Below are positions 1 through 55,094 of a DNA stretch of 55,094 bases, piece after piece. Position 1 is the first letter of the stretch, and each line of letters opens with the position of its first letter. This DNA is from a virus: positions 1-55,094 of the IMG/VR virus record IMGVR_UViG_3300020074_000024. One strand, given 5' to 3'. Both the position numbers and the translations under genes were made by a program. Below the pieces are notes generated by a model. That model was not told where the DNA came from and made no database searches. It worked only from the letters and a program-made list of their open reading frames with translations.

Positions 1-271
1 GCCGGGGGCATTGCCGGAGCTCTCGTCAGAGTCATCGGGGCCTTGGCCGCCACCAGAGTCACTATCAGAGTCCTCGTCACCGGAGCCATCGCCAGAGTCA
101 CCATCGGAATCCTCGCCGTCAGAGTCCCCGTCATCAGGGCCGTCGCCGGGGGCATTGCCGGAGCTCTCGTCAGAGTCATCGGGGCCTTGGCCGCCACCAG
201 AGTCACTATCAGAGTCCTCGTCACCGGAGCCATCGCCAGAGTCACCATCGGAATCCTCGCCGTCAGAGTCC
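1..271. repeat. 144-bp in-frame tandem duplication, acidic Ser/Asp/Gly tract
   Basis: Bases 1-127 recur at 145-271 without a mismatch that I can find; the period is 144 bp (48 codons). The encoded unit is an Asp/Ser/Gly/Glu-rich low-complexity tract in the metallopeptidase gene. The near-identity of the copies suggests a recent duplication. Copies may continue beyond the left edge. Confidence 0.9.
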
Positions 272-846
272 TCGTCGCCAGCACCGGAACCCTCGTCATC
301 ACCGGAACCTTCGCCGCCTTCACTGGAACCCTTGTCACCTCCACTTTTGCCAAAGTCCTCGCCATCCCCTTCACCAGAGTCGCCGCCGCCTCCAAATCCC
401 CCGTTGGGGTCGTCTGGTGTTTCGGCCATGAACGTCAGGAGCCGGTAGTATTCCTCAGCGGTCATGTTCTCTGGGAAGCCGTATGCGGTTGCGGTCACCG
501 GCGCGCAGCCTTGAACGGTGGGCAAGGAGTAGCCTTCCCGCCGGAGACGGGAGTTGACTTCCATGTCAACGGCCAGCCGCCAGGGCTCAAGTTCCTTGCC
601 CTCCCCGCGCTGAAAATGGCGGAGAATCAAATGATAGACTTCGTGGAGTACGATGGTCGCCAGTGAGTCCACCGGCTGGGCTGCCACCAAGTCGGGCCGG
701 AAGTAGAGGTCAAGCCCTTGACTCACGCTCATAATGAAAGGCGATTTGGTTGTGGGCTTCATGTTCAGCGCCCAAATGTAGGAGCCGTAGTACCTCGTTC
801 TCGCCGCCTGCCTGAGCCTTGCTGCCTGCAAATTCGGTGGTATCAT
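1..846 (-). CDS. Zinc metallopeptidase, MoxR partner (DUF2201/VWA-like type), C-terminus beyond window
   Basis: Reading frame of at least 282 codons, open at the left edge. Residues 68-72 are HEVYH within LHEVYHLILRH, the zinc-binding HExxH helix seen in the metallopeptidase half of DUF2201-type proteins, which usually continue into a VWA domain. Residues from about 170 on are almost only Asp, Ser, Gly and Glu, with a 48-residue tandem repeat. The start is ATG, 6 nt after GGAGGGG, directly under a consensus promoter. The gene lies just downstream of a MoxR-type AAA+ ATPase; MoxR/VWA-metallopeptidase pairs act together as metal-loading or remodelling machines and also occur in conflict systems. 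Family is likely; the VWA half is not in the window, so the full architecture is unproven. Confidence 0.75.
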   Translation of the reverse strand, partial: MIPPNLQAARLRQAARTRYYGSYIWALNMKPTTKSPFIMSVSQGLDLYFRPDLVAAQPVDSLATIVLHEVYHLILRHFQRGEGKELEPWRLAVDMEVNSRLRREGYSLPTVQGCAPVTATAYGFPENMTAEEYYRLLTFMAETPDDPNGGFGGGGDSGEGDGEDFGKSGGDKGSSEGGEGSGDDEGSGAGDEDSDGEDSDGDSGDGSGDEDSDSDSGGGQGPDDSDESSGNAPGDGPDDGDSDGEDSDGDSGDGSGDEDSDSDSGGGQGPDDSDESSGNAPG

Positions 847-863
847 CTCCCCTCCTTGATACA

Positions 864-892
864 AGTATAGCATAAAGTCGCCATTTTGTCAA
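864..892 (-). promoter_or_regulatory. Sigma-70 promoter P1 (metallopeptidase gene)
   Basis: Minus strand reads TTGACA (887-892), a 17-bp spacer, then TGC-TATACT (TATACT at 864-869), so it also has an extended -10. The metallopeptidase ATG follows about 18 bp after the -10. The -35 overlaps the stop codon of the preceding gene. It belongs to the near-identical promoter set at 2420, 5093, 6128, 8671 and 43179. Confidence 0.85.
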
Positions 893-1239
893 GACAGGCC
901 CCATCCCAGGCTCGCCAGTCCAACCAGGGTCACCGCGCTGTCCCACGCCTCGCGAACCAGGTGAAAGTTACGATTTTTCGACACCCAACTCCGATGACGG
1001 GTAGCGTACTGCAACCAATAGTGGTAACCACGTACCGGGCTGTCCGAGTGCTCCCTGCTCGCCGTGACCAGGATGACCACGCGGTCATCGTGGCGAAGCA
1101 CCCTGGCGTCGGATGTCGCCAGCACGCCGCCGCTGTCAATGTATGAGCAGGCCATCGCGTAGTCACGCTTGAGCAGGAGTGGAAACTCCCCAGCGCGCGG
1201 GAGCAACTTGAACACCTTGTAGTCATCTTTCTTAGCCAT
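889..1239 (-). CDS. Hypothetical protein, 116 aa, between MoxR ATPase and metallopeptidase
   Basis: Not recognised. The ATG at 1239 is preferred to the TTG four codons upstream because GGGAGGT sits just before it. The protein begins MAKKDDYKV, has a mixed alpha/beta character and ends in a hydrophobic Gly-rich stretch (LVGLASLGWGLS). It starts 1 nt after the MoxR stop and ends inside promoter P1, so it is co-transcribed with the ATPase. Its place between ATPase and metallopeptidase suggests an accessory or substrate-binding role in the same system, which is inference from position only. Confidence 0.6.
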   Translation of the reverse strand: MAKKDDYKVFKLLPRAGEFPLLLKRDYAMACSYIDSGGVLATSDARVLRHDDRVVILVTASREHSDSPVRGYHYWLQYATRHRSWVSKNRNFHLVREAWDSAVTLVGLASLGWGLS

Positions 1240-1240
1240 G

Positions 1241-2374
1241 CTACCTCCCAAGTCCAGCGGCTTCGAAAATCATCCGCAGTGGGGCGATGTCTGCCAACGG
1301 GATGTTGGTGACGTCGGAGGGCTTGTTCCTAACCAAGACGCTGCAATTGGCTGCTGCTAAGTCCGCGTGGCCGATTTTTGCCGCGTGGCTCATCACCTTG
1401 AACGCCTTCAGCCAATCGTCCTGGTGACCGTCCAAGACGTAGGCTACCAGACCGCTGAGCATTGCGTGAACCCTGTCGCCGGCCGTCTCCGCCTCAATCA
1501 GGCTGGGCTTCTTCAGCAACTCTTCTGGGGTGGGCAGGTCAAGACGCTCCACGAACTGAGCCAGCTCAAGCGCTGGCCCCTGACCAACGCAGCCGGCCAG
1601 CAGGTTAATGCCGACGTCGGAGCCAAGTTCCCAGCCAAGAGACGCCACCGCGCCAGCCAGTTCCATTGCGTTGCTCCATGACCTGCGGGACGGCCACGCC
1701 TTCCCAGCCTTGGCGGGGTCTTCAGGTCTCTGCCTGACCAACTCGCGGCGAGCGTCCAGAAACGAGATGACCAGGGCCGTCGCGGCAGAGATGTGGTCAG
1801 TCCAGTTAGCGGACAGCTTGGGTAGCTCAGAAGGCTTCTGCCAAATGCCCGTAAGACACCCTTCGCGCCAATCGTCATGAGACGTGGCGAATTCGAGGTG
1901 CACAAGCCGGTTTGCGACCGGGGCAGCCAAGTCGTAGCCATCGGTGGCAATTTCGGGGGGATTCGCGATTGCGAACCGGCGCACGTGCTCAGGGAGAACG
2001 TAGTCGCCAAGTTCCCGGTCCTGAAGCAGCGCCATCATAGGGGCTTGCATGGCGGGCCGGGCGCAGGTCAGTTCGTCTAGAACGATAACAGACGGGTTGT
2101 GCTCAGCGAGTTGTTTGCCGAGGTAGCTCGGCATCGAGTGGACGTAGCCGTCCACCGGAACCGGCAGAGACAGGTCGCAAGGGTCGTGCCGGGAAGGGAT
2201 GAACACCTGAGCGTAATATCCCATCTGCAAGGCGACGTTCTTGACCATGGACGACTTGCCTTCGCCGGAGTCGCCCCACAAAATAGCGGGCCGGTTTGCC
2301 TGCAACGTAATGGCTATGCAGGCCGCCAGGACCTGACCCTGCCTGTTAGAAGAACCAGTCTCCAAAAGTGACAC
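1241..2374 (-). CDS. MoxR-type AAA+ ATPase
   Basis: A 377-residue AAA+ ATPase. Walker A is GDSGEGKS (residues 34-41) and Walker B is VIVLDEL (96-102), followed by the R-P-x-M-Q helix and a LPEHVRRFAIANPP-type sensor-1 region, the usual MoxR order. The start is GTG with AGGAGGGG 6 nt upstream. It is the first gene under promoter P2. MoxR ATPases work with VWA-domain proteins to remodel or mature targets; here the metallopeptidase two genes downstream is the probable partner. In a phage this could serve virion maturation, host takeover or defence; the sequence alone does not decide. Confidence 0.85.
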   Translation of the reverse strand: MSLLETGSSNRQGQVLAACIAITLQANRPAILWGDSGEGKSSMVKNVALQMGYYAQVFIPSRHDPCDLSLPVPVDGYVHSMPSYLGKQLAEHNPSVIVLDELTCARPAMQAPMMALLQDRELGDYVLPEHVRRFAIANPPEIATDGYDLAAPVANRLVHLEFATSHDDWREGCLTGIWQKPSELPKLSANWTDHISAATALVISFLDARRELVRQRPEDPAKAGKAWPSRRSWSNAMELAGAVASLGWELGSDVGINLLAGCVGQGPALELAQFVERLDLPTPEELLKKPSLIEAETAGDRVHAMLSGLVAYVLDGHQDDWLKAFKVMSHAAKIGHADLAAANCSVLVRNKPSDVTNIPLADIAPLRMIFEAAGLGR

Positions 2375-2419
2375 GTTACCCCTCCTCGACTAGGATGGTG
2401 GCTTAACCACCTCCCCTAT

Positions 2420-2448
2420 AGTATAGCATATACTGCCTATTTTGTCAA
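2420..2448 (-). promoter_or_regulatory. Sigma-70 promoter P2 (MoxR operon)
   Basis: TTGACA (2443-2448), 17-bp spacer, extended -10 TGC-TATACT (2420-2425) on the minus strand. The conserved flank AAAACGC lies just upstream of the -35, as at 8699 and 43207. The inverted repeat at 2474-2495 lies 25 bp upstream of the -35. Confidence 0.85.
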
Positions 2449-2670
2449 GCGTTTTGACTGATTTTTCGCAAAGATTCTAACTCCATCATTAGAATTGAGG
2501 TACTCCTCAGTGAATCGCTGCAAGTCCGCCGTCGCCCTGACAAACGCAGCCACAGCCTCCTGGTATTCAGCAGAGTCCCTGCCACTGGCTTTGGCCCTGG
2601 CGTTCAGTTGCCTGCCCGCCTGCCCCCAAGTTTCCAGCAGATCCAGGGCAGTATCACCCCATGCCTTCAT
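2437..2670 (-). CDS. Hypothetical helical protein, 77 aa
   Basis: Not recognised. It is predicted all-helical, charged and rich in Ala/Arg/Glu, without Cys or membrane segments. The ATG overlaps the stop of the DnaC-like gene by ATGA, so it is translationally coupled to the helicase loader. Its last codons contain an operator-like inverted repeat and the -35 of promoter P2. A small replication accessory role is possible but rests only on location. Confidence 0.6.
   Translation of the reverse strand: MKAWGDTALDLLETWGQAGRQLNARAKASGRDSAEYQEAVAAFVRATADLQRFTEEYLNSNDGVRIFAKNQSKRLTK
2474..2495. promoter_or_regulatory. Operator-like inverted repeat IR1
   Basis: Arms ATTCTAAC and ATTAGAAT with a 6-bp centre; one arm mismatch. 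Member of the nine-site dispersed family. It lies in the 3' end of the small helical gene, 25 bp upstream of the -35 of promoter P2. Confidence 0.65.
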
Positions 2671-3356
2671 TCGTCCTCCTCAGCTATGTACGGGCGGATG
2701 TCCCCGCCTGTTATCCTCATCGTGTTTCTGCCAAACCTGCTCAGCAGGTAGCCCTCCACGCCCGCGTCATCGTTCCAAGCGGCTACGGTGAGCAACCTGT
2801 CTCTGTGAGTGTAGCGAAAGTCCACAACCCTGAACACGGTCTCGCGGGCCCAGTCAGTCAGCCGGGCCTTGTCTATCTCGTCAAGAGCCAGCACGGGCAC
2901 GTCGAGCGTCTGGTCAAAAAACTCGCGGACGGGCCTGGGTCGCTCAGGATTATACGCCTCGCGAAACCTGCCGAGAAGGTCAGGCAAGTTCTGGTACATG
3001 GCCGGGGTTCTAGCGCGAACCATCTCGGCAACCACTGTTTTGAGGATGTGTGTCTTGCCACATCCAAAACCTCCCTGTACCCCAAAGACGCCTGCCTTGC
3101 GCCCAAGCATCAGGGCCAGGTAGTCAAACAGCCCATCCCTGCCGGGGATGTCAAGTATGCCTGAAACGCTTAGCCCCAGGTCGCTGCCGCGCAGGTTGCT
3201 GCGCATGACAAACTGGGCGGTAACAAGCTCGGAGTTGTGAGTGCACTGTATGTAATGCACCCCCCATTGCCCGAACCCCTGCTGCCCAGGCGATATATCG
3301 TCGCGCCGCAACCAGCCAGGCGCGCCCGTGTCCATGTGGCACAACGCGCATATCAT
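2667..3356 (-). CDS. DnaC/IstB-like helicase loader ATPase
   Basis: A 229-residue P-loop ATPase of the DnaC/IstB type. Walker A is GGFGCGKT (95-102) and Walker B VLALDEI (to 161), with the ...YTHRDRLLTVAAWN sensor-like strand and a C-terminal GRNTMRITGGDIRP that matches loader proteins. The N-terminus carries CALC and a later Cys/His, possibly a zinc site. The chosen ATG overlaps the stop of the upstream gene (ATGA); a longer upstream reading lacks a ribosome site. Its role would be loading the replicative helicase on phage DNA, together with the upstream HTH protein. Confidence in the family is good; the helicase itself is not in the window. Confidence 0.8.
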   Translation of the reverse strand: MICALCHMDTGAPGWLRRDDISPGQQGFGQWGVHYIQCTHNSELVTAQFVMRSNLRGSDLGLSVSGILDIPGRDGLFDYLALMLGRKAGVFGVQGGFGCGKTHILKTVVAEMVRARTPAMYQNLPDLLGRFREAYNPERPRPVREFFDQTLDVPVLALDEIDKARLTDWARETVFRVVDFRYTHRDRLLTVAAWNDDAGVEGYLLSRFGRNTMRITGGDIRPYIAEEDE

Positions 3357-4291
3357 GTTACCCCCCTGATTTTTTGTATCGTCTCGGCATCTATCCGAGG
3401 AGCCTCGTGGAATGAAAAAGAGGCCCACTCCGCACGAATCTGCCCAGGGTGCGGGCGGCTTCCCTGCTTGCCTCTCCAGTCGTAACGCCTCCACCAGATA
3501 GCGAAGCGCGCCAGTGATTCGGGAGACTCTCCCTGCTTCACCAAAAAGCCGACCAGAGAGTTGAGCATCTGCCGCTGACGCTTGGTCAGAGTCGCCATGT
3601 CATACCCACAGACTTCACAGGCCTTAACGAAAAGAGAACCCGCAGGGGCCTTCTCCGTAGGAGAAGGCGAGCTATCTTCTAAGCCAGGCTTAAGGCTCTT
3701 AGGCTTAAGGCTCTGAGTATTTCGCTTATTTGACGAAGTACTCACCGGAGTATTTCGCCGTTTTGACGAAGTACTCGCCGATTCTACTCTCTCACAATAT
3801 TGTGGGAAAGTACTCTCCTGCTCTACTCTCTCACGGTGTTGTGGGAGAGAAGCGTTGCACTCATTTGCGAAAGTAACCAGGGCGTCGCCCCCAGGGCCCA
3901 CCCCTGCGCTAGCCTCTTCAGCAAGGCAGGTATCCTGCACGCCAACCCGAGCTTCCTCAGGGGCGTGGGAGCCAAGTGCGGTGTCCTCTGTGGGACATTC
4001 CGCGTTTCTAATTCCAAAATTAGAAACAAACCAATCGCAAATATCCTGGCGGGCCTCCCCGCACAGAATCGGCGCAACTCCGTTGTGACGGATAGTAAAC
4101 GTCGCCAGGCCCATGTCTTCAAGTTGTTTCCTGGCCCTGTCCAGCGAGGACAGGCTAATACCCAAGTCGTCGGCCATAACCTTGCGACCTGGGCAATCGC
4201 CGTCCAAAACAATGATGTACGAAAGCAACGCAGCGGCAACTAAGTCGCCCGTCTCGCTCAAGAAGCGATAGGGCACTACAAGGGCGTTCAT
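3353..4291 (-). CDS. Winged-helix replication organiser-like protein
   Basis: A 312-residue protein. Residues about 10-70 form a helix-turn-helix region (KVMADDLGISLSSLDRARK) typical of phage replisome organisers. A long, poorly conserved Ser/Thr-rich linker follows (about 110-210, with STSSKRRNT and STSSNKRNT repeats). The C-terminal domain, ending with W-rich segments (FAIWWRRYDWRGKQG), is DnaD-like in style. The gene directly precedes the DnaC-like loader with ATGA overlap, the usual order of initiator and loader. It probably binds the origin and recruits the loader. It contains inverted repeat IR2 and one GAATGAAAA site. Confidence 0.65.
   Translation of the reverse strand: MNALVVPYRFLSETGDLVAAALLSYIIVLDGDCPGRKVMADDLGISLSSLDRARKQLEDMGLATFTIRHNGVAPILCGEARQDICDWFVSNFGIRNAECPTEDTALGSHAPEEARVGVQDTCLAEEASAGVGPGGDALVTFANECNASLPQHRERVEQESTFPQYCERVESASTSSKRRNTPVSTSSNKRNTQSLKPKSLKPGLEDSSPSPTEKAPAGSLFVKACEVCGYDMATLTKRQRQMLNSLVGFLVKQGESPESLARFAIWWRRYDWRGKQGSRPHPGQIRAEWASFSFHEAPRIDAETIQKIRGVT
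4004..4027. promoter_or_regulatory. Operator-like inverted repeat IR2
   Basis: Perfect 9-bp arms GTTTCTAAT and ATTAGAAAC around TCCAAA. Best-formed member of the family, inside the coding region of the replication organiser gene. Phage origins often lie in such genes, so this could be an initiator site instead of an operator. Confidence 0.65.
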
Positions 4292-4467
4292 TCCTCAGCC
4301 CGCTCCACATAGAACAGGCAGCCCTTTCGCTGATGCTTTGCCTTGCATCCGTCGCAGTACATCTCCCTGGCCGACGACCGCTTCATAATCCAGGTATCGC
4401 CGACCTTGAGCCAAATGAGGCGGGGCCGCAGGCTATTCTGCGGCCCCAGGCAATTGTATTTGCTCAT
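4288..4467 (-). CDS. Small zinc-finger-like protein, 59 aa
   Basis: Short gene with ATGA overlaps at both ends (with the gene at 4464-5069 upstream and the replication organiser downstream), strong evidence that it is real. The C-terminal half has YCDGCKAKHQRKGC, a likely Cys/His zinc site, and an aromatic-basic N-terminal half. No family recognised. Codons 7-15 form a perfect 10-bp DNA inverted repeat that would fold into a strong mRNA hairpin near the start. Confidence 0.7.
   Translation of the reverse strand: MSKYNCLGPQNSLRPRLIWLKVGDTWIMKRSSAREMYCDGCKAKHQRKGCLFYVERAEE
4422..4447. repeat. Perfect 10-bp hairpin inside the 59-aa gene
   Basis: GGGGCCGCAG, a 6-nt loop, then CTGCGGCCCC. It sits about 20 nt after the start codon. 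It lacks a T-run on the minus strand, so it is not an intrinsic terminator; it could slow translation or mark an RNA processing point. Confidence 0.6.
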
Positions 4468-5069
4468 GGCAGCACCGGCACAATGCGGAACTTGACGTCA
4501 GCCCCGTCGTCAGGCAAGTAACCCTGCTCAGACGACGCCTTGATGACAATGATGACACGCTCACTGCCGTCAGGGAGCGTCTCGAAAGTAACCGTTCCCT
4601 CCCCAGTGTATGGGTCTGCGTAAACCTTCTGCACCCCGCTGGCAAGGTCAATCTCCCTGCGAAGGCGCTGGCAGCTCCAGCCACCCTGCTGAGCCTTGAG
4701 CAACCAGTCCTTCTTCACGTCGGGGCCGTCCAGCTTGGCGACCGGGGCCCAGTGAGAAAACGTAACACCATCGCCAAGAATGCGGGCCTCGGGCTCCATC
4801 CGGCGGGCGATGGAAGCAGTGTTCATCAGTGTACCCACCCCCAGCCCAGTGACCTTGACCGCCTGAGTGTACCTCTGACCCCAGCGGCGCTCGCCAAAAT
4901 TGAGCCAGTCACCCAAGTAAACATCCATGAGTTGCTTTTGCTCCTGGAGAACGCCGCCAATGCGTTCCCAGACAGCATACGGCGTGTCGTCGGCAAGCTC
5001 AAGCCCTTTGTCGGTGAAGCTCACATACTTCTCCAATTCCTGAATCCGAGTCGCGACCTCTGCTGCCAT
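4464..5069 (-). CDS. Phage DNA-binding-like protein, 201 aa (ParB/KorB-like helical region)
   Basis: First gene under promoter P3, with ATG at 5069 behind GGGAGGG. Residues about 40-130 hold the pattern W..G...RRWG..Y..A...T....GTL, then FSHW.PVAKLD........WL.KA..GGWS...LR.EI. I know this pattern from phage and plasmid proteins with a ParB/KorB-like helical DNA-binding region. The C-terminus is beta-rich. It precedes the zinc-finger peptide and replication genes, so a regulatory or replication role is plausible. The exact family is uncertain. Confidence 0.55.
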   Translation of the reverse strand: MAAEVATRIQELEKYVSFTDKGLELADDTPYAVWERIGGVLQEQKQLMDVYLGDWLNFGERRWGQRYTQAVKVTGLGVGTLMNTASIARRMEPEARILGDGVTFSHWAPVAKLDGPDVKKDWLLKAQQGGWSCQRLRREIDLASGVQKVYADPYTGEGTVTFETLPDGSERVIIVIKASSEQGYLPDDGADVKFRIVPVLP

Positions 5070-5092
5070 CTTACCCTCCCTCTTTGACCTAT

Positions 5093-5121
5093 AGTATAGC
5101 ATATAAACGCTATTTTGTCAA
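5093..5121 (-). promoter_or_regulatory. Sigma-70 promoter P3 (replication genes)
   Basis: TTGACA (5116-5121), 17-bp spacer, extended -10 TGC-TATACT (5093-5098). It reads into the 201-aa gene, 24 bp ahead of its ATG. The -35 lies in the last codons of the preceding gene. No inverted repeat is seen upstream. Confidence 0.85.
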
Positions 5122-5463
5122 AGATGCCTTCAGCCTCTTGCTCTGCTCCTTGGAGCCGTGACACCACGTCCCCTCATCTGTGCGGTGGCTGTACCACTGA
5201 CCGTTGGGCCCCGACTTGAGCTTCATCGGCACTTGATGCGTCTCGCAGATGACGGTATCAGGCACGTCGCTGTTGCCAGCCTTGTTTGCAGCCTTGTCGC
5301 CAGGGAGCCAACGTCTCTCGACCAGCTTTTTTTCCAGTGCAGTCCACCTGTTGAGCAGGGCAGACGCTTCGTCTTCGGTAACATCCTCGCGCAGCGTCAG
5401 CAGCAGGTCATATCCCGCCGCTGTGCGCACCTTCACGGTCAGGCTCACTTTCGCCTCGTTCAT
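5110..5463 (-). CDS. Small protein with Cys/His zinc-ribbon-like C-terminus, 117 aa
   Basis: The ATG at 5463 has AGGAGGG 5 nt upstream. The N-terminal half (about 1-65) is a beta-strand/helix region; the C-terminal half contains CETH...P.K.K.GPNGQWYSH...GTWCHG, a Cys/His pattern I associate with small phage zinc proteins of unknown function. It overlaps the previous gene by 56 bp in another frame. It ends in promoter P3. Confidence 0.6.
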   Translation of the reverse strand: MNEAKVSLTVKVRTAAGYDLLLTLREDVTEDEASALLNRWTALEKKLVERRWLPGDKAANKAGNSDVPDTVICETHQVPMKLKSGPNGQWYSHRTDEGTWCHGSKEQSKRLKASLTK

Positions 5464-5896
5464 CGTTACCCTCCTTTGAAATGTTAATGGCTGTAACCCA
5501 GCCAAGCAGAAACGATAGCGCCCCGGCATACTCGATGGCTTCGAGTAGCCCGGGGCTGTAAAACGTAGTGAGTCCGTGCCCTCTCAGCTCGGTCAGAAAG
5601 ATACGCTCTGTGTATCCCTTGACTAGCCGCATGATAGCGGCCTGCTCGTCAGGCGAGTACACGTCCCACAGCGCCACCATCTTCTGGACAAGCAGGGCCG
5701 CATCCGCCGTGGCCATGTCTCGCCTCGTCGCTGTCGGGATAAGGCGTAGCAAGGACTCAAGTTTGTCAGCAGGGACGCCTGTGTCCCGCATGAATTGCCG
5801 CGCCTCAGGCGTGTCCATGAACGCTCCGAGGGACGGAGCAAGGGAGACATCAGCGTCACCAAACAGAGAATGATAAAGTTCGGCTAGTCCGTTCAT
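5408..5896 (-). CDS. Hypothetical helical protein, 162 aa
   Basis: Not recognised. ATGA overlap with the upstream LexA-like gene supports the start. It is mainly helical, has a hydrophobic stretch near 125-140 (ALSFLLGWVTAI) that could be one membrane helix or a buried helix, and a charged tail that overlaps the next gene by 56 bp. Second gene under promoter P4. Confidence 0.55.
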   Translation of the reverse strand: MNGLAELYHSLFGDADVSLAPSLGAFMDTPEARQFMRDTGVPADKLESLLRLIPTATRRDMATADAALLVQKMVALWDVYSPDEQAAIMRLVKGYTERIFLTELRGHGLTTFYSPGLLEAIEYAGALSFLLGWVTAINISKEGNDERGESEPDREGAHSGGI

Positions 5897-6111
5897 GGCA
5901 GTGAGATAGTCCTGTGGCCTGCCGCCCTGCGAAGCTCGCCCTCAGCAACCATACGCTCGATGTGGAACCGCGTGGCCGTGTTGCTGAGGCCAATAGCCTT
6001 CGCGACCTCGACCAGGGTAGGGCCGTAACCACGCGAGCCTGTGTACGCCGCCACGTACGTCGCAATGCGGCGCCTGCGTTCAAGCCCCTTCTGTGTTGCA
6101 CCTTTTGGCAT
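5893..6111 (-). CDS. LexA-like winged-helix DNA-binding protein, 72 aa
   Basis: Nearly the whole protein matches the N-terminal winged helix of LexA-type repressors: RIATYVAAYTGSRGYGPTLVEVAKAIGLSNTATRFHIERMVAEGEL followed by the wing (RRAAGHRTISL); the Ser/Lys autoprotease part is absent. ATG has AGGAGG 4 nt upstream and is only about 17 bp below the -10 of promoter P4, so the leader is very short. As the first gene under its own promoter it is the best candidate in the window for binding the dispersed inverted repeats, but no sequence evidence links them. Confidence 0.75.
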   Translation of the reverse strand: MPKGATQKGLERRRRIATYVAAYTGSRGYGPTLVEVAKAIGLSNTATRFHIERMVAEGELRRAAGHRTISLP

Positions 6112-6127
6112 AGTACCTCCTGACTAT

Positions 6128-6156
6128 AGTGTAGCGTATATTGCCTAGTTTGTCAA
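6128..6156 (-). promoter_or_regulatory. Sigma-70 promoter P4 (LexA-like gene)
   Basis: TTGACA (6151-6156), 17-bp spacer, -10 TACACT (6128-6133). The spacer matches the other promoters but the extended -10 TG is replaced by CG, so this is probably the weakest of the set. Confidence 0.75.
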
Positions 6157-6761
6157 GTCTCCAAGACCTTCGTGACCAAGATACCGAGCCTGCGAAGGAG
6201 CTCGTGGAGATGCGGGTTGTCAGACTTTGCAGCCAGTAGCGCTTGTTGGGCCGCCACGACGTTCATCTCGGAGTAGCCGTTCCCGTAGCGCCGCAAAATC
6301 CCGCACAGTTCTCGCCCGATGTCCCAATAGTAGTGCTGAGCCGAGGTCAAGCCACCCCTGTCAGTCCACTCCTGATAGCGCTGGCCTGGGACATACTCTC
6401 GGAACCCGCGCCCAGACCCCAGGCTCTCGGCAGCCTCCTCCAGTTGTGCGATTGCCCAGCGTTGCCGAAATGCTCTACGGGCCTGTGACTCGTCAATCTC
6501 CCACAGAGTAGCGATATGCCGTATGGTGCAACAGTGCCGCAGGTAAGAGAAGGGAAAGCGACGGGACGGAGGGGATATTTCGCGGCAGCAATCGCGAACC
6601 TCTCTCTCGTCGGGGTGCCAAATCCTTTTGGAATCCCAGTGACCGAACGTGGTCGTCGGCACCTTATGCGCCCGCCGTTGCCAGTACATGTGCCACGCAA
6701 ACTCAAGTCTCTGCTCAGGCGTTGAGCTTCTCATCAGCGCCTCGTCAAATGACTGTATCAT
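6153..6761 (-). CDS. Hypothetical protein with SYLRHC motif, 202 aa (paralogue of 7146-7751)
   Basis: ATG overlaps the preceding stop (TAATG) with GGAG 6 nt upstream. Residues about 60-110 contain DCCREI.PPSRRFPFSYLRHC.TIRHIA, which aligns with DCCNDI.GPSRRWPYSYLRHC.TVKHIA in the protein at 7146-7751, including a preceding W.S....HPD stretch. The two genes therefore share a domain of about 60 residues, with conserved Cys and His that could bind metal or DNA. The rest is helical and unrecognised. Confidence 0.6.
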   Translation of the reverse strand: MIQSFDEALMRSSTPEQRLEFAWHMYWQRRAHKVPTTTFGHWDSKRIWHPDEREVRDCCREISPPSRRFPFSYLRHCCTIRHIATLWEIDESQARRAFRQRWAIAQLEEAAESLGSGRGFREYVPGQRYQEWTDRGGLTSAQHYYWDIGRELCGILRRYGNGYSEMNVVAAQQALLAAKSDNPHLHELLRRLGILVTKVLET

Positions 6762-6964
6762 TATTTGCTCCAGGCAACACAAGTGCAAGTGGCAGGCAAC
6801 TCGGCCACTATTTCAGCCCGTTCTCGCTCAGAATGAAAAATGGCGTCGGAGTCCTGTACCCATGTCTCCCCGTGCCAGTCCTTGCACTCGGCAAGTGTCT
6901 CCATGAAGCCAACGGGGTCATCAGTGCTGACCGCCGTACGTCCAGGATAGAACACGATATACAT
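6761..6964 (-). CDS. Hypothetical protein, 67 aa
   Basis: Not recognised. The start is ATG in a TGATG overlap with the upstream stop, with GGAGGGG in front. Begins with a beta-rich hydrophobic stretch (MYIVFYPGR) and ends CTCVAWSK. It carries one GAATGAAAA site read as Phe-His-Ser. Part of the tightly coupled small-gene run under promoter P5. Confidence 0.5.
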   Translation of the reverse strand: MYIVFYPGRTAVSTDDPVGFMETLAECKDWHGETWVQDSDAIFHSERERAEIVAELPATCTCVAWSK

Positions 6965-7149
6965 CACCCCTCCAGCTTTCTAACCGCCCTCGATAACTCA
7001 AGGAACGGCCCTTGCTCCTCGATGAAGCGCTCAAACTCGTCAGGGTCAATCCGGCACATTACAGCCAGGTGATAACGCATATACTTACGGTACAACTCGG
7101 AGGGATTGCCATCCGTGCAGTTACGGTAATAATCCCATGCCCGAATCAT
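6964..7149 (-). CDS. Hypothetical helical protein, 61 aa
   Basis: Not recognised. I choose the ATG at 7149, which overlaps the previous stop by ATGA, over the ATG 12 nt upstream. The protein is helical and charged (YYRNCTDGNPSELYRKYMRYHL...DEFERFIEEQ). No motif assigned. Confidence 0.5.
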   Translation of the reverse strand: MIRAWDYYRNCTDGNPSELYRKYMRYHLAVMCRIDPDEFERFIEEQGPFLELSRAVRKLEG

Positions 7150-7751
7150 AGCTTTTTGCATGACTGCTCAAACTCCAATCGCACCAATTCGCCCTTCAGG
7201 AATTTCTTGAACTCTCTTTCGTCAAGGCCGTACTTGACCGCGATGTGCTTGACCGTTGAGCAGTGCCTCAAGTATGAGTAGGGCCATCTCCTGGAGGGGC
7301 CGCGTATGTCGTTGCAGCAATCCTGATACTCGCCAGCATCGGGGAACCATTGCCCTGAGCGCCACTTCCCATATTGCGTAGGGCGAATCTTGCCCTCGGC
7401 CTTGCCGATGTACTCAGCAGCCGCCTGCTTCATGCGCGTGAGTTCAGCGATAGCCCCCTCGTACTCCTCGCGAGTCAACAACGGCGGGGGATTGTTCGGG
7501 TCAGTCGGGTCGTAGTCACACTCCTCGCATGGGTCGAAGCAACCAGAGTCGTTGACGGGAAAGGCCGTTCCGCACCTGGGGCAAAAGCCCCTACCGATGC
7601 AGTAAGGGCAATCCCCCGTGTTGACGACATCAACGCTTGTGTCCCCGTATGGAGCAGAGTCCGCAGAATCAACGGCCCCGTCACCGCCGCAAGCGGGACA
7701 CCAGAGCGAGGGCCGAGCCACCTCGTAACGGTGAATCATGCGCTCGTTCAC
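7146..7751 (-). CDS. Protein with DnaJ-type CxxCxGxG zinc repeats and SYLRHC domain, 201 aa
   Basis: GTG at 7751 is chosen because AGGAGG lies just ahead. The N-terminal third has CPACGGDG, CPYCIGRG and CPRCG, followed by CEEC: four zinc half-sites in the style of the DnaJ Cys-rich domain. A coiled-coil-like helix follows (about 95-125). The C-terminal 65 residues share the PSRR.P.SYLRHC domain with the protein at 6153-6761. Function unknown; nucleic-acid or protein binding through zinc is likely. Confidence 0.6.
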   Translation of the reverse strand: MNERMIHRYEVARPSLWCPACGGDGAVDSADSAPYGDTSVDVVNTGDCPYCIGRGFCPRCGTAFPVNDSGCFDPCEECDYDPTDPNNPPPLLTREEYEGAIAELTRMKQAAAEYIGKAEGKIRPTQYGKWRSGQWFPDAGEYQDCCNDIRGPSRRWPYSYLRHCSTVKHIAVKYGLDEREFKKFLKGELVRLEFEQSCKKL

Positions 7752-7775
7752 CTCTCCTCCTCTCATGTAGATGTG

Positions 7776-8141
7776 CTAATCCTCGTCGTCCCACCAGCGG
7801 ACGCGGTATTGTGGATACTCTGCGAGTGCGGCGCGAATCACTTCGAACACCTCGATGGCCACGGCTGGTGCGCTGCCCTCCATCTCCGCAAGCAGAGCGG
7901 TGCAGCGCGCTATCTCCTCACTCTGCCAGCCGAATTCGGCAAGAGTTGCACTGATAGCCTTGCCGAGACACCTGTGAAACTCTGTTCTTTCCATGTGACC
8001 TCCTACAGTTGCGGCGGCGGCCACGGCGTGGCACACCGGACATTCGACGGCTTGGTATGGTGTGACGTGGTAGCCGTCGTAGTTCGCGGTTTCAATGAGC
8101 GTACACACTGCGTCAGTCAGTGGGATGGGCTTGAGTTCCAT
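7776..8141 (-). CDS. Small zinc-site protein, 121 aa
   Basis: ATG at 8141 (MELKPIPLTDAVC) follows GGGAGCGGTGG at a loose distance; it overlaps the upstream gene by 29 bp. Residues about 28-55 contain CPVCH....GGH.....HRC, a plausible zinc site. The C-terminal half is helical and acidic (ends RWWDDED). Family unknown. Confidence 0.5.
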   Translation of the reverse strand: MELKPIPLTDAVCTLIETANYDGYHVTPYQAVECPVCHAVAAAATVGGHMERTEFHRCLGKAISATLAEFGWQSEEIARCTALLAEMEGSAPAVAIEVFEVIRAALAEYPQYRVRWWDDED

Positions 8142-8361
8142 CGATAACCACCGCTCCCTGTCCCGCCAGCATGGGCGGAACGTATTCACTGTCACATGAC
8201 TCACAATGCACAGCATCGCTGTCACCCCAGGCGAGCCAATCCATGCGGTCCTCGCCGCAGACGGGACAAGCCCACGGCGCTGGCACGCGCTCATCCACAT
8301 GAGCGAGGTTAGCTGCTATTACTCGTGATGCTTCCAGTGCTGACAATTCCTCGTGGTTCAT
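8113..8361 (-). CDS. Zinc-ribbon protein, 82 aa
   Basis: ATG with AGGAGGGG 5 nt upstream. Contains CPVCGEDRMDW...CESCDSEY, a two-knuckle zinc ribbon, after an N-terminal helix. Second gene under promoter P5. Phage early regions often hold such small zinc ribbons; no specific role can be stated. Confidence 0.6.
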   Translation of the reverse strand: MNHEELSALEASRVIAANLAHVDERVPAPWACPVCGEDRMDWLAWGDSDAVHCESCDSEYVPPMLAGQGAVVIDGTQAHPTD

Positions 8362-8372
8362 CTCGCCCCTCC

Positions 8373-8651
8373 TTAAGAGTTTGCCCAGACCACTCTGGGC
8401 ATCAGCTTCGTTGGCTGGCTAGTTCTGCGGAGAAAAACAGTGGTGACATTCCCGCCCCTGACTATCGCGCAGAGGCCGTCGCCGTTGCTTTCGCCAACCC
8501 AGACCTTTTGAGGAAGCCTGGCTATCCAGACCTGGGCGTCTGACTCACAAACCTTCGCCAGCCGGGCCTCCAGGTCTGCCACTGAAAGGCCGAATGCCTT
8601 TGGGAGCCTCTCGTCGATCCGTTCCCTTGCGTGCCTTGTCAGCTTAGCCAT
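8373..8651 (-). CDS. DUF4258/RelE-like small protein, 92 aa
   Basis: First gene under promoter P5, ATG behind AGGAGGAAG. It begins MAKLTRHARERIDERLPKAF and continues to a three-strand region VWVGESNGDGLCAIVRGGNVTTVFLRR. The HAxERxxER opening and the strand order match DUF4258-type proteins, which have a RelE-like fold. No partner antitoxin gene is adjacent, so a toxin role is not supported; it may be a small nuclease-fold early protein. Confidence 0.55.
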   Translation of the reverse strand: MAKLTRHARERIDERLPKAFGLSVADLEARLAKVCESDAQVWIARLPQKVWVGESNGDGLCAIVRGGNVTTVFLRRTSQPTKLMPRVVWANS

Positions 8652-8670
8652 CTCACTTCCTCCTGACTAT

Positions 8671-8699
8671 AGTATAGCAGATATTGCCTATTTTGTCAA
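8671..8699 (-). promoter_or_regulatory. Sigma-70 promoter P5 (left early operon)
   Basis: TTGACA (8694-8699), 17-bp spacer, -10 TATACT (8671-8676). The AAAACGC flank upstream of the -35 is shared with P2 and P6. It lies just after the terminator of the late operon and 28 bp downstream of IR3. Confidence 0.85.
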
Positions 8700-8727
8700 G
8701 CGTTTTAGCGAAAATAGACGGCCAATT

Positions 8728-8749
8728 TTTCTAATTTTACGATTAGAAA
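8728..8749. promoter_or_regulatory. Operator-like inverted repeat IR3
   Basis: Perfect arms TTTCTAAT and ATTAGAAA around TTTACG. It overlaps the T-rich tail of the terminator at 8746-8781 and sits 28 bp upstream of the P5 -35, the same layout as at 43.2 kb. Confidence 0.7.
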
Positions 8750-8781
8750 TAAAACGAACGCGGGGCTGGTGAGGCCCCGCG
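8746..8781 (-). terminator. Intrinsic terminator at the end of the tail/lysis operon
   Basis: Minus strand: CGCGGGGC, 7-nt loop, GCCCCGCG (stem 8759-8781), then TTCGTTTTATTT. It follows the holin candidate gene by about 20 bp and would separate late from early transcripts. The 148-bp space from 8652 to 8799 holds this terminator, IR3 and P5 only. Confidence 0.75.
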
Positions 8782-8799
8782 CTCTCTCGGAGGATACGG

Positions 8800-9096
8800 C
8801 TATCGCGTCCGCAAGTGCGCCACTTGACTCACTGTGAACGCGAGACAGCCCGCCGCAATGGAACAAACCACCGCAGCGGCATCAATTGCAATTGCGCACA
8901 TCCACGCGCTCAGGCCAAGGGCCAACAGGGGCGTTCCCAGGCAAAGCCCAAGGACGACCCAACGCTTCGCAGCAAAAGACAATGCCTGAAACGCCGGGAT
9001 GGCCTCGACCAAAAAAGACCACAGGGCCCCCACGAACGCAGCAATGGCAATATCCTCACTCGCCAGTCTCAGCAGTGTCGGACAAATCGCTGTCAT
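8800..9096 (-). CDS. Small membrane protein, holin candidate, 98 aa
   Basis: ATG at 9096 behind AGGAGAGAG. Three hydrophobic segments are visible: about 18-36 (IAAFVGALWSFLVEAIPAF), 45-65 (WVVLGLCLGTPLLALGL) and 70-90 (AAAVVCSIAAGCLAF), with a short basic C-terminus (LRTR). Size, topology and position after an XhlA-like gene and at the end of the late operon fit a holin. No endolysin is seen beside it, which weakens the call. Confidence 0.55.
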   Translation of the reverse strand: MTAICPTLLRLASEDIAIAAFVGALWSFLVEAIPAFQALSFAAKRWVVLGLCLGTPLLALGLSAWMCAIAIDAAAVVCSIAAGCLAFTVSQVAHLRTR

Positions 9097-9358
9097 CTCT
9101 CTCCTTTCCCACAAAATATACCCAAGTCATCCTGGGCTGCCCACTGCGCCCAGACACAAACATCTTCCGCCTGTACATGCGCCCCTCCCTGATGGCGCGG
9201 TCTACCTTCCTTCGGGTCGTCTCGTAGCATAGCCCCAGAGCCTCAGCCAGCTCGGTCATAGTTAGCCCGTCGCCCCTGACCTCCGGTCCATATCTAAGTG
9301 CCGTCCGGTATTGCTCGATGACGTCGTCTTCGGTTGCTCCGAGTTGATGCTCACCCAA
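9056..9358 (-). CDS. Winged-helix DNA-binding protein, 100 aa
   Basis: The TTG at 9358 is chosen because GGAGGAGGGA lies directly upstream; it overlaps the metallophosphatase gene by 97 bp. Residues about 30-85 form an HTH (MTELAEALGLCYETTRRKVDRAIREG) followed by a wing (MYRRKMF...PRMTWVYF), then an acidic tail. A DNA-binding regulator placed in the lysis region may control the late-to-lysis switch; this is inference. Confidence 0.55.
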   Translation of the reverse strand: MGEHQLGATEDDVIEQYRTALRYGPEVRGDGLTMTELAEALGLCYETTRRKVDRAIREGRMYRRKMFVSGRSGQPRMTWVYFVGKERDDSDLSDTAETGE

Positions 9359-10164
9359 TTGTCCCTCCTCCAGTGATAGCGCCTCCAACCAAACTCGTAG
9401 GAGCCGGAGTCCACAATGAAAAAGATACCGCCAACAGGCGTAAACCGTGAGGCAGCCCCCAGCTTGAACAGAAACTCGCTACGCATCTGCCAACCAGGGG
9501 TCAGCACAACCCTGGGGCGTGATACCTGCCCGCTATCCCCCAGTGTGTGAAGATGACTGAACACAGCCACGTCGGGCGGGGCGACGCCCTCCTCGGCGTG
9601 CCAGTCATAGAGTATTTTTGACAGACGCGCAGGCAATTGCGGTAACGTCCAAGGCATACTGGCGCGACCAGGTGGATGATGCTCAAAAAGAAACCTGACT
9701 CCCTCAACCTCCAGTCTGAGCGACCACCACGCAGGAGAACCCGGGGCAGGAACTGCCCCGATGACCCTGGCCAGTAAATCCTCGCTGGAGCCAGCGTAGC
9801 CGACGTGGAACCGAGACCCCTTCACAATGAAAATCTGCTCCGCTACTTCAACGGCGGGCTTCATGCAAGCTTCTGCATAAATCACCGCGTCGGCGCTGGA
9901 TTCACTAATCCTGCCATAGCGGGCCATCTCAGGGTCGTCAACACCATCCCCATTGAGCACGCAGATAACCGTGGCCCCGTGCTTCTTTTTCAGGGCGGCT
10001 ATGTCACGCCAGTAACTACAGTATGCCTCCCACAAAGCCTCCTGTGCCCTGGACAGAATGACAGGACTGGGACCCTCTGTGGTTTGCCGAACCTGGCCCG
10101 GCGGACACAAACCGACGCTGGAGTTTGGGTGCGTGTCAGCTATGCCTGCTATGATGACGGTCAT
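9262..10164 (-). CDS. Calcineurin-like metallophosphoesterase, 300 aa
   Basis: Motifs in order: IADTH (residues 8-12), NGDGVDD, GSRFH in place of GNHD, and FSHLHTLGDS near the C-terminus for the GHxH motif. These are the metal ligands of the calcineurin-type fold. The ATG overlaps the upstream stop (ATGA). The natural substrate may be a nucleic acid, nucleotide or protein phosphate. Its place between XhlA-like and holin candidate genes links it to the end of the late operon. The GNHD variant is a change from the usual Asn-His pair and could alter activity. Confidence 0.8.
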   Translation of the reverse strand: MTVIIAGIADTHPNSSVGLCPPGQVRQTTEGPSPVILSRAQEALWEAYCSYWRDIAALKKKHGATVICVLNGDGVDDPEMARYGRISESSADAVIYAEACMKPAVEVAEQIFIVKGSRFHVGYAGSSEDLLARVIGAVPAPGSPAWWSLRLEVEGVRFLFEHHPPGRASMPWTLPQLPARLSKILYDWHAEEGVAPPDVAVFSHLHTLGDSGQVSRPRVVLTPGWQMRSEFLFKLGAASRFTPVGGIFFIVDSGSYEFGWRRYHWRRDNWVSINSEQPKTTSSSNTGRHLDMDRRSGATG

Positions 10165-10460
10165 TGCAGCAGCCTCGCCAAGATAACTGCCTGCAACAAC
10201 GCGATAGTCACGGTGGCTACCCTGTCCCAATTCGTCTTTCCGGTAGCAACATGAACCTGGAGCCTTTCCAGACAGTTATCTAACCGGTGCAAGCTGGCCT
10301 GCACCTCTTTCATGACGGAGTCCGTGGCCTGCTGGTCGCGTTCCAGCCTGAGCTGGCACGCCTTCAGCAAAGCAATCTCCCCGTGGGAGACCTTCACGTC
10401 GCCGTTGATTTCAGTGATTTTTTTCTCTATCCTGTCGAGCTGCGTTGTGCGCGTCATCAT
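10161..10460 (-). CDS. XhlA-like coiled-coil membrane protein, 99 aa
   Basis: An N-terminal coiled coil (about 5-75, heptad-like ITEINGDVKVSHGEIALLKA) is followed by one C-terminal membrane helix (VATVTIALLQAVILARLL). This is the layout of hemolysin XhlA proteins, which act with holins. Start ATG in an ATGA overlap with the tail gene. Family call is moderate, based on architecture only. Confidence 0.6.
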   Translation of the reverse strand: MMTRTTQLDRIEKKITEINGDVKVSHGEIALLKACQLRLERDQQATDSVMKEVQASLHRLDNCLERLQVHVATGKTNWDRVATVTIALLQAVILARLLQ

Positions 10461-12712
10461 GCTCCCAGGCGTGTGAGGATTATTTCCAGTGAGTCCGGGG
10501 GGAGGTCAGGGTTAAGCGTCAGCACGCCGGAGTCCGCGTCATATTCTGTAGAAACGATGAAAAAGCAACGCCCCTCTACTGGCGTGAAGGTAGGGAAGTC
10601 TTGTAGCTGCAAAACACTGCCAGGACGAACCATCGCCAGGTTGACTGAGTGGCCATGCCTGTCACGCAGCCTCCTCACCTTGATACCAGACGCCTTCCAC
10701 GCCAGCTCGCTGTGGCGGGCAAGGTGCATGTCGCGAATGTTTTGCGCCTGCGCCGCTGAAACCCCTGAGCCAGCCGCAATACGCGCCTCCCGCCTGTCGT
10801 AACGCTCTATGGAACTCATGTCCTCCGCTGCCGCAGTCGCTCCAGCCGAGTGAGTTACAACCACGCTGTTAGCCAACTCCTCGGTGCTCTGAGTCAGCCC
10901 AAAGTCGCCTTCCAAGTCGCTCATGGAGACGAGGTAGTCAACGTACTCCTGGGTTGCCGTCCGGCGTGGAATGAACTCGGAGATAAAGGCCATGACCTGC
11001 CCCTCAGACGGCCCCCAGGTTACAGTCAACGATGCCTGTAAGACCCCAGGGTCATCCCATGCCTCAATTTGCTTGCGTGTGTCGAACCCAGCGTTAGGAT
11101 TACTCCGAAAGATAATGTCAGCGTCACAACCCGACCTCCAGGCAGGCATATTGACAAGCTCCTGTAGAAGCTGGCTGAGGTCAGGGGAATTGACCAGGCC
11201 AGCCGCAGGCCATACGCGGCTCCACGCAACCGCAGCGTGCGACTTCACCCTGGCAGAAGGCCAAGACACAGCAAATGTAGCTGGATTCACGCTGCGCTCG
11301 GCATAGAACGACCCTGTGACCGGCTCGTCAGCACCCAAGTCGCCCGCGCTGTTGAATGTAATTACCGCGCTCAGGATGCGGGCGTAGCGCGGGATAGTCA
11401 GGTTGCGGAATATCCATCCCGCGTGATAGTAGTTTACACCCGAGGCCCCGATACGCACCACGGCAGCATTGTGGGAGCTGTCAGCGCCGTCTGACCTGTC
11501 GTGCGCGTCGTCCGGCCCAGCACTGACCTGTACGGTCTGACCGCCGTTCAAGAACATGGCCACTGTATGCCACAGATTCAAGTAGAACCGTCGGGGCGGT
11601 GACTGAGAATCGCCCGCCTTGCCAACGGCCTCCAGGATAGCCTGTAGCGTCTCGTCCTCCCACTCGCCGCCATCCAAGTCAAATCCAGGAGTCCAGACGT
11701 TTTGCCAGTTCGTGCTGACTAACGGGCTCAACGGCAATACTCGCTCCACTACCTCGTCGCCGGTCTCGCCTGGGGCAGCGGTGACCGTGGCCCTGCGTTG
11801 CTGGAGCGACTCCCAAGCCCCAAACGCTGTTAACTCAGCCATACCGCCACTGCTGGTAGAACGGGCTATGTCGGCAATTCTTCCGGCCCACGCCTGCCCC
11901 ATACCGCAACGCAATTCCAGCCGATAGGCGCTCTTTGCAAATAACTCCGTGCGAACGCGCTGCGGTATCCAAAAGCGAGCTTCGCGAAAACCGCCCGGTA
12001 TAGACGCATTGAACCGCAGCCCCTTGACGTGCTGAATCAAACTAAGCGGGTCGCCCAGTAACGCGCCTGCTCGATTGAAAATGTAGGGCAAAACTCGCGC
12101 CGGGGCATGCGACACCGCATACGTGCGGGGCTCCTGCCACTCTATGAGCAAAAAATAAGGGGAAGCTCCTTCGGTAGAAAAAATGGCCGCCCACTCAGTT
12201 GTGGCGTCAGCGGGAACATCAGCGTTGACATCCCTGTTAGACACAAGCGTGTACTTCGTGTCGCCGGACAAGTTAACCCTCGAAGGGTCAACATCCATCT
12301 CGTACCACTGTCCCAAGGCAAACCTTCCGTCGCCAGTGTCAAAAAGGGCGCCCTCGTAAACACCGCCATAAGCGCCGTCATAGTTAGCCTCCCTATTTGC
12401 CGCTAATGTCTCCGCCCAGTCCCAGCGGTACACCATGCCAACAAAATCCTGGGTGGACGAGTCGGCCTGAACGCGAGCGCAGAGGCGGGCGCGCACAATC
12501 CTGGCCCTGGCAGGGAGATTAAGGCCAGCGGTAGGGATGCTCAAGAAGCCGCGCCGGACACGGTACGTCCCTGCCTCATGCCCCTGCCCAACGCGGATGT
12601 CCGCGCCCGCCGCGTATGATGCGGAGGATGTAGAACGAGCCGTTGCATACACCGCGTTGCTCCCCACGATATAGCCGTCAACGTCCTCGCCATACACCCG
12701 TATCTGTGGCAT
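10457..12712 (-). CDS. Distal tail / tail-hub-like protein with inserted beta domains, 751 aa
   Basis: Begins in a TAATG overlap with the preceding tail gene. Residues about 20-190 and 400-560 look like two DNRLRE/CBM-type jelly-roll modules (YRVRRGFLSIPTAGL..., GWIFRNLTIPRYARILSAVI...). Between and after them are segments like phage tail hub proteins (NRAGALLGDPLSLIQHVKGLRF; C-terminal W.KASGIKVRRLRDRHGHSVNLAMVRPGSVLQL). It likely sits at the tail tip. Carbohydrate binding by the beta modules is inference. Confidence 0.6.
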   Translation of the reverse strand: MPQIRVYGEDVDGYIVGSNAVYATARSTSSASYAAGADIRVGQGHEAGTYRVRRGFLSIPTAGLNLPARARIVRARLCARVQADSSTQDFVGMVYRWDWAETLAANREANYDGAYGGVYEGALFDTGDGRFALGQWYEMDVDPSRVNLSGDTKYTLVSNRDVNADVPADATTEWAAIFSTEGASPYFLLIEWQEPRTYAVSHAPARVLPYIFNRAGALLGDPLSLIQHVKGLRFNASIPGGFREARFWIPQRVRTELFAKSAYRLELRCGMGQAWAGRIADIARSTSSGGMAELTAFGAWESLQQRRATVTAAPGETGDEVVERVLPLSPLVSTNWQNVWTPGFDLDGGEWEDETLQAILEAVGKAGDSQSPPRRFYLNLWHTVAMFLNGGQTVQVSAGPDDAHDRSDGADSSHNAAVVRIGASGVNYYHAGWIFRNLTIPRYARILSAVITFNSAGDLGADEPVTGSFYAERSVNPATFAVSWPSARVKSHAAVAWSRVWPAAGLVNSPDLSQLLQELVNMPAWRSGCDADIIFRSNPNAGFDTRKQIEAWDDPGVLQASLTVTWGPSEGQVMAFISEFIPRRTATQEYVDYLVSMSDLEGDFGLTQSTEELANSVVVTHSAGATAAAEDMSSIERYDRREARIAAGSGVSAAQAQNIRDMHLARHSELAWKASGIKVRRLRDRHGHSVNLAMVRPGSVLQLQDFPTFTPVEGRCFFIVSTEYDADSGVLTLNPDLPPDSLEIILTRLGA

Positions 12713-15288
12713 TAGCGAAGCCTCCTGTATCGGGGCCGATACTTAAGCCAAACACGGGTAAAGTCCCCTTTCCGCCAGGGATAACCCGTGCCAAAGTTGC
12801 GCCACATCAAATTGAGCTTCGCTGGAATGCGGACAGGGGCCAGTATCCAGCCGTAAAAGTCGCATCCTGACAGGAGGCGCTCCCAGTCATAGTCATATAC
12901 CGTGCTGCCGCATCGCCCTGACTCGATGGAGTCGAGCATCAGCAATGACAGGTAAGGCAGGCTTTCCTCGTTAGGGACTTCCACCAGGCCCTCCATGTCG
13001 TTAGCCAGCAGCTCCACCCCGTCCATGTCCACAGGAGAGCCGGTGCTAATCGCCCGTATCCAAACTTCCAGGCGGCAATAAACTCCGTCCACAGAGGAGT
13101 CCCAGTCGCCAGGGCGGTATTGCTGGGCGTCAGACGGGTCAACGTAATGGCTGGGTATAGCCACAACCTGCTGCTCCAGCTCCGGCACTCGCCAAACACT
13201 GTCGGCGTCAACCAAAAACTCAGGTGTGAACGGGCCATAATGCGCCCCCGTAGCGACCCTGTATCGCACATAGAAGTTGTCTGCCGCCCCTGTCTTGAAT
13301 CTTCCCGCTATCCTCCAAATGCCCAGGATGCGCCACAAGTCCTCCGGCTCCGCTGCAAGAGGGATGTCATACCGTTTTACACTTGCTGTCGTGGTGGGAG
13401 TGGTACGCGCGCAATTCCCGCCAGAGGCAGTAGCGTCTACCTGTGTGGCTGAGTCTACATCATACGTAGCCGCTCCAGCCTCGGCCTCAAACCAATGCAG
13501 GGAGTGGTTGCCCTTCAGTGCTCTCTTGCTGGGTATATCATCCCTGGGAACCCCGCGCCGAATCAAGCTGAAGTAGAACTGGCGCGGCTCCGAGCCTTCC
13601 AAGTAGTTTTGGATGAAAATCTTCACCCCCGCAGGGTAGTCACCAGGTACATTCTGAATCTCCGCCGCGTTCTGTCGCCCGGAAGGGTCATTCGCAATAA
13701 TACTGCTGCTTCCCTTAATGCGTGACCAGGGCAACTCGGCAGCCCCAAGTCCAGCCATTACAATGTCCGTCATCTCTGAGACCCTCAGAATGCTGTGCCA
13801 TGTCCTACAGTCGAGAACGGGGCCGCAATGTTCCCCAGAGGCAGAACAGCCAATGTACAAACTGGCACTCAGGGCAGGGCAGGCAAAGGCCGCAAACGCT
13901 ACGGGCGTCAGTAGCCCACCGGAGTTACTGTATATCCAGAAGCGAATGCCGTCATACGCCCATTGCGCGAACGCCCACAATCTAGTCCCCTTGGCAAATG
14001 TCACCGCCGCGCTGTTCGCTATGTTCGTCCCGTCCGTCATGGTGAAGCGGGTATTAACGCGATCATATGCCAGTGATATGCTGTCGCTCTGAAACACTTT
14101 CCCGTCGTCCCAATATCCGTCGTGCGCCTGAAGCGTGTCAAACACAACCAGTATTGTCGTGTCGGTGCGCTCGATAGCTGGCGGGATTAGCCCCCTGGAG
14201 TTGAGTACTCTATATGTGCCCGTGGCGCGAACGGACATGCTCAGGTGCGCCGCCCCACTGAATGAAAATCCGAGGCCAAGGTCGCCGTAAATGTACTCAG
14301 TACAACGAGGGGTCTCCTCCAACTGGAAGCAGTCGGCGTAAACAACCCTGTTAGCCTTGACCTCCAAACCAAACTCCACCGCCGCGTTGACGCCCGCAAA
14401 GCCTTGTGAGTAGGCCCTGTACCAGCCGTCATCAAGAGCCTCATAGAAGGTAGGCAAAGGGCCGTTGTAGTATAGCCGAGCGTCCGCTACCGTGACTGGA
14501 GCACCGTCAGGCCGCCTGAGCCAAACCTGCGCCGAGTGGCTATTGACGTTGCCGACGTTCACCGAACGGGTCAGTCGCCTGTCTGCACCGCCCGTCTCTG
14601 TGAGGAGCAGGCTGGCAAAGCCGTTCCGGACGTATGTGGGGTCTGTGTTCTCGTCCACGGTCAGGGCAGGGTTGGACGGACTCCAGCCATTATCCCTGTC
14701 CGCCTCGTATTCAAAGTCAGAATTAACGCACTTGTTGTAACAGCCGTGCTCCAATGAAAATCCGTTGCCGTAAGGCTCTATGGCCCCCTCGGCTTCGCCA
14801 ATCCACCTGTCCCACATGGGCTCCCAGCAGAAAATGCGCTCCCCGTTTTGCCCGAACCTGTGCCGAGTCCGACAGATGACGGCCAGCTCAGTGATTACAG
14901 CAAGCCTGCCCAGGGTGTCATACGCCGCCCCAGGTATCTCGTAGGTGATGGCGGGCGCATCCGTCTCATGGAAGCCGGTCAATCGCTTCCAGAGCCAGCC
15001 GCGACCAAAAGCGGTATCCAGCGACGTCCCGTCCCAGACCTTCACTCCCAGGAAGACGGGTTGGGAGCCAGCCACGCCGTTCTCATAATCTATGGCAGAC
15101 ATATTCATGCGCCCCAGCTCATGGAGTGCAGAGATAACGGCCTGGGATGCGTTCTCCTTGACGTATAGCCGGAGCTTGACGAACTCGCCGTCATCAGATA
15201 CCGGCTCCTCCAGGGGGTAGAAAAGACCCCAGTCAGCCAGGTCAACCTCGCGGCTACCACAAACGACCCGCACGGCTAACTTACCCAT
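12712..15288 (-). CDS. Distal tail protein with concanavalin/LamG-like insert, 858 aa
   Basis: First gene after the tape measure gene, ATG behind GAGGGAC. The N-terminal 150 residues resemble a distal tail protein base. Residues about 180-310 look like a carbohydrate-binding sandwich (CVNSDFEYEADRDNGWSPSN...SLLLTETGG). Residues about 320-490 look like a LamG/concanavalin-type domain (ILVVFDTLQAHDGYWDDGKVF...FTMTDGTNIANSAAV...LWAFAQWAYDG). Such modules let tail tips bind cell-surface glycans. It carries one exact and one near-exact GAATGAAAA site. Confidence 0.65.
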   Translation of the reverse strand: MGKLAVRVVCGSREVDLADWGLFYPLEEPVSDDGEFVKLRLYVKENASQAVISALHELGRMNMSAIDYENGVAGSQPVFLGVKVWDGTSLDTAFGRGWLWKRLTGFHETDAPAITYEIPGAAYDTLGRLAVITELAVICRTRHRFGQNGERIFCWEPMWDRWIGEAEGAIEPYGNGFSLEHGCYNKCVNSDFEYEADRDNGWSPSNPALTVDENTDPTYVRNGFASLLLTETGGADRRLTRSVNVGNVNSHSAQVWLRRPDGAPVTVADARLYYNGPLPTFYEALDDGWYRAYSQGFAGVNAAVEFGLEVKANRVVYADCFQLEETPRCTEYIYGDLGLGFSFSGAAHLSMSVRATGTYRVLNSRGLIPPAIERTDTTILVVFDTLQAHDGYWDDGKVFQSDSISLAYDRVNTRFTMTDGTNIANSAAVTFAKGTRLWAFAQWAYDGIRFWIYSNSGGLLTPVAFAAFACPALSASLYIGCSASGEHCGPVLDCRTWHSILRVSEMTDIVMAGLGAAELPWSRIKGSSSIIANDPSGRQNAAEIQNVPGDYPAGVKIFIQNYLEGSEPRQFYFSLIRRGVPRDDIPSKRALKGNHSLHWFEAEAGAATYDVDSATQVDATASGGNCARTTPTTTASVKRYDIPLAAEPEDLWRILGIWRIAGRFKTGAADNFYVRYRVATGAHYGPFTPEFLVDADSVWRVPELEQQVVAIPSHYVDPSDAQQYRPGDWDSSVDGVYCRLEVWIRAISTGSPVDMDGVELLANDMEGLVEVPNEESLPYLSLLMLDSIESGRCGSTVYDYDWERLLSGCDFYGWILAPVRIPAKLNLMWRNFGTGYPWRKGDFTRVWLKYRPRYRRLR

Positions 15289-15297
15289 CGTCCCTCA

Positions 15298-15319
15298 ATT
15301 CTAATTCCAGAATTAGATT
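15298..15319. promoter_or_regulatory. Operator-like inverted repeat IR4
   Basis: Arms TTCTAAT and ATTAGAT around TCCAGA, in the 30-bp gap between tape measure and distal tail genes. One arm mismatch. Confidence 0.6.
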
Positions 15320-18300
15320 CACGGCGTCCTCACCCCGTACCGGCTGGCGTTTCTGTAGCCACGCCCAACCCGCTCGCTTATCTGTCGCGCCAACTCGTCA
15401 ATGTCGGCGTCAGAACGGATAGACACCGGCCCCGTGATATAGACATTGGTGCTAACCCCCTGCCCAAGCAGCTCCCTCGTTTCCCCTGCGGGAATAACCA
15501 GCTCTGGCCCCTTCTCGGCCAGGAGGTAAAGCCCCTTCTTCGTCGCCAGGCCGCCCGCCTGCATAGCGGGAACCTCCGTCGGAATAAGCGAGGGCCCGAC
15601 TATACCAGCGAGCGAACCGTTGATGGCTCCGATAGCTCCTTCCAGAACGCCAAGCCCCGACAGAAGCCCAGCCGCCAGGCTGTTCACGATTGACGCGCCA
15701 ATGTCAAACAGAGATACGGCTCCCAGTCGAGCAACAAAGGCGTCCATAATGCCGAGTATCTCCCCGAGGGCGTCGGGGAACACACTGACGCTCAGGGCGT
15801 CCTGCAAGCCAAACATCAGCGAAGATAGCGCAGCCGTCACGCCCTCTAACCAACCGCCGACTTCTACCCACTCAGGGTGGGCCTCAAACAGGGTGGCCAA
15901 ACCCGTTGGCCCTGTCATCAGGCTGGTGACTGTCCAACGAATCAGGTCAACCACCGCCCTGATAGTGTTCTGAGTCGGCAAATTGCCATGTCGCGCCCCG
16001 AGTGCAAAGCGGTCAAAGAAACTCAGGAACGAGTCCAGCACGCGATTGATGGACTCCAGGGCCGGAGCCAGTGTACTCATGCGGCTGACCTGCTCCGTGC
16101 TGATGTCCAAATCAATAAACTTGTCCATCGTATAAGAGACAAGCGTAAATAGCTTATCCAACTGGCTGGCGTCAGGCATGGCTTGACCCACCAGCCCCCG
16201 CACGACGTTCAGAACTGTGCCAAGCGCGCCAAAGGCAGGTTCGATGCCGGAGAACGCCTCCGTGACTTCGGGCGTCAACCCTGCCGCCATAGCCGTTCTA
16301 AGCCCGCCACTCAGCTCTATGAGCAGCTTGGTCATAACCGACACAAAGGTGGCTATCTGGTGACGATTGACATGAAGTGCCTTCCCAGACAGGTCGGACA
16401 GGAACCTCAGGGACCCTGTCGCAATTGACAGTACCCTGGTAACCGTCTCGTTGAAGCCCTCGGCTACGGATATGCCCTCGCGCTCAAACCACTCCTGGAG
16501 CTCCCGCAGGCCCAAGACCAGCACCCGTAGCACAGTGCCAGTATCCTCGGTGAATCGCTGTGCTTGTAGCTGCGCGTTCGCCAGCTTAGTGTACGCTCCA
16601 AGGTTTGCCAGGAAAGAGAAGGATGAACCGAGCGCGCTCATCAGGGAGCCGATTGCCTCCGCCCATGTTCGCGCCGCTTCCACTCCTTCCATATTGAATC
16701 GCTTGCCTGCCTGAACGAGTACAGGCAATACCGACAGGACGTCCCCCACAAAAACAGTTGCCTTGTCAGCCAGCCCGGATACAGACTCGAAGGCAGCCAG
16801 CCCCTTCAAGAATGAAAAAGATGCATTCAGGGAGCTGAATAGCTTGCCAGTCCCATCGGCCCATTCCCCCGCCGCCTTGAGGCCCTCAGTGCCAAAGCGC
16901 GTGCCGGCATCTACAACAATCGGCAGAATGGCGAGGATGTCTCCAATGAGCGTCTGCACTCTTATCGCCGCATCAGTAAGGCCCTGATAAGCGCCTAACT
17001 CGCGCATGAAGTTGAACCCGGACTGGAGACTGCCGAATATGCCCCCTGCTCCCTCTGCGAACTCCCTGGCTGCCTGAATTCCGTCAAGCCCGAAAGAGGC
17101 CGCTAGCGCCCGCAGGTGGGGATAAATGGCCGCCACGTCCATCGTAAACGCCTGGATACGAGCCAGCAGATTACTGGGAGTGACGTACTCTGCCAAGGAG
17201 CGCATGTAGGCAAAGACAGAACTCAGCGAGTTGAATATGGCCCCTGCGCCTTCCGCCCAACCCCGCGCGACTTCCATACCCTCCAGGCCGAGCCTTCTGC
17301 CCAAGTCACGCAGGGAGGGATAAGTCGCGGCAACGTCCTCACAGAACCTCCCTATGCGGGCCAATAAGTCAGCGGGGGTCGTGTACCCTGCCAACGCTTG
17401 CATATAGTTGAACACAGAACCAAGGGCGGAGAAGATAGCCCCGGCGCCCTCTGCCCAGCCCCGCGCAACCTCCAGGCCGTCAACGCCAAACGACAAGCCG
17501 AGGGCCTTAAGCGAGGGATATACAGTGGCTATGTCCTGCGTGAACGCGGCAATCTTCGCGGAGAGGCCCACGGGCGTCGTGTACTCGGCCAGGCCGGACA
17601 TCAGGCGAAACACGCTAGACAGGGCATTGAAAATCGCCCCAGCCCCTTCCGCCCAGCCGCGAGCCTCCTGCAAGCCCGCCGTGCCAAAGAGCTCGCCCAG
17701 GGCCTTCAAGTGGGGGAACGTCCCCAAGACATCTCCGGTAAAGGCCCCAATGCGAGCCGACAAGTCAAGGGGGGTTACGTATGTCGCCAGGCTAGACATG
17801 AACGAGTAGGCAGAGCTAAGCGCGCTATAGATAGCCCCGGCGCCCTCAGCCCATTCCCTGGAAGCAGCAAGGCCCTCACTGCCGAGCCGAAGCCCAAGGG
17901 CGACAATGTGCGGCAGCGTCGCCTCTACATCGCGCAACAAAAGCCCGATGCGGTCAGATGTCCCTGCGTAAACAGACAAGCTGGCCATGAAGTCAAAAGC
18001 CGACCTCATGCCGCTGAAGATGGCCCCCGCGCCTTCTGCCCAATTGCGAGCCGTCTGGTCAGACTCAGACCACAACCGCAGGCCAACCTCCCGCAAGGCT
18101 GTGAACGCCACTTCCACGTCGGACGTGAACAGGCCCAGTTTGGCCGCCACGTCGAAAGTGACATACGTGGAGAGGGCGGACAGGGCGGAGAACGCGCTCT
18201 GTATGCCGTTGAACACGGCCCCAGCCGACCCGGCCCACTCAGCGGCTATCTCGTCAGACTCGGACGCCATGCGTACACCAAGCTCACGCAAAACGGAGTA

Positions 18301-21300
18301 GGCAAGTCCCACGTCCGCCGCGAAGGCCCCCACCACCTCCGAGAGGCGCAACACGGAAACATACGTGCGAATGCTGTCCAAGAAGTCAAAGGCGGAGGAA
18401 AGGGACGAAAACACCTGCCCCGCCGCTGTAGCAAACTCCACAGCCCCTTTGCTGACCTCAAGGCTTGCGGCTGCAAGAATATCTACTGCCTGCCAGGCAT
18501 CTTCTGCGAAAGCCGTCGCCTTTCCACTCAAGTCCGACACGGCCACATATTCTGCCAGCGCCTCCATGAACTTGAATCCAGCGTGAAGGCTGGAGAACAC
18601 CTTGCCAGCCGCGTCACTCCATTCCGCTGTGGCCCTGACCTGCTCAGCGCCAAGCGAGCTTTTCAGCCCAGCGACCAACATCTCCGTCGCCGTTCGGACG
18701 TCTGCCGTAAAGGACTCCATCTTGCTCGGCAAGTCCCGGACGGACGTGTACTCAGCTATGGAGCCGAGGAAGTCAAAGGCCCTGGTCAAGTTGCTCAGAA
18801 CGTCACCGGCGTGTTTCGCCCATTCGGACACGGCCTCCAGGAGGTCTGTGCCCAGGAATTGCGACGTGAGTCTCAGCCCAAAAACAAGACCCATGAGCGC
18901 AGCAGAGACGTCCGCTGTAAACGCTTCCATGCGATCTGCGATATTGGACACCCTGGAGTAGTCCGTCAGCTTCTCCAGGAAGGCGAACCCGCCCTGTAAA
19001 GCCGTGACGACCCGACCAGCCGTGACGAACCAATCAGCCGCCTCGTCCAGGGCCTCCTGACCAATAGACGTAGAGTCAATCCCCTGCATGAGGCCAGCCA
19101 TAATGCTCTCGACGTCCTGAGCAAAGGCGTGCGCCCTGGCCCTCATATCCTCTCGCGCGATATACAGAAACACGCCCTCCAGGAAACTGAAAGCCGAAGA
19201 CAGCGCGTTGAACATTGCCCCAGCGCCCTCGGCCCACAGGCGCGCAGTCTCCAGCCCGTCAGTGCCGAGGGAAACCCCGACATCGCGAAGCGCCTGGAAT
19301 ACCAGGCTCAGCGAGTCCGTCAGGGCATCAGCGTTGTCAACCAGGTCGGCGGCGGTCAACGAGAATACCGCCAGCTTCGATAAGAAGTCGAAGCTCCCCT
19401 GGAGAGAACCAATCATCCCGCCTACAGCAGTCGCCCAAGCGGTGTCAAACTCCATGTCCGCATAACGCTCTCCGAGTGACAAGAGCGCGTCCAGGATAAC
19501 GGAGATGTCCTGGCAAAAAGCCTCAGCCCTCTGAACGATGTCCGGCAGAGGCCGAAACTCAGCCAAAGAGGTCAAGAATGAAAATCCACGCGAGACGGAG
19601 TCGAGTATGGCCCCCGTGCTCTCCGCCCAATTCGCCGCCGTCATCACGTCGGCCTCTCTCCAAACCGAGAACAGGGCCCACAACGCCACAAGGACAGAGT
19701 GCAGGTCAGCAGCAAATCGCTCCGTGACCGCCACGGCATTAGAAAGGCCAGTATAGCCGGACAGAGCCGTTATAGCCACTACGGCCTTAGAAACGCTGTC
19801 CATGACCCGTCCGAGTCCCTGCGCCCAAACGACCATCATATCCCATTCGTAAATCTGCAAGTGCCTGCTGGCAACCCGTATCTGCTCACCGATGGCCGCC
19901 AGGTCGAGGATGAACTGTTGTGCCCCGCGCACCGCCTCGGCACTCACCTGCTGATACTCAGACAAGGCAGTCATCGTACCCAAGGAAGACCCCAGGTATT
20001 CGAATATCAGACCGAGCTTGCGGGTAACTGCCTCCAGTTGATTGAGGCGGCCAAGGGTGTCCACCAAGTCAAGCTCAGAGAAAACGGTCACAAACAACTC
20101 CACGTCGGAAGCCAGCTTGCGTATCTGCCGCCCAAGGTCGCCGGTGCGGTATCCGGCGATGGCCTGGAACATATCCAGCACGTCCTTAATCTGAGCTGCC
20201 ACCGTAGCCATGCGCTCCGAAGTCGTGAGCAGAGGAGCGGCGGTTGCGTGCGTGAAAGCGTCCTGCCAACGAGCAATAAAGTCGAGCATCAGTCGCATGG
20301 ACTGATTCATGTAAGTGAGTGCTGCCTCACCAGACGTGGCCCTGGCAAACGCAGACGGAACCTGCTGCAAGGCCGTCTCCAGAGAAGGGATAGCCCCACG
20401 TATGCCCTGGGCAATCCCAATGATAAAATCAGCCCCCATAGAAGTGTCCAGCGGCTGAGCCAACGGGCCGACCTTCGCAGGCGAGTGCGGGAACAGCTCG
20501 GATAGGGAAGCCAGCGCCGCTTGCACGCTGCCGATGCCAGCCGTTATGCCGCTGGCGATTGTTTTGACCCACGCCTCCGCCTCCGCATGGTAGCTCAGAC
20601 CGGCGATTTGCCCACGGTAAGTCACAGCAAGGTAGGCGTACAGAGACTCTAGCTGGGCCTGTATCCCCGCAATGCCCGTCTCAATTGTCCTGGCAACCTC
20701 AGATAAGGCTCCTTCTTCGTAGCCCTCCTGTTCCCTCTGCCCATAGGCAATTATCTGAAGCGAAACCGCCAGGGCGTCGAAGATGTCGCGCATGATTTTA
20801 CCGAGTGACTCAGCTAGCGGCAGGCACGCCTCCATTTGCGGCTTAATGTACTGCAACTGCTCCTTGAGTCCCAGCAGGGTTGGCTTAATGAAGCCCAAGA
20901 AGATATGGTTGACCCGGCTAGGATTAAGCGCCTGCCCCGCGCTGAGGACATCGTCAATTGCCCTGCTCAACTCAGCGATGGGCTGAATGGCCGCCTTGAA
21001 AGCGTCAAGGGATGGCCCAAACGTCTCCTTGAAGGCAATCATCTCCGCTTTGAATCCCTCACCCTGGTTGGTCAGCCATTCACCTACCTGATTCATCACC
21101 TTCATTGTGGCGTCGAAAATCCAGGCCACGGCATAGTTGACTTGTTCTGCTTTTTTGCTGGCCGCGTCCAGAATCGGCAGCATCAAATCAAACGCTGCCT
21201 TAAGGGGAGCCAGGGCCTCGGCCAGGCCCTTCAGCGTTCCCTCATGCCTGCGTAGCTTGCTTATTGCGTCGGTAACCGCTGAACTCGATGTGTCCAGGTA

Positions 21301-24300
21301 GGCAGAGACCTGATTCATCACCTCGACAACGCCGTCAAAGAACAAGCGGACGCTGCTCTGAACCGTAGCCACGTCAGTCGCCGCAGCATTCAGAACCCCA
21401 CTCATGGCAGAGATGGCGTCCTGGAGGGGCCGTAGCTTTGTCCCCAAGTCCTCCAAGAGCCGCGAGTGGACGTCCAGCCTGGTAAGTGAAGCAGATACGT
21501 TGCTGGAGTTCACGTCCAGGTAGCCAGTGATAGCCCCAATGAAGTCATCCAGCTTGCCGAAAAAGTCTTCCACGGCAAAGTGCCCGTCCTCAAGCTCGGC
21601 GCTCGCCGCCTGCAACAAACCGGCGCCAGCAGAGACCGCCCTACTGAGCAGGTCAAACCCCGCCGCCATGTCTAGCAATAAACTGGCGTGGCGGGCTATC
21701 CCAGCGATGACTGCCTGGACTTGTGACTGATATGTGGTCAGGAACGCCGTTATCCCTGTTACCAGCAAGGCAAGCCGAATGAAAAAGTTACTTGCGTCAA
21801 ACTGTGTTTCTTCGACCTCTTTGGCGCAAGCGTCGAAAAGCCTGCCCGCCAGGTCAAGAGCGTCCACCAATGGAGACAGAGACTCGGACATCTGAGCCAG
21901 TAACTCTCCGTGAACGGCAAGGCGAGCCGCTGCGTCAGCCAAAAGCCCCGCCCCCATGTCCAGAGTCGCAATAGCCGAGTTGAGCAGCGTCAGCAGGCGT
22001 AGCCCGAACAGGTCAAACGCCATGCTAATTTCAGGGACCTCCTTTGCCGCCAGCGCCATCAGGTCAGCAGCAGCAGAGAGGGCGTCCTTCAACGGGGATA
22101 GCGCCTCTGCCAGCTTCTTGAGCGCATCCTCGTGAACCGAGATGCCAGCAGTAACGTGGCCCAGCTCCGCGATGGATGTGTCAAGGAAGGCCAAGATGTT
22201 ATGAAGCGTTGCCAGCAGATTGCCTGAGAACTCATCCCAGTCCAGGCGCAACTTGCCAGCCCCCTCGCCAGCGAAGGAGACCAGGTCAGCCGCCAACCCC
22301 AGGAATTGCGGCAGAGGCCCCAACGCGCTGTACATCTCCTCCAGCTCCGCACGAAATACGGCCAGCCTGGCGGTGATTGTAGATAGCTCCCTCGACCCCT
22401 CCAGGTAAGTCGCTATGTCTGTGGTCATCAGAAGCAAGCGGTCGAGGGCTATGTCAATCTGCCCCCGCGAGTAGCTTGCCTGGTCAGCCAGCAACTTGGC
22501 AATGTCATCGCCGGCCCGCAAAACGGCGGACAATGCACCAAGCTCTTTTGCCCAGTCCTCAAAATAGACCGAGGCAAAGGAGATGCGCTGGGTAGTCGCG
22601 ATTACGTGAGCTGTGTTGCGAACGAACCACCAGAAAGCTTCGTTGGTGAGGTCAAGCAGTGAACTGAGGGCGTCAGACAGAGTGGTCTTTGCCGTTTCTG
22701 CCTCACTCGCGAGTATGCCCAGGGTATCCCTTGCGAGCGCCAGCAGAGCAACGACGGGGGAGAACGCAGCAATCCACCTCTCAAGTGTATCGGTAAAGTC
22801 AGCCTCGTACATAAAACACATGCGTAGCATCTGCGGCCAGTTAGCGGCAATCCAAGCGGCTCCTTCCTCGGTGATTCGCAGCAAAGCGCCGAGGAAGTTG
22901 GCGACGCTGGAGCGCGTGTCACTGGCCCGCTTGCTCAGCAATTCAAGTGTGTCCTGCGCCAGGCTGAGTAGCTTGGAGATGGGTTCGAGCGCGGTATTCC
23001 AGTCTTTCAGCAATTCAACCGTGTCCTTGTCGAAGGATTGAATCATCTCGGTCAGAGACGAACGGTTTGCGCGAAGCCACTCAAGGCTGCTGAGGGCTAT
23101 GTCTCTCAGGCGATTGAAAACGTCCCCGATGGCAACCCTGGCGCGCACAAGGCGAGTGCTAAGCCCCTCGGACATGCTGCGGGCGAGGTCAATCAGCGAC
23201 CCGATAGAACCCATGCCCTCGGCGAACTTTTCCAGGTTGACCCTCTGCCCCTTGAGGGCCTCAGTCACGTCGCCAAAACGCGCCGCGTTAACCTGGAGCC
23301 AATTCCGGGCCTCCACAGCATAGCGGAGTATCCCGTCCAGAGCTTGTGTAACCGAAAGGCGAGCAACCTCTGTGTCGGCGGCCAGTGTCTCACCGATGGA
23401 CTTGTTTACGCCAAGCAGGCCACTGATGGTCTGCATGACCCCGTTCCAGTCGTTCAAGATGGGCCCCATCTCCGTAGCCATCCAGTGAGTCCACTCACCA
23501 AGGCCCTGCTGGGCGGGGCTGGTCATCCACTGGCCCACCTGTTGCCCGATACGATACAGCTCATCCAACCATCTGCCAACAGTCGCCTCCGGCAGCGAGG
23601 GAAGCTCGGACGACAACGTCTCTAGAATATTCTGTATGGAGTTGAACAAGCTCTCCAGCGTTTGGGCAATGTCCAGAGTGACTTCTTCAGCCCTTCTCTC
23701 GGTCTGCCGTCCAACCTCAGACATGCCCTCCACAGAGATAGCCGCGATTTTGCCGTAGGCTCCTTGTATCATCGCCTCCTGGCGTGACCAGTCCACCTGC
23801 CCGACCTGCCCCGCCGCCATTGCCGCTGCCTCTGCCTCGGCCTTGTACGCCAGTATGATGCCCTCGATGGAAGATATCTGCGCTGAAGCGAACCCCGCCA
23901 CCCCGTCGGCTTTTGCGGAAGCAATGCGCAGAATAGCCAGGCTGGCATCGGCTTGCGCTGTGACCTCCGCGCCAAGAGCGTTTCGCAAGCCAGCCAGGAT
24001 GTTAGATGCTGTCTCCTGGCCAATCTCCTGCTCCATGACCGCTTCCATGACCCACAGAGCCATCTTCTGCCCAAACGCTTTGGTCGCCTCGTCCAGCTCG
24101 GCCTTGTATTTCGCCTGCTCTTGCATCAATGATAATTTGGCGTCTAACTCACGCAAGATTTGCTGCTTCTGGTATGAGGCGTCCAGAGAAGCGACCCGCT
24201 TCTCGTCGCCTGCCGCTAACGCCGCCTCGCGCTCGGCGTTATATTCCGCAAACGAGCGGATGGATGCCAGTTGCGCCGAGGATTGCTTGTCTGCCAGCGA

Positions 24301-25971
24301 CTTGTAGTGACGAGTCATGACGCTTTGTACCTGGCTCCAGCCGTCCGACCAGGCCGCAGAGAATTCCTTGGCAAAGGCAGCGGACACGGTAGAGACGGAC
24401 TCGGCAAGACCCTCGACAGAATGCGCTACCTCCCTGGTAATTGCCGTAACGTCCATCTGGTCATCGCCGAACTTGCGCGCTGCCGCCCCTGCCTGGCCGT
24501 ATTTCTCGGTCAGCCTTTCCACGCCCTTCTGAGCAATGTTCAGTTGAGACGTGTGGGAGAGATACTGCGCGCGGAGATTCTGGAACTCCTTAATCTGGTA
24601 GCTCTGGGTCAGGGTCATCTGTCCAGTGGCCTGAGCCGCCGCCTTCACCCGCTTCTCGTACTCCTCGAAGGAGGAAGATGTCTCAAGCGCCTGTTGGGAC
24701 ATTTCCTGGAAAGATGCCTTGTTGCGTGCGTCCACTTCTTGCAACTTCTTGAACCCGACGTACAAAAGCCCGATTGCGGCAACCAAGGCGGTCACAGCAA
24801 TGACTACCGGCCCAAGAGCAACGCCAAAGCCAATGAGCTTCGCGGCGACAGTCGCCAACTCCGCGCCGAGTTTGATTTTGCCGGTCACAAGCCCTGCGAT
24901 GGAGGTCTGATATTTCAGCATCGCCGCCATTAACCCAACCCAAACCAGCAGTAGCTTTTGCGCCCAGGGCTCCAGCCCCGTGAACGCCTCGATGATTTTG
25001 GACACGCCAAGAACCACCTTGGCAAAGGCCGGAACCAGCTTCGACACGGCCTCAGTGGCCACTTTTGCCAATATGGGCAAAATCACGTTCAGCGCCTTGC
25101 CGATGTTCTCAAGCGCCTTGGCAAGCGAGCCGCCCGTCTTGGCCTCGTCCAGCATGGCCTTGATGAACTGCGTCTTAATCTGAATCACAGACTCGTAGGC
25201 AGGGTACAGCTTGTTCCCGATAAGCTCCATCAGGTCTTCTTGCAAGCGCTCCAGGGAACGAGACTGCTTGCCAGCAGAAGACATGGCCGCCTCATATGTG
25301 CCGTAAATGCCTTTACCGGCATCCAGGACAGCGTTGACCATCGCCGCTACCCGTTCTTGTGAAGATAGCTCCTTGGTCGTCTTGTCAATGCTCTTGGCGT
25401 ATGTGTCCATAGCCTCAGAGGTCTGCACCATCAGGCCTTGTGTCCTCAGCACGCGGTTGTTCTGAGTGGTAATACCGTATATCAGGTCTTGCATCACCTC
25501 TGAGGAGTTACGCATGGTGAGTACCGCCGCGTCCTGAGCTACACGCGCCAGGTCCGTCGCCTTTGCCAGGTCAATCTCGTAACGCATTAGCTGGGAGACG
25601 GCGTCCTGGGCCCCTCTGTGTGTAATACCCATTTGTCGGATGCCGTTGACGTAGGAGTCCATTTGCTCGGAGGAGTAGCCAAAGCGACTGCCCAGGTTTT
25701 GCAGCACAAAGTCCATCTCCATGACCCTGGCAGAGACAGCAACGCTTTGCTGCAAGAACTGCACGCCGGACGACACGGCCCTTTGCACGCCCTCAGACAG
25801 TTTGCGGAATGCCTCTACCGCAAACCCTGTCTTGATAGCCATCTCGTTGGCACTGCCGCCAACGCGCCCCATCGCCTGGGCCATCTTGCTGTCTAGTTGT
25901 GACAGGGCCCTGTCAATATCGGATAAATCCGCTCCGAAGCTGACATAGGCCGAACCGACCTCAATGGGCAC
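15319..25971 (-). CDS. Tail tape measure protein, 3550 aa
   Basis: The N-terminus (about 60-200, AISARVMEMDF-like region, MRYEIDLAKATDLARVAQDAAVLTMRNSS, NNRVLRTQGL) is typical of TIGR01760-type tape measures. Two or three membrane segments lie at about 338-410. The C-terminus has GGLATKKGLYLLAEKGPELVIP, a common tape measure ending. The start is GTG with AAAGGGG 7 nt upstream, overlapping the T-frame chaperone ORF. The central part consists of two repeat families (units of 74 and 66 residues). By the family rule of about 0.15 nm per residue, the tail should be near 530 nm. It scaffolds tail assembly and is ejected ahead of the DNA. Confidence 0.95.
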   Translation of the reverse strand: MPIEVGSAYVSFGADLSDIDRALSQLDSKMAQAMGRVGGSANEMAIKTGFAVEAFRKLSEGVQRAVSSGVQFLQQSVAVSARVMEMDFVLQNLGSRFGYSSEQMDSYVNGIRQMGITHRGAQDAVSQLMRYEIDLAKATDLARVAQDAAVLTMRNSSEVMQDLIYGITTQNNRVLRTQGLMVQTSEAMDTYAKSIDKTTKELSSQERVAAMVNAVLDAGKGIYGTYEAAMSSAGKQSRSLERLQEDLMELIGNKLYPAYESVIQIKTQFIKAMLDEAKTGGSLAKALENIGKALNVILPILAKVATEAVSKLVPAFAKVVLGVSKIIEAFTGLEPWAQKLLLVWVGLMAAMLKYQTSIAGLVTGKIKLGAELATVAAKLIGFGVALGPVVIAVTALVAAIGLLYVGFKKLQEVDARNKASFQEMSQQALETSSSFEEYEKRVKAAAQATGQMTLTQSYQIKEFQNLRAQYLSHTSQLNIAQKGVERLTEKYGQAGAAARKFGDDQMDVTAITREVAHSVEGLAESVSTVSAAFAKEFSAAWSDGWSQVQSVMTRHYKSLADKQSSAQLASIRSFAEYNAEREAALAAGDEKRVASLDASYQKQQILRELDAKLSLMQEQAKYKAELDEATKAFGQKMALWVMEAVMEQEIGQETASNILAGLRNALGAEVTAQADASLAILRIASAKADGVAGFASAQISSIEGIILAYKAEAEAAAMAAGQVGQVDWSRQEAMIQGAYGKIAAISVEGMSEVGRQTERRAEEVTLDIAQTLESLFNSIQNILETLSSELPSLPEATVGRWLDELYRIGQQVGQWMTSPAQQGLGEWTHWMATEMGPILNDWNGVMQTISGLLGVNKSIGETLAADTEVARLSVTQALDGILRYAVEARNWLQVNAARFGDVTEALKGQRVNLEKFAEGMGSIGSLIDLARSMSEGLSTRLVRARVAIGDVFNRLRDIALSSLEWLRANRSSLTEMIQSFDKDTVELLKDWNTALEPISKLLSLAQDTLELLSKRASDTRSSVANFLGALLRITEEGAAWIAANWPQMLRMCFMYEADFTDTLERWIAAFSPVVALLALARDTLGILASEAETAKTTLSDALSSLLDLTNEAFWWFVRNTAHVIATTQRISFASVYFEDWAKELGALSAVLRAGDDIAKLLADQASYSRGQIDIALDRLLLMTTDIATYLEGSRELSTITARLAVFRAELEEMYSALGPLPQFLGLAADLVSFAGEGAGKLRLDWDEFSGNLLATLHNILAFLDTSIAELGHVTAGISVHEDALKKLAEALSPLKDALSAAADLMALAAKEVPEISMAFDLFGLRLLTLLNSAIATLDMGAGLLADAAARLAVHGELLAQMSESLSPLVDALDLAGRLFDACAKEVEETQFDASNFFIRLALLVTGITAFLTTYQSQVQAVIAGIARHASLLLDMAAGFDLLSRAVSAGAGLLQAASAELEDGHFAVEDFFGKLDDFIGAITGYLDVNSSNVSASLTRLDVHSRLLEDLGTKLRPLQDAISAMSGVLNAAATDVATVQSSVRLFFDGVVEVMNQVSAYLDTSSSAVTDAISKLRRHEGTLKGLAEALAPLKAAFDLMLPILDAASKKAEQVNYAVAWIFDATMKVMNQVGEWLTNQGEGFKAEMIAFKETFGPSLDAFKAAIQPIAELSRAIDDVLSAGQALNPSRVNHIFLGFIKPTLLGLKEQLQYIKPQMEACLPLAESLGKIMRDIFDALAVSLQIIAYGQREQEGYEEGALSEVARTIETGIAGIQAQLESLYAYLAVTYRGQIAGLSYHAEAEAWVKTIASGITAGIGSVQAALASLSELFPHSPAKVGPLAQPLDTSMGADFIIGIAQGIRGAIPSLETALQQVPSAFARATSGEAALTYMNQSMRLMLDFIARWQDAFTHATAAPLLTTSERMATVAAQIKDVLDMFQAIAGYRTGDLGRQIRKLASDVELFVTVFSELDLVDTLGRLNQLEAVTRKLGLIFEYLGSSLGTMTALSEYQQVSAEAVRGAQQFILDLAAIGEQIRVASRHLQIYEWDMMVVWAQGLGRVMDSVSKAVVAITALSGYTGLSNAVAVTERFAADLHSVLVALWALFSVWREADVMTAANWAESTGAILDSVSRGFSFLTSLAEFRPLPDIVQRAEAFCQDISVILDALLSLGERYADMEFDTAWATAVGGMIGSLQGSFDFLSKLAVFSLTAADLVDNADALTDSLSLVFQALRDVGVSLGTDGLETARLWAEGAGAMFNALSSAFSFLEGVFLYIAREDMRARAHAFAQDVESIMAGLMQGIDSTSIGQEALDEAADWFVTAGRVVTALQGGFAFLEKLTDYSRVSNIADRMEAFTADVSAALMGLVFGLRLTSQFLGTDLLEAVSEWAKHAGDVLSNLTRAFDFLGSIAEYTSVRDLPSKMESFTADVRTATEMLVAGLKSSLGAEQVRATAEWSDAAGKVFSSLHAGFKFMEALAEYVAVSDLSGKATAFAEDAWQAVDILAAASLEVSKGAVEFATAAGQVFSSLSSAFDFLDSIRTYVSVLRLSEVVGAFAADVGLAYSVLRELGVRMASESDEIAAEWAGSAGAVFNGIQSAFSALSALSTYVTFDVAAKLGLFTSDVEVAFTALREVGLRLWSESDQTARNWAEGAGAIFSGMRSAFDFMASLSVYAGTSDRIGLLLRDVEATLPHIVALGLRLGSEGLAASREWAEGAGAIYSALSSAYSFMSSLATYVTPLDLSARIGAFTGDVLGTFPHLKALGELFGTAGLQEARGWAEGAGAIFNALSSVFRLMSGLAEYTTPVGLSAKIAAFTQDIATVYPSLKALGLSFGVDGLEVARGWAEGAGAIFSALGSVFNYMQALAGYTTPADLLARIGRFCEDVAATYPSLRDLGRRLGLEGMEVARGWAEGAGAIFNSLSSVFAYMRSLAEYVTPSNLLARIQAFTMDVAAIYPHLRALAASFGLDGIQAAREFAEGAGGIFGSLQSGFNFMRELGAYQGLTDAAIRVQTLIGDILAILPIVVDAGTRFGTEGLKAAGEWADGTGKLFSSLNASFSFLKGLAAFESVSGLADKATVFVGDVLSVLPVLVQAGKRFNMEGVEAARTWAEAIGSLMSALGSSFSFLANLGAYTKLANAQLQAQRFTEDTGTVLRVLVLGLRELQEWFEREGISVAEGFNETVTRVLSIATGSLRFLSDLSGKALHVNRHQIATFVSVMTKLLIELSGGLRTAMAAGLTPEVTEAFSGIEPAFGALGTVLNVVRGLVGQAMPDASQLDKLFTLVSYTMDKFIDLDISTEQVSRMSTLAPALESINRVLDSFLSFFDRFALGARHGNLPTQNTIRAVVDLIRWTVTSLMTGPTGLATLFEAHPEWVEVGGWLEGVTAALSSLMFGLQDALSVSVFPDALGEILGIMDAFVARLGAVSLFDIGASIVNSLAAGLLSGLGVLEGAIGAINGSLAGIVGPSLIPTEVPAMQAGGLATKKGLYLLAEKGPELVIPAGETRELLGQGVSTNVYITGPVSIRSDADIDELARQISERVGRGYRNASRYGVRTP
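16400..19900 (-). repeat. About 17 tandem 66-residue repeats in the tape measure gene
   Basis: Each 198-bp unit encodes ...W AEGAGAIF.ALSS.F.FM..L..Y, then L.....F..DV....P.L..LG..G....A. I count 17 clear units and one decayed unit. The central ones (about 16.9-18.0 kb) keep WAEGAGAIF almost unchanged; the outer ones have diverged, which suggests growth from the middle. Confidence 0.85.
21020..22390 (-). repeat. Six tandem 74-residue repeats in the tape measure gene
   Basis: Units run from A....L..H...L..L.E.L.PL.DA...A..L..AA.EV through F......L......I...LDT. Six units are clear and older, more diverged copies seem to continue to about 23.3 kb. This family differs in length and sequence from the 66-residue family. 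Confidence 0.75.
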
Positions 25972-26287
25972 TACGTTTCCCCTTTGACAAGATAGCGTGG
26001 AACTGAGTCACGACACCCTGCCGTCTTGCCTCTAATTTTTCAGCTCTCTCGCCCCAGTAACCACGCGCCTGTTGCTGCATTGAGCGAACGAAGCCCTTGT
26101 CGCCAGCCATTGCCGCCGCAACCGCCGCATAAGTCCTGAGGCTCTCCTCGGCCTGCAAGCGGTGCATCATTTCGTGCAATAGTATAGTGTCAGCCGCGCC
26201 GTACTCAGCCAGGTCAAGCGGCCCGTAGAAGCGCAATAAGCGCGCCTCTAGTGCTATGCCTGGCTCGTCGCTTCCCCCGACTCGACC
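25961..26287 (-). CDS. Tail assembly chaperone, T-frame extension (made by -1 frameshift)
   Basis: This frame is open from just after a TGA at 26288-26290 to 25961 and lies -1 relative to the upstream chaperone gene. Its only start codons near the beginning are weak (TTG at 26236, no good ribosome site), which favours expression as a fusion to the upstream protein. The encoded domain has LLHEMMHRLQAEESLRTYAAVAAAMAG and a helical basic tail. A fusion would be about 227 residues. Position directly before the tape measure gene matches the gpG/gpGT pair of lambda-like tails. The HEMMH string resembles a zinc motif but is probably fortuitous. Confidence 0.65.
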   Translation of the reverse strand, partial: GRVGGSDEPGIALEARLLRFYGPLDLAEYGAADTILLHEMMHRLQAEESLRTYAAVAAAMAGDKGFVRSMQQQARGYWGERAEKLEARRQGVVTQFHAILSKGKRSAH

Positions 26288-26643
26288 TCAGACAAAAGGT
26301 CTTTGTGCGAGTCAGTTATGGCCTGAAGGATTTTGCCCCTCTGCAAGAAGGACATGGACAGCACGATGTCTTGGGTAAGTCCAGGCACAATCGTCACCAG
26401 CATGGAGGCGTCCAACTCGCTAATCTGCGCCTCGATTTTGGCAATCTCGCCATCGGCGTTTTCGTCACCAGCCGTCAACGCCTCCTCAAGCGATGTCTGT
26501 TTGCGCTCGAGCCTGTTGCGCCTACGCATGGCCTCCCGCCAGCGCAGCCAACTGCGGCCATCCAAGTCCTTGACCTCGTATGTCTTGCCCCCGAACTGAA
26601 AGGCGATGTTCGACTTGATTTCATCCAGATTGATTGTCTTCAC
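26254..26643 (-). CDS. Tail assembly chaperone (G-type), 129 aa
   Basis: Begins MKTINLDEIKSNIAFQFGG with AGGAGGATA upstream. It has an N-terminal beta part, a charged helical middle (RRNRLERKQTSLEEAL) and a C-terminal domain with VPGLTQDIVLSMSFLQRGKILQAI. Position between major tail protein and tape measure, length and the -1 frame continuation fit gpG-type chaperones, which coat the tape measure during assembly. Confidence 0.7.
   Translation of the reverse strand: MKTINLDEIKSNIAFQFGGKTYEVKDLDGRSWLRWREAMRRRNRLERKQTSLEEALTAGDENADGEIAKIEAQISELDASMLVTIVPGLTQDIVLSMSFLQRGKILQAITDSHKDLLSEVESGEATSQA
26272..26278 (-). other. Candidate -1 frameshift site (GGGGGAA)
   Basis: Zero frame reads TCG GGG GAA GCG; a P-site slip of the GGG-decoding tRNA by -1 re-pairs perfectly and enters the T frame. 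The usable overlap is only from 26287 to the zero-frame stop at 26254, and this G-run is the only obvious slippery string in it. It is not the classic lambda heptamer, so efficiency is unknown. Confidence 0.55.
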
Positions 26644-26654
26644 CGTATCCTCCT

Positions 26655-26678
26655 GTTTCTAATCCCAAAATTAGGTTT
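26655..26678. promoter_or_regulatory. Operator-like inverted repeat IR5
   Basis: Arms GTTTCTAAT and ATTAGGTTT around CCCAAA; the outer part of the right arm is degenerate. Intergenic, just downstream of the hairpin that follows the major tail gene. Confidence 0.55.
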
Positions 26679-26702
26679 CAGGGAGGGCCGAGGCCCTCCC
26701 TG
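26679..26702 (-). terminator. GC-rich hairpin after the major tail protein gene
   Basis: CAGGGAGGGCC, a 2-nt loop, GGCCCTCCCTG: a perfect 11-bp stem 7 bp past the tail gene stop. The following T content is poor (AAACCTAATTTT), so it may be a leaky terminator or an mRNA 3'-end stabiliser that raises major tail protein yield. Confidence 0.55.
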
Positions 26703-26709
26703 TCACGTC

Positions 26710-27258
26710 TCAGGCCGTTCGGTGCGTGATTACGTACGGCCTCATGTCCGGGTCAACGGGGTCATATGTCGCCTTGAACACCACAGCGAAGTGCATGTGC
26801 CCCTGGTCTTCCCATGTGACCTCAAGGTCGCCGTCGAAGATGGCTCGCTTGAGAGTGATAGTTGTATTGTGACCGTCGCACTGCTGGCCCTGGAAAACCA
26901 CGTCAACGTAGTTATCCACGCCAATGCAGCCGACAACGTCGGACGAGTCGTCGCTAGAACCCAGCACCTCGCTCGACGCGTTGCTGGAAACGCTGATGCC
27001 ACTGATGGCATAAGCAATTGCCAGTAGAGTCCACTCCACAACCTCACCAGCGAGGAATGCTTCCTCGCGGAGCCGGAACCGTGTCCCGGTAACTTCACCA
27101 GCGGCTCCAGCAAGCGTGGGAATGTGGTCGGTCTTGCGAACCGAAAATACGATATTCCCCTGGAGTGCGCCTACGCTTACCCCGTTCACCGTCAGCGTGC
27201 CCGTCCGAAAGAACAAGTTTTGGGGCGTCGCTGCGCGGATATTCGTCAGAACAGCCAC
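26710..27258 (-). CDS. Major tail (tube) protein, 182 aa
   Basis: GTG at 27258 with GGGAGGT 5 nt upstream; a longer reading has no ribosome site. The protein is beta-rich: LFFRTGTLTVNGVSVGALQGNIVFSV, then strands ending in FAVVFKATYDPVDPDMRPYVI. Size and composition, and position ahead of chaperones and tape measure, fit siphovirus tube proteins. It is followed by a strong hairpin, as expected of a highly expressed gene. Confidence 0.75.
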   Translation of the reverse strand: MAVLTNIRAATPQNLFFRTGTLTVNGVSVGALQGNIVFSVRKTDHIPTLAGAAGEVTGTRFRLREEAFLAGEVVEWTLLAIAYAISGISVSSNASSEVLGSSDDSSDVVGCIGVDNYVDVVFQGQQCDGHNTTITLKRAIFDGDLEVTWEDQGHMHFAVVFKATYDPVDPDMRPYVITHRTA

Positions 27259-27260
27259 TT

Positions 27261-28253
27261 TTACCTCCCTAAGTTGCGATATAGCTCCCAGCGCGCCCGC
27301 AGGCCCGCTCGGAACCACGTCCATTCCCTCCGGACATACTCCGCCGCCATGCGGCCTCTAGCGAGAACCTCATCGCGATTTTTGTATGCCCATACCATTT
27401 GCTCCATAAGCACGGATTCGTCCCAGCCAACGGGCAGCGCCGTCATACAGTCGGCGTTCAGATATTCCTGGACTCCGCTGTAGTCCGTTACCAGGGCCGT
27501 TCCTCCCGTGCTCATAAACTCCAGAGGGATAAGACCAAAGCCCTCACCAACGTGAGGATATATCAGTATGTCCGCAAGCTGCATAAGCTGCACGTACTCG
27601 TCCTGCGGCATAGTGCCAAAATGAAAATAAACGTCGGGGGCGCGGATATTCTTGATGCACCCCTGCTGTAGCTTGACCAGAAGGCGGGCGTCCCCAAGCT
27701 CACCTTTTCGCTTCAGGGTCATGAATGCCTTCAGTGTTGCCATCTGCCCCTTGCGCCCGTGCAATGCGTGACCGAGTGTCAGGAAGGTGAACGGGCAGTC
27801 AGCCCTGCGCTCCAGGTACGGGAACTTCTCCGCGTCAACCCCGTATCCACTGACCATAATGGGCCGCTCGACTCCCCACTGCTCAAAAAGCAGCTTGCAC
27901 CACTGGGAGGGCGTCCAAATCAAGCCAAAACGATTTAGAACGTCCACCCAGCCCTCAGGCTCCGCCTCAGATTCAAACATCGTGTGGATAATTGCATCCT
28001 CGTAAACCCCGCCTTTGCCCAGCATCCAGGAGCGAGGCCAGCCGAAGTACAACCGATAGTCGTACTCGAATGATGTCTCGGCTACCCACTCTATCCCTCC
28101 CGCCGCGTCCAGCGCGTCGAAGATGCTCTCCTTGACCCGTCCGTATCCGATTTGCGCTCCTGCGGCCCTTGCTTGCGGTAGTACGCGAACCAGAGGAGCG
28201 TCAATCCAAGGAGGGCGGCCTCCAGGCAGAGTAAAAGCGTCATTCCCCAGCAT
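27261..28253 (-). CDS. GT4-type (GT-B) glycosyltransferase, 330 aa
   Basis: ATG at 28253 behind GAGGTACAT. The C-terminal half has FTFLTLGHALHGRKGQMATL, LLVKLQ and the donor-site EGFGLIPLEFMSTGGTALVTD, the E-x7-E signature of GT4 enzymes. Substrate unknown. Last gene of a block with three methyltransferases placed between the tail terminator and the major tail protein, so the block may build or decorate a glycan on the virion. It contains one AATGAAAA site. Confidence 0.85.
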   Translation of the reverse strand: MLGNDAFTLPGGRPPWIDAPLVRVLPQARAAGAQIGYGRVKESIFDALDAAGGIEWVAETSFEYDYRLYFGWPRSWMLGKGGVYEDAIIHTMFESEAEPEGWVDVLNRFGLIWTPSQWCKLLFEQWGVERPIMVSGYGVDAEKFPYLERRADCPFTFLTLGHALHGRKGQMATLKAFMTLKRKGELGDARLLVKLQQGCIKNIRAPDVYFHFGTMPQDEYVQLMQLADILIYPHVGEGFGLIPLEFMSTGGTALVTDYSGVQEYLNADCMTALPVGWDESVLMEQMVWAYKNRDEVLARGRMAAEYVRREWTWFRAGLRARWELYRNLGR

Positions 28254-28260
28254 ATGTACC

Positions 28261-28974
28261 TCAGCGACACAGTGTCCATGCGCCAACCGCAGCCGCATAT
28301 CGCGCATTGTTTGTTGTCGCATACAGCGCGCCTTTGACCTCGTCCTCTGCCGCGTTGCGCCACCACCGCCCGTCCCAGCGAAACAAGCGCTCGTTTACAA
28401 TCTGCAACTTGGCCTCCTCTGCCATCTTGCGGAACTCGGAGACGCCAAACTGATGCCAGCCAGCAAAGTCAGTGGAGAATCCGACGGGAACAGTCAGAAC
28501 AATAATCCCCGCGTCGGATAGTGACCCGCGCAACGCCCGTAGCGCGGAGTGAAAATTATCGCCAACCTGCTCACAATGCTCGAATGTGGACACGCAGAGG
28601 ATAAAATCAAAGTGCCCCCAGGGCATGTCCGAGATAAGGCATTGCATCACCTCGTCATAAACGTCGCTCTGTGGCATCTCCTTCACGTCAATCGCAGACC
28701 ACGCAACGTGCCGGGTGCGCCATACATGCCGCAGCTTGGGGGCCTCGGCGTTCTCCGCCGCCCCGACGTCCAGACAATGGACGGGTATCAGCCCAGAGTG
28801 GTTGTCCAGGTAAGCCCTCAAGGCACCCTCCGCATAGACCATCTCGACCTGACGCTCATCGTGACCGCCCTGGCAATACGCAACGCACGGCGGAACGCCA
28901 AATACCAGGAAGGCCCCGTCGCCAAGCGCCCCGACCCGCAGGTTGCTGGACAGGTTTCTGTGCGACTCTCTCAT
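28261..28974 (-). CDS. Class I SAM-dependent methyltransferase, 237 aa
   Basis: ATG at 28974 overlaps the preceding stop by ATGA, with GGAGGT in front. Motif I is CLDVGAAENAEAPKL, less Gly-rich than usual; motif IV-like FDFILCVSTFEHCEQ and post-motif ALRALRGSLSDAGIIVLTVPVG follow. The style is that of glycan or small-molecule methyltransferases. Substrate unknown. Confidence 0.75.
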   Translation of the reverse strand: MRESHRNLSSNLRVGALGDGAFLVFGVPPCVAYCQGGHDERQVEMVYAEGALRAYLDNHSGLIPVHCLDVGAAENAEAPKLRHVWRTRHVAWSAIDVKEMPQSDVYDEVMQCLISDMPWGHFDFILCVSTFEHCEQVGDNFHSALRALRGSLSDAGIIVLTVPVGFSTDFAGWHQFGVSEFRKMAEEAKLQIVNERLFRWDGRWWRNAAEDEVKGALYATTNNARYAAAVGAWTLCR

Positions 28975-29606
28975 ACTACCTCCAAGACGAATGAGCTGTG
29001 CCGCCAAATCTCCGTCAGTTGTTGCCCGTGTCCTAACCTGCCGAGGTTGGACAAGTAGTACGGCTCAAGGGCATGTCTGCGGAACCCGTTCGCCTCAAAC
29101 AATCGCTGCCAAGAGTCCTTGTCCATGATGGTGACGTGGTCATCCGCGTGCTTCCCCACGACGTTCTTGTCAACCCCAGGGATAAATGTCTGGATGATTG
29201 CCGCCATACGCATGGACGTGCGAATGTTAGCCAAAGCCGCAGGCAAATCTTCCATGTCTATGTGCTCCAGAACGTCAACGCACATCACGATGTCAGCCTG
29301 CTCATCAATTACGTCCGTGACCACGTCGAGCCGGTGGATGGGCAGCAGGGCCGTTTTGACCGCGTATTCGGAAAAATCACACCCCCAAACCTCCCACCCC
29401 TTTTGCTTCAGCCACCACAAGGTAAATCCTCGCCCACAGCCGATGTCCATGATGCTGCTGGCCCCTATGGTCGGACCAAAGGACAAGGTGATTGCGCGAG
29501 CAAGCCTCTCCCAGGGCGCGCAGCCCATGTCATACGTGCCGGGATATCCCTTCAAAGGGTTGGTGTCGTAGTATTCCTCGTCGTAGTATTCGCTAGGCTT
29601 CGCCAC
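28971..29606 (-). CDS. Class I SAM-dependent methyltransferase, 211 aa
   Basis: GTG with GGGAGAG upstream. Motif I SSIMDIGCGRGFTLWWL, acidic residue after beta-2 (WGCDFSEYA), motif IV ADIVMCVDVLEHIDMEDLPAAL: a complete SAM-binding core of the Methyltransf_11/23 type. N-terminal YYDEEYYDTNPLKGY is common in sugar and lipid methyltransferases. Middle gene of three consecutive methyltransferases. Confidence 0.85.
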   Translation of the reverse strand: MAKPSEYYDEEYYDTNPLKGYPGTYDMGCAPWERLARAITLSFGPTIGASSIMDIGCGRGFTLWWLKQKGWEVWGCDFSEYAVKTALLPIHRLDVVTDVIDEQADIVMCVDVLEHIDMEDLPAALANIRTSMRMAAIIQTFIPGVDKNVVGKHADDHVTIMDKDSWQRLFEANGFRRHALEPYYLSNLGRLGHGQQLTEIWRHSSFVLEVV

Positions 29607-30177
29607 GTCTCTCCCTCATGACCAAAATCTCTGTGGCCACAAAAACGGTCTGCAATGAATGAAAAATTACCTCCATGCCACGTTCCTCCCAGAGTCGCAG
29701 CCAATCGCCAGGCTGGATAAGATGCGCGGGTTCTTTGTCGGGAACGCCAGGTGTGGCCTGGCAGACATATCCCCCTGGACGGAGAACCCTCTGAATCTGC
29801 CGCAACGCCGCAGGCAAGTCATAGACATGCTCCATTGTGTGAATCGAGATGACGCAATTTACACTGGCCTCCGGCATGACCTTGTCAAGCAGCTCGACGG
29901 GGCAGCACATCACCCCGTCCCCGCACAACTCAGGCAGCAGCTCGATTGCGTAAAGCTCGCTCGCCCCGGCGCTGCGTAGGAAGGGAAGGTACTTGCCGTC
30001 AGACGCCCCCAACTCCAGCATGGGGGTACGCATCTCCTTCGGGACATGGTGTAGCATTATGGAATACACGGTGCGTGCCGCCTGTTCCACGGCAAACCTC
30101 GCGGGCCCCAGTTTCCTGAGCCACTCATCCATGTCAATTCTGTGCTTGCGGTTCAATCGTAGCGCCGCTTGCATCAT
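29593..30177 (-). CDS. Class I SAM-dependent methyltransferase, 194 aa
   Basis: ATG at 30177 overlaps the neck gene by ATGA. Core: PMLELGASDGKYLPFLRSAGASELYAIEL, then VNCVISIHTMEHVYDLPAALRQI and RVLRPGGYV. The N-terminus is short. One GAATGAAAA site is read as Phe-His-Ser. Probable glycan or cofactor methyltransferase; substrate not inferable. Confidence 0.8.
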   Translation of the reverse strand: MMQAALRLNRKHRIDMDEWLRKLGPARFAVEQAARTVYSIMLHHVPKEMRTPMLELGASDGKYLPFLRSAGASELYAIELLPELCGDGVMCCPVELLDKVMPEASVNCVISIHTMEHVYDLPAALRQIQRVLRPGGYVCQATPGVPDKEPAHLIQPGDWLRLWEERGMEVIFHSLQTVFVATEILVMRERRGEA

Positions 30178-30569
30178 GCCTCCGAGAACACAAACGAGTA
30201 CAGACAGACGAAGCGAGGCCACTTGGTCTCCGGCTCCAGAACGAAGGAGCCTGAGTCCATCACATCTGCCGCATAGAAAAAAGTTGCCCCTATCATAGCG
30301 GAACCCCCTCGCTTCAGCCCGTCGTGAAGCGCCCTGGCCACTTCGTATGCCTCCACATTAGACGCGCCATAGCAGTGAAACGTGGCCCTGATGTCCAGTC
30401 GCGGAACCAGAGACACGGCAGGCATCCCATCCACAACAAGAACAACGCACTTGCGCGGCATGGCCGCAACCTCCTGGGTGGGGAGTTGCAGGCCAAACAC
30501 CCGCGTGCCCACCTGTGCCCCCATGAATGATAAAAGGTGCGTTCTGATGACTGCCACCGGGTCAATCAA
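30174..30569 (-). CDS. Tail terminator / tail completion-like protein, 131 aa
   Basis: TTG at 30569 chosen because GGAGGA lies 5 nt upstream; no ATG fits. The opening IDPVAVIRTHLLSFMGAQVGTRVFG and the strand pattern ending LDIRATFHCYGAS...AYEVARALHDGL are typical of small proteins that cap phage tails (DUF3168-like). Position after the gp10-like protein supports this. Confidence 0.6.
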   Translation of the reverse strand: MIDPVAVIRTHLLSFMGAQVGTRVFGLQLPTQEVAAMPRKCVVLVVDGMPAVSLVPRLDIRATFHCYGASNVEAYEVARALHDGLKRGGSAMIGATFFYAADVMDSGSFVLEPETKWPRFVCLYSFVFSEA

Positions 30570-30951
30570 GGCGTTCCTCCGACAGGAAGGCGTCCGCGTA
30601 ATTCCAGATTCGCAGCGCGGAAGGCCACAGCCACGGGTAGCGAAAGAAGTTGCCAGCCTTAGAATGCCAGCCGACCTCCAAGAATAATCCATAAGGCGCA
30701 GCGTTCGTATTCCCAATTGCAGAGTTGAGCACAGCCCCACGCCAGCGCATCTGTTCCAGCCATACGATGTTTACCATCAGCCAGCCGGTGTCAATGTGCT
30801 TGTGCGGATGCGGCCCAGGCCCGACCCCAGGTGTTACATAGTGCTGGGCAGTCTGTATAATCGCGTCCCCCATGCGCCCAACGACCCTCTCGGCCAATTC
30901 CATCAAAGGAACCTTCAAGCGCGCGGGGTACAGCTTGTACGTCACCTTCAT
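30562..30951 (-). CDS. HK97 gp10-like neck protein, 129 aa
   Basis: ATGA overlap with the head-tail joining gene. Contains AERVVGRMGDAIIQTAQHYVTPGV......HIDTGWL, then APYGLFLEVGWHSKAGNFFRYPWLWPS. The Y-x-x-F-L-E-x-G segment and the P-rich C-terminal part are typical of gp10-type proteins at the head-tail junction. Confidence 0.75.
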   Translation of the reverse strand: MKVTYKLYPARLKVPLMELAERVVGRMGDAIIQTAQHYVTPGVGPGPHPHKHIDTGWLMVNIVWLEQMRWRGAVLNSAIGNTNAAPYGLFLEVGWHSKAGNFFRYPWLWPSALRIWNYADAFLSEERLD

Positions 30952-31316
30952 GTGCCCGCCTCCCCAACTCGCTCCAAGCTAAGCTCAAGGTGGTGACGAT
31001 TGTGCCTGTCGGAAAAATCTTTGACCTCCGCCACGTTGAACGGGCCTGGCTCAAATACCGTGCCGTTGGAGTACGTTATGTTATAGATTCTATCCTCATG
31101 CCGAACGTCCTGCGCCCTTGGCACAAACAGCTTGTAGCGCCTGACGCTAGCCACCGGAATGGAAAAGCGCTCGGTCTGGTCGTGCCAGTTGAGCCTGCAC
31201 CTGACCCCTGTAGCCAGGTCATCCCAAGTCACGACGGGCTGCCCGTGCGAGTCCGTGCCCGTCTCCGTGTAGCGTCTCACTGTGCATCTGTGAATCAGCA
31301 GAGAGTTGTAGCTCAT
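30948..31316 (-). CDS. Head-tail joining protein (stopper type), 122 aa
   Basis: Small beta-barrel protein: IHRCTVRRYTETGTDSHGQP, VTWDDLATGVRCRLNW, then RYKLFVPRAQDVRHEDRI and a final beta pair. This matches the Phage_H_T_join type, a ring that closes the connector after packaging. ATGA overlaps on both sides keep it in the neck gene series. Confidence 0.75.
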   Translation of the reverse strand: MSYNSLLIHRCTVRRYTETGTDSHGQPVVTWDDLATGVRCRLNWHDQTERFSIPVASVRRYKLFVPRAQDVRHEDRIYNITYSNGTVFEPGPFNVAEVKDFSDRHNRHHLELSLERVGEAGT

Positions 31317-32479
31317 AGCACCACCTTGACGAAGTACGGCCCAAGTCCAGACAACGCCATGTGCCAGGCGTCCGCCGCTTTGCCTTTGGTGTATGAGTAG
31401 TCCCCCATGCGCTCGGACTGATATGTCCCGTCCAGCATTCCCTCAATCTCGTACTGCGCCAACAAGACCAGGGCGTTGATGAACGCAGCAGGGCATAGGC
31501 CAAACCAGCGAGGGATATACGTCACGCATACGTTGCACGGCGCGTAGCAAGACCAATATCCAGCCTGGAAGCAGTGACCAACGCAACCCATCCGTACCAG
31601 CCAGGAGTCTTTGATGTAGTAGTCCGACCCAGCAGACAAGGCCCTGCCATCCTCGATGACCGACACAGTGGTGCGGATGGTCATAGAGGTAAACAGGCAA
31701 TGCTCGTTGTTGCCGCTGAAGCACTCAGTCCACTGGCCGTACTGGAGCGCATGTCGTATCCCAAATACGTTTCCATGCGACAGCCGGAGGTTAGCCGATG
31801 GCTGCTCATACGGGATGACCTCCAGCAACTCTGCCGTGAACCCGATAGCTGCCGCGTTAATTGCGTCCACAAGCTGCCCCGTCTGAGGGTATTCCGTGAA
31901 TGAAAAAGTGTGGTCTCCAGCATGAAGTCCGCCAACCAGGGTCAGGACAAGCGCGTCCGCCGTGACCTCAAATGTCGCATCGTCGGCAGACATATCGTGC
32001 GCCAAGCGGAAGGCCCGCCCAAACGTATGCCCAAGTCTAGAATATAGCTTCCCGGCGATGCGGTCAATGACGCCCTGGATGACAGACGCGCTGTATTCCC
32101 CTGTGTCAATCTGCGCCTGAAGCTCCTCCACAGTCAAGCATTCCCCTGTAGCAGGAGAAGTTGGACTGTATGTCGTTGCCGCCGGGATGACCTCGAAAAC
32201 GTGCCAGGCGTTCGACTCGACCCCCGCAACCGTAGCCTCGACGAGCACCTGGTACATCCCAGGCGCCAACGGGGCTGTGTCAATCACCGCGTACCAGGCG
32301 CCGGTCTCAGTATTGAACTGGTTGAACACAAGGGCCGTCCCTGCCCCAGGAGCGCCAGTCATTCTCTGGTAATACCCACCACAGAAGGTAGGGTCAAACT
32401 CCTGCCCCGTCAGGGGATGGGTGGCAATCGCGGGAACCCAAACAACTCGCCCCTGTGAGTACGCCCCAAGATAAGACAT
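31313..32479 (-). CDS. Head-tail connector protein with Ig-like N-terminal domain, 388 aa
   Basis: ATG behind AGGAGGCC. Residues 1-105 look like an Ig-like beta sandwich (GMYQVLVEATVAGVESNAWHVFEV). Residues about 110-388 include LTVEELQAQIDTGEYSASVIQGVIDRIAGKL at the front and AAFINALVLLAQYEIEGML...W near the end, as in gp6-like adaptors. A Cys-rich loop (CVGHCFQ...SCYAPCNVC) is unusual and could form disulfides or bind metal. The beta insert makes it longer than usual connectors. Confidence 0.6.
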   Translation of the reverse strand: MSYLGAYSQGRVVWVPAIATHPLTGQEFDPTFCGGYYQRMTGAPGAGTALVFNQFNTETGAWYAVIDTAPLAPGMYQVLVEATVAGVESNAWHVFEVIPAATTYSPTSPATGECLTVEELQAQIDTGEYSASVIQGVIDRIAGKLYSRLGHTFGRAFRLAHDMSADDATFEVTADALVLTLVGGLHAGDHTFSFTEYPQTGQLVDAINAAAIGFTAELLEVIPYEQPSANLRLSHGNVFGIRHALQYGQWTECFSGNNEHCLFTSMTIRTTVSVIEDGRALSAGSDYYIKDSWLVRMGCVGHCFQAGYWSCYAPCNVCVTYIPRWFGLCPAAFINALVLLAQYEIEGMLDGTYQSERMGDYSYTKGKAADAWHMALSGLGPYFVKVVL

Positions 32480-32486
32480 TGGCCTC

Positions 32487-32981
32487 CTATTCCAGCGGCT
32501 TAGATGCGCCCATGTACTGCTCTGGGTCGTCTAAGTCTGCTTGAACGGCGTCAATCTGGCCACTGATGCCTGTGAGGGAGTGCCCGCCCGGTCCCTGTAT
32601 GTCATTTACGATATTGAGCTCCGCAATAGCCAGCGCCGCCGCCGTAGCCAGACCGCTCTGAATTGCCGCCACGGTCGGGTCCTGCAAGTCACTTGTCAGT
32701 TTCGTGTCTGCCGTCTCCTGCCAGACCGTGCCGCCGGTGGCCACGCCGTCAACTGTGGCGGCAATGCGCAACGAGACAAGCTGCCCCGCTGTTAGTGCAG
32801 GCAGCGTCACCGACCAGGAGTAGACGCCCGTGGCGATGTTGGTAATCGTCACCGCAGCCGCATTGTTCGCACCCGCCACGATGAGTGTACCTGTTGGCAA
32901 TGCATCCGCATTCACCAGCGCGCCGGTTGCGGATATGACTTCGAATTGGTCAGCTACAAGTTGGCCCGTCTTGACTGCCAT
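32487..32981 (-). CDS. Beta-sandwich structural protein, 164 aa
   Basis: ATG behind GGAGGCTAGC. Residues about 10-95 form a repeated strand pattern (TGTLIVAGANNAAAVTITNIATGVYSWSV) typical of Ig-like or BppU-like virion domains; the C-terminal 60 residues are helical. It follows the beta-helix protein and precedes the connector, so it may attach that protein to the capsid or neck. Confidence 0.5.
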   Translation of the reverse strand: MAVKTGQLVADQFEVISATGALVNADALPTGTLIVAGANNAAAVTITNIATGVYSWSVTLPALTAGQLVSLRIAATVDGVATGGTVWQETADTKLTSDLQDPTVAAIQSGLATAAALAIAELNIVNDIQGPGGHSLTGISGQIDAVQADLDDPEQYMGASKPLE

Positions 32982-32984
32982 GCG

Positions 32985-35384
32985 CTAGCCTCCGATACTC
33001 GCCCGACGCGGTAGGATATGCGGCGCTCCGCCTGCCCCGCCCGACGACACTACCATAAACCAGTACAGATACTCCGTCCCCGTCCCGCCCGCGTTACCGC
33101 CAATACCCTGTACCCGCAGACGCAGCTCCCGGTCATATACTGGCGTGTACGTAGCCGTCAGCGTCTGCCAGTTCGTGTTGCTCGCCATCTGCGCCGAGAC
33201 GTTCAGCGCCTCCGCTGCGTCTTGCCACGGCTCGTTCGGGTCATAGATGCCAATAGTCGGGCGTGCCGTCCACAACGACACGCCCGTGAGCTTGCCGTAG
33301 AATGTCACTGTCACCGGCTTGCCCGCCAGTGCCCGAATCGGTAGCTCGACCCAGTTCCATCTGTCGTTATCCTCGAACAGCATCTCGTGGATGAGCGCTG
33401 GCGGCGTGACCGGCGGTGTGCCGTGCATTGGCGCTGAGTACGCCGCGCTCTTGCAGTATCCGCCCAGTGTCCAGAATCCCAATGCTCCGCTCGTCCCTCC
33501 CAGATCCACAACACAGACAGATGTATAGCGATTCGACGGCACAGCGATGGACGCATGTTTGTAAGAGGCAACTTGCGTGCTACTGTTCAACTGTACAGCC
33601 CAGCCGAGATAGTAGCCGCCTGCGGGAAGTAGGTCACGAGTGTTGTTACTGAACACAGCACCATGCAGATACACCACGCCACCATTGAGGCCGTTACTGC
33701 ACCCGCTTACTACGCCAGACACGGTGTGGCCCGTGCCGTAATAGACGCCGTTGCCACACCCGCTCACTACGCCAGAGATAATGTGGCCTCTGCCGTAGAC
33801 GACGCCGTCGTAACACCCGCTCACTGAGCCAGACACGGTGTGGCCTGTGCCACCGTAGACGCCGTAGTAACACCCGCTCACTGAGCCAGACACGGTATAG
33901 CTTGTGCCATAGATGATGCCGTTACTGCACCCGCTCACTGCGCCAGACACGGTATGGCCCGTGCCACTGCTGATGCCGTCACTGCACCCGCTTACTACGC
34001 CAGAGATGGTATGGCCCGTGCCATAGATGACGCCGTAGAGACACCCGCTCACTACGCCAGAGATGGTGTGACCTGTGCCACCATTGACGCCGTAGTAACA
34101 CCCGCTCACTACGCCAGAGATGGTGTGACCTGTGCCACCATTGACGCCATAGTAGCACCCGCTCACTACGCCAGAGATGGTGTGACCTGTGCCACCATTG
34201 ACACCGTAGAGACACCCGCTCACTACGCCAGAGATGGTGTGACCTGTGCCACCATTGACGCCATAGTAGCACCCGCTCACTACGCCGGAGATAATGTGGC
34301 CTCTGCCGTAGACGACGCCGTTGCCGTAGAATGTCGTTCCAGTCCCAGCAGTGCTTCGTATCTCGCACTGGAACACGCCACCATGAAGCGCGCCTACGCC
34401 ATAATCCACGATATTTTGCCCGGCAGTTGTCGTGCTACAACGGATGCTGATGTTGCGGCTCGACAGCCACACCCGTGCGCCCGGGTACTGTGCACTGTCC
34501 ACGTTCGCGCTCAGCGTCAACGTCCCGGCAGCGATAGCGTTCAACTGCACTCGCTGCTGATCATATATCTCAGGCGCTGCTGCATCTACGAGCACTACAT
34601 AGTCATGCCCGTCCATCGTCGTCCAGCACGGGTCACCGGTAACGTCGTCCAGCACGTTTACCGTGGCCGTGCCCGTGTTGGTGTGTCCGTCGTATAGTTC
34701 TATCGTGCCGGTTCCGGCGCTGGTAATGTCTACCGCCGGGTCACCAGCGAATTGGCTCAGCTTCAAATCCGCCCCAGACGGCGAACGCACATAGTAGACC
34801 GTATCCGCTGCCAGGCCGCCAGGCAGTGTGCCACTGGACCTTACCATAACCCGCGTGTTGGCCGTCCATCCGTGCGCGGCAGTCATGGTGATGACGTCCG
34901 TAGCAGTGTTTATGCTGGACACTGTTTTGAGTGTGTTGTAGACGCGGGCGCTCGTGTATATCGGCTGCGTGCAGTACAGAGCGATGTCCAGATACAGCGC
35001 GTTGATGTACGCAGTGGTGACCAGATCAATGATGGCTTTGCGCCCGAACGGCAACGCCCCGCTGTTGCCCCACGCGCCGTCAGAGTTGGCTAACAGACGA
35101 CCGAAGACAGTGTGGGCCGTGCCTCGCAGCTGCGTACCTGTCTTGATCTTTAGATGATACGTACCATCCACATCGTACTTGAAAACCAGCATTCCCGGCG
35201 TGCCCGCAGCAATACCAGTAATCGTCACTCCCGCCATGCCGTTGGCGAACGCACTCTGGTCAACATCGAAGACAACCGTGTGTCCAGCAGCAATAATGAC
35301 AGTGTCGTTGTCAACCGGAATACCAGAGTCCCAAGTCGCCGGGTTGCTCCAGTTGCCAGACGCTACGCTCGTTATGGTCGCCAC
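32985..35384 (-). CDS. G8-domain-like / right-handed beta-helix virion protein, 799 aa
   Basis: GTG with AGAGG 8 nt upstream. The N-terminus SGNWSNPATWDSGIPVDNDT, followed by VIIAAGHTVVFD, is a clear G8-domain-like signature. Residues about 355-565 hold eleven 19-residue repeats of the form GHTISGVVSGCYYGVNGGT with regular Gly and Cys, as expected of rungs in a beta-helix. The C-terminal 200 residues look like a carbohydrate-binding sandwich. Probably an exposed fibre, decoration or receptor-binding protein. The repeats could change in number by recombination. No GAATGAAAA site lies in this gene. Confidence 0.65.
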   Translation of the reverse strand: MATITSVASGNWSNPATWDSGIPVDNDTVIIAAGHTVVFDVDQSAFANGMAGVTITGIAAGTPGMLVFKYDVDGTYHLKIKTGTQLRGTAHTVFGRLLANSDGAWGNSGALPFGRKAIIDLVTTAYINALYLDIALYCTQPIYTSARVYNTLKTVSSINTATDVITMTAAHGWTANTRVMVRSSGTLPGGLAADTVYYVRSPSGADLKLSQFAGDPAVDITSAGTGTIELYDGHTNTGTATVNVLDDVTGDPCWTTMDGHDYVVLVDAAAPEIYDQQRVQLNAIAAGTLTLSANVDSAQYPGARVWLSSRNISIRCSTTTAGQNIVDYGVGALHGGVFQCEIRSTAGTGTTFYGNGVVYGRGHIISGVVSGCYYGVNGGTGHTISGVVSGCLYGVNGGTGHTISGVVSGCYYGVNGGTGHTISGVVSGCYYGVNGGTGHTISGVVSGCLYGVIYGTGHTISGVVSGCSDGISSGTGHTVSGAVSGCSNGIIYGTSYTVSGSVSGCYYGVYGGTGHTVSGSVSGCYDGVVYGRGHIISGVVSGCGNGVYYGTGHTVSGVVSGCSNGLNGGVVYLHGAVFSNNTRDLLPAGGYYLGWAVQLNSSTQVASYKHASIAVPSNRYTSVCVVDLGGTSGALGFWTLGGYCKSAAYSAPMHGTPPVTPPALIHEMLFEDNDRWNWVELPIRALAGKPVTVTFYGKLTGVSLWTARPTIGIYDPNEPWQDAAEALNVSAQMASNTNWQTLTATYTPVYDRELRLRVQGIGGNAGGTGTEYLYWFMVVSSGGAGGAPHILPRRASIGG
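33690..34316 (-). repeat. Eleven 57-bp tandem repeats (19-residue beta-helix rungs)
   Basis: The CCCGCT core recurs every 57 bp from 33702 to 34272. Several neighbouring units differ at only one to three bases, mainly in the codons for the two residues after Cys. There are no spacers, so this is not a CRISPR array. Confidence 0.9.
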
Positions 35385-35596
35385 TGCCGCATCCTCTCTG
35401 CCAAGCCTATTAGCCTCGCGAAGGTCGGCGCGACGGCCAATACATCCTGCCGTACACCCTCAGGCGACTGTGACCACTGCGCCAGCACGGCGGCGATGCC
35501 CGGCTCGGCCATGTAATCGTTGATTGTGTCAACAGCGGAGGCAATCTGCTTGAGCTTCCCCGGCGTCAGTTTCAGACTCAACTTGACTTTCTTCAC
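35372..35596 (-). CDS. Hypothetical protein, 74 aa
   Basis: GTG in a GTGA overlap with the previous stop. Starts KKVKLSLKLTPGKLKQIA and is helical after about residue 12. Not recognised. Overlaps the start of the beta-helix gene by 13 bp. Confidence 0.5.
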   Translation of the reverse strand: MKKVKLSLKLTPGKLKQIASAVDTINDYMAEPGIAAVLAQWSQSPEGVRQDVLAVAPTFARLIGLAERMRQWRP

Positions 35597-35781
35597 TCGC
35601 CCTCGATCGCATACTCTACCCGTTCTGGCAAGCTGGCAACCCACGCGGCGATCGCTGCCTGTACATCGGTGGGTTTAGTTGCAAAGTGCACGGTCTGACA
35701 GTCGCCGTTAGCCAGCACGCGCACATCGTAGCCGTCGCTCACGGTATGTTGCGACAGTACACGGAACTCAATCGCGCTCAT
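35593..35781 (-). CDS. Hypothetical protein, 62 aa
   Basis: ATG overlaps the stop of the 28-aa ORF by ATGA. Two beta strands (IEFRVLSQHTVSDGYDVRVL) followed by an amphipathic helix (VQAAIAAWVASL). Not recognised. Confidence 0.5.
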   Translation of the reverse strand: MSAIEFRVLSQHTVSDGYDVRVLANGDCQTVHFATKPTDVQAAIAAWVASLPERVEYAIEGE

Positions 35782-35864
35782 CTCTGTATAATCTCCGCGA
35801 TGAACCGTATCAGCAACTGCGATAATAGAAACACAATGATCCCAACGCTTATTATCTCTAACAT
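35778..35864 (-). CDS. Tiny single-span membrane peptide, 28 aa
   Basis: ATG to TGA encodes MLEIISVGIIVFLLSQLLIR plus eight residues, almost one complete hydrophobic helix with charged ends. GGAGAGGGG lies about 9 nt upstream and the stop overlaps the next gene by ATGA. The neighbour upstream is also a membrane protein. Short length leaves real doubt. Confidence 0.45.
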   Translation of the reverse strand: MLEIISVGIIVFLLSQLLIRFIAEIIQR

Positions 35865-35883
35865 GCGTTCGTCACCCCTCTCC

Positions 35884-36192
35884 TCACAGCTTATCCCGCA
35901 CAATTCCAGCCACCGCGCTCACTGCGAGCCACAGCATCACCAGCTCAGCAAAGCGCCCGGCCAACACGACAAACAAGCCGACGTAAAGAGCCGTGCACCA
36001 ATGGCAATCCAGCGTCTTGGCGACCCTGTTTGTGGCTATTGTGATCATCTCCCGTCTGCCGTCCACCGCCACCCACTTGCGCTGCAATCCGCACAATTTG
36101 CGAATCCTGTAGCCTATCTCCAGCGGGCCAGTCTCCTCGGTCAGGAGTTTCGTCAACCGGAATGTAGCCAAGGCGTATATCAGCAGAATCAC
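35884..36192 (-). CDS. DUF1360-like membrane protein, 102 aa
   Basis: GTG in a GTGA overlap. Pattern IYALATFRLTKLLTEETGPLE, then a basic R-x-R-K-L region, CHWCTALYVGLFVVLAG and a final hydrophobic helix (LVMLWLAVSAVAGIV). The FRLTxLLxxE opening and the CxxC before a membrane span match DUF1360 proteins found in phages. Function unknown. Confidence 0.7.
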   Translation of the reverse strand: MILLIYALATFRLTKLLTEETGPLEIGYRIRKLCGLQRKWVAVDGRREMITIATNRVAKTLDCHWCTALYVGLFVVLAGRFAELVMLWLAVSAVAGIVRDKL

Positions 36193-36488
36193 TCGGCCTC
36201 CTTCAGGGACGGTGCGATGGGCGGCTGAGCGTGGTTCAGCGCGTTTTGTGTTATCGGCATATCTACCGGCTCCGTCGGTTGCTGCTGCTCCAGGGTCATG
36301 TCCCCCAATCCAAGCAGCCAAGACGCGTCGCGGGCGTCAGCCGCAAACACCGCCCTGTTGGGATGTGAAGATATTTGGTACTGCTTCTTGGACACAGGCC
36401 CCACCACCGTAAATGTGCCCGTGCGGTTCCCTGTGTAGCGCAGGATGACCAGGCCCTCTTGCATTGTGATAGCCGCCTTCTGTCCCAC
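36189..36488 (-). CDS. Hypothetical head-region protein, 99 aa
   Basis: Start uncertain: GTG at 36488, or the ATG eight codons in behind AGAAGGCGG. The first 65 residues are a compact beta-rich unit (VILRYTGNRTGTFTVVGPVSKKQYQIS) of the kind seen in small phage head proteins; the tail is Pro/Gln-rich. Follows IR6. Confidence 0.45.
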   Translation of the reverse strand: MGQKAAITMQEGLVILRYTGNRTGTFTVVGPVSKKQYQISSHPNRAVFAADARDASWLLGLGDMTLEQQQPTEPVDMPITQNALNHAQPPIAPSLKEAE

Positions 36489-36525
36489 CTCACGGGCAGG
36501 ACGTGATTTCTTGCATCAGCCCATT

Positions 36526-36549
36526 GTTTCTAATTCCAAAATTAGATTG
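36526..36549. promoter_or_regulatory. Operator-like inverted repeat IR6
   Basis: Arms GTTTCTAAT and ATTAGATTG around TCCAAA, overlapping the stop codon of the three-domain glycosyltransferase. Inner arm matches are complete; outer bases diverge. Confidence 0.6.
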
Positions 36550-38764
36550 TTCCAGCCGCCTCTTGGCGGTAGAACTCATAGACGGGTCGAAACTTGTCCC
36601 AAAGCTGAGCCTTAATCTGTTCCCGTCGCGAATCGGCCTGCTCCCTCATGCTCCCGTCTCGCTGCCTGTACCAGAACAACGGCTCAGCAACCTTGACCCC
36701 ATACCAGCCCCGTGTGCCCGCCATTATCCAAAAGGCGTAGTCCTCCCAACCAAGGGTAAAGTCCTCGGGGTATCCCCCAATCTCCTCCCACATGCAGCGG
36801 GGGTATAGGGATGTAGCAAACATCATGCCCCGCTGAAGCATGGCCTCAAAGCTGTACTCCGGCTGGACGTGAGTGGTTTTCGAACCATCGTCCCGGAAGG
36901 CGACAAAGTCGGTATAGACAATGTTTCGCCCGTTCTGGGCAGCCAGCGTCCTCTCCAGAAAAGTTGGGGCGATGGCATCGTCTGCGTCGAGAGGCAGAAT
37001 GTACGTCCCCCTGGCCCGGCTTACCCCAGCGTTACGCGCCGCCGGAAGGCCCTTGTTGCGCTGGCTGATGTAGCGCACCCGCGGCTCATCCTCGTATGCC
37101 CGCAATGCCTTGCGAGTATCCCCAGGCGAGCCGTCATTCACAACGATGCATTCCCAGTCCTGGAACGTCTGCCCGATAACGCTGTCCACCGCCTGCGCGA
37201 GGTATTGCTCATGAGCGTAGCATGGAATGATAATACTCACAGTGGGTTTGTACACTCTGGGGTGATACGCATTCACCACCGCCCGCAGTCGGGCAACCTG
37301 GCTTTGGCTCTCCGCGTTGCGGCCAGTGTCATTCATGCGGTAGCCCCACAAGTATTCGTCCACCCACTTGCCAGTGTACCCAGCCTCCGCGATGGACAAC
37401 CAGAACTCATAATCTTCCCAAGACGGGTTGATGTCCTTGTACCCGCCGGCCCTCTCCCACGCCTCCCTGCGAAACAGGGACGCGCAACCGACATAGTTGC
37501 CAGCCTGTAGCTTGCGGGCATTGTACTCCTGGGAGCGAACCCCATTGCTCGTACCGATAATTGCAAAGTTGCTGTAGGCAAAACCAACCCCAGGAGCCAT
37601 GTGAGGCAACATCTTCTCCAGGTAGTTAACGCTCAAAACATCGTCCCCGTCCAGGCACACAACGAACCGCCCCCTGGCCTTCTGAACGCCAAGGTTGCGA
37701 GCCTTGGCCGCGCTGCCAGTGTTCCTGCGAGTGCGAATGGCCTTAACCCGCCCCTTGGATATAATCCCCCAGGAGCCGTCAGTGCTCCTGTCGTCCACGA
37801 CAATTACCTCAGCGGGTACAGTTTGCCGCAGGGCAGACTCGATGGCGTCCCCGATGTACTGCTCCTTGTTGTAGCAGGTGATTACAATACTGGCCTCCGG
37901 CCCCTTATGAACAACGCGCCTGGAGTCCTCGTAACAGGATATGTACTGCCGGATGACCCTGTCCCACGTATAGTGCGCCGCCACTATCTCGCGGCCAGCC
38001 TCGCCGAGGCGACCCCTGTTGGCTATAGCCTGCCTCACCGCCTCAGGCAAATCCACCTGCCTGTCGCATAGCACGCCGGGCACGCCATGCTCGAACACCT
38101 CCTGCGTTCCGCCGTAAGCCATGCTAACCACAGAAACGGCCATAGACATGGCTTCCAAGACCTGAATGGAAAAACACTCCAGGGTGGTTGCCAGCAAACA
38201 AGCCGCCCCGCCAAGCCACGCCAGCGCGTCCTCGCGGCTCAACTTGCCAGTGACCCGCACGTTCGGTGGAATAGCCACCCCGTCCGGCACACTCACGAAA
38301 ACATAGGGGATGTCCGGGGTCTGCTCAGCCACCCACAAGGCTAGGCGCGCTCCCTCGTCCACCACGCCGCCTCCACACACTTTGCCAAAGAACACGTATC
38401 CCTGCGGCTCGACACGCGCAAATAAATCTGTGCCGTTAGGGATGATACGCACGTCCCTGCGCCTGTAGGAGCCAACGCCCCAGCGGCAAGGGCTGGTGAC
38501 TGTGGTGGCAGTCAAGAGGTTCCAGTAAATTGTGTTGTTGGCCTCCCTCTCCCAATCACTGCGAACGGGAGGGGGATATACGCCGTGACACGTGTACACA
38601 TCCACCTGGGGAGATGCGGCAATCGCATGACAGTGAACAATGTCCGCTACGTCAGCTTCCACAATCTCTATCCCGAAAGAAGGAAGCCTGGCGCGAAGCT
38701 CCTGCGTCACGCGGGCGACCCCGCCAAACCCAACCTCCTCAGGCAGAACAGCTACCCTCACCAT
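36542..38764 (-). CDS. Three-domain glycosyltransferase (GT-B plus two GT-A domains), 740 aa
   Basis: ATG at 38764 behind AGGAGGAT. Residues 1-285 form a GT4-type domain (FGGVARVTQELRA, IPNGTD, ECFSIQVLEAMSMAVSVVS). Residues 290-490 are a GT2 domain (SIVITCYNKEQY, VVDDRSTDG at 322-330, LDGDD at 371-375). Residues 507-740 are a second GT2 domain (SIIIPCYAHEQYL, VVNDGSPGD, LDADD at 592-596, WEDYAFW). Both GT2 domains keep their metal-binding Asp motifs, so all three could be active, building a short glycan in steps. It follows the major capsid gene, so capsid glycosylation is plausible. No GAATGAAAA site lies in it. Confidence 0.85.
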   Translation of the reverse strand: MVRVAVLPEEVGFGGVARVTQELRARLPSFGIEIVEADVADIVHCHAIAASPQVDVYTCHGVYPPPVRSDWEREANNTIYWNLLTATTVTSPCRWGVGSYRRRDVRIIPNGTDLFARVEPQGYVFFGKVCGGGVVDEGARLALWVAEQTPDIPYVFVSVPDGVAIPPNVRVTGKLSREDALAWLGGAACLLATTLECFSIQVLEAMSMAVSVVSMAYGGTQEVFEHGVPGVLCDRQVDLPEAVRQAIANRGRLGEAGREIVAAHYTWDRVIRQYISCYEDSRRVVHKGPEASIVITCYNKEQYIGDAIESALRQTVPAEVIVVDDRSTDGSWGIISKGRVKAIRTRRNTGSAAKARNLGVQKARGRFVVCLDGDDVLSVNYLEKMLPHMAPGVGFAYSNFAIIGTSNGVRSQEYNARKLQAGNYVGCASLFRREAWERAGGYKDINPSWEDYEFWLSIAEAGYTGKWVDEYLWGYRMNDTGRNAESQSQVARLRAVVNAYHPRVYKPTVSIIIPCYAHEQYLAQAVDSVIGQTFQDWECIVVNDGSPGDTRKALRAYEDEPRVRYISQRNKGLPAARNAGVSRARGTYILPLDADDAIAPTFLERTLAAQNGRNIVYTDFVAFRDDGSKTTHVQPEYSFEAMLQRGMMFATSLYPRCMWEEIGGYPEDFTLGWEDYAFWIMAGTRGWYGVKVAEPLFWYRQRDGSMREQADSRREQIKAQLWDKFRPVYEFYRQEAAGTI

Positions 38765-38776
38765 ATCCTCCTGGAT

Positions 38777-38803
38777 AAGGGGGCGGGGTAGCCCCGCCCC
38801 CTT
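38777..38803 (-). terminator. Very GC-rich hairpin after the major capsid gene
   Basis: Arms of 12 bp (AAGGGGGCGGGG and its complement) around a 3-nt loop, 8 bp past the capsid gene stop. The next bases (ATCCAGGAGG) are not a T-run and already form the ribosome site of the next gene. It may be a leaky terminator or an mRNA stabiliser. Confidence 0.55.
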
Positions 38804-38810
38804 GCATTCG

Positions 38811-40226
38811 TTATCGTGGCGGAGAGGTCTGAACTGGCGACCAATCCTCCCATCCACCGCACGGCCCGTACGTGTACGGGAGCTGTGCGTATGCAGCCGG
38901 ATTCGTGGGTGGCCTGCCTCCGAAGAAGTACGGGTCACCCGGCTTGGGCTGCATCGGCGGGATGTTGAATGGCGCACAAACGTCCGTGATTCTACCCTGC
39001 AACCAAGGCGTCCGGAGAACCATGCGCGCCTTGGCATAGACCGTCTCGTTGAAACACTCGTTCACATTCTTGCTGTGGGTCAGGAAGCGCCCACCGTCTG
39101 TCACCATCGCGCCCTGGACAAGCCTGTCCTGCGGAATGCCTGCCAGCGTACTGGCAAAGTCCTGGTGCTCCATATACAGGGCCCGACCGCCGCCAACACG
39201 CCTGGTCAGCACGAAGATGTCTGAGCAGAAGAACGGCGCTTCGGATGTCTGTGGTATCCAGTCATTCGTCAAGATACTCACCGGAATACCGTCCACCTCG
39301 AAGATACCCTGGCCGAACGTGCCGGCAGTAGCGATTCGCGCCCGTTCCCTCTGGGACTCTAGCGGGTTGACGTTCACCTCGTTGTACTGCTGCCCCTGGC
39401 ATGGCCCGCAGCCGCAGGCCACGAAGTCAATCAGGGCGTCTCGCATCAAGGACGTCATAACCAGCGCGATGTCGTCAGGAGCAACCCCGCCCAAGAAGCG
39501 GGCCCTTGTCCTGATGCGCCGCACGATGTCCCTGATGTAGTCACATATGCTGTTGTTCATGGCATTGGCGCCCCACTGCACGATAAGTGGCTCGGCGTCC
39601 TGGCAGCGCGCCCCTGTCCGGTAGTCAATCACCGGCGTGCTGATGAGGCGCTGAAGCCCGTCAAAGTGCAAGGCGCTTGTCTGCCGGTTGCCAATGACGA
39701 GCATCCTCTCGTATGCCTGGCGCAAAACGAAGCTGGCCAGGCTTATCTGCCACATGCGCTCGTCTGTGATTCGCTGGTTTGCGCTTGGCCCGCGTATCAC
39801 GTATCGCGGCTCAATGTCGCATCCCCGCAAGCCCAACTGAAGCAGGCTGAGGTCTGCGCCTGAGAAGGACATCTCGCCAAAACAGTAGAGTAGCTCGCAC
39901 TTGCCATGCTCTACCCTGGGCGAGTCCTCGCAGGGGCCCTCGCGTTCCCACACAGGGCTGTTCGCAGACGTCCCTTGCGGCCCAATCCAGCCCATCAGCT
40001 TGACCGGGTGGGGGTCAACATCGCTGCCCTCCGTGCCCAACCAGGTGCTCAGCATGTCGTCGGTGATAAGAGTAGATATCAACTCGTTGCCACCACAATA
40101 GCTGAACATCCCCTGGCCGTATATCCATGTCTGCGGCTGCAACAGGGCAGTGCCAGCCGCCACATTCACCTTCTCTCGCTCGAGGTAGCCCTTGATGGCC
40201 TCAAGCAGTCCAGTCTCAATGCTCAT
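38811..40226 (-). CDS. Major capsid protein (HK97-fold type), 471 aa
   Basis: ATG at 40226 (MSIETGLLEAIKGYLEREKV); longer readings lack a ribosome site. Middle part has DDMLSTWLGTEG, a P-domain-like stretch, LASFVLRQAYERMLVIGNRQ and the late VMTSLMRDALIDFVACG, FEVDGIPVSILTNDWIP, IFVLTRRVGGGRALYMEHQDF. Placement directly after a protease-scaffold gene and before a strong hairpin fits the capsid gene. It is Cys-rich for a capsid protein (CGCGPCQ), which may reflect disulfides or a metal site. Confidence 0.8.
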   Translation of the reverse strand: MSIETGLLEAIKGYLEREKVNVAAGTALLQPQTWIYGQGMFSYCGGNELISTLITDDMLSTWLGTEGSDVDPHPVKLMGWIGPQGTSANSPVWEREGPCEDSPRVEHGKCELLYCFGEMSFSGADLSLLQLGLRGCDIEPRYVIRGPSANQRITDERMWQISLASFVLRQAYERMLVIGNRQTSALHFDGLQRLISTPVIDYRTGARCQDAEPLIVQWGANAMNNSICDYIRDIVRRIRTRARFLGGVAPDDIALVMTSLMRDALIDFVACGCGPCQGQQYNEVNVNPLESQRERARIATAGTFGQGIFEVDGIPVSILTNDWIPQTSEAPFFCSDIFVLTRRVGGGRALYMEHQDFASTLAGIPQDRLVQGAMVTDGGRFLTHSKNVNECFNETVYAKARMVLRTPWLQGRITDVCAPFNIPPMQPKPGDPYFFGGRPPTNPAAYAQLPYTYGPCGGWEDWSPVQTSPPR

Positions 40227-40227
40227 G

Positions 40228-41322
40228 TCATCCACCCCTCGCTGCCCTGTGCTCCTGAATCGCCTTGATGCTGTCCGCGAGATTGCGGGGCTTGGGAGCC
40301 TCGGCAGGTGCGGGAGCCTCCTTCTGGGCCTCCCCCCTGGTAGCGAACCACACCTCGCGCTTAGGAAGCGCCTCAAGTGCAGCCTTGATTTTTTCGTCGT
40401 CATTCTCTTTCAGTGCCTTGACCTGGTCGGCAAGAACAACCAAAGCGTCCTTCACCGAGTCAAGGTCTGCGGGCTTCAGCAAAGCGGCGACTTTTCCTGC
40501 AATAGCCTCAATGACGTCGTCACTGAGCACGATGCTCTGCACGGTCTGCTCTTCTTTGCTTTGCAAGCCCGCCAGCTCAGCGGCTTTGTCCCTGGCCTCC
40601 ACGGCCTCCAGAAAAGCCTTGGCTTGTTCAGGCCCAACCAGCTCACTGAGCGCGTTTCTCTGCTCGTCAGTCATCTCCATCTCCTCTGGGGCCGAAAACG
40701 AAGTCAGCACATTGGCCGCCCTGCCCTTTGGTAACAGGCTCAGCTCCACCGTGCGGAACCAGTCGTAGACCCCATCTGTGAATTGCTTCTCGTCCCACAT
40801 GAACCGGTGGGACATGCCCCAGTCACCCCAGTCCTGAATGGCGCTGGCGATTTTGAGGCCCCACTCGTTCAGTGTTCCAGCGGCCACTCCGAAGCGGCCC
40901 TGAATGTCCATCCACTCCACCGTGCCGATGGGGTGAGGCATGTGCCAGAACCAAAGCTCCGGCAGCCTGTGTTCCTTGTTCGCCCATTCCGTGTACTCGG
41001 CAATGGCTGCGGTGGAAAGTATTTCTCTGTCCCTGTCCTCAAAGGCGTTAGTCCACGCCCCGACCCACTTGTTGCCGATGGCCTTGAAGCCAACCTGCTT
41101 TTTGTGCTCCTTGACCCAAGCCTCGGCTTTCTCCTCGTCCCATTTCTCCTTGTCAAACAGGTAGGTCTGAATTGTCGTGGACTCCTCGCCTTCGAGCTTG
41201 CCAACCACCGCCTTAATGCCCTTCTCCTCAGACACATCAATCGTGCGGAAAGAATCCTTCTCAAAATCCTCAGGGTCGCGGACTCTCACCCGCACATAGT
41301 TATCCGTTGTTTCTACCGGCAT
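40228..41322 (-). CDS. Prohead protease/scaffold fusion (XkdF-like), 364 aa
   Basis: ATG at 41322 behind GGGAGGAG. Residues 1-210 resemble the XkdF-type protease region (VRVRVRDPEDFEKDSFRTI, KAVVGKLEGEESTTIQTYLF, WDEEKAEAWVKEHKK; then HPIGTVEWMDIQGRFGVAAG). Residues 215-364 are a Glu/Lys/Ala-rich coiled coil with a basic tail, as in scaffolds. The gene ends 1 nt before the capsid start. It would mature the prohead and then degrade itself. Confidence 0.7.
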   Translation of the reverse strand: MPVETTDNYVRVRVRDPEDFEKDSFRTIDVSEEKGIKAVVGKLEGEESTTIQTYLFDKEKWDEEKAEAWVKEHKKQVGFKAIGNKWVGAWTNAFEDRDREILSTAAIAEYTEWANKEHRLPELWFWHMPHPIGTVEWMDIQGRFGVAAGTLNEWGLKIASAIQDWGDWGMSHRFMWDEKQFTDGVYDWFRTVELSLLPKGRAANVLTSFSAPEEMEMTDEQRNALSELVGPEQAKAFLEAVEARDKAAELAGLQSKEEQTVQSIVLSDDVIEAIAGKVAALLKPADLDSVKDALVVLADQVKALKENDDEKIKAALEALPKREVWFATRGEAQKEAPAPAEAPKPRNLADSIKAIQEHRAARGG

Positions 41323-41999
41323 AGCTCCTCCCAGGGCCATTCATCGAGCAGGCCCTTGGCTTCCACTTGTCTGTCGGCAAGGCAGTGTTGCTTCTGCTTG
41401 CCAAGTCGCATGTACACGTCCCCGTCCCTGGCGCTGCGCTTGAGGCGATGGACGTGCAGCCCGTGATAAGGCCGTTTGTAGCTGTTGAAGTAATGAAAAA
41501 GCGCCTTGTCATGCAGCGCGAGGTCAAATGACTCAGGGCATTCAAAAGGGTACTCGCCGTTCCAAGCGTCTGTCAACGGGAAGAGCGCCGCCCGGTTGAA
41601 CACGTCGTCAAGCAAGATAAAGTCCTGGCCCTGCTGTTCAATCGTCACCAGCTTGGTCATGCCCATTCGCGCAGGCATGTCCTGGGACAGTATCTCGTCA
41701 ATGCCGCTGGGATAGTATATCTCGTCGCCGTCCACCTGGAAGCCCCAGGTGAACCCCTCCCTGATCGCCTGCTGCGCCAAATCACCACGAATCCCGCCGA
41801 GCTTTCGGGCATCGCACTCCCCGTACTGAGTCAGCCTGGCCCAGGGCTCAAACTGCTGAACACTCGCCACGGTAGCATCGGTTGACCCCGTATCGCCAAC
41901 AAAGCAAGCGGAGAACCTGTGCAGCGAGGAGAGAATGGCGTGAATGAAAAACTCCTCGTTGCGTATCATCAGCAAGGGAGCTATACTTGCGGGAACCAC
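41313..41999 (-). CDS. GT2-like glycosyltransferase, 228 aa
   Basis: GTG at 41999. GT-A pattern: APLLMIRNEEFFIHAIL, FVGDTGSTDATVA, then FTWGFQVDGDEIYYP with the metal-binding DGD and a late H-x-L region with HGLHVHRLKR. Substrate unknown. One exact and one near-exact GAATGAAAA site lie in it, in different codon phases. One of four glycosyltransferase genes in the window. Confidence 0.75.
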   Translation of the reverse strand: MVPASIAPLLMIRNEEFFIHAILSSLHRFSACFVGDTGSTDATVASVQQFEPWARLTQYGECDARKLGGIRGDLAQQAIREGFTWGFQVDGDEIYYPSGIDEILSQDMPARMGMTKLVTIEQQGQDFILLDDVFNRAALFPLTDAWNGEYPFECPESFDLALHDKALFHYFNSYKRPYHGLHVHRLKRSARDGDVYMRLGKQKQHCLADRQVEAKGLLDEWPWEELCR

Positions 42000-42346
42000 T
42001 CGACCTCACAGCACTGCACGTAGCCGAACGGCGCGGTCGTGCCTGCGCCGACCACGCTCTCCACGTCGCCTGAGTGTATGGTCAGTCGCACCCTCTCCAG
42101 TCCAGAACATGACACGGCGTAAAGGCCCGATGCATTGATGGTGTTGGCCATCTCCCTGTCGTCGAGGCTTATCGCCGCAATGGGATACCAGACCGACCCG
42201 TCCAGTGCGCCAAAGACACGGATGACCGGCGACATCTTGCTCACGACCTGCAACAGGAGCGCGGCCCGCCCATCCACCACATAATCGGCAGAGACCCCCG
42301 CGTCCGTCTTACCGAAAAGTTGCTTAACGTCTGTCTGCCACTTCAT
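41981..42346 (-). CDS. Hypothetical beta-rich virion-region protein, 121 aa
   Basis: ATG at 42346 behind GGAGGGGGAC, which begins right after a terminator T-run. Strand-rich (AALLLQVVSK, VIRVFGALDGSVWYPIAAI, GLERVRLTIHSGD), with Cys pairs near the end. No family recognised; a capsid-associated beta protein is possible from its place before the protease-scaffold. Confidence 0.5.
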   Translation of the reverse strand: MKWQTDVKQLFGKTDAGVSADYVVDGRAALLLQVVSKMSPVIRVFGALDGSVWYPIAAISLDDREMANTINASGLYAVSCSGLERVRLTIHSGDVESVVGAGTTAPFGYVQCCEVEWFPQV

Positions 42347-42356
42347 GTCCCCCTCC

Positions 42357-42390
42357 AAAAAGAAAAGAGCCGCGAGTTGGCTCGCGGCTC
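42357..42390 (-). terminator. Intrinsic terminator at the left edge of the moron-like cassette
   Basis: GAGCCGCGAG, 4-nt loop, CTCGCGGCTC (42367-42390), then TTTTCTTTTT on the minus strand. It starts about where a transcript from P7 would begin and ends at the ribosome site of the next gene. As all late genes to 8.8 kb lie downstream, read-through or antitermination is needed unless another promoter exists. Confidence 0.8.
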
Positions 42391-42397
42391 TATCCTT

Positions 42398-42425
42398 AGT
42401 ATAGGGAAAACTATTTACTTGTCAA
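42398..42425 (-). promoter_or_regulatory. Promoter-like element P7 ahead of the terminator
   Basis: TTGACA (42420-42425), 16-bp spacer, TATACT (42398-42403). Unlike the other promoters it has no extended -10 and no conserved spacer. Expected start is near 42391, so the transcript would open with the terminator hairpin. Confidence 0.55.
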
Positions 42426-42683
42426 ATTGGGTAAAGTCCACCGAATGCTCATTGCTTTCCCCCCTTCACGATTCTCACGACCGGCGCCCCTTGCTTGCGG
42501 AACCCCTCGATTATGTTTCTCACTGGGCTCCTCTCTACGCAACAGAATGCCGTCGCGCACCGGCACAATACACAAGACGTCGCCGGGCTTCACGTACTCC
42601 GTGAGGTAGTCACCGCGGATGCGAATCATGACAGTGTTCTTGGCGTCACCGGCAGCGTAGGTGGTTACTGTAGTCTTTCTCAT
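42411..42683 (-). CDS. AbrB-like small DNA-binding protein, 90 aa
   Basis: ATG overlaps the DUF6166-like stop (ATGA). Residues about 15-50 read TVMIRIRGDYLTEYVKPGD then LCIVPVRDGILLRRE, the swapped-hairpin AbrB/MazE pattern with its K-P-G-D turn. The C-terminal 35 residues are basic and disordered. It is probably a transcription regulator of the cassette; no toxin partner of MazF type is adjacent. Confidence 0.6.
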   Translation of the reverse strand: MRKTTVTTYAAGDAKNTVMIRIRGDYLTEYVKPGDVLCIVPVRDGILLRREEPSEKHNRGVPQARGAGRENREGGKAMSIRWTLPNLTSK

Positions 42684-43150
42684 TTGACCTCCTTCCACTC
42701 GCAGCCAGTGTATCGCCAGCGGGTGTCCGGGTGAGCCTTGACCATCTTCGCCAAAGTCCCGGAGTCGAGCTTCCAAGACAAGCTCGGAGATAGCCACGCA
42801 ATGACGCCCCACTTGAACGCCTGGTATCTCTCCAGGGCGAACTGCTTGCCGTACTCCTTGCACAGGATTGCCAGGGCCAATTGCGCGGGCCCACTGCCCC
42901 CGTATCCCCAATTGAACTCAGTCGAGTGGTTGACCACATTGCGGAACAGGGGCAGGGGCTCGCCGTTGACCGTCACCTCTTTGTCGAAGGCCCCGTGTAC
43001 GATACCTTCGTACACGTTGCCAAATGTGTATGCCCCATCAGCGAAGCCGGTGGCGTCGCCCACATCAGGCATTTCCGGCTCAAACTCCCAAGGCTCCGGC
43101 ACAACCGAGTGGTCAGCGTCCGGGTCATGAAGATAAGAGATACCGTCCAT
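42680..43150 (-). CDS. DUF6166-like protein, 156 aa
   Basis: First gene under promoter P6. Residues about 45-115 show YEGIVHG......VNGEPL......VVNHSTEFNWGYGGSGPAQLALAIL, then A...YQAFKWGVIAWL. The FxWGYGGSGPAQLALA core is the signature of DUF6166 proteins of phages and plasmids, whose function is unknown. Together with the AbrB-like gene it forms a two-gene cassette bounded by terminators. Confidence 0.8.
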   Translation of the reverse strand: MDGISYLHDPDADHSVVPEPWEFEPEMPDVGDATGFADGAYTFGNVYEGIVHGAFDKEVTVNGEPLPLFRNVVNHSTEFNWGYGGSGPAQLALAILCKEYGKQFALERYQAFKWGVIAWLSPSLSWKLDSGTLAKMVKAHPDTRWRYTGCEWKEVK

Positions 43151-43178
43151 TTTACCCCTCCTTCTCTAATCTAACTAT

Positions 43179-43207
43179 AGTATAGCATATATTGCCTAGT
43201 TTGTCAA
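43179..43207 (-). promoter_or_regulatory. Sigma-70 promoter P6 (moron-like cassette)
   Basis: TTGACA (43202-43207), 17-bp spacer, extended -10 TGC-TATACT (43179-43184). Sequence from the AAAACGC flank to the -10 is nearly the same as P2 and P5. The first ATG is 29 bp below the -10. Confidence 0.85.
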
Positions 43208-43234
43208 GCGTTTTGACAAAGATTGGCCGACGAG

Positions 43235-43258
43235 TTTTCTAATATTAACATTAGAAAA
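43235..43258. promoter_or_regulatory. Operator-like inverted repeat IR7
   Basis: Perfect 9-bp arms TTTTCTAAT and ATTAGAAAA around ATTAAC. It lies 27 bp upstream of the P6 -35 and its right arm overlaps the T-run of the terminator at 43255-43280. Confidence 0.7.
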
Positions 43259-43280
43259 AAAGAGGGGGTTCTACCCCCTC
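43255..43280 (-). terminator. Intrinsic terminator upstream of the moron-like cassette
   Basis: GAGGGGG, 5-nt loop, CCCCCTC followed by seven T on the minus strand. The stop codon of the zinc-ribbon gene falls in the loop. The 120-bp space 43151-43270 holds only this terminator, IR7 and P6. Confidence 0.8.
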
Positions 43281-43540
43281 ATGCCGAGCCGCTTCATCAG
43301 CGTCTCCAGGTCGATCAGCACCCCTTCGTGCTTCTTCCTGTTGTACAGCTCCAAATGCCAGTGGCCGTCAATCAGGACAGCCCTGGCAAGTTTCGCCTCC
43401 CCACTACTGATAAAGCCGTTCCCTTGCACGCTCCAGTCGCCAGTGGTGCGCCGAGGGCGCTTGCAGACAGGGCAACAGTGGACGTCACCGTCCAGAGCGT
43501 AACTGATGACCAGCCCGCAGGCACTACACTGCCACGTCAT
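43271..43540 (-). CDS. Zinc-ribbon protein, 89 aa
   Basis: Starts MTWQCSACGLVISYALDG followed by DVHCCPVCKRPRR: a complete two-knuckle zinc ribbon. The rest is beta-helix-alpha (AVLIDGHWHLELYNRKKHEGVLIDLETLMKRL). Function unknown. Its end overlaps a terminator. Confidence 0.6.
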   Translation of the reverse strand: MTWQCSACGLVISYALDGDVHCCPVCKRPRRTTGDWSVQGNGFISSGEAKLARAVLIDGHWHLELYNRKKHEGVLIDLETLMKRLGMRG

Positions 43541-43742
43541 CGTCCGGCTTGCTCAGGAAAGAGAGCAGTGCCTTCACGGAGACAAGCCCGCCAAATAACC
43601 CCATGAGCATCATCGCCATGAGGCCAAGGCAGCCGGGCGGCTTGTCAACTTCGGCGCGCCTGTAGTAGACCAGGGCCTTGAACGAGCCGTACACGAAATA
43701 CAATACCGGGAACACCAACAACCCTGCCAAAAACTGAATCAT
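43524..43742 (-). CDS. Small membrane protein with two spans, 72 aa
   Basis: ATG in a TGATG overlap with GGAGG upstream. Hydrophobic segments at about 2-22 (IQFLAGLLVFPVLYFVYGSF) and 40-58 (LMAMMLMGLFGGLVSV) with a basic loop between and an acidic tail. It could be a holin-like or superinfection protein, but it sits among head genes and no specific role can be argued. Confidence 0.5.
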   Translation of the reverse strand: MIQFLAGLLVFPVLYFVYGSFKALVYYRRAEVDKPPGCLGLMAMMLMGLFGGLVSVKALLSFLSKPDDDVAV

Positions 43743-43963
43743 CAATCCTCCATAATCTCGGCTCTGAGGTACGCCCCGTCATACCTCTGCGGCGCACCTT
43801 CGATGGCTTTGCGTACAGCGGCCTCGTCCTTGCGGTCTATGTCGCGCAGCATGTTATCCAGGATTCGCCTGGCAATTACCGTATCTGCCTTAAGGGGCGG
43901 GAATGTGACAAAGCCAAGTGTCACCGGCCCGTCCGCGCTTGTTGTTTCAAAACGAATCCGCAT
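43742..43963 (-). CDS. Hypothetical protein, 73 aa
   Basis: ATG at 43963 overlaps the portal gene end by 17 bp. Beta-rich start (MRIRFETTSADGPVTLGFVTF), then charged helices (IARRILDNMLRDIDRKDEAAVRKAI). Not recognised. Confidence 0.5.
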   Translation of the reverse strand: MRIRFETTSADGPVTLGFVTFPPLKADTVIARRILDNMLRDIDRKDEAAVRKAIEGAPQRYDGAYLRAEIMED

Positions 43964-46259
43964 AGCTAGACCCTCCTTCAGTGTACAGATTGAACCCTCC
44001 TACCTGAATCATATTTTGAAAATTGTCCCACATAGCATCAACATCATGCTTTTTAGGGCTTTTTGACACAAGCGTTAACTTGCCCACGGATTGCTTGAAT
44101 TGCTTCTCAGTTATCCCTTTCCATCGCGCGAGCTTTTCGGGCGTAAATTGGGCGAACTCGCGTCGGTTGCTGGCGGGATAACGCACCCATAGCGCCACAA
44201 CATTCTTCCCGCTCACTATCTTGCGCCCGTTGTCGGCGTGCCCGTGGTCTATGGCCCACAGCTTGCCCTTACTGTCAAATATGTAATTGCCGCCATGCCT
44301 GTCGCCGTTCCCCATTACAATGTCCAGCGCAAGCATATCCTCAGCCCTGCTCCTGTTGTCCTTCAAGGACTTCTCCAGGTTGTCAACGTAGTCGGCAACT
44401 TTGGCGTTCTCAACAAAATACTGCACCGTCCCTTTGTTCCCCTGAAACGTCAGCTCCTTTGTTTCCGGGACAACGGGGTCATCGGGGTTAAGCATCTTCG
44501 CTACCCTGTATGCGGCAATTTCATTGTTTGCATTGTGTCCATATGCATTGTCCGCGTCCTTGTAAACCCCAGAGCCGTCACCGGCCAGCCCAACAACATA
44601 CGAGTAGTTGATGCCCCCACCGAGCTTCTTCGACGTAGCGACCTCAGTGGCCCTGCCAAAGGCGGTCCCTCTAGGCGCAGCCACCGCCGCTGCGTGACCG
44701 GCAGGATTGCGATGAATCCCGCCACCGGGCCGGCTTCCTCCCCTGTGTCCAGGCCTGCCTTCATGTCCCCAGTTACCGCTGCCAGGGCCACCCTTCTCGC
44801 CAAGCAATCTCTCGGCCTTGCGGTCGAGCAAGCTACCAAAGGCCTCATTCCATGAGCGAATCGAGGCAACAATTTGCCTTTTCCGCCACTCAGGCAATTC
44901 CTCATAGTCCGCTGCCTTTGTCTCCTCTGGAGCTTCGCTAGACACGTCGGTCACGGTCTCCTCAGTCTCCTGTGGGACAATCACCGCCGCGTCCAGTTCC
45001 TCCTCAGTCAAACAGTTCTCCCTGGCCAGGATGCGCAGCGCAACCTCTTTGGGCAAAAGTCCCGTCTCCATACCCTGCGGTGGCGACCAGAGCTTGGTCA
45101 CATAGTCGCCCCAAGCCCCTGCCAGTTGGGCTCTGTGCAAATCCCCGGCGTCGTCCTGCTCATCAAAGACAAACTCTGCCCCTTCGGGGAGCACTTCGTA
45201 GTTGAGCGCCCTCTCCAGGATACGCAGAATCTCACCAACGCCCTTCCCCTGCCCTTTGAGGTGTTGAACCTCACCGACAGCCTTGGTGGAGCCGGTGTGT
45301 GTAAACAGCCAAAACTCCCCGGCGTCCACGCCAGCGCAAGCGGACAGTGTCTTCACATACGTCTCAACTACATCCTTGCGGGTGAAGCTAGCAGGCGGCT
45401 CGCTGAAGGGAACCCACTTCACATCCACGCCCGGCCCCATCTCGTTGTTAGAAGCCAGCCACAGAAGTTTCTTGAATGTCAAGTCTCGGCTGCCCCTGTT
45501 CGCCTTCCACAAGTCAAGGGCGTCCTTGACCTGCTGCTGGTTCATGCCCGTCACCGCCGCAATGCCCTCAGGCGGCATATCGTCCAGGGCGTCTTCTTCG
45601 TACTTGTGTAAAGCAAGAAGCAGCGAGATGGTGCGGATAGCCCTGCTCACCAAAGACACGCCCGTCCAGTGAGTGGCCTCTACATCGGAGGGCATAGACG
45701 TTCTGTGAACCACGTCCCTGCTCCGCAGGGGAACAACCCTTCCAGCCGATGTGTAGTACACCAAGTCGCCGTCAGTGCCAGGAGGAAACCCCGACTCGCC
45801 CCTGAAGCGACAGTTAGCGATGTCCAGATAGGCAAGCCCTGTTACAGGGCCGTTCTTGCTGGTGCGGCCCTTCTCAAACAACGCCCCCCTGTCCTGAGTC
45901 AAAAAGCAGCGCACCCACCGCTTCAGTTCTGTGTCCCAGCCGGCGCCCTCTCCAGCAGACAGCAACATCTCCGTGGCCTGCTGAGCCAGGCGCGGCTTGC
46001 CAGTGACCTTCCATGCCGTGGTCGCCACCCTGCTGACGATGGTGTAAATCACCCCTGCCAGCAAAGGCTCCTCCAGCCAAACGTCCCTGAGCCGCTTGTC
46101 TCTCTCCACCGTCCCTGCTGGCGGCAATTGCCCGACCTTGCCCGCCAACATGGACATCATCATGAATGCCTGCCCGACATCCCCATCAAAGCGGCTCTGG
46201 ACGAACTCAGGCCGTTTGGCTTTCGTTAGTTGCCTCTGTATCCATTCCTGATAGCCCAT
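43947..46259 (-). CDS. Portal protein fused to a PI3/PI4-kinase-like domain, 770 aa
   Basis: ATG behind GGGGGAAG. Residues about 1-430 are a phage portal (MLAGKVGQLPPA, EPLLAGVIYTIVSRVATTAWKV, RDVVHRTSMPSDVEATHWTGVSLVSRAIR). Residues 489-513 are a Gly-rich linker with GGPGSGNWGHEGRPG and GGSRPGGG. Residues about 545-740 look like a PI3/PI4-kinase-type catalytic domain: VYKDAD with a candidate ATP-binding Lys567, NNEIAAY with Glu580, GNGDRHGGN with Asp653, His655 and Asn658, and IDHG with Asp671. Portals normally end near 450-500 residues, so this is an added cargo or enzyme domain. It could phosphorylate a host or virion target; substrate unknown. Note that the linker resembles those of phage MuF-type proteins with toxic C-termini. 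Confidence 0.85.
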   Translation of the reverse strand: MGYQEWIQRQLTKAKRPEFVQSRFDGDVGQAFMMMSMLAGKVGQLPPAGTVERDKRLRDVWLEEPLLAGVIYTIVSRVATTAWKVTGKPRLAQQATEMLLSAGEGAGWDTELKRWVRCFLTQDRGALFEKGRTSKNGPVTGLAYLDIANCRFRGESGFPPGTDGDLVYYTSAGRVVPLRSRDVVHRTSMPSDVEATHWTGVSLVSRAIRTISLLLALHKYEEDALDDMPPEGIAAVTGMNQQQVKDALDLWKANRGSRDLTFKKLLWLASNNEMGPGVDVKWVPFSEPPASFTRKDVVETYVKTLSACAGVDAGEFWLFTHTGSTKAVGEVQHLKGQGKGVGEILRILERALNYEVLPEGAEFVFDEQDDAGDLHRAQLAGAWGDYVTKLWSPPQGMETGLLPKEVALRILARENCLTEEELDAAVIVPQETEETVTDVSSEAPEETKAADYEELPEWRKRQIVASIRSWNEAFGSLLDRKAERLLGEKGGPGSGNWGHEGRPGHRGGSRPGGGIHRNPAGHAAAVAAPRGTAFGRATEVATSKKLGGGINYSYVVGLAGDGSGVYKDADNAYGHNANNEIAAYRVAKMLNPDDPVVPETKELTFQGNKGTVQYFVENAKVADYVDNLEKSLKDNRSRAEDMLALDIVMGNGDRHGGNYIFDSKGKLWAIDHGHADNGRKIVSGKNVVALWVRYPASNRREFAQFTPEKLARWKGITEKQFKQSVGKLTLVSKSPKKHDVDAMWDNFQNMIQVGGFNLYTEGGSSYADSF

Positions 46260-46461
46260 GCTTCCCCCAACGTTCGCTGTATCTCGCTTCCCTATCCTCG
46301 TCTATGTCCAGGCCGTGTAAAAGACAGATTTGCTCAGCCGCCCAGTCCTCTACCCGCCAGCCGAAGCGCTCGAATGAAAATAACAGACGATACCACGTCA
46401 ACACAACCCAAGCCGCAACCCCGCTGAGTAAGAATCTAATTTTGCTATTAGATTTACTCAC
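46207..46461 (-). CDS. Small membrane-anchored protein, 84 aa
   Basis: GTG overlaps the large terminase stop. One hydrophobic segment (about 8-28, IRFLLSGVAAWVVLTWYRLLF) and an acidic-basic C-terminal part. It overlaps the portal gene by 53 bp. Its first codons contain inverted repeat IR8 and it has one GAATGAAAA site. Function unknown. Confidence 0.5.
   Translation of the reverse strand: MSKSNSKIRFLLSGVAAWVVLTWYRLLFSFERFGWRVEDWAAEQICLLHGLDIDEDREARYSERWGKHGLSGMDTEATNESQTA
46433..46454. promoter_or_regulatory. Operator-like inverted repeat IR8
   Basis: Perfect 8-bp arms AATCTAAT and ATTAGATT around TTTGCT, with GTAA/TTAC extending the symmetry. It covers codons 3-10 of the small gene that follows the large terminase. 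Confidence 0.65.
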
Positions 46462-47747
46462 GCCATGAATCCCCCACCGCCGCCATCGTCGTCCATCGCG
46501 TAGCGGAGGGCGTCAACCCGGTGGAATGTCTCCTTGTCCTGTATCTTTTCCGTCGGCTTGCCGTCAGTCCCCAAGGTACGCTGGTATGATTGTACGTCAT
46601 CTATCAGCCCAGGACAACTACGGAAGACGAACAGCCTATCTTGCCCCCACAGCGCGTTGAGCCTATCTATCCCCGATTCTACTGATGACACAACAGGCGG
46701 GTCAAGCGGGACCCCACACGCTCTCCAGTCCATCCGGGACTGTGTTTCGGATTTACTGCCGCCCTTCCAGACAACGACTCTCTCAGCCCGTGCGTGTTGC
46801 AGTGCCCTGGCCGAATGCTCAGCCGTTGTCAGCCCGCCGGAAAGTGTCTCGCGATACACGTAGAATGCCCTGCGCTCCCTGTCCTCAGCCACCCATACCA
46901 AGGCAGTGTTCGCACCGCCAAAGTCCACCCCTACTCGACGTGGCCACTCAGGTGGGACGTCGAAGGGCTCGACTGCGTGCCGCGCTTCCTGAAACTTGCT
47001 GAACACTAGCCACTCAGGGCGCTCGAATTGCCCGTCGTAGAACATCCTGAACTTGGAGTGGCTCACAGTGCTTCTGGCTCTCTCGTACTCAGCGGCGGGA
47101 AAGGCCGGATTGACTATACTTGGCGCTTGACAGACAAAGTAATTGGGGTCTCCACTCCTGGCCCTGTCCAAGACTTCGTGCTTCAGCCAATTCACCGCAT
47201 AAGGAGTCGTGCCCCCGAAAAACCTCCCCTGGGAGAGGCTAAGGCGTCGCAAGATAGCCTGCCAGGAGTCCAGCCTGAAAGACGGCTGGCCTATCTCGTC
47301 ACCAATCACCGCCTGAACGGTAGCTGACTCTAGCCCGCCCGGACTTTCGGCAGACCGCAGGATGACGCGGCCCCACATGGGGTCACTCGCCCGTTCAGCC
47401 CAAAATCTCCCAGTGTTCGGGTCGCGCAGTTCCAGCACTTTGTCCCCAGACCAATACTTCCCCATCTTCATGCCGTACACAAACACTTCCAGCATCGCCG
47501 GTAGCATCTTGAGCTTGAACAGGTCGTAGGTCGCCGTGACCGCCAGGTAGTCCCCCTTGCCCCTGCCCTTGTAGCCGTCAAGCCCGTATATCTCCCTGTA
47601 GAGAATCCAGGGGAGAAAAGTAGTCTTCCCGCCCTGCGTCCCGATAATCAGGAATGAAAAACGGGCCTGCGAATCCCAAAGCGACTCCTGGGCCTTGTGC
47701 AACCTGAGGCGAACCCCGCCGTCCTCGAATCCCCATAACGGCTTCAC
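46458..47747 (-). CDS. terL: Large terminase subunit
   Basis: A 429-residue packaging motor. ATPase: adenine motif LHKAQESLWDSQ, Walker A GTQGGKTT (36-43), Walker B AVIGDEIG with Asp150-Glu151, and coupling region FFGGTTP. Nuclease: VGVDFGG (Asp275) and a late FHRVDALRYA. GTG start in a GTGA overlap with the small subunit. Length and motifs are complete. One GAATGAAAA site precedes the Walker A codons. Confidence 0.95.
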   Translation of the reverse strand: MKPLWGFEDGGVRLRLHKAQESLWDSQARFSFLIIGTQGGKTTFLPWILYREIYGLDGYKGRGKGDYLAVTATYDLFKLKMLPAMLEVFVYGMKMGKYWSGDKVLELRDPNTGRFWAERASDPMWGRVILRSAESPGGLESATVQAVIGDEIGQPSFRLDSWQAILRRLSLSQGRFFGGTTPYAVNWLKHEVLDRARSGDPNYFVCQAPSIVNPAFPAAEYERARSTVSHSKFRMFYDGQFERPEWLVFSKFQEARHAVEPFDVPPEWPRRVGVDFGGANTALVWVAEDRERRAFYVYRETLSGGLTTAEHSARALQHARAERVVVWKGGSKSETQSRMDWRACGVPLDPPVVSSVESGIDRLNALWGQDRLFVFRSCPGLIDDVQSYQRTLGTDGKPTEKIQDKETFHRVDALRYAMDDDGGGGGFMA

Positions 47748-48187
47748 GTGGGCCTTTCCACAAAGACTGGCATGGAGAGGCCAGGAATGACCTCTCCATC
47801 CGCGTCAGCCATGCGGTGCTGGGCCACGGTGGGCGCGTCCAGCCCCAAGAGCCTGGCCCTGCGCTCCATGATTCGCAGAACGCGGTCAATCGCCCCAAGG
47901 TTTCCGTCTCGAACCTGCCCCCAGACAGAGAGCAGCATACGGTCTAGCCGCTCAATCTCTATCTTCCTGACCTCTTGGGCAGGCTCTTCGATGATGGCCT
48001 GCATCGCCCTCACGACCGCCTTGTGGGCCCCGGTGGCGCTTGCGTAACGCAGTTTGCTCGCAATATCCTCGTAGGTGGCCCCCGCCTTTCGCAGCTCCAA
48101 CGCCTGCCTCTGGCGTTCCTTCGCCTGAATCCTCCGAGGACTTGACGCGCTCTCCCCTTTCCCTCGTCCCGGATTTATACTCGCCAT
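47744..48187 (-). CDS. terS: Small terminase subunit
   Basis: 147 residues, ATG behind GAGAGGG. N-terminal helix-turn-helix (ALELRKAGATYEDIASKLRYASATGAHK), a central helical hairpin (RKIEIERLDRMLLSVW, GAIDRVLRIMERRARLLGL) and a loose C-terminus. This is the usual TerS plan, and it overlaps terL. It recognises the packaging site and regulates the motor. Confidence 0.8.
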   Translation of the reverse strand: MASINPGRGKGESASSPRRIQAKERQRQALELRKAGATYEDIASKLRYASATGAHKAVVRAMQAIIEEPAQEVRKIEIERLDRMLLSVWGQVRDGNLGAIDRVLRIMERRARLLGLDAPTVAQHRMADADGEVIPGLSMPVFVERPT

Positions 48188-48240
48188 GTATGCCCTCTCA
48201 CCTGCCCTTCGTAAGCAGCAAGTAACGGTTTACCCACTGG

Positions 48241-49572
48241 TCAATCATCCAGCGAGTGGAAAGTATAGAATACGTCGCCATCCACAATGCGCGTAGGCCG
48301 CAACGCGCCTTGAAAATACTGGTAAGGCGAGCGCTCCCTCTGGGGGTCGTTCCATAGGTCGCGCAGAAAGTCGGCCCAAGTGTAATATTTGCGCTTATGC
48401 CGCTTGAGCGGCCCGGCGGGGACAGGAACCATGTTGTCCCAGGGCACAGAGTAGGCCCATGGCGGCGTTATGTCCTGCGGGCCAATCTCCGTGCCAGTGG
48501 CTTTGGCTCGCAGCAATTGATTCGTGGCGCTCTCGCGCTGCCAATTGCCGAAGACTGGGTCGTCAGGCATGATTCCGCAACAGCAGCCGGTATCGCCGAG
48601 TTCCTTCCAGACCGGGTCACTAATGCCCACGACCATGCCGTGCCTGTGCGCAACGTCGCGCACGTCATGCATGACAGCCCGCGTCCAGGCCGCAGCGGGC
48701 CGGACACATGCCCTTTGGCCGAACTTGGCGTAAGTACCCAGGTGGTCAAACCCCGTTACGTCACTCAAGAGCTTCCACCGGGCGCGCACATCGTTTGTGG
48801 GCGCACCCGGGGTGAAGGCAACCTCGTAGGAAACGGCCCTTGCGCCCGCCTCTGCCGCCGCTGCGATCAACTCGCGGTATGCATACGGGTTCGCCGGATG
48901 GCCCCAAGTCACGCCTGCCAGCATGGGCCGCAAGCGCAGTGACGTCTTCACGCCGATGCCGGACAGGGCCTTCATGGTCGCTAGTCGCTCCGAGGGCACC
49001 GGGGCCTTGCGGTCAATCTTACGCACTAGGGAATCGTCCGGGCTGACGATACTGAACGCAACCCAGAACAAGTGCGGGGCGCGTTCTAGCACCCGCAGAT
49101 AGTCAGGCTGGGCCAAGACGACGCCCTTTGTGGAGATTCTCGTCGGCTGGTTGTATTTGATTGCTAGTTCTAGATACCGCAATAGCCAGCCCTGCTGCTG
49201 CTCGATGTAATCGCATGGGTCGTTGAGTGCGCCTAACTGCACCGGACCAGGGTAGCCGTTACGCCTGTCGTCATACTTGAGAGCCTTGCGCATGACGTCA
49301 AACCGCTTGCCCTCGCCAGCGAAGAGGTTCTCTATAGAGCGCAAGCTCGTCTGCCCGACGCCCCATCCAGTACTCTGCCGGTGCGACAACAGGTTGTTGG
49401 AAAAACAGTACAGGCAAGCAAAAGAGCAGAACGAATGGCTGTCTATGCTTACCGGCAACGCACAGTCAAAACCGTCGCTAGTAAACCGGATGCCGTCGTA
49501 GGCCCGCAATCGTTGCCGAACCGGCGCGCAGTATGAGCCATCGCAACGCCGACAAGTCGCGCAAACGTTCAT
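48241..49572 (-). CDS. Radical SAM protein (SPL-like family), 443 aa
   Basis: ATG at 49572 (MNVCATCRRCDGSYC). The radical SAM cluster motif is CSFACLYC. Upstream Cys (CATCRRC) and a later CCCGIMPDD suggest a second iron-sulfur or zinc site. The layout, with ARISTKG-like and SLRLRPMLAGV strands, resembles COG1533/SPL-type proteins. Located between ParB-like and terminase genes. Possible role: DNA base modification or repair, inferred from neighbours only. Confidence 0.8.
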   Translation of the reverse strand: MNVCATCRRCDGSYCAPVRQRLRAYDGIRFTSDGFDCALPVSIDSHSFCSFACLYCFSNNLLSHRQSTGWGVGQTSLRSIENLFAGEGKRFDVMRKALKYDDRRNGYPGPVQLGALNDPCDYIEQQQGWLLRYLELAIKYNQPTRISTKGVVLAQPDYLRVLERAPHLFWVAFSIVSPDDSLVRKIDRKAPVPSERLATMKALSGIGVKTSLRLRPMLAGVTWGHPANPYAYRELIAAAAEAGARAVSYEVAFTPGAPTNDVRARWKLLSDVTGFDHLGTYAKFGQRACVRPAAAWTRAVMHDVRDVAHRHGMVVGISDPVWKELGDTGCCCGIMPDDPVFGNWQRESATNQLLRAKATGTEIGPQDITPPWAYSVPWDNMVPVPAGPLKRHKRKYYTWADFLRDLWNDPQRERSPYQYFQGALRPTRIVDGDVFYTFHSLDD

Positions 49573-49576
49573 TGCC

Positions 49577-50212
49577 TCATGGCGCGGATTCTGTAGCATA
49601 TTTCCTGACCGCCTTGGCGAACCAGTCGGGGTCTAGTTCGTGCACGCCGCGTTGTAGCGCTGGGGCTAGCAACAGCGACAATTCAGCAAATAGTTCTGGC
49701 CGCCCGTAGAACGTTACGTAGAACCAATTCTCGTCTTTGGTCGTACAGCCGCGCTGTTCCGTGAACTCGGGCAGAATGTCCGGCAACTCAATTGGGCCAG
49801 CAAGCTCTGCCCCTAGCTCAGCGTCCGTCCATAGACCCCTTAGGTCTATCTCCTTGCCAATATCCGCCAGCACCTCCGCATCCCACTCCGCCAGTTCCGC
49901 TGTGCGGTTGTCGTACAGTGCCAGCTTGGCCTTCTGTTCCGGTGTCAATCCCTTGCGCCGCACGGCCACAATCGTCTCGCCGTCAGCATCTACCACCTGG
50001 ACCCGCTCGATACCCGCCTGGGCTGCCGCTTCGACGAGGCCATTTCCAGCCAGGATCGTGCCATCCTCGTCAATGACGATAGACCTCGCTGCACCAACCT
50101 CGCCGAGTGCCTTCTCTATCATGCCGATGTTGCGCGCGTTGTGCTTCCGCGCGTTGCGCTTGTCCGGCCTCAGTTGCCCGATGCGCTCAATCGCTTCGAG
50201 TGACTCTGCCAT
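49577..50212 (-). CDS. ParB/sulfiredoxin-fold protein, 211 aa
   Basis: ParB-like N-terminal domain: ARKHNARNIGMIEKALGEVGAARSIVIDEDGTILAGNGLVEAA, with GN in place of the usual GHRR, then VRRKGLTPEQKAKLALYDNRTAELAEWD. This shape is frequent next to phage terminases and DNA methylases. The missing His/Arg suggests no CTP hydrolysis, or another nucleotide chemistry. C-terminal 80 residues are beta-alpha and unrecognised. Confidence 0.8.
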   Translation of the reverse strand: MAESLEAIERIGQLRPDKRNARKHNARNIGMIEKALGEVGAARSIVIDEDGTILAGNGLVEAAAQAGIERVQVVDADGETIVAVRRKGLTPEQKAKLALYDNRTAELAEWDAEVLADIGKEIDLRGLWTDAELGAELAGPIELPDILPEFTEQRGCTTKDENWFYVTFYGRPELFAELSLLLAPALQRGVHELDPDWFAKAVRKYATESAP

Positions 50213-50360
50213 TCACGTCCTCATCGTACAAATGCCGCTTGGAAAACTCCAACCGCTTCGCTTCGCCCCAATCGCCCACCGGGCGCAGGTAGCCAACGAC
50301 GCGGGAATACACCTCACAGGGAATGCGCCGCTGCTCTAGTTGCTCAAGTTCGTCATTCAC
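50187..50360 (-). CDS. NrdD-like glycyl-radical-site peptide, 57 aa
   Basis: GTG with GAGGGCG about 5 nt upstream; overlaps the ParB gene by 26 bp. The core PCEVYSRVVGYLRPVGDWGE followed by AKRLEF...R closely matches the C-terminal end of anaerobic ribonucleotide reductases, where the Gly of R-x-x-GYL carries the radical. The rest of NrdD is missing, so it cannot reduce nucleotides alone. It may be a replacement radical subunit like YfiD for pyruvate formate-lyase, or a reused fold. It sits two genes from a radical SAM gene. Confidence 0.6.
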   Translation of the reverse strand: MNDELEQLEQRRIPCEVYSRVVGYLRPVGDWGEAKRLEFSKRHLYDEDVNGRVTRSD

Positions 50361-50407
50361 TAATCGCCCTCGTTATCGTGTCTAATGCACACAACGCCTG
50401 GAATCAT

Positions 50408-51160
50408 CTAACACCCCGCTATAGGCACACTGACCTTGCTGTTCAAATAGTTCTTTCCCTTGGCACTTGCCCCACCAGACATGCCCCCTGGCCGATAAAT
50501 TTTTGTGCCCCACTTCTTCCGCATCCTCTCAATGCCAGCGAGTTCGGTTTCCTTGGTACGCTGCGATACGAAGCCGCCAGGCATTTTCCCGTGGTCATGG
50601 ACGTAGAAGTAGCGGTTTATGCGGAGGGTCTTGCGGTACGCCCTGATGTTCTGTAGCCAAAAATCATAGTCGTCTTTGCCCAAAACGCTCTCATCATAGC
50701 GTAAAACCGGCTCCAAGTGTCCGACGAAAGGCCCAAGCACGGGCGCCAATAAGTTGAATGGCCTGTACGTATAATAGCCGAGCGGGTCACTGTTCAGGTT
50801 TATTCCCCACAACCTGACCCCAAACTGCTCGGCTAGCAGGAAGCCCGCCAAGATGATGCTCTGTAGCCTGTCAGGCTCTACGGTGTATTGTGCGCCACCC
50901 TCCCACATGCCGATTCTGCTGATGTCATCGTCCAGGATAAGCGTCCATTTGCAGGGAGACCTGTCCAGTATTGCGTTTTGCTTCCTGCCCAGGTTGCCAT
51001 CGCATTCGTCGGGAATGGTAATGATTCTGTCCCCGTAGTGGCGACGGTATTCATCCCCCTGAGACTCAGGAACCCAAACGTGGGCGAATGGCGCTACCTC
51101 CAAGGTACGCACGCGCCCTGCGCGCCCAAACGACCTGATGGCAACGTGGATGTCATCCAT
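50408..51160 (-). CDS. GT-A glycosyltransferase, TAGT/GREB1-like, 250 aa
   Basis: ATG at 51160 (MDDIHVAIRSFGRAGRVRTL) overlaps the ParB-like stop by 8 bp. Motifs: VWVPESQGDEYRRHYGDRII, NLGRKQNAIL, TLILDDDISRIG with the metal-binding DDD, and a late DYDFWLQNIRA. This resembles the TET/JBP-associated glycosyltransferases that act on modified DNA bases. With two ParB-like genes and a radical SAM gene around it, a DNA-modifying role is plausible, but no TET/JBP oxygenase is in the window. Confidence 0.7.
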   Translation of the reverse strand: MDDIHVAIRSFGRAGRVRTLEVAPFAHVWVPESQGDEYRRHYGDRIITIPDECDGNLGRKQNAILDRSPCKWTLILDDDISRIGMWEGGAQYTVEPDRLQSIILAGFLLAEQFGVRLWGINLNSDPLGYYTYRPFNLLAPVLGPFVGHLEPVLRYDESVLGKDDYDFWLQNIRAYRKTLRINRYFYVHDHGKMPGGFVSQRTKETELAGIERMRKKWGTKIYRPGGMSGGASAKGKNYLNSKVSVPIAGC

Positions 51161-51821
51161 CGAGCAGCCCCAGTAGCACGCTGGCCGGCAGCACGCGCCC
51201 CAAGCCAACGTGCTTTATAGTCTTGCCCTTCACCGTGCCAGTCATGGCGGGCGTTATGCCGAGCTTTTCCACCGCCACCTGCCAATCAAACTCGTTGTCA
51301 AAGTAAAACACCAGATAGTCCTGGCGCTCAAAAAGCTCGGGGCTGATGGTTAGCTCCGGTTTGTCAGCCTCAGCAGCCGGGGCGGCCTCGCTGGACAAGC
51401 TCTGTAAAAGCGACCGCACGGCAGCGCTCTGTGTCTCGATGTCTCCAAGTAGCTCGGCGACTTTGGCATCATCGCGGGATGAAAGGGCGCTAATCGGGTC
51501 TAGCGTGGCCAGTACCAGCCTCTCATCCTCAGGGCTAAGGTTTACGTATGTCACAGGGAGGGTCTTCTGCCCACCGCGCATGGCCAACACCACCCGCATA
51601 TGCCCGTCCACAAGTGTCTCGACGCCGCGCTCCCCGTCCGGCCATTCCTCGCCAAGACGCCTGTTTATGATGATGTTCTGAACGACGCCGACCTCGTCAA
51701 AAATGTCCCGCATAGCAGCCTGCTGCTCCGCTGGATGAACGCGCCAATTGTTCTCGTTTGCCATCACCTGGTCAACGGCCACGTCCCCATAGCCGACTAT
51801 CCTATTCTTCCATTGCTCCAT
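51153..51821 (-). CDS. ParB/Srx-fold protein, 222 aa
   Basis: N-terminal ParB-like domain: VDQVMANENNWRVHPAEQQAAMRDIFDEVG, then VETLVDGHMRVVLAM with GHxR kept, and VTYVNLSPEDERLVLATLDPISALS. The C-terminal part (about 150-222) has FERQDYLVFYFDNEFDWQVA and is unrecognised. Similar proteins accompany phage DNA methylases and modification genes. It overlaps the glycosyltransferase gene. Confidence 0.8.
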   Translation of the reverse strand: MEQWKNRIVGYGDVAVDQVMANENNWRVHPAEQQAAMRDIFDEVGVVQNIIINRRLGEEWPDGERGVETLVDGHMRVVLAMRGGQKTLPVTYVNLSPEDERLVLATLDPISALSSRDDAKVAELLGDIETQSAAVRSLLQSLSSEAAPAAEADKPELTISPELFERQDYLVFYFDNEFDWQVAVEKLGITPAMTGTVKGKTIKHVGLGRVLPASVLLGLLDG

Positions 51822-51823
51822 CT

Positions 51824-51845
51824 TTTCTCATTTCAAAATTAGTAA
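51824..51845. promoter_or_regulatory. Operator-like inverted repeat IR9 (degenerate)
   Basis: Arms TTTCTCAT and ATTAGTAA around TTCAAA; two mismatches. Between the alkaline-phosphatase-like gene and the ParB-like gene. Weakest of the nine. Confidence 0.45.
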
Positions 51846-52687
51846 TAACCAAGCGCGGTTAGCCTTGCGTTGGGCGCGAGTTCATCCGCCTCTTTTGCGC
51901 CTGAATGAAAATCCGCGTACTCGAAGCCGAAGATGACAAAAATCTTCTCAGCAACGTGGTGAGTCATGCCTACATAGCCGCCGCGCTTGTAGTTGTCACT
52001 GTCCCACAGAACACCGTCCTTGGTGTGGTTTGTTCCGCAACGCTCAAACCCATGGTCGCTCACAACAATCAGCCTGCGGGCAATGTCCCTGGCCATAACG
52101 ACTATCTTGGCCGCCAAAGAACAGACAAACAGCCACGCCTCATCAGTGTAGAAGGAATGCAGGATGCGGTCTGGGAAGGTGAGTCCAAGACAGCCCAAGT
52201 CTCCCTTTGCGTTATTCCCGAACCAATCCAGCAGGAACAGAGCATCGTCGGTTGCCTTTTCAGCACAGAATGAAAAACCGGCCTTCTTGAGGCTGTCGCT
52301 CCAGCCATCAATGGTCATCGGCTGAGCCATCTGCGCCAGGTCGCCGCGTTCCTGCCAGCACACTTCAAGCGCTTCGGGAAGTGTAGCGAATGGCCCTGGG
52401 AAGCCCGACACAAAAATCGGCTTTCTGCCAACCGTTGCTATCGGCATATTGCACACCGTCCCAGGCACAGGCAGCCTGTTCCAAAACCACCTGCCAGCCC
52501 ACTCGGTCGCCAAGCGTCCGTCGGGGCCATCGCCCCATACGCTCGTTACCCCATGACGTTCAGCGGTCATACCTGTGTAGATGCTTTGCCAGGCAGGGCC
52601 GCTAACCGGCAGTGGGGAGTGGAGCCTTCCCGCGCCGTCTAGCGCCGTCACGTCGAGGCCGTCCAGCCCCAGTATCATCAACTTCAT
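51839..52687 (-). CDS. Alkaline phosphatase superfamily (PDE/NPP-like) protein, 282 aa
   Basis: ATG at 52687 behind GGGAGGACGAGG. Starts KLMILGLDGLD, with a metal-binding Asp, then SGPAWQSIYTGMTAERHGV for the active-site region (Ser or Thr next to P-x-W), and late IVVSDHGFERCG for the second metal site. This is the type I phosphodiesterase/nucleotide pyrophosphatase plan. It may remove phosphates from nucleotides or sugars for the neighbouring enzymes. Two exact GAATGAAAA sites lie in it. Confidence 0.8.
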   Translation of the reverse strand: MKLMILGLDGLDVTALDGAGRLHSPLPVSGPAWQSIYTGMTAERHGVTSVWGDGPDGRLATEWAGRWFWNRLPVPGTVCNMPIATVGRKPIFVSGFPGPFATLPEALEVCWQERGDLAQMAQPMTIDGWSDSLKKAGFSFCAEKATDDALFLLDWFGNNAKGDLGCLGLTFPDRILHSFYTDEAWLFVCSLAAKIVVMARDIARRLIVVSDHGFERCGTNHTKDGVLWDSDNYKRGGYVGMTHHVAEKIFVIFGFEYADFHSGAKEADELAPNARLTALGYY

Positions 52688-52755
52688 CCTCGTCCTCCCA
52701 GGACGCCGCAAACGCTCCGTTCAAGTGCCTCAAGCGATTCCTTGCGCTCTGTCAT
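52684..52755 (-). CDS. Very short ORF, 23 aa, coupling peptide
   Basis: MTERKESLEALERSVCGVLG plus three residues, with ATGA overlaps at both ends. It bridges what would otherwise be a 64-bp gap in a fully coupled gene run. It may be only a coupling reading frame that carries ribosomes to the next gene. Confidence 0.4.
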   Translation of the reverse strand: MTERKESLEALERSVCGVLGGRG

Positions 52756-53075
52756 TGAAAGCACCTTCCTGAAAACTCAAGTGCCTGCGGGCCCTGCTCC
52801 CCCTGCAAACCCGGTCCCTCCGGCCCCTCGCCATAGAGCATCTGGCCGCAGTAGGGGCAGTAGCTGACCAGATAGTTGTACTCTGCATCCCACAGCATCC
52901 AGATACCACCATGCTCCACAACGGGCAGCAACCCGCCGCTCAGCGCTCCCTGGCCCCGCGTAACCTCCCTCAGCCAACGGCGAGCAGAGGCGCACGAATG
53001 CACGCGAAACCCCTTCTCGCTCAGCCTCTGCTCCTCAGCCGCATCCTCCGACTCCAAGACATCCAGATCAATCAT
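52752..53075 (-). CDS. Hypothetical zinc-site protein, 107 aa
   Basis: ATGA overlaps at both ends. Helical acidic start (IDLDVLESEDAAEEQRLSEK), a beta middle (GGLLPVVEHGGIWMLWD) and CPYCGQMLYG near residue 75, a single zinc knuckle. Not recognised. Lies two genes downstream of the multidomain effector. Confidence 0.5.
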   Translation of the reverse strand: MIDLDVLESEDAAEEQRLSEKGFRVHSCASARRWLREVTRGQGALSGGLLPVVEHGGIWMLWDAEYNYLVSYCPYCGQMLYGEGPEGPGLQGEQGPQALEFSGRCFQ

Positions 53076-53278
53076 GCCCCGCCCTTGGACGCCTCACCGA
53101 CCGCCTCGAATTGTAAGCCGTTATCGCCGTCTATCGGGGATGAGTGCCTGTTCCGTCCGGCGCGAATATCGTCTGGTATTCCGTCAGGAAAGGCGAAACA
53201 CCGAGGCCATGCCGCTAGGTAGATACACCCACGGCAGACGGGTTCAGGGATGTCGCCTGTGTCTGGGAAGGCGGTCAT
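53072..53278 (-). CDS. Small Cys protein with CFAFPDGIP motif, 68 aa
   Basis: ATG overlaps the effector gene stop by ATGA. The sequence has CRGCIYLAAWPRCFAFPDGI, P-x-x-I, G-x-x-x-H and PIDGDNGLQFE. I recognise this C-x-x-C...C-x-A-F-P-x-G-I-P...GDxGxxFE pattern as a recurrent small protein near phage head-morphogenesis genes; function unknown. Its coupling to the effector gene suggests a partner, chaperone or immunity role. Confidence 0.6.
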   Translation of the reverse strand: MTAFPDTGDIPEPVCRGCIYLAAWPRCFAFPDGIPDDIRAGRNRHSSPIDGDNGLQFEAVGEASKGGA

Positions 53279-55094
53279 TTCTTTATCCCGTCAATGGCAA
53301 TCCAGTCGCCACCCTCGTTCAACTCCTGGATAGAGATGCCCCCACAGGGAGTCCAGTTGTCTCCGTCCGCTGAGACAAACAAGCCGCCGTCCTCCAGTTT
53401 GATATACAACGCCTGCCTCTGCTCCTCGCCGTAAACGCGCGCCCAGTACAACGTCTCCATAGCCTTCACCTTCCATGCCAGTGTTTCAATTTGAGGGGGC
53501 GGGGGCACTGTTCTCTCCACGTTTCTTTGCATCTGCACAAGGTATTTCCCCCACCGGGAGTCGCCTGGCGGCAATGCTCGTTGCCTTTGGTATGTTTTGT
53601 GGTTAAGAGTCTCCTTGGCGTGGTATGATTGCCTTGTGTGGAATTGCACCTCGAAGATGGCCCCCGTCTTCTTGTCCTGCCAATTTGTGTTAAGTCCCCA
53701 GTAGCCATAATTCTTTGTGCCCCAAAAGTTGCGGAGTTTCTTGTCATAGACCTCAAGTCCCGCAGCTCGCAGTTGCTTGAATATCTCCTTCGTTCCTGAC
53801 ACATAGTTTTCGGGCGATAGCCGTACTGTGTAGCGCAGAGCGTCGTGTACCCTATGGTAAGCTATGGCCTCCGGCACTCCATGCGACACCTCCCATAGGG
53901 CCTTACGCTCGATGCCTTCGGCAGTTTTGAAGCGGTGGTCGAGCCCGACAAGCTCCCCTCCCCCCGCCGCCGTTGCCCCTGATAGCGCGGCAGTTATTTC
54001 AGGCTCCGCTTCCGTGACGCGGGACAATAACGCCTCGGCGTTCATTGGCAGTCTGTGGTGTCCCCCTCCGGGCCTGCTCCCGCCCACATGCGGCGGGTTG
54101 CCTTCGTGCGCCCAGTGACCGGAGCCAGCCCCTCCCTTAATGACCTCAGATTGTACGGTCTGCATCAATAATGAAAAAAGTTCCTCAGACTCGCGGGACT
54201 GGAAGCCCTTTTTCCCTGCCACTGTCAACGCCCATGTTTCCGCAAACCACTCATGGAAGCCATCGCGGGCCCGTGCCGTTGCGCCGTGCTGTCTCGCAAA
54301 TGCGTCCCAAGTCGTCTTTTGGATAGTCCCACCTGCCGCCAAAAGCCCCGCCACCTGGGAGAACGTCTCCCGATGTTTTGGGTCGCGTAGATTTTTCAGG
54401 GCCCTATACCCAACCGCGTGGCCGAATTCATGCCTGGCGCACCCTTCGTAGGGGTCAGAAAATGCGTAGCTGCTGTGTTCGCGCCACAGTTCGTCCCGGC
54501 CATCCTCCATCAACTTGCCAACCCTGGCCAGGACGGCGCCCTCCATGCGGTCAGCATCGCCCATTCTCTGCTGGTGCTCTTCCGTGGTTATCAGCCCTTT
54601 CTGGAGTGCGTCGCCGGCCTTTGCACGCACCCTGTCTGCCACGGCTCCGCCATCGTTCATGAGTCTGTTGGCCTCGTCATCCCAAGATTCGTGCGGCCCA
54701 ATGATAATAGTACCGTCAGCTTTGTAGTGCCCTTGCCCTAACACGTCCCCCTGGTCAAAAATGAGCGTGCCATTCCAGTCCGACTCATGGTCCATGTTCA
54801 TCTCCTGAACCATGCCTTGCATCCGGCGGCGGACGTCCTCAGGTATCTCCCTGGGCCCGTCGCGAACCTCGGTATGATAGCGGAGCGCGGAGTCAGCAGG
54901 AGTGCCCGGCGCGCCCCCGCCCCCCGTCCACTGCCCACCTTCCGGCGCCCCTGCCGGCGCACGCGGTTGGTTCGGGTCGAACTTAGCGACGGCATCCTGC
55001 GCTTCCTTCACCGCCTGCTCTGCGCCTATCATGTCTACCCACGCCCTGCCCGCTTCCAGTGATTTCTGTGCCGCATATACCGAACCGGGCATGT
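53275..55094 (-). CDS. Multidomain effector: zinc metallopeptidase plus RelA/SpoT-like domain, N-terminus beyond window
   Basis: Open at the right edge; the ATG at 55092 may be internal, so residue numbers count from it. Residues 39-57 hold a linker (FDPNQPRAPAGAPEGGQW), common in phage head proteins. Residues about 85-315 are a metallopeptidase with HEFGH at 221-225 and a likely third ligand in HEWFAET (Glu281 or Glu285). Residues 319-344 repeat the portal linker (GGAGSGHWAHEG, GGSRPGGG). Residues about 350-510 resemble a RelA/SpoT synthetase: LDHRFKTAEGI, VHDALRYTVRL (415-425), NYGYWGLN (461-468) and FEVQFHTRQSYHAKE (480-494). A beta tail follows. It may modify nucleotides or tRNA in the host. 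The missing upstream part may be a MuF-type head domain. Confidence 0.75.
   Translation of the reverse strand, partial: MPGSVYAAQKSLEAGRAWVDMIGAEQAVKEAQDAVAKFDPNQPRAPAGAPEGGQWTGGGGAPGTPADSALRYHTEVRDGPREIPEDVRRRMQGMVQEMNMDHESDWNGTLIFDQGDVLGQGHYKADGTIIIGPHESWDDEANRLMNDGGAVADRVRAKAGDALQKGLITTEEHQQRMGDADRMEGAVLARVGKLMEDGRDELWREHSSYAFSDPYEGCARHEFGHAVGYRALKNLRDPKHRETFSQVAGLLAAGGTIQKTTWDAFARQHGATARARDGFHEWFAETWALTVAGKKGFQSRESEELFSLLMQTVQSEVIKGGAGSGHWAHEGNPPHVGGSRPGGGHHRLPMNAEALLSRVTEAEPEITAALSGATAAGGGELVGLDHRFKTAEGIERKALWEVSHGVPEAIAYHRVHDALRYTVRLSPENYVSGTKEIFKQLRAAGLEVYDKKLRNFWGTKNYGYWGLNTNWQDKKTGAIFEVQFHTRQSYHAKETLNHKTYQRQRALPPGDSRWGKYLVQMQRNVERTVPPPPQIETLAWKVKAMETLYWARVYGEEQRQALYIKLEDGGLFVSADGDNWTPCGGISIQELNEGGDWIAIDGIKK

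What the first reader, a model, noticed from the sequence alone, without database searches (positions are those of the whole stretch)
43947..46259. Portal protein carrying a PI3/PI4-kinase-like catalytic domain
Seen: a complete portal sequence is followed by a Gly-rich linker and about 195 residues with VYK, NNE, GDRHGGN and IDHG in the order and spacing of PI3/PI4-type kinases. Known: this fold is used by bacterial effectors to phosphorylate lipids, proteins or nucleotides. Inference: twelve copies per virion at the portal vertex would be placed to enter the cell or act during packaging. I know of no described portal-kinase of this kind.
Basis: partly seen in the sequence, partly recalled or inferred. 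Interest (0 to 1): 0.9.

Follow-up and report, generated by a model that had tools for sequence, protein, structure and literature searches.

The report
Phage portal with kinase effector domain
This bacterial-virus gene joins the ring-shaped DNA gateway of the virus head to a complete, lipid-kinase-like enzyme domain; the same enzyme recurs on head proteins of many unrelated phages, which suggests an overlooked class of kinases carried inside virus particles.

Summary
ORF 43947-46259(-) encodes 770 aa. Residues 1-489 are a divergent portal: Pfam is below its cut-off, but all 50 listed PDB fold matches to a low-confidence model are portal or neck structures, and the gene lies next to TerL. Residues 545-755 are a PI3/PI4-type kinase: Pfam above cut-off, AlphaFold model matching PI4K-II, and a family profile hitting PI4K-IIalpha at 3e-19. 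Lys567, Glu580, Asp653, Asn658 and Asp671 are conserved across about 50 relatives.

It is not unique. A second phage (two metagenomes) has a portal-kinase gene whose kinase is under purifying selection. The same kinase is fused to MuF/minor head proteins in several further phages and to a tail component in haloviruses. The Gly-rich linker GGPGSGNWGHEGRPGHRGGS is a recurrent tag: among 64 phage ORFs with it, up to 15 are portals and 10 MuF, and they include ART, Nudix, 2H and toxin domains. In this phage the same linker precedes an alarmone-synthetase domain.

Best reading: a virion-carried, host-directed kinase, most likely acting on a protein or small molecule. Activity, release and injection are untested. 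Portal/MuF effector fusions are known; I found no description of this kinase type on them. New variant of a known kind.

The parts
43947..46259 (-). Portal-kinase gene, 770 aa (stop codon 43947-43949)
44793..46259 (-). Portal part, residues 1-489
   Evidence: PF04860 sub-threshold; Foldseek to PDB portals E 2.7e-9 for a low-confidence model; adjacent to TerL
44718..44792 (-). Linker GGPGSGNWGHEGRPGHRGGSRPGGG, residues 490-514
   Evidence: Same motif in window ORF 53278-55092 and in 178 ORFs of 119 viral stretches
43995..44627 (-). PI3/PI4-type kinase domain, residues 545-755 (local HMM envelope 545-708)
   Evidence: PF00454 E 1.3e-9; local HMM E 2.1e-45 (window included in that model); AF2 and Foldseek
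44559..44561 (-). Lys567, ATP-binding lysine
   Evidence: Invariant in A2; 45 of 45 where aligned
44520..44522 (-). Glu580, salt-bridge glutamate
   Evidence: Invariant in A2; 45 Glu and 3 Asp of 48
44286..44303 (-). Catalytic loop DRHGGN, Asp653 to Asn658
   Evidence: PI3Kdelta alignment GDRHSDN
44247..44249 (-). Asp671, metal-binding aspartate of the IDHG motif
   Evidence: 52 of 52
46458..47747 (-). Terminase large subunit, upstream of the portal-kinase
   Evidence: phrog_2 E 5.9e-24
53275..55092 (-). Second linker-bearing protein, 605 aa and open at the record end: HEFGH metallopeptidase-like motif, linker, alarmone-synthetase-like domain
   Evidence: Linker match to P0001 E 1.5e-12; phrog_7625 head morphogenesis E 2.2e-16
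54061..54135 (-). Linker GGAGSGHWAHEGNPPHVGGSRPGGG in the second protein
53479..54042 (-). Alarmone-synthetase-like domain behind that linker
   Evidence: PDB 8vx3 SaSAS E 1.2e-21; phage minor head proteins

Best explanation
The gene makes a portal protein that carries a host-directed kinase as a passenger domain on its C-terminus. SHOWN (by sequence and prediction): a portal fold, then a recurrent linker, then an intact PI3/PI4-type kinase; the kinase and linker are modules that recur on portals, MuF proteins and other head or tail proteins of unrelated phages; in one portal-kinase pair the kinase is under purifying selection. INFERRED: in HK97-type portals the C-terminus is in the crown, facing the capsid lumen (established knowledge), so up to twelve kinase domains would be enclosed with the DNA. 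They would be released at the Gly-rich linker by proteolysis or threaded out with the DNA, as T4 Alt is ejected from the head, and would phosphorylate a host target in the first minutes of infection. A protein or small-molecule target is more likely than phosphatidylinositol, because most bacteria lack PI and a secreted bacterial kinase of this fold, H. pylori CtkA, is a protein kinase (own knowledge). Confidence about 0.97 that it is a portal-kinase fusion and 0.55 that the kinase is a virion-delivered effector; the figure below is for the whole explanation.
For: PF00454 above cut-off. AF2 of the kinase: pLDDT 74, pTM 0.76. Foldseek best PDB match PI4K-IIbeta, E 7e-7, then PI3Kgamma and FAM20C. 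Profile to PI4K-IIalpha 3.2e-19, FAM20, PI4KA, CtkA. Portal by fold and TerL adjacency. Second portal-kinase L134: PF04860 3.5e-14, phrog_2662 1.3e-44, PF00454 6.7e-5, the only PF04860 match in its record; L170 reads portal-kinase-MuF. Kinase dN 0.027, dS 0.254 between L134 and L170. Kinase on MuF or minor head proteins: L030, L139, L184, L191, L197, L198, L018, L035; on halovirus gp16 between head- and tail-completion genes. Linker-bearing ORFs: up to 15 portals, 10 MuF, ADPrib_exo_Tox 7, NUDIX 4, ART-PolyVal 3, 2H 3, Ntox50 1, CdiA_C 1 of 64. Same phage: linker plus alarmone synthetase. Portal fusions to PBECR, 2H, Nudix and ART are published as head-packaged effectors (PMC5512222, PMC9503650).
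Against: No biochemical, proteomic or ejection data. The linker was not shown to be cut, and no prohead protease was identified in the window. A domain tethered to the portal crown cannot enter the cell unless it is freed. The nearest TerL relative (L156) has a portal without a kinase, so the domain is accessory. The kinase tree is unresolved. Low GC of the kinase part (51.5% against 59.0% for the portal) fits acquisition but is weak evidence.
Confidence: 0.5

Rival explanations
1. The kinase acts in the producing cell, not in the next host: the portal fusion phosphorylates scaffold, capsid, terminase or late host proteins before or during packaging, and is simply sealed into the head.
For: Late-operon position beside TerL; attachment to an assembly protein; no protease found to release it; Iyer et al. 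2022 note that such domains might counter immune processes directed at the packaging apparatus (PMC9503650).
Against: The same kinase is fused to different structural proteins in unrelated phages and is absent from related portals, which suits a portable effector better than an assembly factor. The linker family carries classical toxin and effector domains.
Confidence: 0.2
2. It is a polymorphic toxin of a temperate phage, in the manner of MuF toxins, used for competition between bacteria and neutralised by a small immunity protein encoded just downstream.
For: MuF toxins are tied to temperate phages (PMC5576092); a (p)ppApp-synthetase-type domain lies on the second linker protein; three small unassigned ORFs (43742-43963, 43524-43745, 43271-43540) follow the gene.
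Against: No integrase or repressor was recognised among the ORFs scanned, though not all were scanned. The small ORFs match no PHROG. In L170 the gene runs from kinase straight into MuF, with no room for an immunity gene at that point.
Confidence: 0.12
3. The domain has lost enzyme activity and serves as a binding or plug domain on the portal.
For: One linker relative (L096) has a broken DRH motif (RDVIGETRDN), so inactive versions may exist. Mu MuF carries an inactive PBECR domain (PMC5512222).
Against: All catalytic residues are intact in the window and in about 50 relatives; the kinase of the L134/L170 pair is under purifying selection.
Confidence: 0.08
4. Assembly artefact: two neighbouring genes wrongly joined in one metagenomic contig.
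For: Single metagenomic record; the GC content drops in the kinase part.
Against: One open frame with a family-typical linker at the junction; an independent portal-kinase in two other metagenomes; probable further one in UniProt.
Confidence: 0.02

Closest known systems
Head-packaged polyvalent / portal- and MuF-fused effectors (Iyer et al. 2017, PMC5512222; 2022, PMC9503650)
   Same: Enzymatic domain fused to portal or MuF; late-gene context; domain company (ART, Nudix, 2H, alarmone synthetase) as seen here on linker-bearing proteins
   Different: Their kinases are truncated Ser/Thr/Tyr-type or zeta-toxin type; the passages read contain no PI3/PI4-type kinase and no portal-kinase
MuF polymorphic toxins (Jamet et al. 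2017, PMC5576092)
   Same: C-terminal enzyme on a portal-associated head protein; here several MuF-kinase fusions were found
   Different: That paper does not mention kinases; in the window the carrier is the portal itself
Haloarchaeal virus HCTV-6 / HSTV-2 gp16 and HHTV-1 gp13
   Same: Same kinase family (local HMM E about 1e-57 and 1e-42; members of that model), structural-gene position, HCTV-6 gp16 already annotated 'phosphatidylinositol kinase'
   Different: Carried by what looks like an HK97-gp10-like tail component (by eye) or by a giant polyvalent protein beside the portal, not by the portal
PI4K type II (human PI4K2A/B)
   Same: Closest solved relatives by sequence profile (3.2e-19) and among the best by fold
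   Different: About 20% identity; no Cys in the window kinase, so no CCPCC palmitoylation motif; lipid activity unknown
H. pylori CtkA and FAM20 kinases
   Same: Same broader fold; profile matches 2.5e-4 and 8e-7; they show that the fold can phosphorylate proteins or glycans
   Different: Not fused to virion proteins; weak sequence similarity
Phage T4 Alt
   Same: Enzyme packaged in the head and injected with DNA
   Different: ADP-ribosyltransferase, separate protein, not portal-fused

Membership tests
PI3/PI4 kinase superfamily (PF00454) | Profile match above curated cut-off | tested here: met
   38.8 bits against 27.1
PI3/PI4 kinase superfamily (PF00454) | Catalytic Lys, Glu, DxHxxN and metal-binding Asp | tested here: met
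   Lys, Glu and last Asp were not part of the search pattern
PI3/PI4 kinase superfamily (PF00454) | Kinase fold | tested here: met
PI3/PI4 kinase superfamily (PF00454) | Phosphorylates phosphatidylinositol | not testable with these tools
   Needs biochemistry
PI4K type II | CCPCC palmitoylation motif | tested here: not met
   No Cys in residues 515-770
HipA-like kinases (PF20613/PF07804) | Profile match | tested here: not met
   No match at E 1 for the window protein, although some phage relatives match HipA_2
Phage portal protein (HK97/PF04860 type) | Profile match above cut-off | tested here: not met
   24.7-26 bits against 39.1; E 1.6e-5 and 6e-6
Phage portal protein (HK97/PF04860 type) | Portal fold | tested here: met
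   All 50 listed PDB matches are portal or neck structures, E 2.7e-9 best; low-confidence model, portal rows in the alignment
Phage portal protein (HK97/PF04860 type) | Gene next to TerL in the packaging module | tested here: met
   TerL 46458-47747, portal 43947-46259
Phage portal protein (HK97/PF04860 type) | Dodecameric ring in the virion | not testable with these tools
   Needs structure or proteomics
Head-packaged effector fusions (polyvalent type) | Effector domain fused to a head protein and encoded in the late module | tested here: met
Head-packaged effector fusions (polyvalent type) | Domain exchange: same carrier or linker with different effectors | tested here: met
Head-packaged effector fusions (polyvalent type) | Present in virions, injected, acts on host | not testable with these tools
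   Needs experiment

The most novel reading that the evidence does not exclude
PI4K-II-like kinases form a widespread, undescribed class of virion-delivered phage kinases. They are carried as exchangeable passengers on portals, MuF and other head or tail proteins, and the conserved GG[PA]GSGN-x-GH-x-GRPG-x-x-GGS linker is a general release or ejection tag for such passengers, allowing twelve portal-borne enzymes to be freed into the cell.
Probability: 0.25. Interest if true: 0.85.

Novelty: new variant of a known kind. Interest (0 to 1): 0.62.

Why it matters
If the kinase is injected, phages of several lineages begin infection with a phosphorylation burst from inside the particle, before any phage gene is expressed. 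That would extend the T4 Alt idea from ADP-ribosylation to kinases and offer new host targets and defence triggers. The recurrent linker gives a direct handle on an open question: how enzymatic domains tethered to the portal or MuF inside the head reach the cell.

Tried and rejected
Searches that found nothing or did not decide: exact-peptide scans of viral contigs with the kinase and the portal; tblastn of the portal against phages; BLASTP of the window portal against the L156 portal, E 0.057; profile comparison to seven portals, E 0.063; an iterative HMM from the L134 portal did not reach the window portal; the kinase tree is unresolved, so one or two portal-kinase origins cannot be told apart. 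Escherichia tail-fibre hits at E 0.02-1 lack the kinase motif and were dismissed. Genome contigs gave seven relatives: a Chlamydiae MAG and a Candidatus Jettenia MAG with kinases of this family, and others that look like cellular HipA-like kinases; none has a portal in the same ORF. An open frame across a circularised record end gave only ten more codons, so the ORF end at 55092 was left as is. Literature searches for this kinase on portals or MuF returned nothing relevant; the library lacks many subscription papers and preprints. A HipA reading was rejected for the window protein (no match at E 1).

Full report
WHAT IS THERE. The window is a complete IMG/VR record of 55,094 bases with its recognisable genes on the minus strand. 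The ORF 43947-46259(-) encodes 770 residues. It follows a terminase large subunit at 46458-47747 (phrog_2, E 5.9e-24), with one short overlapping ORF between.

KINASE. Residues 592-675 match PF00454 PI3_PI4_kinase above its curated cut-off (E 1.1e-8; E 1.3e-9 for the C-terminal part alone). PHROG 3162 and NCBIfam TIGR03843 match weakly. A profile of 24 viral and bacterial relatives (A2) matches human PI4K type II alpha over most of its length (E 3.2e-19), then FAM20 kinases, PI4KA, PI3K and H. pylori CtkA. An AlphaFold model (pLDDT 74, pTM 0.76) has PI4K-IIbeta as best PDB match (E 7e-7), followed by PI3Kgamma and FAM20C. In 52 non-redundant relatives Lys567 is Lys wherever aligned (45), Glu580 is Glu in 45 and Asp in 3, Asp653 and Asp671 are Asp in all, and Asn658 is Asn in 51. 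Many relatives were fetched by a GNxDRHxGN pattern, which biases Asp653, Arg654, His655 and Asn658 but not Lys567, Glu580 or Asp671. The six relatives fetched by the linker alone (L134, L139, L096, L103, L068, L113) also keep Asp653, Asn658 and Asp671.

PORTAL. PF04860 gives a sub-threshold match (residues 112-257). BLAST and profile comparison with other portals are weak. A low-confidence model (pLDDT 48) nevertheless finds only portal or neck structures among its 50 listed PDB matches (phage 812, GTA, HK97, lambda, Mu; best E 2.7e-9). The model's alignment contained portals, so this is supporting rather than independent proof; together with TerL adjacency I regard the identity as secure.

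LINKER. The linker GGPGSGNWGHEGRPGHRGGSRPGGG recurs in a second window protein, 53275-55092(-), found by similarity (E 1.5e-12). There it precedes a domain matching the alarmone synthetase SaSAS (PDB 8vx3, E 1.2e-21) and phage minor head proteins. A degenerate DNA pattern for the linker found 119 viral stretches before the scan hit its limit, with 178 ORFs and 230 copies; several contigs have it in three or more genes. Of 64 such ORFs scanned against Pfam, up to 15 are portals (Portal_3 10, PF04860 3, Mu 1, P23-45 1) and 10 MuF; effector domains include ADPrib_exo_Tox 7, NUDIX 4, ART-PolyVal 3, 2H 3, DRAT 2, PI3_PI4_kinase 2, Ntox50 1 and CdiA_C 1. The literature library holds no text with the string GGPGSGN.

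OTHER CARRIERS. L134 (a 46 kb record) is a second portal-kinase: PF04860 E 3.5e-14, phrog_2662 portal E 1.3e-44, PF00454 E 6.7e-5; it is the only PF04860 match of that record and an ORF that reads as TerL lies just upstream (by eye). L170, from another metagenome, has a 99% identical portal and the same kinase but continues into MuF in one ORF, whereas L134 has a linker plus another domain and a separate MuF. Between them the kinase shows dN 0.027 and dS 0.254, the portal dN 0.009 and dS 0.206. A viral structure library adds A0A6J5S481, 'Phage portal protein, HK97', 1201 aa, with the same fold (E 6.3e-6; position of the match not shown). The kinase is also on MuF or minor capsid proteins in L030, L139, L184, L191, L197 and L198 (Pfam) and in L018 and L035 (PHROG); in a large protein next to the portal of a 169 kb phage (L017); in halovirus gp16 between head- and tail-completion genes; and with weak scores in mycobacteriophage fusions with ADP-ribosyltransferase.

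MECHANISM. The portable, selected kinase on varied virion proteins, in the company of known head-packaged effectors, is best explained as a host-directed enzyme carried in the particle. The lumenal position of the portal C-terminus is established knowledge; packaging, release at the linker and injection are inference. The substrate cannot be read from sequence; I favour protein or small molecule because PI is rare in bacteria and CtkA, with this fold, is a protein kinase (own knowledge). Rival readings (action during assembly, polymorphic toxin, inactive domain, artefact) are scored separately.

NOVELTY. Portal and MuF fusions to PBECR, 2H, Nudix and ART domains are described (PMC5512222, PMC9503650), and MuF toxins too (PMC5576092). 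The polyvalent kinases described there are a truncated Ser/Thr/Tyr type. I found no paper on a PI3/PI4-type kinase fused to a portal or MuF in the library held. Public records already name some of the proteins 'phosphatidylinositol kinase' or 'PI3K/PI4K catalytic domain-containing protein'. Hence new variant of a known kind.

Noticed in passing
53275-55092 (-): Head-morphogenesis-like protein, truncated at the record end, with an HEFGH metallopeptidase-like motif, the motif FDPNQPRAPAGAPEGGQWTGGGG, the GGAGSGHWAHEG linker and an alarmone-synthetase-like domain (8vx3, E 1.2e-21).
   Followed up: partly
L037-L155 (119 viral stretches): The linker GG[PA]GSGN[FWH]GHxGRPGxxGGS recurs up to several times per contig in short proteins and between domains of large ones; it looks like a general tag of phage-injected domains. 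No literature found.
   Followed up: partly
L015, L032, L004: Other short motifs precede kinases in other phages: GHxFHGNQW (L015 and near-copies, in adjacent genes of which several are kinase paralogues) and RDxxGKFV / RGRDGKWV (L004, L032); possibly equivalent tags.
   Followed up: no
L134 versus L170: Near-identical portal-kinases differ by a linker-plus-domain insertion between kinase and MuF, and the separate MuF of L134 appears to hold an intein-like insert.
   Followed up: partly
L167: A portal gene interrupted by two intein/homing-endonuclease-like insertions (by eye).
   Followed up: no
15319-25971 (-): Very long 3550-aa probable tape measure protein.
   Followed up: no
26710-30740 and 36542-41999 (-): Several glycosyltransferase- and methyltransferase-like genes inside the structural module, including an 831-aa protein with at least two glycosyltransferase-type domains.
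   Followed up: no
48241-49599 (-): Radical SAM protein (PF04055, E 7e-8) between the terminase genes and a ParB-like protein.
   Followed up: no
32985-35384 (-): 799-aa protein with many near-identical GTGHTISGVVSGC-type repeats (beta-helix-like), weak tail-fibre match.
   Followed up: no
43271-43963 (-): Three small unassigned ORFs directly behind the portal-kinase, one membrane-like, one zinc-ribbon-like; no PHROG match.
   Followed up: partly
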